Below are positions 1-64,000 of a DNA stretch of 64,000 nucleotides, piece after piece. Source of the DNA: Corylus avellana (lineage: Eukaryota; Streptophyta; Magnoliopsida; Fagales; Betulaceae); NCBI RefSeq assembly GCF_901000735.1, contig NC_081541.1, positions 42,563,021-42,627,020 on the forward strand, written 5' to 3'. The translations under genes were made by a program, and so were the position numbers. Every line of letters starts with the position of its first letter. Within the stretch, counting starts at the first letter, position 1. A model generated the notes under the pieces. That model was not told the origin of the DNA, did no database searches, and was given only the letters and a program-made list of their open reading frames with translations.

Positions 1-197
1 AAACCTCCTTACTGGTGAATGCAACACAAATATTACTGTCTTATAATTTAAAAAATGAGAAGAGCATTTTAGCTCCACCTGGCAGAAGGCACAGGAGGAA
101 ACAGGATAACACACTGCAGACAGTTAACTAAGCAATCGAATAACTATTGAAGGGTTTTCTTTTTCTAATGAGTTTTATGATTTTGATTTACAATCAG

Positions 198-374
198 GAA
201 GCTCGGCGAGCAGCAGAGAGAGCCTATGATGTGGCCAAGGTGGATGAACGGGTCAACAGGGCAGTAGCGGCAGCCAATAGGGCAGCCAATGCGGCTAGAG
301 TAGCGGCAGTTAAGGCCGTTCAAAAACAAATACACCATAATAGCAACAACAACATTCCAATTCCAATTGTGTGA
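198..374 (+). CDS. Last exon of an unidentified gene (Ala/Arg-rich C-terminus)
   Basis: A 58-codon 3' terminal exon. It follows a pyrimidine-rich stretch and a CAG acceptor at 195-197 and ends at TGA 372-374. The frame continues upstream only through intron-like sequence, so I start at the acceptor in phase 0. The peptide begins EARRAAERAYDVAKVDERV and continues as an Ala/Arg/Val-rich amphipathic helix with repeated RAANAARVAAVKAV-like turns, then a short N-rich tail ending PIPIV. This looks like a helical, possibly coiled-coil, C-terminus. The rest of the gene lies left of the window. The following 350 bases look like 3' UTR. I do not recognise the family. Confidence 0.55.
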   Translation, partial: EARRAAERAYDVAKVDERVNRAVAAANRAANAARVAAVKAVQKQIHHNSNNNIPIPIV

Positions 375-3039
375 GACTTTCAACTGTAGCTCGAGCTATT
401 TTAACGCATGAGATGGCGGCAGCATCGGGACAATTGCTTATGTCACCAATGTAGTTTTGTGTTTTATGTTGTAATCTTCTCTTTGGCGTCTTGCTTGGGG
501 AGGATTCAATTTGCTGTGCCTCTTTGGAACGTGAGTGGTAGAGAAGAAAATGGCAAAGAAGGGTGGAATGATCATCTATACTGCTTGAAGATTGTGTATA
601 CATAGAGATGAGACACAGAGAAAGAGAGAGAGAAAAAAGAAAAAGAAAAAAAAAAAAGAGGGTGGATGATGATGGCATCCATTTGTTCAACTATTCTTTT
701 AGTTTTCCATCTCAGTACAGTTTTGTAAAGATGAGGTAGATGTAATATAAAGTGCTGGTGCCGAGGTTAAACCTCAACCCAGCCACTGTTGTATGCGAAG
801 TTGTTGGCTTTTTATGGAGGTGACAAATTCTCTAACTATCCAGCCAAAGAAATAAGAAAGAGAGAAAGAAAGAAAGTCCATCTAATCTATTTGTTCTCTT
901 CTTTTTCTTTTTCTTTATTATTATTTTTTTCTTTTTTGGTTAGCTTCTTATTTTCTTGTTTGGAAAATGTTTGGGGTATTGCAGTTTTTACGCAAATTTT
1001 TACAAATTTCTGTACAATTAATATTTTATGAAAACGGGTGTCAAGTGAACTGTTATTTGGCGTATTATATTTTAGTAGCTGATGTGATAAATGATAAGTG
1101 AAATAGAGTGGATCTATTTTATGGTTTAGAGCAGATTTTAAAAATCTAATGGTGTATATATTGTCACATGGTGAATATGTTGTCACATCATTTAAATTTC
1201 TTAAATGATGTAATAATATGTACACGGTTAAATGAAACAAAATAAAATTTGGATCATAAAATGATTCATCTCCATTTCACTTAGAGCGGAGACAAAAAGG
1301 ATTATATTCCGTTTGTAGTAAAAATTGTAATATTCTTACCAACACACCTCTTATTAACAAAGCAAAATGTGCTATCCGAAGAAAAATTGTTCGAGAGAAA
1401 CGCTATTTAGTATACCGTTATACGATTGTCATACAAATAGATGATCTGACTGTAAAAATCAATCATTACAAGTATTAAAAAAAATTATTTTTTACTAAAT
1501 GAGAGAATGTGTGGCAAAGCGAGTTTGTTACCTTAAAAGGCAAAATAATGTAATCCGAGGAACAATTATCGGAGGGTGTTGAAATGGGTGGTGTGCACCC
1601 ATTTGACCCATGATTGTCGCAACCCATTCACATAGATATCATCATACAAATTGCCTATTATTCGCTAAATTTAGTTGTCATATGAAAGCATAGTAAAGGA
1701 CAAAAGGCCTGCTTACTTGTCTCTCCACTGCAATCTTTGATGTCACAAGGAAGGGAAAAAAAAAAAAAAAAATCATTATAGTGCTTTACTTTTTCTTTTC
1801 TTTTTTTGAAATAAGTTGACAATCTTCATTAGAAAAATCAAATTTAGAGTCAGCTTCATTTCTCATGCATTTTCACCATTCCTTTGTTGCTTTACCTTGC
1901 TCTTTTCCAAGTCTCAAAAGGAGAGTGAATGTGCCACAAATGATGGCCAAAGTTTTTTTCGGTCCAGTTTATTAAACTGATATTTGTCTTTAGAATGAAT
2001 ATGACCATTTTTATGTCATGATTCATATTAGATTTTGCAGTATAACATACCAACGTATATATAGTTAGATACTGCGAAATCTAATCCGGACCATGAAATG
2101 ATTCTTTCCCATTTCAAGAGAAATTGAGAGAATCATGTTACTTTTTGGAGTATATAGTCTCACATGCTCTAAAGATATCTGGAGAAAATATTTTGGAGGA
2201 AAACTTTGTTCATAAATAATAAACAAGTGAAAAGCTACATAATACATCATAACCTCAAACTCTTTTCACTACTCATTTCAAAACTTTCTTTTGCATTTTC
2301 TAATTTGTCAAATAGTAATACCACTCATCATATTTATTTCATATCGATTGATGTGAGGTGTTTCGAGTAATTTAAAATATATAACATCAACTGTCGTGAA
2401 ATGAATGTAAGAGTATCTTTGCAAATACACATTTAGGAACCAAGTTACTCTAAAGAAATTAGTCAACATTTCAGATGGCCTAAATTAGTCAATTATTTGC
2501 AATCATAGGCTTCTCTTTCTTTGAATCTTCTAGGCCAGGCCCATCTTTAATGATAAAAATCCCAATTCGATACTTTTAAGGAATATGGTATTATTTAGCA
2601 TCTTGTCAATTATTAATTTCTAAACCATTATTTTTGGCAGTTGGAAACAGGGATACAAGGTTTAATAATATAAAATGTTGAGAAATTATGACAATTTTAT
2701 CTTTTAAGGAATTATTATCCATTATCACTAGCCATAGACCCACATGACCAAAGTAGGTCCATAGATTACTTACAAAATTCAATTAATTTTCAAATTTATT
2801 TCTCATTGAATTTTACTTATACTTCCTTCTCTCTTTTTTTGGAATTTTTTTTTTTTTTTTGTTTTTCTCATTGAATTCAATGAATTGCACTACGCATACA
2901 AAACTCATCGTTAAAAAAAAGAAAGAAAAAAAGTTGTTTATTTGTTGTAAGATTTTCTTGGAAATGCCTTCCAATTGTTCGAATCGAGGTTAAGAAAAAT
3001 AACAAAACATTTCAATTATTTTAGATGAATAATAACAGG
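375..3039. other. 3' UTR then AT-rich intergenic sequence
   Basis: The first 350 bases are probably 3' UTR, with a GA-rich tract at 617-660 and an AATATAAA-like polyadenylation signal near 743. The rest is AT-rich with homopolymer runs (1759-1772, 2848-2861). Short open frames here are low complexity and have no recognisable protein. I see no gene. Confidence 0.5.
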
Positions 3040-3196
3040 AAAATGTTTGATGTTCTTCTAGTGTTCTTCTAGTATTCTTCTAACTGTGATGTGACTTTTA
3101 AAATCACCAATAGATTAAAAGTCAATAATGATTTAACGGTAATTTTAAAAGTCACATAATAGTTAGAAGAATATTAGAAGAACACCTAGCATTTCT
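3040..3196. repeat. Short foldback MITE
   Basis: The left arm, starting near 3040 with TGTTCTTCTAG and GTGACTTTTAAAAT, is the inverted copy of the right arm ending near 3196 (ATTTTAAAAGTCAC, AGAAGAACA). The arms are about 65 bases with a short centre. It shares the GACTTTTAAAATC-type core with elements near 14.2 and 14.9 kb, so it is one member of a dispersed family. It has no coding capacity. Confidence 0.65.
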
Positions 3197-3817
3197 GATA
3201 ATAACATGATAGATAAACTTGATGAAGGAGTTTCTAAATTAAAAGGTGAGAGTTAGGGTATAAACTACTAATTCCCCATTAACAAATCAATTAAAAATTC
3301 CTTCTAAAATTGCAGAGTCTGATATCTCATTGAACTATACAGTATAAATTAGGGTTTGGTTGCAGAGAAACTGGAGGAAACCAATCTAAGACAAACACTT
3401 TCCATTGTGTTTCTCATTTTACAGTGAATTGGCAAAAGCCATTTCAAGTCTCATTTTCCTTAGGAAACAAACAAAGACAAAAGAAGCTCAAGCAGCAAAG
3501 AGAACTATTTTTATGCCACGTTTTTCTGAAAAGTATTTTCAGCTAAACATCGAAACAAACGGTGCTTAAATGTGCCGAAAACAAACAAAAAATTAATCAC
3601 AAATCTCACTCGCCGTCTCGATTTAGCACCAAATTTAGAGGCAAGATATCATTTTCCTCGTGCATACAAGTAGTAGTAAAACACCATCAGCAAGATCCTA
3701 AGAACTAACCAACCATCCATTAACAAAAAAAAAGGCTTAAAGCCAAAGAAGAAATTGACCATAATCCTAACATGAAACAAGATGTCCGAATAGACATTAG
3801 AAATGTTTTTGTTCTTA

Positions 3818-6290
3818 CTAGCCAACTTGAGGTCCCAGAGAAGTAGAATCATCACCAATAGGTCTTTGCAGCAAGGGAATTGACAAGGTCCCAACCTCAT
3901 AGGACTGTCTTTCACTTTCCTCCGACCAAACATCAGGAGTAGGCAGTATTTCACGGTAATCACCTATTAAAATATAAATTAAAAGATTAAATCAACGATA
4001 TCTTATACACTTAAGTTTTTGAGATAAGTGGTGATTTAACATGGTATCAAAGCAAAGGTCCTGAGTTAGAACCCTGTATCCGTCGTCATTCACCTGCTAA
4101 TTTTTTCGCCTGTCGTTCTTGAGCAGCATCTTTGTGCACGTCCTCAATCTTTTTCGGCCCCTCGACTGTCCTCCTCTGCTGCCATTTATTCTTTCTCAAA
4201 TCAATTGCATCCTTCAACATGAACCTGACCCTAGAAGATAAATTCATGTTATTGGATAATGTCTTCATTCTATCAAAATATGCATCCATATGCTCCTTAG
4301 CTTTTTGGTGGTCGATCATCTCCCCAATAGTACTCATCAATTTGCACAAAGCTTCAAGATCTTCTTCATCAGGATCCTGAAACTGACCCAGCAATTTCTG
4401 TATACATGCATGCATTATTCGCTCAGTCAACATTTTCTTCTTGTACAACTCCCCAATTAATCGAATGTTACCCAACATTCGTCTTCTAGCCTTAACTCTC
4501 TTCTCTTCTCTTTCCTCTGCAGACTGTTTGATCTCACCCTCTTCATCAACTTTATTAGCTTCTTCTTGCTCTCTTTCCCCTCTCTCAAATTCCTCCTGGC
4601 ACTTGTTCAGAAGCACTCTCTTAAAAGTTATCTTTTCATTGTCTTCATTGAAATCAGGCAACTCCCCGGCCAGACGACAAAAGAAATTTACATACATCTC
4701 ACAGTACATAGGCTCCATTAAACCTCTGTCAAAGATCTGTGACACAACACCAGCTAGAGTGGCAACATTATCAATGTTAACTGCTTTCACTTGCTCAAAA
4801 AGTTTCTCAAACTTCGTTGGAGTAAGTTTGTTTAAAATAGCTCTTAATTGCCTTTGCTTTGCCTCTTCCTCATCCACTACTTTACCCACTTCATACTTCT
4901 TCTTAGCTTTGTGCATCATCAGTAATGGAGTTTGAGGAGAAGGAATTGAACCCTTGTGTTGAATATTGGTAGCACTAACATCATTTTGTGTTCTCCTTGC
5001 CTTGTGATAGTCATTATGAGATTCAATGACATCATTTAGCGTTCTACTTGTCTTAGAATCATCAGGATAATTCTGGTAAATATAAGATACAGAACTCCAA
5101 AGAGCCAAAAGCATAGCAATTACCTTGATGCTGTTCATCTTGTCATGGAAAACTATCACAAAAGCAATAGGAGTAACAGCAAAAGAGACAGTACTGATTA
5201 CGTTGGAGAAGAGAGATGAAGCCACAAAAATCAACCCCACAACCCCAACAGAGTAAATCTGCCAAGCCACAGCTGTCGAAACCAAAGTCATTACATAAGG
5301 AACTCTTCCTGCACCAAAACTCTCCATTTCCCCATGCAAACTCTTCCACTCCCCACTTGCAAAAAGACCCACAATCGAAACACAAGTGGCAACAAGTGAT
5401 GTATAGATTTGCATTTCCAAAACCACAGAAAATGTTTCCCTTTTCAGGATCTTTTGGAAGGAAAGCTGCATCAGGGAATGCAAAAGAGAGTAAAGTGCAG
5501 AACCTCCTAGGGTACAAAGGAGGCCAATGATATATTTCCACCTAGAAATTCCTGATGGTCCTTCAGAGTCGTCATTGACTGCAATCAGGGCAGCAGATAA
5601 TGAGAGGACAACCACAGAGTTAACAACTGAAGCAGTGAACCTCTGAGAATTGATGAAGTAAGAGAAAACCACATTAAAAGCTAATTGGGATACACATATG
5701 AGGGAGTAAGTAGAGGCAGGAAGGTACAAGAGTCCAACAGAATACATCATGTTGTCACCAGATATCAGCACTCCAAGAGAGAAGTAGATCAAGGCAAGAA
5801 TTTTAATAGAGGGTGGAGCCAATGAAGTTGAAGGCTGCTGAGAGGAAGGAATAAGAAAGAGGGGGATGAAAAGGATTGGGAAGGCAGCAGTTTGAACAAG
5901 AGTAGCCATCCATTTACCATTTCCACCCTGGTCATGATAAAATCTTCCATTAAGAACAACAGTAGATTGACCCACAGCGAGGAAGAAAATGTTGAGTGCC
6001 ACAAAAAACCACCATTGCCACCGCTCGAGTTTTCTCAGTAATAACTGGTTGGTCAAGGTTAGATCTTTGATCATGAGTTCCTGATTACCTGTAATTGGAT
6101 ATTAAGCATGTCTAAACCAGGTTTAGTATCCTTATTAAAAGACGGGTTTCATCAATCCAAAAAATTCACAGATTGGAGTAGTATTTAAACTTAAAAGCGA
6201 TCAATCCTAGAACAGTACATCAAGTACAGCAACATTTATAAAGACTCTTTCTCTACAATTTGAGTTTCCTGATACACCCACCAGCTGCAT
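3818..6290 (-). CDS. Chimeric gene: purine permease fused to eIF4G MIF4G domain
   Basis: One uninterrupted frame (ATG 6074 down to 4094) encodes a full-length PUP-type purine/cytokinin permease followed by an eIF4G MIF4G domain. Residues 1 to about 360 (from that ATG) hold about ten hydrophobic segments and family signatures such as GRFYHDQGGNGKW, LLYLPASTYSLICVSQLAF and FHDKMN. From about residue 366 (SATNIQ) the sequence matches eIF4G at 43293-52497 through the whole MIF4G domain. Upstream, an acceptor at 6089-6090 gives NQEL before the ATG, as in PUP10-like proteins. A small first exon at 6278-6290 (MQLVG) is plausible but uncertain. Downstream, a 130-base intron (3964-4093) joins in frame to an exon resembling the next part of eIF4G (RPIGDDS) and ending TAG at 3818-3820. 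The prediction is about 708 aa, or 717 with the small exon. It may be a membrane-anchored MIF4G protein or a decaying chimera. The frame is certain; expression is unknown. Confidence 0.8.
3964..4093 (-). repeat. Repeat-derived insert that reads as an intron of the chimera
   Basis: Relative to eIF4G and to the tandem copy at 6892-8086, this segment replaces coding sequence. The plus strand contains TGGTATCAAAGCAAAGG, which resembles the initiator-Met tRNA primer-binding site of Copia and TRIM retroelements. Related text occurs near 44815 and, in reverse, near 61010. On the gene strand it starts GTGAAT after CAG and ends TTTTAATAG, giving usable splice sites exactly at the edges of eIF4G homology. 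Removing it restores GGT GAT TAC in the eIF4G frame. Confidence 0.6.
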
Positions 6291-6891
6291 AGCTAAAAAC
6301 CACCATATATTGAAATTATTAGTCACTTATCAAAATGGTTTGATATGCAGAAGGCCTTAAACAAGGTCTAGTAAGAATACTTATGTGGCAATATGAGATC
6401 AAATACATGGTTCTCTAGTGTAGAAATGATCAAAATATGTAAGATGCTCCTTTACTTCATATTGTGGGGATGTACACTCTTCCAATAATCTCTAGAAAAC
6501 ATATCTAGTGTCAAAAATAGAGATTTTTGTCTATATCACATGTATATATGATACTAAAAGATAGCCTAGAGTAAAATGATGGCTTAGCCAAAGTAAAGAA
6601 CTCCAAAGGAAGGCAGAGAAGCTTTCGTTAGCCCTTATAATCCAAGAAAACTAGAGGGAAGTATTTGCTTCATACACGCATATTTAGATTCCAAAAGGCA
6701 TGTAATTTTCTTTCTCCCTCATAGAGGAAATAAGATAATAAGGGGGTACACTATATTTATATGTGCTATCAATGGGAGCAGCTCAAACAAAGAAGAGTCT
6801 GGTCAATAAGAGGTGAAAAACAAACAACACTAAGGCTGCTGTAACTTGTATGGAATTCTAATCATTGAAATTTGATGATTAATTAATATAA
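6291..6891. other. Spacer between the two MIF4G copies
   Basis: AT-rich sequence. If the upstream exon of the chimera is right, its promoter lies here. I find no recognisable protein or structured repeat. Confidence 0.4.
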
Positions 6892-8086
6892 CTAAAATTT
6901 AAGAGAGAGAGACAGAAAGAGACCAGCCTCACCAGACAGTCTTTGCTCCGACCGAATATCCTGAGTAGGCGGCACTCCACGGTAATCACCCATCTGAGCA
7001 TTTGGGGAAGATAACTTCATTGACCCTCTTGGACCAAAATCCATAGGTGCCCTTCTTGCTGACTGGTTTTTGCTCGAACCACGACCCAAGCTGCTAAATT
7101 GCACATGTCGTTCTTTAGCAGTATCTCTGTGCACTTCCTCAATCTTTTTCGGCCCTTCAACTTTCCTCCTCTGCTGCCATTTATTCTTTCTCAAATCAAT
7201 TCCATCCTTCAACATGAACCTGACTCTAGAAGATAAATTCATATTATTGGATAATGTCTTCATTCTCTCAAAATATCTATCCATATGCTCCTTAGCTTTT
7301 TCATGGTCGATCATCTCCCCAATAGTACCCATCAATTTGCACAAAGCTTCAAGATCTTCTTCATCAGGATCCTGAAACTGACCCAGCAATTTCTGTATAC
7401 ATGCGTGCATTACTCGCTCAGTCAACATTTTCTTCTTGTACAACTCCCCAGTTAATCTAATGTTACCCAACATTCGTCTTCTAGCCTTAACTCTCTTCTC
7501 TTCTCTTTCCTCTGCAGACTGGTGGATCTCACCCTCTTCATCAGCTTTATTAGCTTCTTCTTCTTGCTCTCTTTCTCTTTCCCCCCTCTCAAATTCCCAC
7601 TGGCACTTGTTCAGAAGCACTCTCTTAAAAGTTATCTTTTCATTGTCTTCATTGAAATCAGGCAACTCCCCGGCCAGATGACAACAGAAATTTACATACA
7701 TTTCACAGTAAATAGGCTCCATTGAAGCTCTGTCAACAATCTGTGACACAACACCAGTTAGAGTGGCAACATTGTCAATGTTAACTGCTTTCACTTGCTC
7801 AAAAAGTTTCTCAAACTTCGTTGGAGTAAGTTTGTTTAAAATAGCTCTTAATTGCCTTTGCTTTGCCTCTTCCTCATCCACCAATTTACCCACTTCATAC
7901 TTCTTCTCAGCTTTGTGCATCATCAGTTCCTTATTATCTGTAATTGGATATTAAGCAAGTCTAAGCAAGGTTTAGCATCCTCATTATAACATGGGTTTCA
8001 TCAATCCACAAAATTCATGATAACTTGAAGTGATCAATCCTAGAACAGTAAATCAAGAGAGAGAGAGAGAGACCTGGCAATGGCAT
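6892..8086 (-). CDS. Second MIF4G copy, permease-deleted derivative of the chimera
   Basis: The frame from ATG 7923 to the stop at 6892 encodes an eIF4G-like MIF4G domain (EKKYEVGKLVDEEEAKQRQ through DLRKNKWQQRRKVEGPKK) plus the following Arg/Ser-rich part (NQSARRAPMDFGPRG). It then diverges to a short tail ending LSLKF. Upstream sequence (7935-8057) matches the intron before the permease exon of the neighbouring chimera (6083-6225), so it descends from the same fusion. The whole permease part is missing. A splice model joins 8074-8086 (MPLP) to an acceptor at 7938-7939 and keeps the frame: MPLPDNKELMMHKAEKK, about 352 aa. It has no eIF4E-binding motif and no MA3 domain. It could be a small soluble MIF4G protein or an unexpressed relic. 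Confidence 0.65.
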
Positions 8087-9107
8087 GGTGCTTAGAGTTC
8101 CTGGGAGTAAAGCAAGATTTGGGCCCTGCAAAGATAACCATTAAGATTCCATGAGAAAATGAGAGCGAGGCTTTAAGAGGGTATTGGGTAACACAAACTA
8201 AGAGATTCCCTTCTTCCTTCTTTTCTTTCCTTAAAGCAGACGGCACACTTGGTACAATAAAGTCTTAAAGGTAGGAAAAAGTACAATAATTGCCAAATGT
8301 CATGGTTAAGAATACAGAGAAATGCTATAATCATTTTGAAGTGTTTATTGTTTTTGAAAATCACTAATGATTTGAAATTATGTAAATTAATCTATCTAAA
8401 ATTTAATAGTGTTTTTTTACTGTGAATAAACACTTAGAATTACATGTTGATTGTCACATCAAAGTAGTAAGCACTTAGAAGTAAATATAAAATTTGTCAA
8501 GTCAAGTGCTTACTTCCCTTATGTGAGATTTGTCAGGTCAACTTTTTACTACAATATTTTTTAATCTCATCTTATTTTCTTTCTTCAACTGATACCTTAA
8601 TAGGTAAGCAGTTAAGAGTGAAAAAGAGAGTTAGTATATTACTTTAAGATACAAAAGAGTATAAAAAAAGAAAGTTTGTGTATCATATATCAACTATTTT
8701 TCACACATGAAACTTTTTCTCTCGATATTATTAATTAACAAACCAGCCTGCTGAGAAAAAGTAAATAAATAAAATAAAATAACAAACCAGCATCTGGGAC
8801 ATGGTGCTTGCTTCATTGATTCTTTCAGAAGAAACATAATTTATCCTATTATCTTTCATTAAGCAAAACCTTAAATGGCGTGTTTTATGAAGCATTTGGT
8901 ACATGAAAGATTAGTTTTTATTTTATAATTACCCTATAATGTTGACGTGACAATTTTAATTAATTTTATTATTATTATTATTTTAATAAGGAGTGAGCCA
9001 TGGGTTGATTGGGACTACGAAGTTATTACCGTAAGATACAATAATGCTATACATTATCCCGAATCTCATGTAGAGTACTTAGGTTTTAACATTTTTTTTT
9101 TTTTTAC
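8087..9107. other. Intergenic, AT-rich
   Basis: There is a possible 5' UTR of the MIF4G copy to about 8250. A stretch at 8322-8530 contains AGAAATGCTATAA and repeated GCACTTAGAA/GTGCTTACTT motifs that look like diverged MITE sequence. I find no gene. Confidence 0.4.
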
Positions 9108-9678
9108 TTAGGTTTCAATTCGTATCACATATGATACTTAACTTATAGACAAAAAGCAGTTTAATACCTCTGCCAAACTAACCGACTGTCACGTGTCCTA
9201 ACATAAACATGCCACATGTCCTAAAACCAATAAATAAAATAATTAAAAATACTAAACCCTTTAAAAAATATATATTAGGCGGCCACCTCATTTTGGCTAT
9301 TGGCCACCCCCAGAAGTCATGTGGGTGACTTCAGCCACCCCCTATAGCCGGTTTGAGGTGGTCAAAAAGGAATAGTCGAAACCACCCCTAGATTGACCAC
9401 AAGAGGTGGTAAAACCACCTCCAATGGCCTTAGGGGTTGTTCAGCCACCCTAATATGGCCTTAGGAGTCGCTAAGCAACTCCTAATGGTCAAAATGGGGG
9501 TGACCAGGCCACCTCATATATATTTATTTATTTATTAGAACATTTTTAAGAACATGTGACATGTATATGTTAGGGCACATGACAGTTTGTTAGTTTGGCT
9601 GATAAAATAGTGACGGATGTACTAAACTGGTATTTAGCCATAAATCAAGTACCATCTACGATACGAATTGAAACCTAA
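9108..9678. mobile_element. Foldback element with long terminal inverted repeats
   Basis: The left end TTAGGTTTCAATTCGTATCA is inverted at the right end (GATACGAATTGAAACCTAA, 9660-9678). Inverted similarity extends roughly 180-200 bases inward through TAATACC/GGTATTT, CCAAACTAAC and ACATGT blocks. The centre (about 9280-9510) is GC-richer, with repeated GGCCACC and GGTGGT motifs. There is no transposase, so it is a non-autonomous element of unassigned superfamily. Related core text occurs near 53290-53470. Confidence 0.7.
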
Positions 9679-9706
9679 ACGTGAAAAGATAATTACGCCA
9701 AATAAA

Positions 9707-9708
<2 letters not shown>

Positions 9709-9740
<32 letters not shown>
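9709..9740. repeat. (AT)n microsatellite
   Basis: About 15 perfect AT repeats directly beside the foldback element. Similar AT runs occur at 29180-29200 and 57361-57387. Confidence 0.9.
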
Positions 9741-9742
<2 letters not shown>

Positions 9743-10488
9743 TAGATGCTTTTCTAATCGAATGTGGAGATGTTCTGTTCAAATTGGATGTGGCACCGAA
9801 TGCTATCAATTTAGATTTGCTCCAAACCAATCATTTGTTCTCCGGCCTAAATGACACTCTGACATTTTGTCGATTCGACGGGACATTTTGTATCCAAATT
9901 TTCTAAATTCCTAACATGAATCTCCCATTCCTAGTTGATCTAATGATTATAATTCTTTATTGAGCTATACCCATAAATCTCTTTATCAATGTTTTTATTC
10001 TCAACTTCTCTTTCGCCCACGGATTCATACTACTATTACCAAAAGATTGGCGAACGAGCAACTCCAAAACCTTAATAAAAATAGGAATTAAGGTTGTAAA
10101 TAAAACATCACAACATAGAAACAGCCACGAATAACCATGTAAGAGACCAAACCAGGCCTAAACGACTGGGGGATAAAGATAATAGAATCCCATAAACGTT
10201 AATTCCGTTCTCAATGACCCTGATTGCACATTTTCCATTGAAAAAAAGGGCACACTTTGTGATAGCGTGCCAACCTTGATTTTACATACTACGGAATACC
10301 AGCCAGAGAAGAAAATCAAAACTGCAATGATTAAACACAATAACCAGCGGAATCCTGCTTAGTCTGCATCAAGGCATGTAACGAATTATGAAAATAAAAA
10401 CAATAGCCACAAACTGTGTCACAAAATCTTTCACCAAGAACTACATTCTGATTGCTAATGTCAAAATTAAAGACAAAAACATATGATT

Positions 10489-12564
<2,076 letters not shown>

Positions 12565-12639
12565 TTTGGAGGAGCAGAAAACCCTAGAAAGCTCAAGCTC
12601 TCTTTGAGTGTTCCTGATCGAGCGGCCAAGCGAAGCGTC

Positions 12640-12790
12640 TCGTTTCGTTGATTGCTGTTATATATATATATATAGAAAGGAAGGCCGAGATGAATGCCAT
12701 TTGTTGCCCTAGGGTTTATGAGTTTCGGATCATGGACCATGAAATGGGTGTTCAGGCCCGATATGATCTGATTAATGGGCCTTTAAAGGT
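12640..12790 (-). promoter_or_regulatory. RPL37A promoter and 5' UTR region
   Basis: On the gene strand a TATATATATA tract (12659-12675) lies about 95-110 bases upstream of the ATG. Further upstream are a telo-box-like AAACCCTA (reverse of 12710-12718) and GGCCC/TGGGCC motifs near 12753 and 12775, matching the site II plus telo-box arrangement known from plant ribosomal protein promoters. The 5' UTR also carries a telo-box near 12582-12590. Confidence 0.55.
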
Positions 12791-13320
12791 TGGGTTTGTG
12801 GATCCTAGGCCTGTGAGTTCAACTAGGTTCACAAGCCCATAAGCATGCACAGACAGGCCAGAATTCTCCCTTGTATCAAGATTTCAATTCCTAGACTCGA
12901 GGCTCTTCGAGAAAAAGCTACGCTATAAATTATATTTTTATTTTACAATATTGACGTAGTAGTTCTAATTAACCGTTGAATTAGATATTGTTAAAAAAAT
13001 AACCAAAAAAAAAAAAAAGTTCAAAGGTTAGTTGGGACTTGGGATTGTTATCTCAATATTTTTAAATAATTGTGAAATAAAAATGTAATTTTTAATATTA
13101 CTCATTCAAAAATTTCAAGTAAATATGCATCAACACGATTAAGATCCCGGTGCAAAGGCAATACCACTAGGCCCTTACCTTGTTACATTGCAATGAAGTA
13201 GGAGTACGTGAGTAGGTACTGAGCCATTTCAAGTTTCACTTGTTCGAGTTGTTCAGGTACTTGTCCAAATAGGTAAGGCCCTCTCCAACACTTGCAAGTC
13301 TCTACCTACAATAGGACAAA
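12791..13320. other. Intergenic, no gene seen
   Basis: AT-rich sequence with short homopolymers. No coding frame has recognisable content. Confidence 0.4.
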
Positions 13321-13471
13321 AGAGAAATGCTATTTTTTTTTATTTAAATGATGTGTCAGCATCTTATGAGTTGGTGATAAATTTTTCAGAATAATAAATT
13401 TTATGTGATGGTGATACATCATTTAAAAATCAACTTTTTAATAAAAAATTTAAAAAGTGTAGCAATTTCTT
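13321..13471. repeat. Short foldback MITE
   Basis: The left end AGAGAAATGCTATTTTTTTT and the right end (AAAAGTGTAGCAATTTCTT) are inverted copies. An inner pair, ATTTAAATGATGTGTCAGCATC against GATACATCATTTAAA, extends the fold. The GAAATGCTA terminus recurs elsewhere in the window. Confidence 0.55.
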
Positions 13472-14209
13472 AAGACAAAAATATTGCACCAAATTTATAA
13501 CCAACACACGTATTAATTGGTTCTTGTTATTTCCCTTTTTCCTTGATTCGTGTGTTATATTAAATCAAATAAATTAAATATATATATATATAAAAAATAA
13601 AAATAAAAAATAAAAAAATCGTCCAAATATTTTAGAAAAGAATGATAACATTGACAAGTATTTTCTGAATTTGTTTAAATATCATAAAGACGATGTGGTG
13701 GCTCACTAAAATGGTTGACTTCTTAAGTATGTTTTTCTCTCCTGGATTTTTCAACTTTTCAAAATGTTTTAATAAACAAAAAAAAAAAAAATCAATTTTT
13801 TATCACTTTTTTTTTTTTTTTTTCAAATGCAACACAACAATTCCATGACTTTGCCCAAGAGTATTTAAGATTTTTTTAAAAAAAAGACAGAAATAAAAGA
13901 TAAGGGTTTCGTTTGATTTTTGTTTTGTCTTTTCGAAATAAAAATATTAACAAATACTCTAAAACACAAAACGCTTTTATGTCATATTAAAATATTTTTT
14001 CAAACAAAAACAAAAAAACATTTTCTAAAACCCATTAACAAAAAAACACCCTTTTAAATTTGTCCTTATATAGAGAACAATTTTAAGGGCCTATTAGTGA
14101 AGAACAAATGGATGATCCCTCCCCTCCCAAAATGGATGAAAAAGACTTATGCCACCACTATTTTCCGAATAATGCCAAGAGGAAGGCTTTGGTGCTTTTT
14201 GTATCTTTT

Positions 14210-14312
14210 TAAATATGGCGTAACTTTTAAAAATCATCAATACATCAAAATTTAATAATAATAATTTCACATTTAAAGATAATTTTAAAAATTACGTCAC
14301 ATTTAGTAGAAT
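14210..14312. repeat. Foldback MITE related to the 3.0 kb element
   Basis: AATATGGCGTAACTTTTAAA on the left pairs with TTTTAAAAATTACGTCACATTT on the right. It has the same ACTTTTAAAAATCAT core and A/T-rich loop as the members at 3040-3196 and 14883-15052. Confidence 0.5.
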
Positions 14313-14388
14313 TCTCTAATTCTCTTTCTAACATTACTCATTTCTACGGCGCATATAGAACTTTACATATTGGATTATTGGACAAAAC

Positions 14389-14760
14389 TAGGGGTGTCAA
14401 GGTAGTTACGGTTAGCGGTTATTGGCAAAAACCTCTAACCGTAACTACTGAGCCCTATATATTTTTTAAAAAAGGTGTGATTTAATGATTAAATGATTAT
14501 GTTATATGTATAAATATTATTATAATTATAAAAATATATTATATAAAAAGGCGGTTAGTGGTTACGGTTACGGTTACTAAACTCAATAACCTCTAACTGC
14601 TGACTGCTAAGCAGTTATAGCGGTTAGGCAGTTAGCGATTAATACAATTATGTTAGTGATTATTGCTAACCGTTAGACGGTTAGCGATTAATACAATTAT
14701 GCAATTAAGCAATTAGTGATTATAGCAGTTAGCGGTTAGAAACCGCCGTTGACACCCTTA
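14389..14760. mobile_element. hAT-type MITE with target site duplication
   Basis: Terminal inverted repeats TAGGGGTGTCAA (left) and TTGACACCCTTA (right) are flanked by near-identical 8-bp direct repeats: GACAAAAC at 14381-14388 and GACAAAGC at 14761-14768. Both are hallmarks of hAT insertion. The interior is built from GGTTA, GCGGTTA and GTAACCG motifs, with CGATTAATACAATTATG present twice near 14636 and 14685. It has no coding capacity. Confidence 0.8.
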
Positions 14761-14882
14761 GACAAAGCAGAACTTTCCAAAGTTGTGGGTCTTATTAAGA
14801 CAAAATATTAAATTCAATATAATAAATCGGACAAGGACATGGAAATTCGAAGCTCCTTCTCCGAGAGGGACACTTTCTATTG

Positions 14883-15052
14883 AATAATGCTAGATATCAT
14901 ATTTTTATCTTATTTTTATCCTCCTAAAGTTGATATGACTTTTAAAATCGCCATTAAATTTTAGATGAATCATACTTGAATTTTGATCAAATGATGATTT
15001 TGAAAGCCACATCAACTTTAGAAGGATAAAAAGATGGTCCATAACATTACTT
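14883..15052. repeat. Foldback MITE, same family as 3.0 kb
   Basis: The left arm TTTTTATCCTCCTAAAGTTG followed by GACTTTTAAAATC is inverted in the right arm (GATTTTGAAAGCCAC, CAACTTTAGAAGGATAAAAA). Total length is about 170 bases with near-perfect arms of about 50 bases. Confidence 0.65.
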
Positions 15053-16020
15053 ATTTCTATTACAGTTTTTTTAAAAAGATTGTCCAATAATAGTATTTTT
15101 TAAAAAAAGTAATTTAATTACATTGCTTAATTACAAAGAAAAAAAAAAAAGACAATTACCTCGAACTAGCCTCTCTCACTTTTCACCTAATCTCACCTAA
15201 TATCATTATATATGATTTAAAAGCAATGTAAAAAATATTTGAAAATATATATATCAAATTAATCGATAGTTGAAGAATTATATGAAGTTATTATTTTAAT
15301 CTCAAACAAAAATCAAAGAAATTTCATGATAGATAGAACTTAGAAGGGCCTTGCCGAGGACCATCCATGACCATTGAATTAGCACACGGTACGTTTCCAA
15401 GGAATAGCTCAATCGACTATACGCTTTATGAAGCGGAGGTCACTAGTTCGAATCTCTCTCTCCCTTCTCTTATGTGGACATGATAAAACAAAAAAAAAAA
15501 AGCACACGGTACCACATCAGATATTAATGAAAAATACAAAAAAAAAAAATAATAATAATAATAACACGAGGGAGATCCCATCCGGGAGGTTACCTAGTGA
15601 CCTACACACATGGAAGATCTCCCATAGTGGGTAGTAGGAGAGATGTCCAATAATTAATGGACCCCACCCCATATACATTTATGATACTTTGCAGAGACCG
15701 CGTCGGCATATGATAAAAAATTATATAAAAAATTAAAAAATTAAAAATTAGATAAGCCTAAAAATGAATTATTAAAGTTTAGAAAATGAGTAAATATTAA
15801 TATATTATACAGATATTGGTTCCACGTCATACAAAAATTAAGCAAAACACGCTTTCTCCTCTCTCCTTTCTCCAATCTCGTTTTCGGCCGTAGACATCTT
15901 CGAAAGTCCAACCGGCTATCCGGAGGAACACCCCACCCAACCCATTCCATTCCCCTAGATCACAAATTCGTTATCCCAATTCCACCCTTTAAACCCTCCA
16001 CCAAGTTTGCCAATCCAGCC
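15053..16020. other. Intergenic and metacaspase promoter region
   Basis: AT-rich to about 15830, then a more GC- and CT-rich leader (15840-16020) that is probably promoter and 5' UTR of the metacaspase gene. There is no clear TATA box. No separate gene is seen. Confidence 0.4.
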
Positions 16021-19000
16021 ATGTTGATGCTCATCAACTGCTCCAGCTGCCGCACCCAGTTGCAGCTCCCGCATGGCGCGCAGTCCATCCGCTGCGCCAT
16101 CTGCCACGCCGTCACCAACGTGGCAGACCCGCGCAGTGTCCCTCATCCGCCTTCTCAAGCGCCGTCGCACTCACCCGCGCCGCCGGCGCCCCTCGCCCCG
16201 TCTCCGTACAGCCACGCGCCGCCGGGGCCGCCGCCGAACGTGCACGGGAGGAAGAAGGCTGTGATATGCGGGATATCGTACAAGTACTCGCGGCACGAGC
16301 TCAAAGGGTGCATCAATGACGCCAAGTGCATGAAGTATCTCCTCATCAACAAGTACCAGTTTCCACCGGATTCCATTCTCATGCTCACCGGTACGTTCGT
16401 TTGTGGGTAATTGTATTTGCGCGGATCAAGATTAGATTTGTTCGCGTCTCGATCGTTGCTTTCGAATTAAATGGCCGTGATTTTGTCATATTATATTAGC
16501 ACTTCGTTATTTACTATATTTATCATCATTGATCATGTCGTTTTTTTACTATAACAACGATAAGAAAGAGATAAATATGATAAATTTTACAAATTTTTTT
16601 ATGATTTAATTTGAAAAAATGTACTTACTGAAATACCTAATCGACGCATTAACTCAGAATTAAAATCTTAGGCCGAAGTTCTTAAAATTATAATCATTAT
16701 TTTTAAATTGAATTGATCATTTACTGTCTTTAAAAGATTCTTTTTTTTTTTTGTTTCTTTATTTATTATGTCCAGTTTAACGGTAAATTACTGAGATGTA
16801 AAAATTGAACTAGTTGAGGTATTAAGAGCTCTGCAGTGGAGTTATTTAAGAAAATTAGAGCATCCTGATCCATGTGCATGTGTAAATGTGATTACTTTTT
16901 AAGTTGTGTTTGAGGGGTTGTTTGGTTTATTTACAAGACCTCTTTTGTTATATGTATAATATGGATGTGTATGTGTATATGTATGAATGTATATGAATTT
17001 TGAATTTGCTTGCTTTTTAGGTTTTGTTTTGAGGAAATATTTTTGTTTGATTTCAAGATCACTTTGTATGTGTCCAGATTTAGTTATTTTAGGTTATAGT
17101 TGTTGTCATTGTTGTTAGCAAATTCCAAATGTAGTTTCTACCATTTGTGATATGGGTTTTGGATGTTTTTCAGATCGGTATGATGTTGATTAATGTGTTT
17201 TCCTTTTACATCTGCTGGACAAGCAAGAAGTTTCACGAAAAAAGTTTTAAAAAAGTTTCCTCTGAGATTTCAGCTTTAGATGTAAGTTTTAAAGAGAGCT
17301 GCATCTGCAAGGTTGTGCTTGGGAGTTGTTTTGAGGAAAAGAAAGTCTTGACTGATTTAAAAAAGTTTTATACTCTTGCTCAGTGAAGAAGATCCGGAAA
17401 ATAGGTAATAAAAATGACTGACTACTTGGGGTAACAACAGGAAATTGTGTTTGTATTATCGATCGAATTGTAAGCCTTGTGCAGATGCCAGGCTTAAGTT
17501 TCTCCCTTTTATGAATGGGTATCAATGAGAGAACTGAAATGCAGTAGAGCCATTGAAGTATCTATTCTATGAGATGGGGAAGGCAAATATTCTATAAGCA
17601 AGAGAATAGAGGTCTTATCAAATCGAAGTCCTAATTAAGGAAAGAAAAGTACTGACTGCTATTTAGTTCTTCTGTAGTCTAAATTGGATGGATTACCCCC
17701 TTAAATGATGTCTTTATGAAGTGTGTATAGTTTTTGAAGTTAGAGTAGTGTTGCTTATGCTCTGTTTGGAGAAGTCCCAATAGCAGTCTGCTTCCATGCT
17801 CCAACAGTTTGAAATGTCTAAACCTGAGGGAACAGTAGTTGAGTGAAAGACTTGTGTTTTGATCTGGTTCCCTTTTTCCTTCATTATGATGTAGGTTTGT
17901 CCACTACCCGCTTGCCTGGATCCTAACCGTCTGAACACATGTCACCTAGGACTTCGTGCTAGATTGTGTATATATAAAGTTTTCCTAGTTTTTAGTATCA
18001 AATGTTTGAAGAATTGCAGTAATAACTACTAGGGTGTTTAGTTATAAACCAATAGTATGCACGTATAGTCTTCAATAATTTTTTTTTTTTTGATAAGACC
18101 AAGGTTTTTCCATCCATCATTATCATCATCTTATATTTTCCAATAAGCTCTAACTCTAATGGCACCTCCTTTCCCAATAAGAATGGGACAGGTGGTGAGG
18201 TTATCGGTTCATGGCCCACCAGATGCATGTGTAAATTATGATTTGCTTGTAGCTATGTTTTATCATCACATTTGGTGCAAAATCCACATAATAAAAATAC
18301 AATAATGTACTGTCTTTCATTGTCCATTCAATTTCCCTATTTAAACAAAACACAAAAATGTGATAGGAACCACTAGTTAGCTCTCTTTCCATATATGATA
18401 TGATTATGTTGTCGTTAGCCTTTTGCAATTCAGAATTCATTATATTCTTTAATTATCAAAGTGCACTTGCATGTATTTATGCCACATAAAATGTTTTGGC
18501 AATGAAAGCAGAAAATGGTAAATTTTCTTGGAGTTTTACTTATGGCATGAGTTGCAGGGTTTTTATGCTTACTTTAGGCCTCAGGAGGGAATATCCATGG
18601 ATATCTCACTGCATAGTACTACAAATAACTGGTTCAAAATCTGAGAGGCAATCAAGTCAGCTGTATTAATACTTAATACAAATCATCACTGTATCATGGT
18701 CTCACTTATCATCAATCTAATGAATAAATCCTATACATGTTATTGGAGTTTGAAAGTTATTACTGAGGTTCATATCTGCTATATATGGAGGGTGTTCGGG
18801 CATTTAGTTTTCCATGTGAAGGTGTTAGTTTCCAGGTTGATCTTGTGCGAATGTTTGTTTTAAATGAACATAGGATACAAGTTAAACCAATTACTATTGT
18901 TGTCTCTAATTGTGACTCACGCTAGTAGCATTTTAACTGAATATGGTTGCACGACTGTTTTTATCTTTTTTGAAGAACCTTTGAGAATCTCCCCAAAGGT

Positions 19001-21217
19001 ATCCCATACATTTAGGTTAAAGAGAAAACACCATGTTTATATTCTCCCTAGCCAACAAGGCTGTATGAACAATTAACCTGGTATAAAGCATGGCTCAGTA
19101 CACATTGGCAGGGACTTTGCAAATAGGTGTTGTCCTGCTATGATTCAATTTTTGCAATATGCTTTTCAAATAGTCATGAACTGCAACCTAAGATTGGTGG
19201 GTGGCTTCATTATCAGGATTGCTTTTCTTTTTTCCTAGGATTACTATTCATCAATTCAAACACTGAATCATCAGAAATAGTTTTCCTGTTGTTACTTCGT
19301 GCTCTCTATCACCAAAAGGAGCAGAAAGGAGGGGTTGCAGCTGATGTACAATCCCCAATGTCTTCACTAAAAGTAAAAGTAATTTGTAAATGGTTTTATT
19401 TCAAGTTTTCCTGGCAATCAAATGAGACTGAAGCAAACTAGAAATCAAGGTTCATAAATGAATTTGCTAAAATGTCATTTGCCTTTTCAATAGAAATCAT
19501 GGAATGACACATGCCTGTTGCCTCTTTTTGGAGCCATTAGGCAGAGTATGTTTTATTCTTTATTGTAAAACTTGTTTAGTTGAAATTCTTACCTGAAATA
19601 CAAAATGCAGAAGAAGAAACTGATCCATACAGAATTCCAACTAAACACAACATGAGGATGGCATTATATTGGCTTGTACAAGGTTGTCAACCCGGAGATT
19701 CTTTGCTGTTTCACTATTCTGGCCATGGTTCACAACAGAGGAACTACAACGGTGATGAAGTTGATGGATATGATGAAACTTTATGTCCCTTGGACTATGA
19801 AACTCAGGGTATGATTGTTGATGATGAGATTAATGCAACAATTGTCAGACCTCTTCCTCAGGGTGTTAAGCTTCATGCAATAATAGATGCTTGTCATAGT
19901 GGCACTGTACTAGATTTGCCATTCCTTTGCCGGATGAACAGGTTAGTTTTTATTAAATTCGTGTCTATAAATAAACAGTTTTTGTTTTTCTTTGCGGTTT
20001 AACTATATTGTTGGCACTTAGCATGGGGTAATGGCGTATGGGAGGGCCAAAGACTGATCAGAAATCTTGAACTTCCAATGAGAGGGACATCCAGTTTTGC
20101 TTTTTACCAACTGCTTGAACCTTGGTGGAGCACTGATAATGGTTTCTGAAGTATTGAAAGAAAAACTATATTAACATGCAGTCTTTCACTATGGGTTATC
20201 TGAATTTATTGTGGTATCATGTAGGATCTAAATATAAGTGATTGCGTACATATTTAATATTTTCATTGAGTTCAGTTTTCTTTTCTCAACCTAAATTTTG
20301 TAAACATTTCCTTAATTATTCTGTAGTTCCATTGGTTTCGTGATTTTTTCCCCTTCTTATTTGTGTTTTAGCAATATCACTCTGATATATCTCGATGACC
20401 AAATTATTCCTCTTTGCAGTTGGTTCTTCTTAAGTACCCAGAGTTCCCTTTTTATTTTTTGCTGCACTTATACTTTACTTCTTGGTAATAGGGCTGGACA
20501 ATATGTATGGGAGGATCATCGCCCTCGATCAGGTGTATGGAAAGGTACAAATGGTGGAGAAGCTATTTCATTTAGCGGTTGTGACGACGATCAGACCTCC
20601 GCTGATACTTCTGTAAGTTTCTGAAAATTTAAGTAGAATTTTTGGTACAGTTCTACAGCACTAGTATTCTTAAGAGTTTAGAATACATGATGATAAAAGA
20701 AATGACACCAACATCAACCACAACAACAACTGTAATAGTTATGAAATGTGATGCTTTTATGGGGACAGGCTTTATCAAAGATCACATCAACAGGTGCCAT
20801 GACTTACTGCTTTATCCAAGCCATTGAACGTGGACATGCGTCTACATATGGGAGCATGCTAAATTCGATGCGTTCTGTCCTTCGAAGCACGGGTAGTAAT
20901 GACCTTGGTGGTGGTGTTGTGACATCTCTCCTCACCATGCTTTTGACAGGAGGCAGTACTCTTAGTGGTGGACTAAGACAGGTATTTGCTCCATGGTATT
21001 TTATAAGTTCTGTATATGATTTCTACTCTATGATTCCGGCCTGTTCCCTTGGGAATTTTTCTTCAATTAAAAAAAAAAATGACCCTGTTAACAGGAACCA
21101 CAGTTTACTGCCTTAGTAGTTGGACTGATTCCATTCATTTGTTGTGTTTGTTAACAGGAACCACAGTTGACTGCCTTCCAGCCATTTGATGTGTATTCAA
21201 GACCTTTCTCCCTATGA
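16021..21217 (+). CDS. MCA1: Type I metacaspase with LSD1-type zinc finger
   Basis: Five exons: 16021-16390, 19611-19941, 20492-20612, 20769-20981 and 21158-21217. The junctions are GT-AG and keep one frame, giving 364 aa. Residues 7-32 form the LSD1 finger (CSSCRTQLQLPHGA, then CAIC). A Pro-rich linker follows, then the caspase-like p20 domain from about residue 75. The catalytic His is in HYSGHGSQ (H162) and the catalytic Cys in DACHSGT (C218). The p10 part spans exons 3-4 and the protein ends DVYSRPFSL. The family cleaves after Arg/Lys and acts in programmed cell death and protein quality control; AtMC1 is the closest relative I recognise. Intron 1 is 3.2 kb. Length and catalytic residues are normal, so the gene looks functional. 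The start is the first ATG of MLMLINCSSCR. Confidence 0.93.
21085..21117 (+). repeat. Duplicate of the metacaspase last-exon acceptor region
   Basis: TGTTAACAGGAACCACAGTT followed by TACTGCCTTA repeats the real intron-exon 5 boundary found 63 bases downstream (from 21149). The copied acceptor would give a different C-terminus beginning EPQFTALVVG instead of the conserved ending. It is a decoy or alternative 3' splice site. Confidence 0.75.
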
Positions 21218-22018
21218 TTTTTAATATTCTATTTACGGATTAATTAGAGTTAGAAATAAATAATTATATTGAAGAAAGGGATTCTCTTTATTGTTGAAAC
21301 CCCATTGGATATGAATATGTGATGGATTGCATTGGTGTGGAACAAGTTTTGTATCTCCAAACCCCATATTCACTACATGACATTCATGGTTTATACAGTC
21401 AACAAAAGACATGGCTAGATTGCTTGAAGCAGATTTGGCAAATTGCTAGTCATTGAGCCCAGATGGTTAAATACATAGGATGCACCTTATTTTCCCCGAC
21501 AGAAATATGCCCAAAAACAGAAAATAGTCCACAAAAAGAACAATCATATAAAACACACCCACTTCTACCTGTAAATCCTGAGCATAACTTTGGCCTTCAT
21601 CTTCTTAAACATCAAAAAGCTGCAGCATAACTGGTACCTTCCATTGCATGCCTAAGATTTGGAACTCCCAATGGGTTAAGTACAAGAAAACTTCTCTTCT
21701 GCAAACGAATTTCTGTCGAGCATTGTCTTCCTCCTGAAGGGATTTCTCAGTGCATAAGAATTCTTTCCCCCAATGGAGGATGTTGATCGAACAAAAAAGA
21801 AGAAATGTGGCCACTTTAAAGAGAATCTTTAGAAACTTTAGTCAGCATCAGCCATGAATTACATCACCCACTCGAGCACTGGAAGAAAGCTATCCAATCT
21901 TTATGGAATTGGATTCTGGCATTTGGAATTGTTATGGAATATTTCAAATCCTGAATTTAAGGTAGCACTTCAAGTTTAATACATTAAGTTACACTTCAAG
22001 TTGCATCAAGTATTCAAG
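21218..22018. other. Metacaspase 3' UTR and left flank of hAT A
   Basis: Metacaspase 3' UTR probably occupies the first 200-300 bases. The 3' end of hAT A should lie here, but I cannot find a clear left terminal repeat. Confidence 0.4.
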
Positions 22019-24136
22019 TTAATCATGTTCAAGAATATTAACAGAATTGGCTTTGGCTCCAAGTGAAATTGGAATGTCCTTGGAATTGGAGTGGATATCC
22101 ATTGCTATAATATCTTCTGGTAGTTCATCCAACTTCATTTGTGTGTGTTCTATATCAAAAAATACGAGGCGTTAGTGTTATTATATAGCATAGTCAAAAA
22201 ATTATACAAGTCAATGAAGACAAAATATGCAAATAACTAATAATAAAAATAATATTACCTTCCTTTCCATATAACCAATCTTTAGTGCAAACTAATGCCT
22301 CAAGAATATTAGACTTGAGTGAACTCCGAAATTGATCAATCACACGCCCACCAACATTAAACGTGGATTCTGAGGCAACTGTAGAAACAGGAATACTCAA
22401 AATATCACGAGCCATACAAGCTACTTCAGGATAACGAAATTTACTTGCTTCCCAAAATGCAAGAATGTCCAAATCCATATTACTCTTCAGCTTAGGTTCA
22501 TCCAAATAAACTTCCAATTGACTCTTTTGTGGACCAAGATCATTCATTTCAAATGTAGCAAACTCCTGCATGAAAAAGAGAGAATATAAACATAGTTTAC
22601 TAATTAAAAGAATAAAAATATCACAAAATTCACTAAATAAACATATAATTTTACCTCCATCCAATCGGGATATTTTTGGCTATCAACATGTTTTTCAACA
22701 ACAATGTCGCTTGAAATTGTAGAAGTATCTTTATATTCCATAAAAATAGAGAATAATTTCGCACGAACATGCAAATACTTTATGGCACCATCAACGCCAT
22801 AAAGTTTCTTAAAGCAATAATCTATAAATTGAAGCTTGTAACGAGGGTCCAAGATAACTGCTATGGCCAACGCTACATTGAATTCTGACCAATATTTCTC
22901 AAATTTAGAGAGCATTTGATTTGCTATTGATCTCTTATACTCATCTTCGCTCGCATTTTGTTGCTTCAAGGTCACATAAATCAGAAAAACTGCTGGAAAG
23001 TATAAGTTGGATGTGGGATACTTAGTATTAGAAAAGCAACATGTAGCATCATAAAAACAAGCCAACAAAGTTATGATCTTCTCCACCTTATCCCACTCAA
23101 ATGCAGTAGGGCAATGCTTAAAGTTAGAATCAATAAACTCTAAATGACAAAAAGCACGCCGATAATAAAGAGCACTCTCAAGCATACTAAAGGTGGAATT
23201 CCATCTAGTTGGGACATCTTGTGTCAACCCCTTTTTGCTATCCAAAGACATTTCATTCATAGAATCAAGAAACCTTTGTTTACTCTCTTGTGATCCTTTA
23301 ACATATTTAATGCTATCGCGAACCTTTTGGATAGCACTATCAATCTCTTTCAACCCATCTTGTACTATCAAATTAAGAATATATGTATAACAATGAAGGT
23401 GAAAGAACTCACCATCACAAGGAAGGGCTTTCTTAATGTTCAATCGGGTTCTCAACAAGTCCACAGAAACATCAAGGGATGAAGCATTGTCTGAGGTTAT
23501 AGAGAAAACCTTGTACTCAATCCCCCACTCACATAGCAAACTATAAATTTTTTCACACAAAGATATATCATTATGTGGTGGGGGAATGAAAGAAAAGTTC
23601 AATACCCTTTTCTGTAAGACCCAATTATTGTCAAGAAAATGTGCTGTGATACACATATACGTGTTAGTCATCATAGAAGTCCACAAATTAGATGTTAAGC
23701 AAATTCTCCCAAGAGATGCATTCAACATAAATTTAACTCTTTGTTTTTCCCTTTGATGCATCTTAACCAAATCAGCCTCAACTATATTTCTAGAGATAAG
23801 TGGTACATCACTACGTAAGTATTGCAATATTTCTCTTAGACCAGCACACTCAACCAATGGAAAAGGCAAGTCATGCTTAATAACCGCTGCAATCAACAAT
23901 TCTCTAAATTTTTCAGCATCAAATTTAGAGGCACATACTGACAAAGATCCATTATTTTGAGATAAGTGCAACGGCCCAACATCATGTGTGTCTCTCCTCG
24001 TGCAAGTTTTCAAGAATGTAGCATCACAATACTCGCATTTGGCCCATGGCTTGTCGTCATTTGGACCCATAGGAAGGGGCTCAAAAAAGGTCCAAACATC
24101 TGAGGTCTTCTTACGCTTTGCCTTCTTTTTACTCAT
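22019..24136 (-). CDS. hAT transposase A, open frame but altered catalytic site
   Basis: Three exons (24136-22655, 22565-22259, 22149-22019) splice in frame to 639 aa of a plant hAT transposase of the BED-finger/HATC type. The ATG directly follows a CAG acceptor, so a 5' UTR intron is likely. The RNase H-like domain has PTRWNST and ILDPRYK. Exon 2 carries the HATC dimerisation domain with VASESTF and ALVCTKDWLYG. Two defects stand out. The first catalytic Asp motif reads TSNLWTS where copy C has TSDWWTS. The N-terminal BED finger keeps CEYC but lacks the His/Cys half that copy C retains. The frame is otherwise open. It is probably a recently inactivated copy, with domestication less likely. 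Confidence 0.85.
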
Positions 24137-26302
24137 CTGCACACATCAATACGTAACCATGAAAAGATCTAAACTCATCATCCCTATTTAGATCAACAAC
24201 ATTAAAATGACCTGGCACCCACCCCAAACCCCCAAATAAATAAAAAAGAAAAGAAACAGCTGATTGATCCATTCAACAGAAACAAATAGAATACAATAGG
24301 AGAAAAAGGAGAAAAACATAATAAGTAAAATTTGAACCAACAATGTGGTGACATGTTTAAATTCAGCTACAATTGATGATATAACATTCATTACATAACA
24401 AAAATGAATTTTATACACAATAATATGAAGAAAAGGAGAAGCATATACATCAACAAATTGTGAAGGACTACAATAACATAACAATATGGAAAGAGTGAAG
24501 AGCGGAGGGGAAGTAAAGGAAGCTAACCAAAATGAAACATCATTTCTTAAAAAAAAAAGACTTGTTCAACCACCCTGTCAAAGGGCACTGTAGCCAAGGA
24601 TTCTTCACCATTTTTTGAAGAGAAGTTAATGGAAGAGAGAATCACAAACATGAGAGGCAGAATGAGAAACCCTTGGTTTCCCAAGAAGGAAACCTTAACG
24701 GCAGAATGTGTGAAGCATGGTTTCCTTGGTGACACTTTGCAGCCGAAAGCCATTTTTGTCAAAAAGGTATAATTGGTGACACTTTGCAAACATTTTAAGC
24801 ACGACAATTAATACCAAACAAGTAGGTTTTAATGGTTTTGAAACATATATGAAAATCAAGCAACCTTCATGACTGAAACAAGCACGCATGGAAGACATTT
24901 ACTAAAGATAAGGGTGATAAAGAATGTGTAACCTTCAATAACTTCTAACCAAATGAAAAAGAAGAGTTATTTCAGGTTGAGAACAACATAGACTTTCATA
25001 CAACAGTACTCCATTGGATTTATTGTTAAGGTCATTACCTATTAGATTAGGCCAGCTGGTGAAGGAAATTATGCTTCAGGTATGCATGGTCTGCTAAACA
25101 ATTTTTGACTGATCCACAACCAGGAAACCCAACACAGGCTGAGATTGAAATAACTTTTATTTTGCTTTTTAGTTCTAGTAATCAAGTGAACCCACTATTT
25201 TGACATCCATTCCACCACTAAGGGAATCGATACACAATACCCATTGCCTCAACTAGCAATAACCCAGCTCTAACAGCACACACTTCTATCATATCATCTA
25301 GAAAAAACGCAAACCCATTAGCCCAAATGATCAAGCACTCTGCTATCTCCCACTCTCAGACTCCCTGAGTCTTCAAGAGTCAAGGTAGATCTGAGACTCC
25401 AAGTTAAGTTTACACCCCCCAGCTTCTGGCCTTTTCTCGACTTGAACTGAATGAGTGGACCTCTAAACCCATGGGCACTTTCAACAACAGCGAACAACTC
25501 CAAAGTTTTGCTGATGAAGAGTAGTACTAAATCTAGAAAAGCTTTGGGAAGGGACGTGGTGAAAAAGAAATGAGGACATACTATTAGCTTGAAGCCAATC
25601 ACGCCAGATCCAAATAGAGCAAACAATAGAGCACAAGGACAAGTAATGCAAGCCTATCAATAAAAAACGCAGAGAGACCTTAATCACAAAAGAATCGTCA
25701 CCATCCCCTTAGCTCTCAAACACAAAAATTACAGAACCAAAAAAAGATTAGAAAAAACAGAGAATGAGAACACTGTCCCCTTAGCTATCAAACACAAAAA
25801 CTAAAGAACAAAAAAGATTAGAAAAAAGAGAATGAGAATTAGACCTTGTGGACTATACAGAAATATACGGGTTTCACCGTCACGAACTTAGGGTGGCTGT
25901 TCTTTTCTTCTAAGTGGTCACGGTGATCAGTAGGTGCTGGACCGTTGGTGTTGCTTCAGCCTTCACTTGAATAGAGTGGGAGAGAACTCAGAGAAGAGAG
26001 AATGCGATTGAGAATCAGAGGTGAGACCTGGGAAGCATTGCTACTTTTAGCCTTTTACTCTTTTAATTAAGGCTTTGTTTTTTAATTGTAAAAAAAAATA
26101 AAATTCTAATTTAATTTATATTTTATACGAGTTATGGGGATCACCCATGGGTTAAGCGTGTTGATCTAGAATTGACCCTATTAAACAATTTAATTCGAGT
26201 TAACCCGAAATTGATCGAACCCGATTATACAAAACCCTAATCCGCTAATTTCTTGTTGGTTCATGTCGAGTTGACTAGTCATGTTAGAAATTGCCAGCCC
26301 TA
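22019..26302 (-). mobile_element. hAT element A
   Basis: The right (5') end is the inverted terminus TTGCCAGCCCTA (26291-26302), preceded by subterminal sequence typical of this family. The transposase is at 22019-24136 and a noncoding 5' region fills 24137-26302. The left terminus was not found, so the true left limit may lie between 21.4 and 22.0 kb or be lost. Much of the 5' region from 25457 is duplicated at 38765-39656. Confidence 0.6.
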
Positions 26303-26443
26303 AATAGGGAGATCAATCCAATAAAAAAAAACACAAGAATGAGTACGCTGCAGCTTCACACCCATTCCAATAAGTCACAATTTTTTTTAAAAAAAACCAC
26401 AAATTACCAATGAAAAAAATGATAGATAAAATTCACAAATTAC

Positions 26444-26548
26444 CTTGAAGTTTACACAATATGAACGTCCAGTAGATGCATCGCTTTTTTCAGACATGGT
26501 TTTGGGTCCACTGGATGGGTAACAACAGGTTATGTGCTGGAGGAACCA
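26444..26548 (-). pseudogene. Orphan second exon of an unknown gene, copy 1
   Basis: On the minus strand an acceptor TTTCTTTCAG precedes 26548 and a donor AAG|GTAATT follows 26444. An ATG at 26497 opens 18 codons, MSEKSDASTGRSYCVNFK, to the donor. The duplicate at 39828-39936 has the same splice sites and MSEESDASTGCSYCVNFK. Downstream the gene is cut off by the hAT end at 26302. I do not recognise the family. It is probably the 5' part of a gene broken by the insertion. Confidence 0.4.
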
Positions 26549-28205
26549 CTGAAAGAAAAATTTATCCATAAAAAATCATTATTTATCCAATCGTTATTTA
26601 AAAGTTTATCCATAGCATATATAATAAATGAACAAGGGCTGGCTGCCATGAGCATAAGCAGCAGCATCTTTATGAAGTCACAATAAGAGAGAATAATGAA
26701 ATGTATAAAAGTATTTATCCTTGTATTGTGAAAACTTAAAAATCTTTGTCCTCTCATGCCCCAATTAATGAAATATACAAATTTAAGTTCCTTTCCCCTC
26801 TGAACATTTTCTAAGCATCCATATAGATCACAATGTCTAATCAAAACAACATCTTAGAACTCCAATCCAACATTGTTGTAAAATAAATTAACGTATCCAG
26901 TTAATGAAAAGGAACCCTCACTAATCATAGGGGAAATGATATAGATATAGGAAATGCATGCACAAGTATTATACCCATACTTGTACATCAACAGCCTCAT
27001 AACAACTAGTTGGTTTGTCTTCATCCTAAAATACGTAAAAAAATAGCCTTTAACATAACATCAATAGGAATTCAGAAGTACATATATAAATACATGGTTT
27101 TTAGTCCCATTTTTTTAACTCCTTGAAGCTTCTTGTGCATAGCCAACACTAATTTGAATACTAAATAAACTAAACTTCCTGACATTCTCTTCCTCACAAA
27201 AGAATCATATACAGAGATTGCTTCTTAAAAGATTAATCATTGGTGCGAACATGAAACTTTACATATTGCATTCTCAAATTCTTTATTATGTGATACCAAA
27301 TTTTGGTTCCAACTCCAATATGTCAAACAAAAAAGCCCATAAAGTAAATGAAGCCTTTACGAAAAGTAAAGTAAGATATGTGGCAACACTAATGCAAGTT
27401 TTCCCCATCTTAGATATAAAAGACAACAAACATCTAACAAATGTCATAAAGTTCTCTTAAATGTTGGATAAAACATGGTAATATGATATTATTTCCTGAT
27501 ATGCACGCTCATGGCGAAATATGCATTCGCAAACACAGGCTGGCCCTGCCTGTGTCCCTCCTTACAGTTTGCCACATTCATTAAGTGCAACGGTCATACA
27601 TGTTTTTTCAGCTGACCATTTCTTTGTTTTTCATTCTCCTTACATTTATTTTGGATTATCTTTTGACCAAAGAGGGTAAAAAAAGGACCTTGATACCGCA
27701 AGAAGCATTAGTATATATACAAGCATTTCAATTAACTAGTTTTTCTATTTGGGGATGGCGTTGTTTCAAGCACAAGTAAAGTCAATAAAAAAAAAAAAAG
27801 GGGCCTTCGAGATTCTTATTCTACTAAGATACATGAAATGGCAACTTTAAGTTCTGGCACACACTGTTTACTGTAGTAATTAGGACCATCAGTTGAGGCA
27901 ATAATTCACATTCATGTTTTAAGATGTAGTGGCATGAATCATAAAACAGTCATTTTCATAGTCTCTCATTCCCCACCATTTCAGATCACAATAAAAAGCA
28001 CTACAGAATAACAGAGATAGCACACAAAAAATATCAACAAACCCAAGATTCATATGCACTTCCAGTAGATTTTTCAACGATCAATCACTCTAATCATGTC
28101 ACAAACCAGCGCGTAGGAAAATTTTCACTGCCAAATAAGGCTTCTACGACTTTTGTTGCAAAGTTGAAAGAGAGGTTACGAAAAATCTGAGAAAATCACA
28201 CTTAC

Positions 28206-28400
28206 AGAAGGGGGCGTATGGTGGTTGTGGATGTTTGGCGTCGTACGATTTGGAAGTAGATGTTGGCGGCGCCGTACAGCGAATGTGGCGTGCGGTGGTT
28301 GTCGGCGAGGGAGGCGTCGCACGACTTGGGAAGGAGTTTTTGGCGGAACAAAATGGGGGGAAAGAGTTTTTGGCGGAACAAAATAGGGGGAAGATGTTTT
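28206..28400 (-). pseudogene. GC-rich first exon-like segment of the broken gene, copy 1
   Basis: A CpG-rich island in AT-rich surroundings ends at a strong donor (TCT|GTAAGT at 28206). It contains a direct repeat of GTTTTTGGCGGAACAAAAT (28338 and 28367). The copy at 41667-41860 shares the donor and island, but open frames differ between copies, which suggests 5' UTR rather than coding sequence. Confidence 0.35.
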
Positions 28401-28528
28401 CGGACGAGTAATCTGGTGATGTGACCTGGCAATGGCATAAGCGTAATAAAACTAGGATTTTTTTTTTTTTTTTTTTTTCCAAGTGTTCTCGACTTCTTTC
28501 AATTTTGTTCCATTACTCATTTTCTATC

Positions 28529-29189
28529 TCACTATAATGCGTCGGGCCTAATGTGACGGTGTCCATCAACTCATTGATCAATTTTTTTGTTTTTTATTTT
28601 TTTGTTTAAAGGTTATTGAACAATATCATATCGACTCAATGGTATAAAAGTGAGATGAAATATAAGTATTTAGTATTACTCGTAATAAAATGAGTGAATA
28701 ATATATTTATTCTTTCATGATTTTGTTTTGAGTAATGCTATACTGATGTAGTTATGTGGCTGTCTCAACTAACCTTTAAATTAATAGTAATGTTAGATAA
28801 TATTTATATCAAACATTCATCTTTCAATACTGATGTGATGCTCCCAATAATTCATTAGATTAATCATGGTTAAATAAAACAATAATCAAATAAGAGTATC
28901 ATATCAGTATTGTTTGGTCAATATAGATAAAAACGTGATATATAACATTTTTCACGTTGAAATTGCCTCTAGATGGCTTATTTTTCTTCTTGTTCATTTG
29001 TTGCACCTTTATAAATTGCATATTTTACCGCCATTACCATGGCCGTTCAAATCCTGAATGGTCGCTGGTATGTACCTATGGCTATGTATCTATTGTTTAT
29101 TCAAATAACAATTACATCTCTTGAAATTAAACCCATAAAACAACAAATCACTTACCAAGGTAAAATCATATTAAGAAAAGGATATATAT
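28529..29189. other. Spacer between duplication and hAT B
   Basis: AT-rich, with a possible diverged MITE at 28735-28950 (TAATGCTATACTGATGTAG at the left and an inverse-like end). No gene is seen. Confidence 0.35.
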
Positions 29190-32100
29190 ATATATATATA
29201 AAAGCTAGCAAAAACAAAAGAAAAAAGAAAAAAGAAACAAAACTCCATCATCATTAGATTCATTACAAATTAGGTTTTCATGAGCCATTATGTCCGATGT
29301 TGTCCACTTGAAGGATTCATGATCCATCACATGCAATCAAAGTTATGAAACACAGAAATGTGCTCCAGGTGAACTTGGAATGTCATAGGAATTGACATCC
29401 ATTGTCAAAATATCCTTTTCTTTGTTGTCCAACTTCATTTGTGTGTGCCCTATATCAAAAAATAAGAGGAATTAGTGTTATTATAGTGTAGTCAAAAAAC
29501 AATACAAATAAATGAAGAAATTAAATATGCAAATAACTAATATTACATTGTTATCCATATAACCAATCTCTATTGTAAACTAATGCCTCAACAATATCAA
29601 GCTTGAGTGGGCTCTTATATTGATCAATCACACGTCCACCAATACTAAAAGTGGATTATAAATGAACAGTAGAAACATGAATATTCAAAATATCACGAAC
29701 CATAGCAACTACTTCAAAATAGCGAAATTCATTTCCTTTCCAAAATGAAAGGATGTCAAATGTTGCATTCTTGTCCAAAGACCTAGGTTCCTCAAAATAA
29801 ATTTCTAATTGATTCTTTTGTGAATTAACATCAACTCCACAAAATGCTAAATATTCATACATGAAAAATAGAGAGTATAAACATAAATAATTAAGTAGTT
29901 AAGAGTATATATATTATATACTAAGTTATTAACAAGCTAAGAAATTAATAATATTATTCATCTTTTCCCAATCTAGTTTTTTGCGATGTTCTTGGGGCTG
30001 AACAACTATGGAGCTTGAAGCTCTAGAAGAAGTACTATGCTCCATAAAAAGTTGGACTAATTTATCACGAACATTCACAAATTCTACAGAATCCATAACT
30101 CCATAAATCTTAGTATAGTAGTAATTTACAAATTGAGCCTTGTAACAAGGATCTAAGATAACTGCTATGGCTAACACTACACTACACTGAATTCTGACCA
30201 ATATTTCTCAAATTTTGAGATTATTTGAGTTGCCATTAAGCTCTTATACTCATCTTCACTCACAAGGTGTTGCTTCAAGGTCATATAAATCATGGCAATT
30301 ATGAGAAAGTATAAGTTGATAGTGGGATACTTGGTACCAGAAAAAGTACATGTAGTTTGGTAAAAGCATGCTAAGAAACTACTGATATTATTCACATATT
30401 CCCACACAAGTGCAGTAGGACAATGCTTATAGCTTAAATCAATCATCTCTAAATAAGTAAAAGCACCCTGATAGTGAATAGCACTCTCAAGCACAAGATA
30501 TGTAGAACTTCATCTGGTTGGCACATCTTGTCTTAATCCCTTATTACTATCCAATGACATTTGATTCACAGCTTAAAGAAAATTTTGTTTTCGCACTTAT
30601 GATCATCTAACATACTTCACACTATCTTGAATCTTTTGGATAACATTATTGATCTCTTTCAATTCATCTTACACTATCAAATTAAGAATATGGGCACAAC
30701 AACGCAAATGAAAGAACTCACCTTCACAAAGGACTTTCTTAATGTTCAATGTTTGTTTTAATAACCCAATACAAACATCATTGGAATAAGCATTATCCAA
30801 TGTTATAGTGAAAATCTTGTTCTCAACCCCCCACTCTTGTAGCAAATTATATATATTTTCAGACAAAAATATATCATTATGTGATGAGGGCATAAATGAA
30901 AAGTTTAACGCTATTTTAGTTAATACACAATCTTTGTTAATAAAATGTGCAGTAAGGCACATATACCCATCAGTTGTCAAAGAAGTCCACAAATCAGATG
31001 TTAAACAAATTCTCGCAGAAAAAACATTCAAAATAGATTTAACCCTTTGTTTCTCCCTCAGATGCATCTTAACTAAATCAACCTTAACAGTATTTCTAGA
31101 GACAAATGGTACATCACTATACAAGTATTGATGTGTTTCTCTTACACCATCATATTCAACGCATGAAAAAGGCAAATCATGCTTAATAACTGCAGCACCC
31201 AACAATTCTTTATATCTTTTAGGATCAAATTTAGAGGCGTTTACTGACAGAGACCCTTTACTTCCAACTAAAAGCATTTGCCCAACATCAAGAGTGTTGT
31301 TCCACCCGCACACTTCAATGTGCCGCTTTAGATTTCTAGTTCCGTATGAACTTTGAGCCTTATATTGATTACCACACAACTTGCATTTTGCCTGTACCTC
31401 CATGTCCTTTGGATCGATATTAGGAACGATATCAAATTCTTTACCTTTTTCTTATTCCCCATAGAAATAGAAACATCTTCTTCTAGTGTATTTAATTCAA
31501 TGACATCGTCGTCGAATGCATCTTCAATCGAATCTCTCCTAAGTACTTTTTTATTCATTTACACACATAATCATTAGTTAAAGTATATACTTCCATAAAG
31601 CTACTTATTTTGGATAATCAAATCAAAATGAAATGTCATAAAAAATATAATTATTGTAGAAGATATCATATTTAATATTTTAATGATGGCTCCATTTCTA
31701 AAAGAAGGATATAGTGCGAGGCATGTGTATACATTTTAAAATAGGGGTTGACTTCATGGATGAAAAAATTCTCTGCCTTCATTATGTTTACGAAGGTCTC
31801 AGCCAAATGATTCCCAACTGGTGTTCTTTAATCAAAGAGAATAGCTAGGAAATTAAAAATGTTATTCTAAATTTGGGGTAGCATTTTTTTGTTCTTCTTA
31901 ACATTATTTTAATGTAAAAAGGGCTTTAATATGAGGTTTATTTAAATAGAGAAGAAAAAATAATTTATTTATTTAAAGGCCTAGTGAACTCTTCGAGTCT
32001 TCAGTCTTCACCTCAATTTCACTTTTTTCCTACCTTGCCACATCTCCTACTTCCCACTAACCACTGATTAATCTGATTATCCTTTCTTCCACCTTTCTTC

Positions 32101-32790
32101 TTAGTTCTTAGGTTCCTTAAATTTTGGGAAAAGCACATTTATCCTCTCTAACAATTTGCAATTATTTCTAGACTTTTTAATTATTGCAATGTTCTCTCAA
32201 ATTACTATTGGGGTCCTTTTGTGCAAATAAATGACAAAAATACGCTTGATAATTATAAAAACATGTCACAACTTCATTTTCGTTCCACAAGCAATTGCCA
32301 ATGATTTCAAATGAAAAAAAAAATTACAAAAAATGAAAAACAAATTCAGAGCAAGAGATAGAAAGACATATTGGAGACAGAGAGTGTAGCGATTTGTACA
32401 TGCCAAGGGTCCGAGAGAGAGAAAAAGAGAGGGAGGGAGCAGAGACGCAGAGAATCAAAGATGCGAGAGAAAGAGGAGAGTGAACTAGTGAAGAGAAGAG
32501 AGGGAACAAGAGGCGCAGAGAATTAGAGATGAGAGAGAGAGAGGTGTAGATGTCTGAAAAACGGCTGAAGAGTGAAGAGAAAGGGATGTGATACACGTTA
32601 GGGTTAGGCTTTACTCTTTAGTTTAGGGTTTTTTTTTTTTTTTTTTTTTAAACGAGTCTGACAGGTCAACCTGCTTAACCCACAGGTTGACCCACCAGAC
32701 CCAAAAATAACCGTGAAACCCGTTTAGATCAAACACAAATCCGATAACTTCGTGTTGTGTTCGCGGGTCGTGTCAAAATTGACAGCCCTA
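29190..32790 (-). mobile_element. hAT element B, degenerate
   Basis: The right end TTGACAGCCCTA (32779-32790) follows a subterminal stretch like that of element C (GGGTCGTGTCAAAATT). The left part is similar to C at 34620-34750, but the terminal region of C has no counterpart, so B appears truncated on the left near 29190. Confidence 0.6.
29355..31558 (-). pseudogene. hAT transposase B pseudogene
   Basis: The same three-exon layout as copy C, but broken. The BED-finger region is frameshifted near 31440, stop codons interrupt the middle near 30510-30670, and the HATC exon stops inside the VASESTF motif (29656). Recognisable pieces are CLTSDLWTSLTTDGYMCLTAH, HLRCCAHILNLIV and FDILSFWKGNEFRY. 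It is closer to copy C than to copy A. No functional protein is possible without repair. Confidence 0.85.
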
Positions 32791-33245
32791 ATTTTACATG
32801 GTTTTTTATATAAATTAAATTGATAGAAAATGGGACAAAATAACATGATTGAAAAACTAAAACCCTATACTATTATTAATTACCAAATTAGAAAAAATGA
32901 GACAAAATGGATAGTTTTCTCTAAAATTTCAAGCAGCTCATGACATGAAATAAAGGTTAATTAGAAAAGAATAACATAAAAAACAAAAAGAAAACTTAAT
33001 AATAATTTAATTGCATGCAATTACAAATCTAATAATCTAGTATAAAATCTAATTAACATATTACAAATGCATTTAAATTTAATTGCATATCAATTTAGTA
33101 AGTCCTTCTAGCCTATATTAAATGCATATAAAAAAAAAACAAAAAATCCTAATCAATTTAATAAGTCCTTTAAATCATTTTATATGTATATCAATTTAAA
33201 TAAGGCACATATAAATTTGTAACTAAACAAACATATTATATATAC

Positions 33246-33281
<36 letters not shown>

Positions 33282-33419
33282 GAGTGAAAGAGGGAGGGCG
33301 AGGGAGAGTGTAGACGAGGGAAGGTTTCGATTGAGGGAGGGGAGGGTTTCGAGCAGATCAGTGACACACGTCACTGTTGAAGCGACCCCTCCTTCTAAAA
33401 GGGGTTGTTTCAACAATAA
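32791..33419. other. AT-rich segment with GA repeat; part of a CACTA-type host element
   Basis: A GA microsatellite at 33248-33279 is followed by a GA-rich stretch. The last 60 bases (GAAGCGACCCCT and GGGGTTGTTTCAACAA) resemble the text at 38690-38740, which suggests that both belong to one CACTA-type element later split by insertions. No gene is seen. Confidence 0.4.
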
Positions 33420-34267
33420 GAGCATCTCTAACTATATAGGCAAATGGGTGATAATAGCTAAATTTTCCTATTTTGAGTGATTTTTCACCTCCAGAAGAGT
33501 AGCCAACTCAGCCTTTTTTTTCTTTCTTCAAACATAAACAGTAAATAGGCAAAAGAGCCTATTCACTGTTCACAACTACAAAATTTTGTAATCATTTTTT
33601 TCTCCATCCCTTTCGCTGTTCTCTCTCACTCGCTCCAATACCAACAACCCAGCCCTTTTCTCTCTCCCTCTGATACTCTCCCTCCCTCTTGCTCTTCTCA
33701 TTGAAATTTCGCCTACTGTTTGATTTTTTTTTTCGTTTTTAAAATTTCAAAACTCATCGGAAAAGGTGATTTTGGAGGGTTGATTTTCTGGTTTTTTTTG
33801 GTCGATTGGTAAAAGGGGGTGTTTGGCTATGAAGTCCGGTGGCTTGGTGGAAACAAAGGATGGGTTTGGGTTAGATCTGGTTGGAGGGAAAACTCATCTA
33901 ATGAATATGGATTCACACAATCTGTTATTTATTTTTATTTTTTTTCATATTGGTTCTTCGCCTGGTGTGGGTTTTTCATATGGGTTCTTCACGATCTGTT
34001 TTTTTCTTTTTTGGAGATGCTGTGTTTTTCTTCATTTGGGTTCTTCATCATTTGATGGTTTGGTTCAGTATTCCATTGCTGGTAGAGAGAGAAAGACAAG
34101 AGAGATGAGAAGGGAAGAAAAACGGTTGGGATAAAAATCAATAAAAAAACATTGAGAATAGCCAGAATAAATAATCTGTTAAAGTTTTAATTGAAAAAGT
34201 AACAGCTAAAATGAAAAAAAAGTGGTATTTTGAAAAGCTAAAATAGTTACTCTTGCTAGAAATGCTC
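33420..34267. mobile_element. PIF/Harbinger-like non-autonomous element
   Basis: Ends GAGCATCTCTAAC (left) and GCTAGAAATGCTC (right) are inverted and flanked by TAA on both sides (33417-33419 and 34268-34270). The 3-bp TAA duplication and GAGCAT terminus fit PIF/Harbinger-type MITEs. Length is 848 bases. No transposase is seen. Confidence 0.65.
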
Positions 34268-34275
34268 TAAAGAGG

Positions 34276-37200
34276 TAAGGCTGGCAAAACGAGTAAACGA
34301 GTAGACACGATAAACTTATACACAAACACGACCTGTTTAAAATAACCGAGTCATATCAAGTAGACATAATCCGACATAACCCGTGTTCTTAGCAAGTAAC
34401 ACGACCCGACACAATTCGTTTAAAAAACCCTAAATGAAAAATAGAAAAAATAATGTAATAACAAATTGCCATTGAATAAAAACATTCACAAAGATTAGCA
34501 ATTTTCAACTCTATACATATTAGATAATCTATTTCCATCATAGCAATAAAGAAAATTATTAAAAAAATAATAATAATAAAATAAAAAAAAATAAAAAAAG
34601 AGAGAAAAAAGAGCTAACAAAAACAAAATAATAAAAAAAAAAGAGCAAAACTCTATCATCATTAGATTCATTCCAAATTAGGTTCCCATGGGCCATTATG
34701 CCTAGTGTTGTCCACTTGAAGGATCCATAATCCATCCCATGCAATCAAATATATGAATTATAAAACACTACAAATATGCTTATTTTAAAAAATATTAATA
34801 GATTGTGCTCCAGCTGAATTTGGAATGTCACAAAAATTAACATCAGTTGTCAAAACATCTTCTTTGCTATCCAACTTCATTTGTGTGAGTTCTATATCAA
34901 AAAATAAAAAGAATTAGTACTATTATAGTGTAGTAAAAAAATAATATAAGTAAATGAATAAATTAAATATGCAAATAACTAATATTACCTTGATCTCCAT
35001 ATAACCAATCTTTAGTGCAAACTAATGCCTCAACAATATCAGGCTTGAGTGAGCTCTTATATTGATCAATCACACGTCCATCAATACTAAAAGTGGATTC
35101 TGAAGCAACAGTAGAAATAGGAATACTCAAAACATCACGAGCCATAGCAGCTACTTTAGGATAGCGAAATTCATTTCCTTTCCAAAATGAAAGGATGTCA
35201 AATGAATCATCCATATCCATAGACCTAGGTTCCTCCAAATAAATTTCCAATTGATTCTTTTGTGAATTAACATCAACTGCACAAAATGCTAAATATTCCT
35301 ACATAAAAAAGAGAGAATATAAACATAAATAATTAAGAGTATATATATTATATACTAAGTTACTAATAAGATAAGAAATTAATGATATTATTCACCTTTT
35401 CCCAAGCTTGTGTTACTCGAGGTACTTGGGGCCGCTGAACAGCTATGGAGCTTGAACTTGAAGTTATAGAAGAAGCATTATACTCCATAAAAAGGTTCCT
35501 TAATTTATCACGAACATTCACAAACTGTACAGAATTCATAACTCCATAAATCTTCGTATAATAATAATTTACAAGGTGAAGCTTGTAACGAGGATCTAAG
35601 ATAACTGCTATGGCCAACACTTCACTGAATTCTAACCAATATTTCTCAAATTTAGAGATCATTTGAGTTGCCATTAAGCTCTTATGCTCATCTTCACTCA
35701 CAAGGTTTTGCTTCAAGGTCACATAAATCATGGCAATTACGGGAAAGTATAAGTTGGCAGTGGGATACTTTGTACCAGAAAAAGCACATGTAGCTTCGTA
35801 AAAGCAAGCTAAGAAACTACTGATATTATCTACCTTTTCCCACTCAAGTGCAGTAGGACAATGCTTATAGTTTTTATCAGTCATCTCCAAATAACTAAAA
35901 GCACGCCGATAGTGAATAGCACTCTCAAGCATAAGATATGTAGAATTCCATCTGGTTGGCACATCTTGTTTTAACTCCTTATGACTGTCCAATGACGTTT
36001 GATTCACAGCCTGAAGAAAAATTTTTTTTCGCACTTGTGATCCCTTAACATACTTCACGCTATCTCGAACCTTTTGGATAGCATCATTGATCTCTTTCAA
36101 TCCATCTTGCACTATCAAATTAACAATATGGGCACAACAACGCAGATGAAAGAACTCACCTTCACAAGGAAGGGGTTTCTTAATGTTCAATTTTTGTTTT
36201 AATAACCCAACACAAAGATCATTGGAATAAACATTATCCAATGTTATAGTGAAAATCTTGTTCTCAATCCCCCACTCTTGTAACAAATTATATATATTTT
36301 CAGACAAAGATATACCAGTATGTGGTGGGGGCATAAATGAAAAGTTTAACACCCTTTTAGTTAATACCCAATCTTTGGTAATAAAATGTGCAGTAAGGCA
36401 CATATACCCATCAGTTGTCAAAGAAGTCCACCAATCAGATGTTAAACAAATTCTCCCAGGACAAACATTCAACATAGATTTAACCATTTGTTTCTCCCTC
36501 AGATGCATCTGAACCAAATCAGCCTTAACAGTATTGCTAGAGATAAATGGTACATCACCACGCAAGTACTGATGTGTTTCTCTTACACCATCATATTCAA
36601 CATATGAAAAAGGCAAATCATGCTTAATAACTGAAGCAACCAACAATTCTCTATATCTTTTAAGATCAAATTTAGAGTCACTTACTGACAGAGATTCTGC
36701 TTTTCCAGCTAAGAGCATTTGCCCAACATCATGAGTGTTTCTCCCCCCGCAAACTTTACTGTGCTTTCTTAAATTTCCAGTTCCATATGAACTTCGAGCC
36801 CTATATTTATTACCACACGTCTTGCATTTTACCCATACCTCTGAGTCATTCGGATCAATATTAGGAACAATATCATAATATTGCCAAACAATTGAAGTCT
36901 TCCTACGCTTCTTTGTCTTTTTCCTATTCCCCATAGAAATAGAGTCATCTTCTAGTGAATTTAATTCAACCACATCATCGTCAATTTCGAATGACTCAAA
37001 TGCATCTTCAACAAGATCTTCATTATTCATCTACACACATAATCATTAGTTAAAATATATGCTATCAAGTATCAACTAGTTTAATGAGATTCAATGACTA
37101 TACAACATTCAGGTTGCAAGATTTAAAAATGATGCAATCAAATAAGTCAAGAAAGCTTCAGGAAAGACAAACCAAAATGCACTTAAAGGTAAATGTAATT

Positions 37201-38663
37201 TGTTACAAAGTGAGATATAATCTGGAGCAAATAAACAGCACAGATATATACTGTTTTCTTCCCCATTAACTAACTTCTTTCCATAAGTATACAACAATAA
37301 TGGCTTACTTACAAGTGCCAATAGCTGGAGGCAAAAGTTATATTGGCAGGTTTTCCCCCAGCAACACAATCGTTCATATCTAAATGATTGAATAATCCAT
37401 GGGAATATACAGCATATTGGCTTCAAAGTTGTATATTCAACTCTATCCATTTGATAACCAACCAATTAGTACGAAAAATTTAACAAAAATGATTTGTTGC
37501 ATTATTGGGCATGCCAGAAATTTTTATCTTACCTTAATTCCAAACAAAAACAAAATGTAATACTTGAAACATAATAATTTGAATAAATTAACATTTTAAC
37601 CTATAGGGAACCACATAGAAAATTCTATCACAAACCAAAATCTTAGGCACTGCAGCCAAACACACTCCATTTGGTTATAAAGAAAACGGAGTGTGGAAGA
37701 AAAAATTTCAAAATAGATTTATGAAAGCTATTAATATTATTCTAGCATTCAATCATACAAGCAAAGTGGAAATCATAAGATTGAAAAAATAACGACCCAG
37801 ATGTATGCTGCCTTCACATAAAAATGTCCAATTAGATTTGAGAAACCTAATTAATACAAAAAATCATGGCAAGACAAAGCAACTAGTTCCCAACCAACCA
37901 ATACTTCACAAATAGCACAAAAGAACTCCAAAATTAATAGGAACTAATTGATTCAAATAGACGGTGGTGAAGGCATGAATCATGATAAACGTGGCTCCAG
38001 TTTGTTAATTGGGTCTTACTTTTTGATGTCGGGGAACCTCTCCAAGGCAGGGTTCTTCGGACCCACACATGCAAAGTAAATCTTGGTCCCTTGCACTGCG
38101 CCTTCGAAAGTTTCGCTACACGGAACTGGTTAAATCGCTGGCTTTTCACCAGGGGGTGTGACTCCAAGGAATTATTTGCACCCATGAGGTGTTGAATCTT
38201 GGATCTTCAAGGGAGCAAACCCCAAGACCAAGGCCTCTAAACGTAGATCAAGCTATTAAGAACTCCAGTTTAAGAGAGAGAGACATACCATGAAGGCGTG
38301 AATCGTGATATCGAAGACGAAGACTCAGAGATAGAGTGCACAGAGAGAGGCGCAGAAGACGGTGAAGAGAATTTCAGAGATGAGAGAGAGAGAGAGAGAG
38401 AGAGTGGCTATGGGTTTTGGTGGGGGGGGGGGAGCCTGGTGCAGTGAATGTTTAGGGTTAGGAACTTAGGGGCTTTAGTTTTTAGGGTTTTTTCTTCTTT
38501 TAAAAAGAAAAGGAGTCTGGCGGGTCACCCTGTTTACCCGTCAGATCGACATGCCAGACACAATTGTTAACCAGGTCTTAATCGGGTCAACCCGATAAGC
38601 CCAAACCCAATACCTGTTAAATTCGTATCAGGTTCGCGGGTCGTGTCAAAATTGCTAGCCCTA
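34276..38663 (-). mobile_element. hAT element C, near-complete
   Basis: The left end TAAGGCTGGCAAAA and right end TTGCTAGCCCTA are imperfect inverted repeats. The flanks TAAAGAGG (34268-34275) and CTAAGAGG (38664-38671) are likely a decayed 8-bp target duplication. The 4.4 kb element carries the three-exon transposase at 34785-37030 and a 1.6 kb 5' noncoding region with a GA microsatellite (38382-38404). Confidence 0.75.
34785..37030 (-). CDS. hAT transposase C, intact three-exon copy
   Basis: Exons 37030-35396, 35298-34989 and 34891-34785 splice in frame to 683 aa. The start ATG directly follows a TAG acceptor. In order: an acidic N-terminus, a basic KKTKKRRK stretch, a complete BED zinc finger (CKTCGNKY, then H and C in LRKHSKVC), TSDWWTS with the expected catalytic Asp, ITLDN with the second Asp, PTRWNST, ILDPRYK, and in exon 2 the HATC domain with VASESTFS. 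It is the only hAT copy here without a visible lesion and could be autonomous. In plants such proteins bind the element ends and catalyse cut-and-paste transposition. It is a plant transposon protein, not a host gene. Confidence 0.9.
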
Positions 38664-38764
38664 CTAAGAGGGTTCATTTTACTATTAAAATAACCCTTCG
38701 TGGGGTTGTTTTGTTAAAACGACCCCATTCCAAAACGTCCCTAACACAAAGGTTTTTTGTAGTG
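38664..38764. mobile_element. CACTA-type terminus
   Basis: The segment ends GGTTTTTTGTAGTG, the inverse of the CACTACAAAAAACC terminus of many plant CACTA elements. It is preceded by GGGGTTGTTTTGTTAAAACG text with internal symmetry. At 38765 the sequence returns to the duplicated hAT text (compare 25457), marking the insertion edge. The other end was not found. Confidence 0.55.
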
Positions 38765-41700
38765 GGACCTCTAAACCCATGGGCACTTTTCAACAACAGC
38801 AAACAACTCCAAAGCTTTGCTGACGAAGAGTACTACTAAATCTAGAAAAGCTTAGGGAAGGGACGTGGTGAAAAAGAAATGAGGACATACTGTTAGCTTG
38901 AAGCCAATCACGCTAGATCCAAATAGAGCAAACACTAGAGCACAAGGACAAGTAATGCAAGCCTATCAATAAAAAACGCAGAGACCTTAATCACAAAGAA
39001 TCGTCACCGTCCCCTTAGCTCTCAAACACAAAAATTACATAACCAAAAAAAGATTAGAAAAAACATAGAATGAGAACATTGTCCCCTTAGCTATCAAACA
39101 CAAAAATTAACGAACAAAAAAGATTAGAAAAAAGAGAATGATAATTAGACCTCGTGGACTATACAGAAATATATGGGTTTCACTGTCACGAACTTAGGGT
39201 GGCTGTTCTTTTCTTCTGAGTGGTCACGGTGGTCGGTAGGTGTTGGACAGTTGGTGTTACTTTAGCCTTCACTTGAATAGAGTGGGAGAGAACTCAAAGA
39301 AGAGAGAATGAGATTGAGAATCAGAGGTGAGAACTCGAAAGCATTGCAACTTTTAGCATTTTACTCTTTTAATTAAGGTTTTGTTTTTTAATTGTAAAAA
39401 AAAATAATAATAATAAAATAAATATAAATATAAATATAAATATAAATATAAATAAAATCTAATTTAAATTATATTTTATAAGGGTTATGGGGATCAACCA
39501 TGGGTTAAGCATGTTGATCTGGAATTGACCCATATATTAAACAATTTAATTCTAGTTAACCCAAAATTGATCAAACCTTATTATACAAAACCCTAACCCG
39601 CTAATTTATGATGGTTCATGTCGAGTTTACTGGTCTGTTAAAAATTGCCAGCCCTATATAGGGAGATCAATCCAATCCAAAAAAAAAAAAAAAAAAAGAA
39701 TGATTATGCTGCAGCTTCACACCTATTCTAATAAGTCACAATTTAAAATAAATAAATTTAAAAAACAAAAAACAAATTACCAATGAAAAAAAGAAAAAAA
39801 AGATGATAGATAAAATTCACAAATTACCTTGAAGTTTACACAATATGAACATCCAGTAGATGCATCGCTTTCTTCAGACATGGTTTCTTGTGGGTCCACT
39901 GGATGGGTAACAACAGGTTATGTGCTGGAGGAACCACTGAAAGAAAAATGTATCCATCAAAAATCATTATTTAAAATGATATCCATAGCATATATAATAA
40001 ATGAACAGGGGCTGGCTGTCATGAGCATAAGCAGCAGCATCTTTATGAAGTCACAATAAGAGCGAATAATGAAATATAAAAATATTTATCCTTGAATTGT
40101 GAAAACTTAAAAATGTTTATCCTCTCATGCCCCAAATAATGAAATATAAAAATTTAAGTTCCTTTCCCCTCTGAACATTTTCTAAGCATCCATATCGATC
40201 ACAATGTCTAATCAAAACAACATCTTAGAACACCAATCTAACATTGTTGTAAAATAAATTACCGTATCCAGTTAATGAAAAGGAACCCTCACTAATCATA
40301 GGGAAATGATATAGATCTAGGAAATGCATGCACAAATATTATACCCATACTTGTACATCAACAATACATAAACAACTAGTTGGTTTGTCTTCATCGTAAA
40401 ATACGTAAAAAAAAAAAAAAAAAACCTTTTAACATAACATCGATAGGAATTCAGAAGTACATATATTATACATACATGGTTTTTAGTCCCATTTTTTTAA
40501 CTCCTTGCAGCTTCTTGTGCATAGACAACACTAATTTGAATACTAAATAAACTAAACTTCCTGACTTTCTCTTCCTCACAAAAGAATCATATACAGATAT
40601 TGCTTCTTAAAAGATTAATCATTGATGCGAACATGAAACTTTACATATTGCATTCTCAAATTCTTTATTATGTGATACCAAATTTTGGTTCCAACTCCAA
40701 TATGTCAAACAAAAAAGCTTATAAAGTAAATGAAGCCTTTACCAAAAGTAAAGTAAGATATGTGGCAACACTATGCATGTTTTCCCCATCTTAGATATAA
40801 AAGACAACAAACATCTAACAAATGTCATAAAGTGCTCTTAAATGTTGGATAAAACATGGTAATATGATATTATTTCCTGATATGCACGCTCATGGAGAAA
40901 TATGCATTCGCAAACACAAGCTGGCTCTGCCTCTGTCCCTCCTAACAGTTTGCCACATGCTAAAACTTATGCATGTTATGCATTCATTAAATGCAACGGT
41001 CATACATGTTTTTTCAGCTGACCATTTTTTTGTTTTTCATCCTCCTTACATTTATTTTGGATTATCTTTTGGCAAGTCTTATTAGGGGTAGACCAAAGAG
41101 GGTAAAAATAGGACCTTGATACCTCAAGAAGCATTAGTATATATACAAGCCTTCGAGATTCTTACTCTACTAAGATGCATGAAATGGCAACTTCAAGTTC
41201 TGGCACACACTGTTTACTGTAGTAATTAGGACCATCAATTGAGGCAATAATTCACATTCACATTTTGAGGTGTAGTGGCATGTCGATCTTAGGAAATGAA
41301 CCATAAAACAGTCATTTTCATAGTCTCTCATTTCTCAGCATCTCAGATCACAATAAAAAGCACTACAGACTAACAGAGATAGCCCACAAAAAATATCAAC
41401 AAACCCAAGATTCATATGAACTTTCATTAGATTTTTCAACGATCAATCACTCTAATCATGTCACAAACCAGCGCGTAGGAAAATTTCACAATAAAAATTA
41501 AAGCAAACGCTGCAAACCCACACACACACACACACACAAAAAAAAAAATCACAGCTAACCGCCTAGAAAATTTTCACTGCCGAATAAGGCTTCTACGACT
41601 TTTGTTGCAAAGTTGAAAGAGAGGTAGGTTAGGAAAAATCTGAGAAATATGAGAAATCACACTTACAGAAGGGGGCGTATGGTGGCTGTGGATGTTTGGC

Positions 41701-41961
41701 GTCGTACGATTTGGAAGTAGATGTTGGCGGCGCCGTACAGCGAATGTGGCGTACGGTGGTTGTCGGCGAGTGAGGCGTCGCACGACTTGGGAAGGAGTTT
41801 TTTGGCGGAACAAAATGGGGGGAAAGAGTTTTTGGCGAAACAGAATAGGGGGAAGATGTTTTCGATGAGTTATCTGGTGATGTGACCTGGCAATGGCATA
41901 AGCGTAATAAAAGTAGGAATTTCTTTTTTCTTTTTTCAATTTTGTTGGATACTCATTTTCT
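38765..41961. repeat. Segmental duplication, copy 2
   Basis: Counterpart of 25457-28528. It starts within a hAT 5' region whose terminus TTGCCAGCCCTA is at 39645-39656, then carries the exon-like segment (39828-39936) and the GC-rich segment (41667-41860). Differences include an ATAAAT tandem expansion at 39418-39453 and an AC microsatellite at 41520-41538 absent from copy 1. Confidence 0.85.
39828..39936 (-). pseudogene. Orphan second exon of the unknown gene, copy 2
   Basis: It has the same acceptor and donor as copy 1 and an 18-codon start, MSEESDASTGCSYCVNFK (ATG at 39881). Two residues differ from copy 1. Its downstream side is again cut by the hAT end at 39656, so the insertion predates the duplication. 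Confidence 0.4.
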
Positions 41962-42049
41962 AGCCCGGGGATCGATACCCCGCATCTCTATGTTTCACCT
42001 TCCGTCTTTATTTCTTAACTATTATTCCAGTTTTCATGTTTGTTGTTTT

Positions 42050-42517
42050 TTGAAAATTCCAGTTGTAGTTTGTTTGTTTGTTTTGTGATATGGGTTTTGG
42101 ATTTTTTTGAGAATGGCAAGAAAATTAATGTGATTTCCTTTCGGCTTTTAGATGCATGTTCTACTGAGAGCTGCATCTGCAAGATAAGGCATGACCATTT
42201 GTTGTTTAACTGAGAGTTGATAAAAATGGTAATCTTGCTGGCTGGTTATCTAGTCATAAGTTTCAATTTTAGCTGATATTTTTGCAGTTGTGGTGGGAAT
42301 TGGGAAAGGAAAAGAAGGTCTTGACTGATTGAAAAAAGTTGTTCTCATGTTCAGGGAACAAGAACCAGAAAAAGCAAATTAAAATTTCTTACTGCTTGGG
42401 ATTTTGGGGGAGATTTGTGTTTTTGTATGCTAACTTTAGGCAACAGAGAATATCTCACAGGAAAGTGCCACAAATAAGTAGTTCAATATGTGAGAGGCAA
42501 TACAGCAATTTCTAGAA
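42050..42517 (+). pseudogene. Relic matching metacaspase intron 1
   Basis: Ordered blocks match intron 1 of the metacaspase gene: GTGATATGGGTTTTGGAT (42085; compare 17147), GAGCTGCATCTGCAAG (42167; 17295), the GTCTTGACTGATT stretch (42319; 17344) and a GAGAATATC...CACAAATAA...GAGAGGCAAT block (42440-42500; 18585-18650). No exon is present. It is either a remnant of a duplicated metacaspase or a repeat shared with the intron. Confidence 0.5.
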
Positions 42518-43292
42518 TACTAAGACCTGTTTAGAATTATATTTGAGAGGCTTAAAAGTGATTTTAACACTCAAAAAATCTGTTTGAAAAAAAAAAAAAT
42601 TCGTTTGTTAAAAGTCTAGTGAATGTCAAAAGTCGTTTTAAATTTCTCAACGACAGTCATTTTCATTCGTCGAACTAATAATGTCACTAATTTTGGCAGG
42701 TTTCATCTTTGTCCCAAGAAAAGGTCATTTTGAATATCAAAATCCTTCTCTTCATCAAACTAATTAACATCTTCAGAGAAATTGATGATCTGACTCACGA
42801 ATCTAAAGTAGTGAAAAATACCACTATATCTCTTAATATTAAAACAATTTTTTTTAAAAAAATCCATAATATATTATTTGATATCACATGAATTGTTAAT
42901 AACAAGTTGGGGTTTGGAAGAGCTAGTGTCATCCCTAACATGAAAAATGGAAACAAGCTTGATATTAACATTATTCATAAAATAATGAGAACTGATATGA
43001 CTCTGAACTGACAATCTCATTCTCACGCAACAAGACCAAGAAAATTTAAGTTGGGAGACCTAAAATTTCTGATGCTCAATTGAACCTTTCATAATTGCAG
43101 TTAACATTTGAAGAATAATATTAAGACAAGGAGGAGGACAACCCAAATATATAAATCCCCACCCACCCAAAGAAAAATAATTCATTTGCAAATTAATTAA
43201 TAAGTACCCTAAGAACACTAGCGAATTATCTCTTCCTTTTTTTTTTTTTTTCTTCTTCCTAGGAAGATCCAATGAGCACCAATATCCCTCCT
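42518..43292. other. Spacer and eIF4G 3' UTR
   Basis: The last 200-250 bases before 43293 are probably 3' UTR of eIF4G (minus strand). The rest is AT-rich with no visible gene. Confidence 0.4.
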
Positions 43293-46200
43293 CTAAATAA
43301 AATTTTCTAACTTTCTTGATCTGTTAGGATCTAGAGGCCTAAAATCCTCCAAACGCAAATTGGAGCTTGTACGGATTTCACTCAAGACAGAATCCCCTTT
43401 CTCTGATTTTATCATCTCCAAAATGCTTCCAAGAACATCTCCTGCAAGCCCCAAGTCTCGAAGACGACCTGGCTCCTCTCCTCCATCATGTATTAACATC
43501 CCAATCTCTCTCAAAGGGATCACATTTTCTGTAACGACTTTGGCAAATATACGACCAAGAAACTCCGGAGCTCTTGGGGCGTCATTTACAGCATCCTCCA
43601 AATTAGTCAGAACAGATTCAAACCTGCCCAGATGGAGGAAAGCAGCAGAATGTAAATAAATTTTTAGTGTGCCAATACAACAATGGATATTATTGTTAAA
43701 TGTCTTTTACCCTTTGATGAGATGGGCTTGACTCAAGACACCATCCCGAGATTTTGTAAGATTGACCAGAAGCTTCGCCAAAACATCCCGTTCCATGTCC
43801 TTCCTCTCAAAAGAGTCTGTGACCCATAGGGATACCATCAATGCATGGAAGCTTGGGGAATTCAACTCTTTAATGCACAATTCGACTTCTTTCTCATCTC
43901 TGGCACTGAAAATTAAATAACTTCCATCAAGTATTGTTGAACTTCCATCAAGTATTGTTGATAAACAAGTATGGAATCTCTATATTATTATTGACAGCCA
44001 TATATCACAACTATCCCAACAGCAAAAACTACACGTATGCAGGTAGATACCAAGAAACAAATACACAGATGAATTCAAGTATATTCCTCAGCCAATAAAT
44101 CAACACAATCACAGTTCAATTGGATTAGGCAAGCACCTTAAACCTTCTGCGATGTGCCTTGGCTGAGGTGCAAGAGGTACTAACCCCCACATCATTATCT
44201 CACAAAGCAGTTTAAATGACAAGAGTCCTATTATACAGCCAAAAGAAAGAGAGTTCTCAAAAACAAGCTGAAAAGGCCTAGCATCATGTTGCTTGGTTGT
44301 TGCCTAAGCATTATTAAATACACCCCTTCATGAAACACAGTTTGTGCTGTTCACTCTTGTACATCAAATGTCTTCCTTGAAAGTAATAAATGACCTTCAC
44401 CTTTTGCCACCAACCTAATTCTTGAACAACTACTATCTATTATTTATTCATTCTTTCTAATTTGAAAGCAACAAATGCTTCAAAAATGACACACTGAAAC
44501 CCTTGGAGACCACACCACAGATAATATGAATTAAGCACATTGTTAACGAGTCTCATCTAGATCATTTCAAAAAATCCAACAAGATGAGAAATCATTACCA
44601 CAATAGTATCAGAATAAAACCTTCATCAAGTCACTGAACTATGGCACCACTAATTAAAGGGTGAAAATACTAAACACAAAATAATAGAAAAAAATATATA
44701 TAGACTATTAACCAGGTTGATTCCCAAAACCTTGGGCATACCTAATAAAATCTAATTCGGCTTGTTCAAATTGGAGTTTTGTTAGAACACTAATTAATTC
44801 ACCCAAACTATTGGGATAAGTAGTAATTTAATACAGTATCAGAGCAAAGGTCTTAAATCAGACCCTAACTCTATTGTTTAGACCTATTTTAATTAAATAT
44901 TTCACGTGTTGTGTTTTCATTTGTTAAGGAGTTTAAGCTCACATGTAAGAAAGTGTATTATAAAATATTAATTAAATAATTAAATTTATAATTTTTATCA
45001 ACTTAAGCTTTAGGGACAATTAATGATTTAACAAGTTTCACCCAATTCCCTCGACCCAAAGACACCGAAAGAAACTAAGGCCATGTTTATTAAAATTTTG
45101 TTTTTTGTCTTTTATTTTATGTTCTCAAGAAAAATACATGAACAAACAATTAAAAATACAACAAAAAAAAAGCACAAAAACAGTTTTAACTTTTATGTCA
45201 TGTCATAACACTTTTTTAAACCAAAAGCATAAAATACCCTCTAATTAATATTTCCTACATCTACATGTTGAAAGTTACTTTCCCTAAAAGCAGGCTAAGA
45301 GTTCTCTTATTCTTCTAAAACTAATTAACAAAAAAAAAAAATGCTGGTGACACAAGCAGCAAAGTATGAATTCCACAATACAATTCACAGAAGAAGTAAA
45401 TTACCCTAAATCATAGACTTCTTAAGGCCCATCTTCTGATTGAGTACTACATCCCATAATTTGTTATGAAGTCGGAAAAAAAAAACCCTCTTAGAATAAC
45501 TAGTAGTACAAGTCAGAACAATTAGTTATTTCCAAGTCTAAATAATCCAAGGAAATGCACTGTTCCAAAAACAATAAAATGGAAGACCAAAAAATGGGAA
45601 GCACACCTACAACTTTTAAGAAAGCTATTAATCTGTTACTCCACACTCCTGAGGTCCAAATGTGACAAGCATGCACCAACACAGTACCAGATAAATAAGC
45701 CATAAACACACTCGCCACCACTTTCATCAACAAATGCCTCAAAATAAATAACATGGGCATAATTTAACATTTTAGCCCGTCTTTGTCTAATTCCACTCCA
45801 AGAAAAATTGACTATTCAAAGCAAAGAAGCAAAAAGACCCATAGTCTGCTCGATTATTTTATTTGACAACATGCAGCATTAGGGACATCAGTTGCAAAAT
45901 ATAATACGCAGACTACTCTGTACTTAAATCAAGCAATCTAAGATTATGGAAGTTGAAAATCACACATCAAATTTTATTGAAGATTCACTGTTCAGCCTTA
46001 CTTTCCATTTTAAGCTAATATTCTTTGGATACATCAGTACTAGATAAATGCACAGAGGTTTTAATGTAAGCACCCATACACTAGAATGTAGATGATGCAA
46101 AATTTTCTAAACTAAAATGTAAAAATGACAAGAATAACAGGATGATTAATGCATGCACAAAACAAGATGATACCTGTAGAATTCTTTAATTGCTGCCATG

Positions 46201-49200
46201 GACATTTCCCGAAGGCGCTCTTCAGGCCACGCCTTTTCCAAAGGAACATTTTGAGGACAAGATGTTCCCTGTCCTCGTGCAGGTGATGAAGTTGCAAGAG
46301 ATCTATCAAAACTTCGATCTGCATTCTTTAAGTCTCTGTTACCCAAAGTCACATTTCGCTCTTGAGGACTTATTTGATCATATGCAGCTGGAGCTGCAAA
46401 TCTATCCGGAATATACCTTGGGTTGAGATCCTCCCTTGTGCCATAAGTTGTCCTCTCTGACACAGTACCATAACCATTCAAACCAGCTGCCGTTCTTCTG
46501 GAGTCTGCAGCCACGGAAGGTATATCAGCCACAGGTGCACTTGACATTGCTGGCGATCCTCTAATTGACATTCCTCTCCCAAGACCACCTTGAGGTCCCA
46601 GAGTAATAGAATCATCACCAATAGGTCTTTGCGGCAAGGGGCCAGACGGTCTTTCCTCTGTCCGAACATCCTGAGCACCATAACCACGAGTAGGCAGTCC
46701 ACGGTAACCACCTGTCTGAGCGTTTGGGGAAGACAACATTGTTGACCCTCTTGGAGCAAACTCCATAGGTACCCTTCTTGCCGATTGGTTTATGCTCGAA
46801 GTACGACCCATCCTGCTAACTTGAGCCCGCTCTTGAGCAGCATCTCTGTGCACTTCCTCAATCTTTTTCGGCCCTTCAACTTTCCTCCTCTGCTGCCATT
46901 TATTCTTTCTCAAATCAATTGCATCCTTCAACATGAACCTGACCCTAGAAGATAAATTCATGTTATTGGATAATGTCTTCATTCTATCAAAATATGCATC
47001 CATATGCTCCTTAGCTTTTTGATGGTCGATCATCTCCCCAATAGTACTCATCAATTTGCACAAAGCTTCAAGATCTTCTTCATCAGGATCCTGCAACTGA
47101 CCCAGCAATTTCTGTATACATGCATGCATTATTCGCTCAGTCAACATTTTCTTCTTGTACAACTCCCCAATTAATCGAATGTTACCCAACATTCGTCTTC
47201 TAGCCTTGACTCTCTTCTCTTCTCTTTCCTCTGCAGACTGTTTGATCTCACCCTCTTCATCAACTTTATTAGCTTCTTCTTGCTCTCTTTCCCCTCTCTC
47301 AAATTCCTCCTGGCACTTGTTCAGAAGCACTCTCTTGAAAGTTACCTTTTCATTATCTTCATTGAAATCAGGCAACTCCCCAGCCAGATGACAACAGAAA
47401 TCAGCATACATCTCACAGAAAGTCGGCTCCATTAAAGCTTTGTCAAAGATCTGTGAGATGACACCATTTAGAGTGGCAGCATTGTCAATGTTAACTGCTT
47501 TCACTTGCTCAAAAAGTTTCTCAAAGTTCTGTGGAGTAAGCTTATTTAGAATAGCTTTCAATTGCCTTTGCTTTGACTGTTCCTCATCTGTCACTTTACC
47601 CACTTCATATTTCTTCTCAGCTTTGTGCATCACCAGTAATGGAGTATGAGGAGAAGGAATTAAACCCTTTTGAATATTGGTAGCACGCAGCCACCTTTCA
47701 GAATCAGGGTTATTTCTTGGCATTCCTCCCTGAGAACCCATGGATGGCCCCAACAGTATTGGATACTGCATGGGTGTCTGTACACGTGGGTTCCTGAGAA
47801 CACCATAATTGCCTCCTGGTCCAGGTCGAAACCCTACTGCATTACCTCCATAAACAAGATCTGGACGTGGATCCCTCCCCGAACTAAAATTACCAGATAC
47901 TTTACTCCACCTGTCTTCTTCAACCACGCCACTACCACGACGGTCAATTCGAGATCCCCCACTTGGCCTGTCTACTATTCTCCCAGGACTAGGGTATGAA
48001 TCACGTTCAACATGATGAGAGATATTGAAATTAGCACTCATCAAGGCCTCTATATCAGATGTAATCTCAAAACCTTTCGGAAGGTCATTATATTGCTCTG
48101 CAAATTTCAAGAGGAAATCTCTGGAATATTTTTTGGCTGTAATCACTTCTTCATCTTTGTCATGATTATCCAGTCTTCCAATAACCTGTTGTCCATTATC
48201 TGAAACTTCTAATTTTGGTGTAGATACGTCAGCGGCATCTTCCCAATCATCAGGCTCAGCTTTGCTCATCCCACCCTTTTCACTTTCTATAGCATCTACT
48301 TCGACAGCATCAGCAGATGCCTGCTTCACATCGGCACTATTAGAAGTGCTCTCAGTACTATCCGTAGACACAACAGTTTCCTTCTTTTCCTCCGGGCCCT
48401 TATATGCATTATAAAGATCAGAAGTGGTCCCAGCAGCATCGGCTTTCTGAAGAATTTCTTTTCTCTTCTTCTTTCCTCCTTTAGTACTACTCTTTGCCTT
48501 ACTAAGATCAAGGCTTGGCTTATCCTTCGAAACTGATGCTGCAAAAGAGACCAAATCACCGCCAAAGTTCTCTGCACCTTCCCCTTCGTGTTTTAAAGTT
48601 GCTTCCAGAAGATCAGGAGTCGAAATAGGAGCAGACTGCTGATCTGATATACCAGACATTGTAACAACATCTTTACTGTCTATGCTATCACTCCTTGAAG
48701 GAACATCTGAAGTTGAGGTCTTCTCACCAATAGAACTTCCAACATCTGTGAAATCAGTTGTCCCATCCATCTCTGCATGACAGTCCACAAGTTCAGTGAT
48801 CTCTATCTGTGCAGTCTCTAAAGTTAGGACCTCATCACTTATAGTTATTGCCTTCAGATCCGAATCCTGTCCAGATTGTTTGCCCTCAGTATGTTTAATA
48901 TGTTCCAAGGATTTTAACGAAATAGGATCCAATGATATCTCACTACTCTTAACATCTTGTTTCAAACCCACTTCAGGCAATCTGCTTTCTCCTTGTTCAT
49001 CCTTTCCCACAGTTTCATGTAGTAATTCTTCATTTTGCAATGATGATTCATCTAGCTTAGCATGGTGAGCAGTCTCAAAGGTATCAACAATGATTCCAGG
49101 ACCAGGAATTTCAGATGAGACACTGGTGGAGCCTTCTCCAACACTTTCAACCTTTAATTCAGAAGCATCAGTAGCACCACCAACTGTTAACAGTGATTGC

Positions 49201-52200
49201 CCGGATAATGAAACACCTTCACTAGTTGTAGGTGTAGCAAGAGCTGGTTTAGCTTCTACAGCTCCAGGAACTCCACTGTTAGAAGATATACTGTGCTCTA
49301 GAGCCCGAGAATGCAAATGTGAGGATGAAGTAGATTGAGAGCCAACCTGTAGAAAAGTGTAAATTTTTGCATAAAGATTAAAGAAAAAGGGCTAAACTAA
49401 ATTGGAAAATAATTAAAAGAAAGGGTAATACAGCACAAAAGTACCTGATGCTGTAATTGGATGTGTCCTTTCTTGCCTGTCTTCTTTTGATGATCTTTCA
49501 TAGAGTTTGATCTACCAAGGATTTCCCTTCTTCTGCCCTCATTATTAGGCACAACTACTGTAGATTCCTCAGATGGAGAAACTGAAGCAGAGGATAATGG
49601 ATTGGATACCAGGCCCTCAGAAGAAACAACCGCAGACACTGCTGACTGTTTAGTAACCACCGGCAACAACTTGGACACCAATGATTCAGTGCCATGTTTA
49701 GACTGCTGCAAAGAGCTTTCTGAACAAATCTCCGAATCCCTTTGAGGATGTGTTGAGCTAGCTTCACCAGATGGCCTCACATGTTTAGGAGATTCACCCT
49801 TTTCAACACCATGTGAGCTACTTGGCCGCATTGAGTCTGCAACCTTTTCTCCAATAGAACCAGCACTTGGCTTAACTGTAACTGGTATCGTTGTTGATGG
49901 AGCAGAGGAGATTATAGTATGTACATCACGGGAATGTTCCAAGTTTGTTAGGTCAGCCACACCATGCATTTGGGTCCCAGTCTTATTAACAGGTAGGGAA
50001 CTAAGAGCAGGATTCATGAACGTCATGTTTTGGGGACCCTGGCCAACTTGATAATTAAATCTTGGCGCTTGGGAACTGGGTGCCATCTGGCTACTTGTTA
50101 AAGGAACCGAACTCTGAGGTGGGTAATATATAGGACTGGCATTGTAAGAATTGGAAGGATAAAAGCTCAGAGAATGAGGAGGTGCATATGATGGAATAGG
50201 CTGGGATTGAGGAGCCACATTAGGGTGAGACCGAGGAGCAGATGACCCACCATCAGAATAAGAATCTGCCCGTTTATCAAGCCTCAACTCTTCATGTGTG
50301 TCTGGATGAGTAATCTTGACAGTAGTTTTACGCTGACCACCAAATTTTCCTCCCTGCTGAGGGGGGTACTGTGGGGACATGGTGATTCCCATACTGCTCA
50401 ACTGAGGGGGCAACTGAGGTGGACCCATTTGAGTGGTGAAACTCATGCCCTGGCCTTGATGAATAATTCCTTGAGTCTGCATAGGATGGGGTTGGAGACC
50501 TGGAACAAACACAGATGGTTGCACTTGGGACGGATTTCCCATCGCTAAAGGCATATGCATCGGCATTTGAAGCGAAGGGGCGGCTGTCATACCCTGGGAT
50601 TGAAGCTGTTGGTTGGGGCCACCATATTGCACAGATACCTGTGACTGGTGAAACGGCATTGACATGGACATCCCAGTCATAGGAAGACCAGGAGGCTTCT
50701 GTTGTTGGCTCACTGGTGGTGCAGGTGAGACTTGTGCATCCTTTTTGGCTTTGGGCACTGGATATGCCTCCCCAGTATTAGGTTGATTAACAGCACCTGC
50801 ATCCTTCCTCAATAACGGCTGCTTGGGAGCAGAAGGAGTTGGCAATGGAGGAGCAGATCTAAAAGAATCATGGCGTGCCTGCAGATCAAAAATCACCCAA
50901 AGGTTTCTTATATTATTAAAATATAAATGCCAAGCGCCATAAATTTCCAACATCCCAAACTGAGTAGTTGAATTATCCTAACACCATCTGACCAAGCACA
51001 AAGGAAACGGTACAAAAAAAATACAAAAAAAATATGCCAAGTTTGAAAAGTACATCATGCAAAGTTCCATAGTACCTGAAACAATAGACGAAAAGGAGGG
51101 AGGACAGAGGGTGCTACCATTAAGTGACAGACTTTTAATAAACAAGCAGACCAGAAGACGAGACACAAAAAAAACTAAGTACAGACCTGGTCCCGTTTTT
51201 GCTCATCCAAATTTGGGGGCGCTGAGCTAGTTCGAGCAGGAACCTACAAACACGAAAATCACACAACCAATTGAATCTTTGAATAAGGTTAGAAAAATGT
51301 ATATCGCCATTCTATAGAGAAAAAAAAAATTAACAATTTGCATTTAGTGAATGTGAGACCATAAGCATACCTGCATCCCATTCATGAAACCAGGACTTAT
51401 GGACCCAAACTGAAAGGAGAACGCCTTAGACGCATCTCCAGTGGCTGATCCGTAGAAACCATTAAAAGCATATCATTAGTTATATTATTCTACTACTGCA
51501 AGTCAATGTCAAGATAAATAGTCTCCCACATTATAACAAAATTCTTATAATTCATGCATAGTGGAAATATATCCAAAGTTTCTAGTCATACCCTTTATAG
51601 GTGTTCTGGGAGCTGCCGAGTCAGAGTTCATGGAGCTAGGTTGAGGAGTTGGAACCTTCGGAACAGTCCGGTTGCTTCTCTGAGGAGCCGGCAACTCAGC
51701 TGGCTTGGCAGCTGGGCTTGTAATCGGCATATCAGAGGCTCCTACCACACACCATAAAAACAAACGCCATATAAAAACAAAAAAACAAAACAAAAAAGGA
51801 ACAAATTACATCCCAATCAAACAGGCAATATCCATCATAAAACTCGCTTCCTTCAATTACAAAAAAAATGGATCAACATTCTCAAACAAAATTCACAAAG
51901 CAACAAACCATAACTCTAAAAGACAATTTTTTTCTCTTTTGATTAAACTCTTTTAGAAAAACAATCTTACCATGAAATTGGGGCTGCACATGGGAACCAT
52001 TCTGTACAGCAGCACTACGTGGCGTCGACACATTACTAGACTCCAACGAAGAGGAATTATTCACAGTGGGCACGCTTGCCCTAGACTGCCCTCCTCCTTG
52101 TGCATTATTGTTATTCCTCTTAAAACTGAAACAAGCACACATAAAAAAATTAATTAATTAATTAAAAAAAAAAAAAAAAACCCAAATCACAAACCACCAA

Positions 52201-52497
52201 AACAAACAAAAAACCAAACCCTAATTCCCCTATCGACCGCAAAACAGCCATCAAAACCCTAACTTCTAACAAACCCTCACAATCCAAAAACATACCAAAA
52301 AGATTGGAAATCCGAAACCCCAGGAATCCTTACCCGCGGCTGGAGGATAACCCGTATGACGGAGAAGGGGCGGGCCCGCCGCCCTTAACGTAACCGCCTG
52401 AGGAGCCCCGCTGCTGGTTGGAGCTCGTGGATCGCCTATCGGATTTCCGGTACTGTGTCGAATCGTTCTTGTCCGACCTTGATTGATTGTAGGACAT
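43293..52497 (-). CDS. EIF4G: Eukaryotic translation initiation factor 4G, full length
   Basis: Nine coding exons: 52497-52334, 52125-51971, 51741-51592, 51444-51371, 51243-51187, 50878-49445, 49346-46174, 43905-43711 and 43623-43293. They total 5,733 bases, an exact frame, for 1,910 aa. eIF4G is the scaffold of the cap-binding complex, linking eIF4E, eIF4A and eIF3. The N-terminus MSYNQSRSDKND matches plant eIF4G. A Gln/Pro/Ser-rich region follows. The eIF4E-binding motif YSRDFLL lies near residue 1083, MIF4G at about 1260-1490, an Arg/Gly-rich linker next, and MA3 from about 1722 to 1850 (PEERLREMSMAAIKEFY, then LLVNLTKSRDG, EEPGRLRDLGLAGD). The last intron but one is 2.3 kb. No defect is seen. 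It is the evident relative of the MIF4G copies at 4-8 kb, which lack its eIF4E site and MA3. Confidence 0.95.
43920..43961. repeat. 21-bp tandem duplication in an eIF4G intron
   Basis: Two exact copies of ACTTCCATCAAGTATTGTTGA lie just upstream (gene sense) of the first MA3-exon acceptor at 43906-43907. Confidence 0.85.
44780..45045. repeat. Dispersed repeat with tRNA-Met primer-site-like text, in eIF4G intron
   Basis: CAGTATCAGAGCAAAGGTC (near 44836) resembles TGGTATCAAAGCAAAGG at 4040. The following text ends in TCAACTTAAGCTTTAGGGAC and AATGATTTAACA, like segments near 56545-56600, 59600-59670 and, inverted, 60850-61090. It is probably a fragment of a non-autonomous LTR or TRIM-like family. 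Confidence 0.45.
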
Positions 52498-52960
52498 ATA
52501 TCCTAGCCCTTAGATTCCCTTGCCTTTGCTTTCTCTTTCCCTTACCAACTTTCTCTGCAGCCAAACAAGATCCAACCACATCAAAACCCGCCACAACAAA
52601 CCAAACCAAAACACAATCTCCCACAAACACAAACACACACACACGCACACATACAGAGAGAGAGTGAAGCACCTGCTGAGTGAGAGTGTAGCGTAAGTTA
52701 GGGTTTATTGGACGCTCATCAGAGAAGGTGAAAAACGGAAACTGAGAGACACAGAAAGAAAGAGAGAGATAAAAGAGAAAAGAGGGAATTGGAGAGCAAT
52801 AAGGGAAATTGGGTGAGGGTGATTTGGTAATAAATAAAGAAAACTAAATGGAATTTTGTTTTTACTGCCAGAGAGAGAGAGCTTTGTGGGGGTGTGATGT
52901 GGTAACAAACTGACCAGGTTTTTTAGGAGATCGCAGAGCTCTTCTCGCTCTTTTATATGC
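52498..52960 (-). promoter_or_regulatory. eIF4G 5' leader and promoter
   Basis: A TATAAAA box on the gene strand (reverse of 52951-52957) would place transcription start near 52920. The leader is about 420 bases, pyrimidine-rich, with a telo-box AAACCCTAA (reverse of 52697-52705). A possible leader intron runs from AGCAG|GTGCTT (near 52673) to GGCTGCAG (near 52555). Confidence 0.5.
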
Positions 52961-54087
52961 TTTTTTTTTTTTTTACTGCGTCGCCCACCTAATTATGGTA
53001 CTTCTTGTATTGGAATATTATTCCGAATAAGAGATTGATTGGGAAACTAAATTGTACAATTATGTATTATGTAAATAAATTATGAGTTTGATTAGAGTTC
53101 AAATCACACAATTAAACTTGCATTAGAATAGGAAAAGACCCCCTTTTTAGTTCCCCTCTTCTCCATTTTCATCCCAAAAAAAAAAAAAAGAAAAAAAAAA
53201 AAGGTCATTAAATAAAATAAGGTTAATAACTTTTTTAGTATTAGCCTTGATTTCAAAAAAATATTATATATCCACCAAGGGTTTACTCTCATGCCATTTA
53301 GGGGTGGTTTCAAGCTTTCAGCTACCTCCTATGACTCATTTATGATTGGCTAACCATTTCACAGGTGGCTGAGAGTAGCTCACAGACCACCCTTAAAAGC
53401 TGAGAATGGCCTGAGAGAGACCCCAGAGATGGCTAAGATACTCGTAGGCCAAAGGCAGTGGAGGTGCCTCTTTAATGATGTTAATAAGTTATATGGGATA
53501 TATTGTAAATTTTATAGACGAAAATATCATTTATGTTTCTTGAATTTATACAAATACCATTACTGATACTTTTTGAAACCAATGCCATCGTTTGATAATG
53601 GACTTTACCACAAATACCTCAACAGCATTAAACCTAATAAAATGTGATAAAACCAGAATTGTGATTAGGCAAAAGTCAAGGTACAACTCAATAAGAACTA
53701 TATATCCGTTGAACACATGGACCAATTTCCAAGGATGGCACACTTGGTTATTACCCAACCAAAAGAAATAGCTTTTAAAAAGTTAGGTTTTTCCTTCTTG
53801 ATAAGCAATCAAAGTTGTAAGGCAGTTGGATCCATAAAGTCATTTGGGTTTCTAATACTCACTAGTATTTAACTGGTTCCTCTTACCTTAAAAGCAACTA
53901 GATATGTGAAAAAGATAAAGTTTTATTTTTAATTGAGTTGGAATACTTTATTTTAACTTACTTTATTCAATTCATATATGTCGTTAGGGCATGTGATTAT
54001 GGCATGTATTTTTAATAAATTAACTGATTTTAAAGGCATATATCAGTTTAATTGACTGAGTTTAAAGAATTTTTTTAACCCAACTTA

Positions 54088-54118
<31 letters not shown>

Positions 54119-57100
54119 TAAAAAATTGTCTCTATGAAAATTAACATGTGTAGCTATTTACAAGGTTTACAACTTATATTAGGTTGAAATTTGTTGGGAA
54201 TAAATTGCACTATAAGCCCATTAGATTTTGGGCCTCGAGGTCATTGATAGGCTCAGAGCTATTAATTAAATAGCAGAAGATATAATTCAAGTGGGGTTCT
54301 ATTGAGAGAATCTAGCTACAGAAGTTTATTCAAGGTTTTAATTGGAGTAAGAGACCATGTCCAATTCTAGCTCTTAGAACTTCCAAATTAACTCACACAA
54401 GGTATAAAAATACATTTTCACTGTCTCAAACTCTCATACTCAATAATACAGAATATGGCTCAATTATTGTACATTGGGCAAACTGAACTATTTCCCTCAT
54501 AAACTCACTTAGGCTGACGTTGGTGGATCTTTTGACGCTCTTGTTATTTTGAAGCGATTGTGGGAACGCGAATGACGTATTAAAGATCAAGAACGCCCCG
54601 ATTCCCCAAATAATGCGCAATTCACATCATACCGAAAACTGTTAGACATAAAATTGTTCTAACAAAATTCATTTTTGGGTTCTTAATTATTATTTTTTTC
54701 TATTTTTGAACATAAGATGTACTTTATTGATAAATTAATGATCAATAGAAAATGTATTCGATCCAAACACTATCAATATGATATAAATAATAGCTTATTT
54801 AGCTAAAACATGTTCAATTATGCGAAATCTCAAAAGACACATTATCTTCTTAAATCTATCTACTATATGACCATATTTGCTCCCATTATTATATCATAAA
54901 AACACATCTCCCTACTAAATTCTTATTTTGGGTTCTTAATTGGAGTATAGTTATTATCACATAAGCAATCAGGCTTACGAAAATTGTATTGTGTTACAAT
55001 TACAAAAGCACCCATTATTATTATTTTTGATATGTTATTCCACTTTTATCATATTTATCAATATTTAATTTTAGATTAACATAGATTAATCCAATTTAAC
55101 TAACTACTTGTATTCCTTGTTTTTATTTGAAGTAAAATGATTAAGTCCACTATAGATACTTATTATAATCTAATCATAATTCTCCTTTTTATCATTAAAA
55201 TAGAGGTGAGAGTCAACCAATATTAAATTATATTTGGATTCTTTTCTTTTTGTATTGGTGGGTTGGTGTCAATTAAGATTGAAATTGAGTTTAGGTTTAA
55301 ATGTATCATATCCATATGTATAAATGGAGATGATTCTTGGCGTGGCTTTATTTATTTATTTTGTTTAGGGAGAAATAAGTCTAAAGTTCACATCAAATGA
55401 ATAAACATATATAGAATAGAATAGAATAGAATAAAATAAAATAAAACCTTGGCCTAAATTGTGTCAGGCAAAAGTCAAGCATACCTTTCCAAAAAGTAGT
55501 AGAAGAACTACTTTGTTTACAAAGGAGAGCAGTAGTGCGTTTGGCAATGCGATTTTACAAAGCAAAATATATATTTTAAAATAAATAAAAATTATATTTA
55601 TTAGATTGTTATATGACTGTCAATGCGGTATTTTGATCAATTTGTTTAAAAAATAAAAAGCTAATTTTCACTATCAAGTCATTTCAATTATATGGTTGTT
55701 GTATAATAGTCCATTAAATGACATTTATCTTAAACAAAATTGCATAAGAAAAATGTTATTTTGCATTATTTACTGGCATGTTCAATCCACCTTTAGATAA
55801 ATCTTAATTAAAAACAAAAAAGGGGGGTAAGTTATTCCTATTTTCCAAACAAAGCAAAAATAGGCGACTTGCGAGATAAGTCTTAGTTGGAGAGAAAACT
55901 TCACTAAGAAGTTTTCAAGTTTACATTCATTATCATATTATTATGCCAATACACCACAAAAGTTTTCAAATTGTGGGTATTACAACAACACACCACAGAA
56001 ATATAAAGAAAATAACATAAATAAATCATCAATCCCATAATTGTGCAACACCAGCGACAAAGACGGCAGGAACGAGCGGGCGCGTGAAAGCTAAGCAAAG
56101 GCGGCAACGAGGGGCCAAGAGGCTAGTGAAGTTGGTGGGAGAAGCTAATGGAGGATAACAAATGAAGATTTGAAAAAACCGAATATGAAAACCAAGGGAG
56201 TTCCAAAGCGGTGGAGGAGGGATTGAGGCTTCAATTTTAGGAGGTCAGGAATAAATCACCGAAGACAATAATTAAGACCTCATAAGAAACTCTAAGAAGT
56301 TTTAAAGTTTACATCCATTATCATATTATTATGCCAACAAAGTTTACATTATCTGGCTATGCACATCAGGCTACTCTTTGTTTGTTTTTATTCATATTCC
56401 CTTGTGTGAACATGGTTGATTAGAGGCGGGATTAAGTATAACCCATTTGCTAACCAAAGCAAGTAACATCAACTTTATTTGTTTTTTTTTCCCTTGTCTA
56501 AAACACTTCAATGTGTAAGCTCGTTTTAGTTCAGATTTTAATTTAAATAATTAAATTTATAATTTTTTAATTAATTTAAGCTTTTGGGGCAGTAACTTCG
56601 GCAGTCTGCTAACATGTTCTTCAAAATGAATGAAATTTGTAGAGAAATGTCATCTTTATTCTTTAAAACCAAGCAGTAAAAGATGATATAATTTTTTTTT
56701 TTTAGTAATATTATTTGGTAGACTATTATAACTTGGTGTTGTAGAAGTAAAAATCTGTCATTAGATTAACACTTTGTAAAAACAAAACAAAAAAATAATA
56801 GTTAATTTTTACTGCCACATTATCTCAGTTATATAACAATCGAATAATGGTCGACTAAGTAACACTAATCCTTTTTTCGGTTTATTTCATCTCATAATTG
56901 TGGATCATTGTATTAATTTAAAAAAGTGAAATGGTATTTTAGTATATTGCTATACGATTGAAATAACGTAGTAGTGAAAATTAGCCTTTGAATTATTCTT
57001 TTTACAAGCCCTTGTTAATTTAAAGATTAACTTTTACTGTCATATCATTTCAGTTATATAGCAGTCCCCTAAATATCATATTTTTTCAAGAAATTCATCA

Positions 57101-57360
57101 AAGATTCGTCGGTTGTGGCAATGGAAGCATAACTTTTTGGCGAGAATATTAAAAGGGCTAATTTTGGACGATCAGATTCTTCAAGCAAATCCAAAATATA
57201 TGGTTACCTCAAACAAACAAAAACAAAAAAAGAATCCAACAATGTGGTTGGGCCTATTGTCTTTTTCCTCTGCCCGTTTGAGTCCAGTGTGGGTTTGGGC
57301 CGAAATTTGAAGACCGAGTTGGACCATAAAGGTTATTGAATTATTCCAAATACTCTGACA
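52961..57360. other. Intergenic, AT-rich
   Basis: No recognisable gene. Contents include a GC-richer segment at 53290-53470 with GGTGGTT and CCACC motifs like the core of the foldback element at 9.3 kb, an AAT tandem run at 54090-54112, a GAATA repeat at 55414-55433 and fragments of the dispersed repeat (56520-56600). Confidence 0.45.
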
Positions 57361-57387
57361 ATATATATATATATATATATATATATA
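57361..57387. repeat. (AT)n microsatellite
   Basis: About 13 AT repeats in intergenic sequence. Confidence 0.9.
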
Positions 57388-57985
57388 CAAAGCTAAATTT
57401 GGAAAAGTTTTGTCCGTGGCAAAATTTTTATTTATTAATATGCTTTGAAGGGTATTTTTTATTTTAAATTTGAAAAGGTTTTTTTATATTTTTTTTTTCG
57501 AATTGAATAAGGAAAGAATTACAGGAAGGATCCTTACCACTCATCATCTAAAAGGAAGAAGAAGTGAGAGATCCAAATAACGAAAATGGAGTGAGCTCCT
57601 TAACAACAAACACAAAACAAATTAAAATAGTGCGACAATAATTACATAAAGTAGGAAATTAGTCAAACAAGTGACTCGGTCTTCTCAAAAGCCGCTCAAG
57701 GCTGTTACAAAAGCAAAAGAGGTCTAGACTATGTCTGAATCCCCTCTAGGAACCAGCAACAACTATTAAAAATTGATTGAAGCTGAATGAGCACTATAGT
57801 AGTCTGTTGAAGGTACGTATTTTGATGTCTTGGACTTGACTGGAAAGCTTTCTTTTGTTGCATGCAACAATACAGGCGGGGACCAACTGAACTTATGACA
57901 TCCTCAACTACTAGGCTCTAGTTCTCAACTAACATTATTTATTATTCAATTAATATCTTACCAACAAGCACTCCAAAACAGGGAT

Positions 57986-58434
57986 GTGGCCATAGATAAA
58001 TTAAATGAAAGGGTGGGGATTGGAGTTGTGCTCAGGGATGAAAAAGGACATGTGATCGCAGCTATGTGTAAAAAGCGGATGGGTGTACTGGAGCCAGCAA
58101 TGGGGGAAGCATACGCCGCCTATCATGCAGCGGTTTTTTGCCGAGATATGGGAGTGCACAATGCAATTTTGGAGGAGATGCAAAACAAATTGTGGAGGCT
58201 ATCAATTCAGATAAGGAAACATGGAGTCGTTTTGGGCATCTAATAGAAGACACAAGGCGTATACTAGGCACTCTATCAAACTGGAATTGTGTCTTTGTTC
58301 CTCACGAAGTAAATGAGGCAGCTCATAGGATGGCGAAAGCGGCCTTCACTGATGTCAGTGATAGAATTTGGAGGGGTACCATTCCTAATTGTATTAGTGA
58401 TAATATTTTGATGGAGCAATTAGCTCTATCTTGA
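57986..58434 (+). pseudogene. LINE-type RNase H domain relic, frameshifted
   Basis: Two overlapping frames together cover a plant non-LTR-type RNase H domain. The first has GIGVVLRDEKGHVIAA and AAYHAAVFCRDMGV. The second continues with GDAKQIVEAINSDKETWS, FVPHEVNEAAHRMAKAA and ends LMEQLALS. A frameshift lies between 58165 and 58175. The 3' tail ATCAATAAAATTCATCAATT before a T/A run (58477-58515) is typical of LINE 3' ends. No reverse transcriptase is present, so this is a 5'-truncated insertion or a degraded one. Confidence 0.7.
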
Positions 58435-59870
58435 TGATTGTTGTTGGAGTTCTTATGCTCCACCTCGATTTCTTATCAATAAAATTCATCAATTCAGTTT
58501 TTTTTTAAAAAAAACATTTGGAATTAGGATTCTCTCCAGTTAGTTATATTTAAAGATTAACTTTATTATTTTAAAAAATACTCTTTAAATATAACTAACG
58601 AAATACTCTCCAATTCAAATAAACTTGAGAGGATCATATTCCAAATATTTGATATTATATGCAACACGTTTTAAATTTCTTGCTACTCCTCGTCTGCATA
58701 ATTATGGAGTTATCATATACATCATTCTCTTTTATTCTCCTCTCATTCTTACAAAACCCATGTGTCGTGGTCTCTTATAGAATTTAGGCTCCGTTCGTTC
58801 CAATGTAAAATGTTTTCCATTGAAAAATATTTCAGCATAAAGCATTTTATTGAAAAATGATTTCCCTGAAAACATTTTTGGCCTTTGATGCGTAAGGAAA
58901 GTTACAAATTATATATATATATATAACTTTAAATTATGATATTGTCCTGACTGGGTCCTGGTGAAGTCATGACGGTGTACCGAAAAATACGAAAAATATT
59001 TTACGCCAAAACAAACGGAACTTTAGTGTATAGAGATTAATTTTTTTAATTAAAAAAATCAAGAGAGGATTAAAAGAGAGGTTGATGAATAAAATTATTC
59101 ATTAGTGCAAAGATGGTGAGAGGCGGTTGACATCATTGGGCTCTCTGAATGTAGGCCGGAAATTAGAGACGTGACAAAGGTAGTATCAATAAAAAAAAGA
59201 GTTTCAAATTTTTATCATATTCGTCCTAATCATTTAATAATAATAATAAGTGCAATTTCCACCTATAAAATTGAATTGTTAACTCATGCCATATGGAAGA
59301 TAAGATTGAATAGTGAAGAATATGTCATTTTCTTTTTATTAACACAAGAGGCAATTATTTAATTAAGAACTAAGCTGGCCTTTTTTCAAAAAATTAAAAA
59401 AAAAAAAAATTAAAGAAATTCTGGTCTTGAAGAGTAGTGTGCAACCCCAACAAAATTTGTGGGTTCATGTGTTCTTGGTTCAATTAATTTTTATGTTGAT
59501 TGTGTACAAATTCTCCTAGGAAAATAAATAAATATTTAATTCTAAACTTGAAAATATCACCTCTTTATTTATATAATTATTTGCAAGCTTTAATGTTAGA
59601 ATGGTAATTAAATGATGAAATTCATTAATTTTTATTAACTTGAGTTTTTGAAATAGTTAATGATTTAATAGATTTAATAACTGTCAAAAAAAAAGTTAAC
59701 AAACTTTTTGAATCTCTCCTATACTTCAGTTAAGTGAAAAAGAGTTATTGTACCCCATTTTATATCGACTTAACGTGTTTTGAATGGTTTTTTTTTAAAT
59801 GACTGATATGAAAAATTGCTTAGAATACGTAACGTCAATCAATATAAAATAAGTGTGATAAATGAGTATG
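58435..59870. other. Intergenic, AT-rich
   Basis: The LINE 3' tail is at the start. TTCCATTGAAAAATATTT and inverse-like text near 58800-59020 may be a diverged MITE. No gene is seen. Confidence 0.35.
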
Positions 59871-60236
59871 AAAAGTCTATTTAACCCCCTCACACTATCA
59901 TTTTAATGATAATCTACCTCCCAAACTATCAATTACGACAATTTACTCCTCAAATTACCAAAACAATGACAATGTACCCCCCCAATGTTAGCAAAATGAT
60001 GAAATTACCCCTATAAAATTTTTAATAAGACAAAAATACCCTTAAAATTTTGAAAAAATAAAAATAAATTTTAGTATTTTTGTTTTTGTTTTAGTAAGTG
60101 TAATTTTGTCATTTTGTTAAAATTGGGGGTAGATTGTCATTGTTTTGGTAGTTTGTGGGGTAAATTGTTGCAATTGATAGTTTGGGGGGTAGATTGTCAT
60201 TGGAGTGGTAGTTTGAGGGGGTTAAGTGGACTTTAT
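59871..60236. mobile_element. Foldback MITE with about 120-bp inverted arms
   Basis: The left arm (TTAACCCCCTCACACTATC, CCCAAACTATCAATTACGAC, CAAAACAATGACAAT) is the inverse of the right arm ending GTTTGAGGGGGTTAA. An AT-rich loop separates them. It has no coding capacity; open frames through it are artefacts. Confidence 0.75.
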
Positions 60237-61192
60237 CCTAACATTAATCGAAAAGTTATTCTAACTCTTTTGGTGATAACTAATATAATACCACTTGAAA
60301 TACTATAATTTTACATTAAAAAAAAAAATCAAGAGGATGACATCAAGTGTATGACATCAACACCTCCATAAAGAATGCACTTGAACTGTTAATACGCACG
60401 GAGTAAGGAGAAGCCTTCAAGATTGGCAGCTCACTAACCATGTGGAGGTTGTTAAAGAGGCATGTGATTGGAAAAGAAGCTTAAGCCAATTGAAATACAC
60501 TAATCAAAACTAAATTGATAATATAAGCAATATGTGACAAGTAATAACAGTTCTGCTGCACATAATACTTCTTTATACACCTTTTTCTTTTCTTTTTTCT
60601 TTTTTGTGGGTAAGTATTAATTACCCTTTTTTTTTTTTTTGTTTTGGTTGGATTCTTCAAATGCTTATATCTTGTTTTTATTAATTTATTAATTCCATTG
60701 TTTATGGTAGGGTTTGACTTATGCTAGAAAACATTGAAAATTAATTGTTTGGATATCTATATATATAAGTGTTGTCCCTCATTGAGGCTCTTCCTATATG
60801 GAATCTGGAAATGGATGTACTTGTAATCCAATAATTATACTAAGTATTAAATTATTAATTATCTCAAAAGCTTAAATTAATAAAAAAATAATAATGATTC
60901 TAATAATTTAATTAATATTTTAACATTTTTTCTTAATAATTAAGACTCAACACATGGAATATTAATTAAAATGTGAGGTAAATTACTAAGGCAATATTCG
61001 GATCATACATTTACTCTGATATCATGTTATGATATCATAAATTATCTCAAAAGTTTAAGCTGATAAAAAATGATAAATTTCATAACACTAAATGAGTCTA
61101 TAATCAAGCCATTTTTAATTGCCCCTCGACCGTTGGTCATAATAGGGAATCATGCTATAAGTATGACTTTATTATATCCTCAAAAGTGATGT

Positions 61193-61280
61193 CACTACAA
61201 AAAAAATGGATTATTAATGATGCCCTAAAAAGGTGTCGTTTTGTGAAGACGACACCAAGAGGCATTGTTCACTATTCATG
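61193..61280. mobile_element. CACTA-type terminus fragment
   Basis: It starts CACTACAAAAAAAATGG and continues with a small hairpin (GGTGTCGTTTTGTGAAGACGACACC). It resembles the terminal and subterminal part of plant CACTA elements. No partner end or transposase is present. Confidence 0.5.
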
Positions 61281-64000
61281 CGTTAACATTGGAGAATAGT
61301 GATTTTAAAAGCCACGTAACTTTGAGACGATTAAAAAAAAGAAGGTTCTATTTATAATATTACTCAAAAATAGGGTTAGCGTGCAAAGCAGGATTACCGT
61401 GTTAACAATGGTATATAGGATTACTTGGGGGGATGGGATTGGTATAGTCAAAGAATTGAGGATTAGGTTATAGCAGGAATGACTTTGATCACAAGTCTTC
61501 AAAGTTCAAATGTAGATGGGGACTTGTCTTTGGCCACAAGCAACAAAATTGGATGATGATAATTTATTTTTCTGTAAGTTACTTGATGATGATAATTAAT
61601 TCATTATAAAATAAGGAAATATTGATAGAAATGGCCAAATTAAAGGTCTTGGAGAATCCTGTTTGATGCTGAAACTTACACTGTTTTATAGGGGACAGGA
61701 TTTTGCCATTTTTCCTTCTCATGACTGTGTTCAATTCGTGGCAAAGGGTACACAACTTGACCAACTTGACTCCATCAAATAGAAATTGAGTCGTAGAAAG
61801 AAAATTTAATTCAGTTTTTAAGAGTGTTATGTGTTTTTAAGCATATGAGAATTAATAAAATTAAAAAAAGAGAGGGTGTTTTAGTAATTTTGACACATTT
61901 CCATTAGGATTTAACGAAAACACCTAATAGAATAGTGACATTATAAAAACTTAAAAGTTCGATACACTAAATTACAAGTTTATAAACTTTAAAGGAATGT
62001 GTTCTTCTGATCCTAAGTAGATATTATTTTCTAAAAACGAGTGAGAGAAATAAGAGAAATTCTAGGTGTTCTCTTTATGTTCTCATAATCCCAAGTGTAT
62101 ATTATTTTGTAAACAAAAATGGTGAGAGAAATAATGATCACTTTTTTTTTTTAATTTTTTTTTTAATTTTATTTTATAGAAAATAATATCTACTTAGGAC
62201 CAAAAAATTGCTAGAAAAATAACAAAATAACACCTAACATTCTCCGAAAAATAAAAAACCGACAAAACCAATTTCCTAACCTTTTAATAAAATAAAAAGG
62301 GTAGGTCAAATTTTCCCGACATTTTAATTGACCTGGTGAGTCCCATACCAACATTTCATTGACTTTGTGTAAAAAGAGTTGATGATTTTAATGTTGAGAG
62401 GAGTAACATATATAACTCCAATTTTCATGTGTGTCTGTCTTCATTGTTAATGCCAAAAGTCCACCCAGCCATGTTCTGTCAATTTTGCATGGGAAGGAAT
62501 CGTCAAACATTGACACCTCCTTTGTCTTATTCAATCTTTTTAGAAGCTTCCTGCCTTCTCAACTGTTTCTTTCCAATTTTATCACGGGTCAAGTCAATGC
62601 CCTTGATCCTTTTTTTTATTATGATTTTTTTATTATATTTTTATTTTTAATTATTACACATTTTAATTTGATGCATGATAATTAAAAACTCTTAATTTTA
62701 TCTCATAAACTTTTAATTTGATGTAATATACTCTCTGTTATATTTTAAATGTTAAACATGATAAAATGACATTTTATACCCATAACTTTTTTTTTTTTTT
62801 TTTTTTAGTAAAATTACAAATTTACTTTTAATTTCAAATTAAAAATTAAAATTAAAAACTAAAATTGAAGTGTAATTTGATCTTTTTAGTCATGTCCGTT
62901 AGGGTTAACAGTTGAATCTGACAAAAGGAGCATTGAATCAAACCGAAAGTTAAGATGATTAAATTGAAAGTTTTTGAAATTTGAATAAATTTTCTTAAAA
63001 TTCGTGGTAGTTCATAGATCTAAAGTGACTTTTTTTAGATCTATTTTGTTTTGGTTTTACCTTTCGCCCATAATTTTAGTTTTTTTTTTCCTATTATTCT
63101 GAATAATTAATATTTTCCAAAGTTTCTAATTCATTAATTCTAATATATATAGATATATAATAATGAAGGTTAGGTTTCATGCCTTAAATGCACAAGATAA
63201 GATCACGTGGAAGTTGGACCACAAATATTTGTAGAAAGTTCTATTTGTTAATTTATTTTGGAAAGTTTTTTTTTTTTAATTAAATAAGTGTTATAATTTA
63301 ACAATTTTTTTTTTAAAAAAATGTTTTTGTACTTCTAATTATTTTTTAATTTTTGTGTTCTAATTATTTGTTAATATTTTTATTTTAAAACCAATTTCAC
63401 AAACGTTTAGCTTTTTGTAAGAAAAGTATTTGTCTTATGGTAAGGAGCAATTTAGATTTTCTTTCTCCTAGAACTAGAAGCAGTGCTAGACAAAGGGTGG
63501 CAGGGGTGGGTTTACACTGATCGATGTGGCGAATTTTAATATGCTTCCATGTTTACTACCTTTTTTTTTAAAAAAAAATGTTAACAACTTAAAACCTGAT
63601 TTGAAGTTGACGTCAAAATTTAGTGTAAAGAGTAATATTATTCTAAATTTTTAATTTCACGCCTACTCAGAAACATGAACATGAACCCTACATGTATATG
63701 TCTATCTGTATTGATGCAAGTAGAAAACACAATATTGTCTATCTATATGGAAGGAGTAATGCTGTTATTTACATTTATTTTATACTGTCTAACATAGCGT
63801 ATTTTAAGTGATTTTCTTTTTGTGTTTTTTTAAGTGAATAACATGAGATACACTACTTAAAAGTTAAAACATGTCACTTCAATTTGTGTGAAATGAGTGT
63901 AATAAATACATATAAATAGTTACATTACTCGTAAAGTAGAGTTATATATTACACCATTATTTCCCTATTAACTCGATGAACTTTTAGATTAATCAGTTAA
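61281..64000. other. Intergenic, no gene seen
   Basis: Very AT-rich, with long T/A runs (62143-62170, 62788-62806, 63265-63280). Open frames are low complexity. I see no gene or structured element that I can support. Confidence 0.45.

Follow-up and report, generated by a model that had tools for sequence, protein, structure and literature searches.

The window, i.e., the whole 64,000-nucleotide stretch of hazelnut (Corylus avellana) DNA analyzed here, contains a real chimeric gene of unusual architecture, common to other sequences, in which a purine permease (PUP) is joined in frame to the MIF4G domain of eIF4G. Judging from the sequence comparisons below, this is probably a PUP11-like transporter gene that carries relaxed, eIF4G-derived passenger segments. 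In the paper collection searched, no paper has both a purine permease and MIF4G, in agreement with the initial annotation, to which no described protein of such architecture was known; the locus name, LOC132185427, was not found in this collection either, and, to our knowledge, fusions of a transporter with a translation factor domain are unusual. Given that both parents are located within about 144 kb, that the join is exact to the base, and that there are relatives elsewhere and copies with broken second halves, the gene is a good case for asking how one half of a chimera is maintained while the other drifts.

Architecture of the Fusion Gene

A single open frame of 671 codons spans positions 6101–4086 of the minus strand (ORF analysis) and, as initially annotated, joins a complete PUP to MIF4G without a stop, both domains being present in full length. 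The PUNUT domain (PF16913) occupies frame residues 34–350 (window 5052–6002, minus strand) and matches positions 3–321 of the 321-position profile (Pfam, E 2.5e-121) with 405.3 bits compared to the curated cut-off of 30.6, which places this half in the PUNUT/purine permease family. The MIF4G domain (PF02854; copy 1) follows at residues 417–639 (4185–4853, minus strand) and matches profile positions 2–203 of 203 (Pfam, E 9.8e-46). A second MIF4G copy, without PUP, is contained in the frame 7950–6892 (minus strand); both copies (156.5 bits for copy 1 and 153.2 for copy 2) exceed the curated cut-off of 30.8.

The 671-codon frame shows 100% identity over 100% to P0001, isoform X2 of NCBI LOC132185427 from C. 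avellana, a predicted protein of 1052 aa named only "uncharacterized protein," with the domain order MIF4G-PUP-MIF4G (PUNUT is found once and MIF4G twice). Four minus-strand exons of the NCBI model, when spliced at GT-AG introns, reproduce P0001 letter for letter: a PUP11-type first exon (8086–8074); exon 2 (7937–6933), in which MIF4G copy 2 (match at about 7180–7857) comes after the opening codons of PUP exon 2 and the PUP body is missing; the fusion exon (6088–4094), encoding the PUP11-like body together with MIF4G copy 1; and, from our rebuild of the model, a last exon (3963–3818) with an eIF4G-derived tail that ends in TAG. The ends of the stop-to-stop frame extend a few codons into the introns on both sides. 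Accordingly, the frame described initially is real but the gene is larger than noted, the upstream MIF4G copy at 7937–6933 having been missed. A separate first exon near 6290, where the initially annotated stretch ends, is unlikely because the parent PUP11 has an intron there: the stretch near 6290 aligns with PUP11 intron 1.

Could adjacent genes have been wrongly merged by the gene model or the assembly? We consider this extremely improbable. Models combining PUP with an Arf domain do occur among the matches listed (P0053, P0069, P0086) and may be run-on models of neighbors, and the splice that links MIF4G copy 2 to the PUP exon is a predicted one. However, PUP and MIF4G copy 1 lie within a single exon, with no splice between them, and seven JGI proteins carry the PUP-MIF4G fusion, so that the hazelnut fusion is not an assembly error. 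For the junction between PUP and MIF4G copy 1, an artifact of this kind is ruled out.

The last intron (4093–3964) is 130 bases long, has GT-AG ends and resembles two segments near the native eIF4G gene (45033–44961 and 44865–44811; 76–78%); perhaps it is a piece of a transposon turned intron. A search of window positions 1–12000 against Rfam at the gathering threshold gave no match.

Origin of the Chimera from PUP11 and eIF4G

The PUP parent is PUP11 (G000:C1:42709870-42710961(+), locus L058; PUNUT family PF16913). Corylus PUP11 shows 80% protein identity to frame residues 1–364, and the relationship extends over exon 2, intron 1, and the first-exon region. At the DNA level, positions 8058–8194 (minus strand) are related to the PUP11 5′ end and exon 1 (75% over 137 bases), and the intron sequence at 6089–6680 (minus strand) is related to PUP11 intron 1 (84–85% in two matched pieces); the latter homology covers 6680–6548 and the first part of 6502–5013, with exon 2 matched as well. 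Unlike the fusion, which has eIF4G sequence in place of the last 8 codons of PUP11, the parent has its own stop.

Frame residues 375–665 show 90% protein identity to the native Corylus eIF4G, all from one uninterrupted exon. This large exon (46146–49391, minus strand; MIF4G at 46899–47567) is, of the intact sequences found in the hazelnut genome, the one closest to the two MIF4G copies, and the native gene has further exons beyond it. The fusion differs from native eIF4G in that it lacks sequence upstream of ATNIQ, has no MA3, and has a different downstream tail. The fusion gene, PUP11, and native eIF4G are all located within about 144 kb. On the minus strand, the interval that separates the fusion gene from native eIF4G holds three open frames (22194–24145, 30669–31451, and 35363–37030) that resemble hAT-type transposases.

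The two parental sequences meet at 4973–4975 (minus strand), within the range of 4970–4990 where the junction had been predicted. The join sequence in the fusion is ..GATGTTAGTGCTACCAATATT.., compared to ..GATGTTAGTGAATC.. in PUP11 and ..CTGCGTGCTACCAATATT.. in native eIF4G, and the 3-base GTG at the join is common to both parents. The eIF4G-derived DNA starts at 4975 in copy 1 and at 7927 in copy 2, adjoining MIF4G in each case.

Because the sequence of PUP11 intron 1 has been kept, the chimera is a product of DNA-level duplication rather than a retrocopy; an origin as a retrogene, which would entail loss of this intron, is ruled out. Genomic DNA with most of PUP11 (the 5′ end, intron 1, and exon 2 except the last 8 codons) is fused in frame to part of an exon from an eIF4G copy, this part beginning immediately ahead of MIF4G. 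A further copy, which has a PUP11-type start but lacks PUP, is located in tandem upstream. In copy 2, PUP exon 1 and a short intron are followed by the first PUP codons joined directly to MIF4G, and therefore this copy is most simply regarded as a tandem copy that lost the PUP body. Upstream of copy 1, a 42-base match (83%) places the sequence inside PUP11 intron 1, and copy 1 seems to be devoid of a PUP exon 1 of its own. By this account, the unit would have been duplicated in tandem, after which one copy lost the PUP body and the other lost PUP exon 1.

Relatives Carrying the Fusion

The suggestion that PUP and MIF4G be sought in one protein elsewhere proved productive. Among the 120 matches listed of 854, eight contain both PF16913 and PF02854, namely P0001 and seven JGI proteins (P0003–P0007, P0010, and P0013) that are 81–85% identical to the hazelnut frame; a second protein listing included both domains in 4 of the 120 matches listed, all among these eight. 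PF16913 is present in 7/7 of the JGI fusions, and in the two that were scanned (P0003 and P0007) the match reaches profile position 319 of 321. Five of the seven (P0003–P0006 and P0013) have the joining residues DVSTTNIQQKGSIPSPQTPLLMMHKA, shared with the DVSATNIQHKGSIPSPQTPLLMMHKA of hazelnut. The join in P0007 and P0010 (KDKGLIPSPQTPLLMMHKA) is shorter, and a small deletion would explain this shorter form (KDKGLIPSPQTPLL), although a separate event could do so too. A 121-residue query centered on the junction matched 5 proteins, none of them spanning both PUP and MIF4G.

In a tree of PUP sequences, those of the fusions group with P0025 in a single clade (support 100/99), which is joined to Corylus PUP11 (93/89). 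In the MIF4G tree, which leaves out P0015 as it has no anchor motif, the hazelnut copies belong to a "type-2" clade (99/98) together with the seven JGI fusions, P0038, and the JGI proteins P0107 and P0203. Within this clade, the type-2 eIF4G-like proteins P0038 (Carpinus fangiana FH972_011034) and P0107 (JGI) are, unlike the hazelnut fusion, without PUP, whereas the end of the P0038 MIF4G (..QAKKLAG) is the same as in the hazelnut fusion. P0038 is a predicted eIF4G-like protein that contains repeated SISKDKPSLDLSKGKS segments.

The simplest account of these trees and joins would be a single fusion event before the split of the hazelnut and JGI lineages. Our guess is that the hosts of the JGI fusions are other Betulaceae. 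For a time scale, one plastome study (PMC9789603) places the crown of this family at about 70 Ma and the separation of Corylus from the other Coryloideae at about 43.5 Ma.

The second half of the fusion is broken in several of these proteins, with the qualification that the frame breaks in the JGI proteins and in P0025 are those of gene calls on contigs, in which sequencing errors are possible. Three of the seven (P0005, P0006, and P0013) go out of frame inside MIF4G. In P0007 and P0010, several conserved residues of the central MIF4G helix are changed and an unrelated tail follows. The gene call of P0025, the nearest to the hazelnut fusion, ends with ..GSIASPQTP before MIF4G, at either a stop or a contig end. 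The MIF4G of P0007 and P0010 is truncated, yet their PUP parts are 97–99% identical to those of P0003 and P0004; one plant may carry two or more fusion loci or alleles.

Constraint on the PUP Half

Scans for DNA of the relatives gave no pattern match in viral contigs, and the 4 stretches that matched a pattern in genome contigs did not encode a relative; hence all dN/dS values given here come from hazelnut paralogs only. The pairwise omega between the fusion PUP and PUP11 is 0.585 (p = 0.008 against 1). In the branch test with two of the three outgroups tried (L032 and L033), the fusion branch has omega values of 0.59 and 0.57, which do not deviate from 1 (p = 0.36 and 0.42), and the PUP11 branch has 0.55 and 0.65; as both branches are similar in omega, this test does not separate the fusion PUP from PUP11.

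The PUP coding sequence (1086 aligned bases) is interrupted by only two gaps, 4 and 23 bases long, whose sum of 27 keeps the frame. By comparison, 399 bases of the neighboring intron contain 14 gaps (one probably an end artifact). With the intron as the yardstick, a neutral PUP would be expected to accumulate 14.5 frame-breaking indels, with a chance of none of about 5e-7; this and the other indel expectations given below are upper bounds because indels may accumulate more rapidly in introns than in coding sequence. The neutral expectation for stops is about 4–6, with a probability of 0.003–0.02 for a stop-free sequence.

Changes were further mapped onto invariant sites, defined by comparing Corylus with 8 other native sequences (156 of 327 sites in PUP and 169 of 235 in MIF4G). 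Held-out native PUPs avoid such sites in 10/10 cases, with only 1–8 of 52–73 changes falling on them. Weak avoidance was detected for 9/9 PUPs of the fusion clade (P 0.0001–0.026), which are closely related and thus not independent: 19 of 56 changes in hazelnut are at invariant sites vs. 26.7 expected (P = 0.026), and the numbers are 11–16 in the seven JGI fusions and 21 of 62 in P0025. Compared with the native proteins, the counts of the hazelnut sequence indicate that its PUP half is relaxed; nevertheless, it keeps the frame and some constraint.

These observations weigh on the possibility that the gene is a dying chimera, that is, a transcribed or silent relic that has stayed open by chance and through past gene conversion from native eIF4G. 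This appears unlikely. The fusion-branch omega values of about 0.55–0.6 for both PUP and MIF4G, not different from 1, the apparent lack of a first exon of copy 1's own, the three JGI relatives that are out of frame in MIF4G, and the low second-half synonymous change in both MIF4G copies (see below) are all as expected of such a relic. By contrast, the low neutral probabilities for a PUP free of stops and frame-breaking indels, the presence of the PUP domain in all seven JGI fusions, and the avoidance of invariant sites by PUP changes argue against it. The initial annotation held that the open frame is unlikely for an old pseudogene; for the PUP half, with its frame kept and its invariant sites avoided, this stands, but the MIF4G half shows no signal of constraint.

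Probable Drift and Possible Gene Conversion of the MIF4G Copies

For MIF4G, the fusion branch has an omega of 0.55 (p = 0.35) and the copy 2 branch one of 0.62 (p = 0.29), neither different from 1; the value for the branch to native eIF4G is 0.27 (p = 0.0006); the pairwise values are 0.59 between copies 1 and 2 (p = 0.12) and 0.32 (NG86) between copy 1 and native eIF4G. Held-out native eIF4Gs avoid invariant MIF4G sites in 10/10 cases (1–7 of 23–33 changes), compared to 0/8 for the type-2 MIF4G sequences (P 0.16–0.51), which thus do not show the constraint typical of eIF4G; with 17–27 changes each the power of this test is limited, although native sequences with as many changes pass clearly. 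The hazelnut counts are 11 of 17 vs. 12.2 expected for copy 1 and 16 of 26 vs. 18.7 for copy 2. These data do not bear out the function initially envisaged for the MIF4G half, given the non-significant omega of 0.55, the disregard of invariant sites, and the loss of frame in 3/7 JGI relatives.

Both hazelnut copies of MIF4G are nonetheless open and complete. Since the copies split, about 1.3 stops would be expected in copy 1 (probability of none about 0.26), and by the intron yardstick, 3.2 frame-breaking indels in copy 1 (probability of none 0.04) and 5.6 in copy 2 (0.004). Given that more frame breaks are expected in copy 2 and none are seen, frame retention is stronger in this copy, which precedes PUP in the reading order of the NCBI model.

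The ratio of MIF4G to PUP distance has a median of 0.45 (0.13–0.65) across 36 native pairs. It is 0.80–1.18 between hazelnut and four JGI fusions and 2.6–10.6 in 5/6 pairs among these four, the sixth being zero. Between the hazelnut fusion and its hazelnut parents, the ratio is 0.39, inside the native range; this value speaks against a simple passenger and may have its source in gene conversion. Only 4 synonymous and 2 nonsynonymous changes separate copy 1 from native eIF4G over the 138 codons of the second half. Synonymous changes in the second vs. the first MIF4G half number 4 vs. about 15 in copy 1 and 5 vs. about 16 in copy 2 (rough Fisher p 0.007 and 0.004, respectively), and the second half of copy 2 contains 13 nonsynonymous changes. 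The low second-half synonymous change in both copies (4185–4853 vs. 46899–47567 for copy 1) suggests gene conversion. The complete open MIF4G copies, the low change in copy 1, the ratio of 0.39, the pairwise omega of 0.32, an H1-CT motif with one altered core residue, and the relaxed state of the PUP half itself count against our preferred reading.

Possible Functions of the Fusion Protein

On the reading that we prefer, a transporter gene with relaxed passengers, the product would be a PUP-type transporter that tolerates the two segments added from eIF4G. Because PUP is read through it, the N-terminal MIF4G would have to stay in frame, and the C-terminal MIF4G could drift more freely. A DMT-type carrier with ten helices is expected to have both termini in the cytosol, so that weak binding to eIF4A or eIF3 may occur. 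Coupling of transport to translation and tethering of eIF4A to the membrane are possible but not favored on these comparisons.

A more active role would be that of a membrane-anchored translation scaffold or decoy, in which one or two MIF4G domains, held at a membrane by PUP, would bind eIF4A/eIF3 there and raise or damp translation locally, possibly in coordination with the transport of purines or cytokinins. We regard this as quite unlikely. In its favor, MIF4G is in frame and full-length in both hazelnut copies, the fusion recurs in the seven JGI proteins, frame retention in copy 2 is better than neutral, the second half of copy 1 has changed little, and the H1-CT motif is mostly kept. Nevertheless, invariant eIF4G sites are not avoided in 8/8 type-2 MIF4G sequences, omega of MIF4G on the fusion branch is not below 1, the conserved helix is changed in P0007 and P0010, the frame is lost within MIF4G in P0005, P0006, and P0013, and P0001 has no MA3.

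It is even more doubtful that cytosolic MIF4G arms at both ends capture eIF4A/eIF3 and would tie purine or cytokinin flux to translation or serve as a viral decoy; the decoy, if true, would be aimed at viruses that need eIF4G. If the MIF4G still binds eIF4A, the protein would amount to a piece of a translation factor tethered to a membrane, an architecture for which the paper collection searched gave no match.

With respect to other eIF4G features, no MA3 domain was found after MIF4G in P0001, and the eIF4E-binding region before MIF4G is absent by the extent of homology, given that the eIF4G-derived DNA starts beside MIF4G. The core of the H1-CT motif, RRx5KxIxExHxxA (PMC3352336), contains a single change in each of three sequences compared, namely D for E in copy 1, T for the last A in copy 2, and N for K in P0003.
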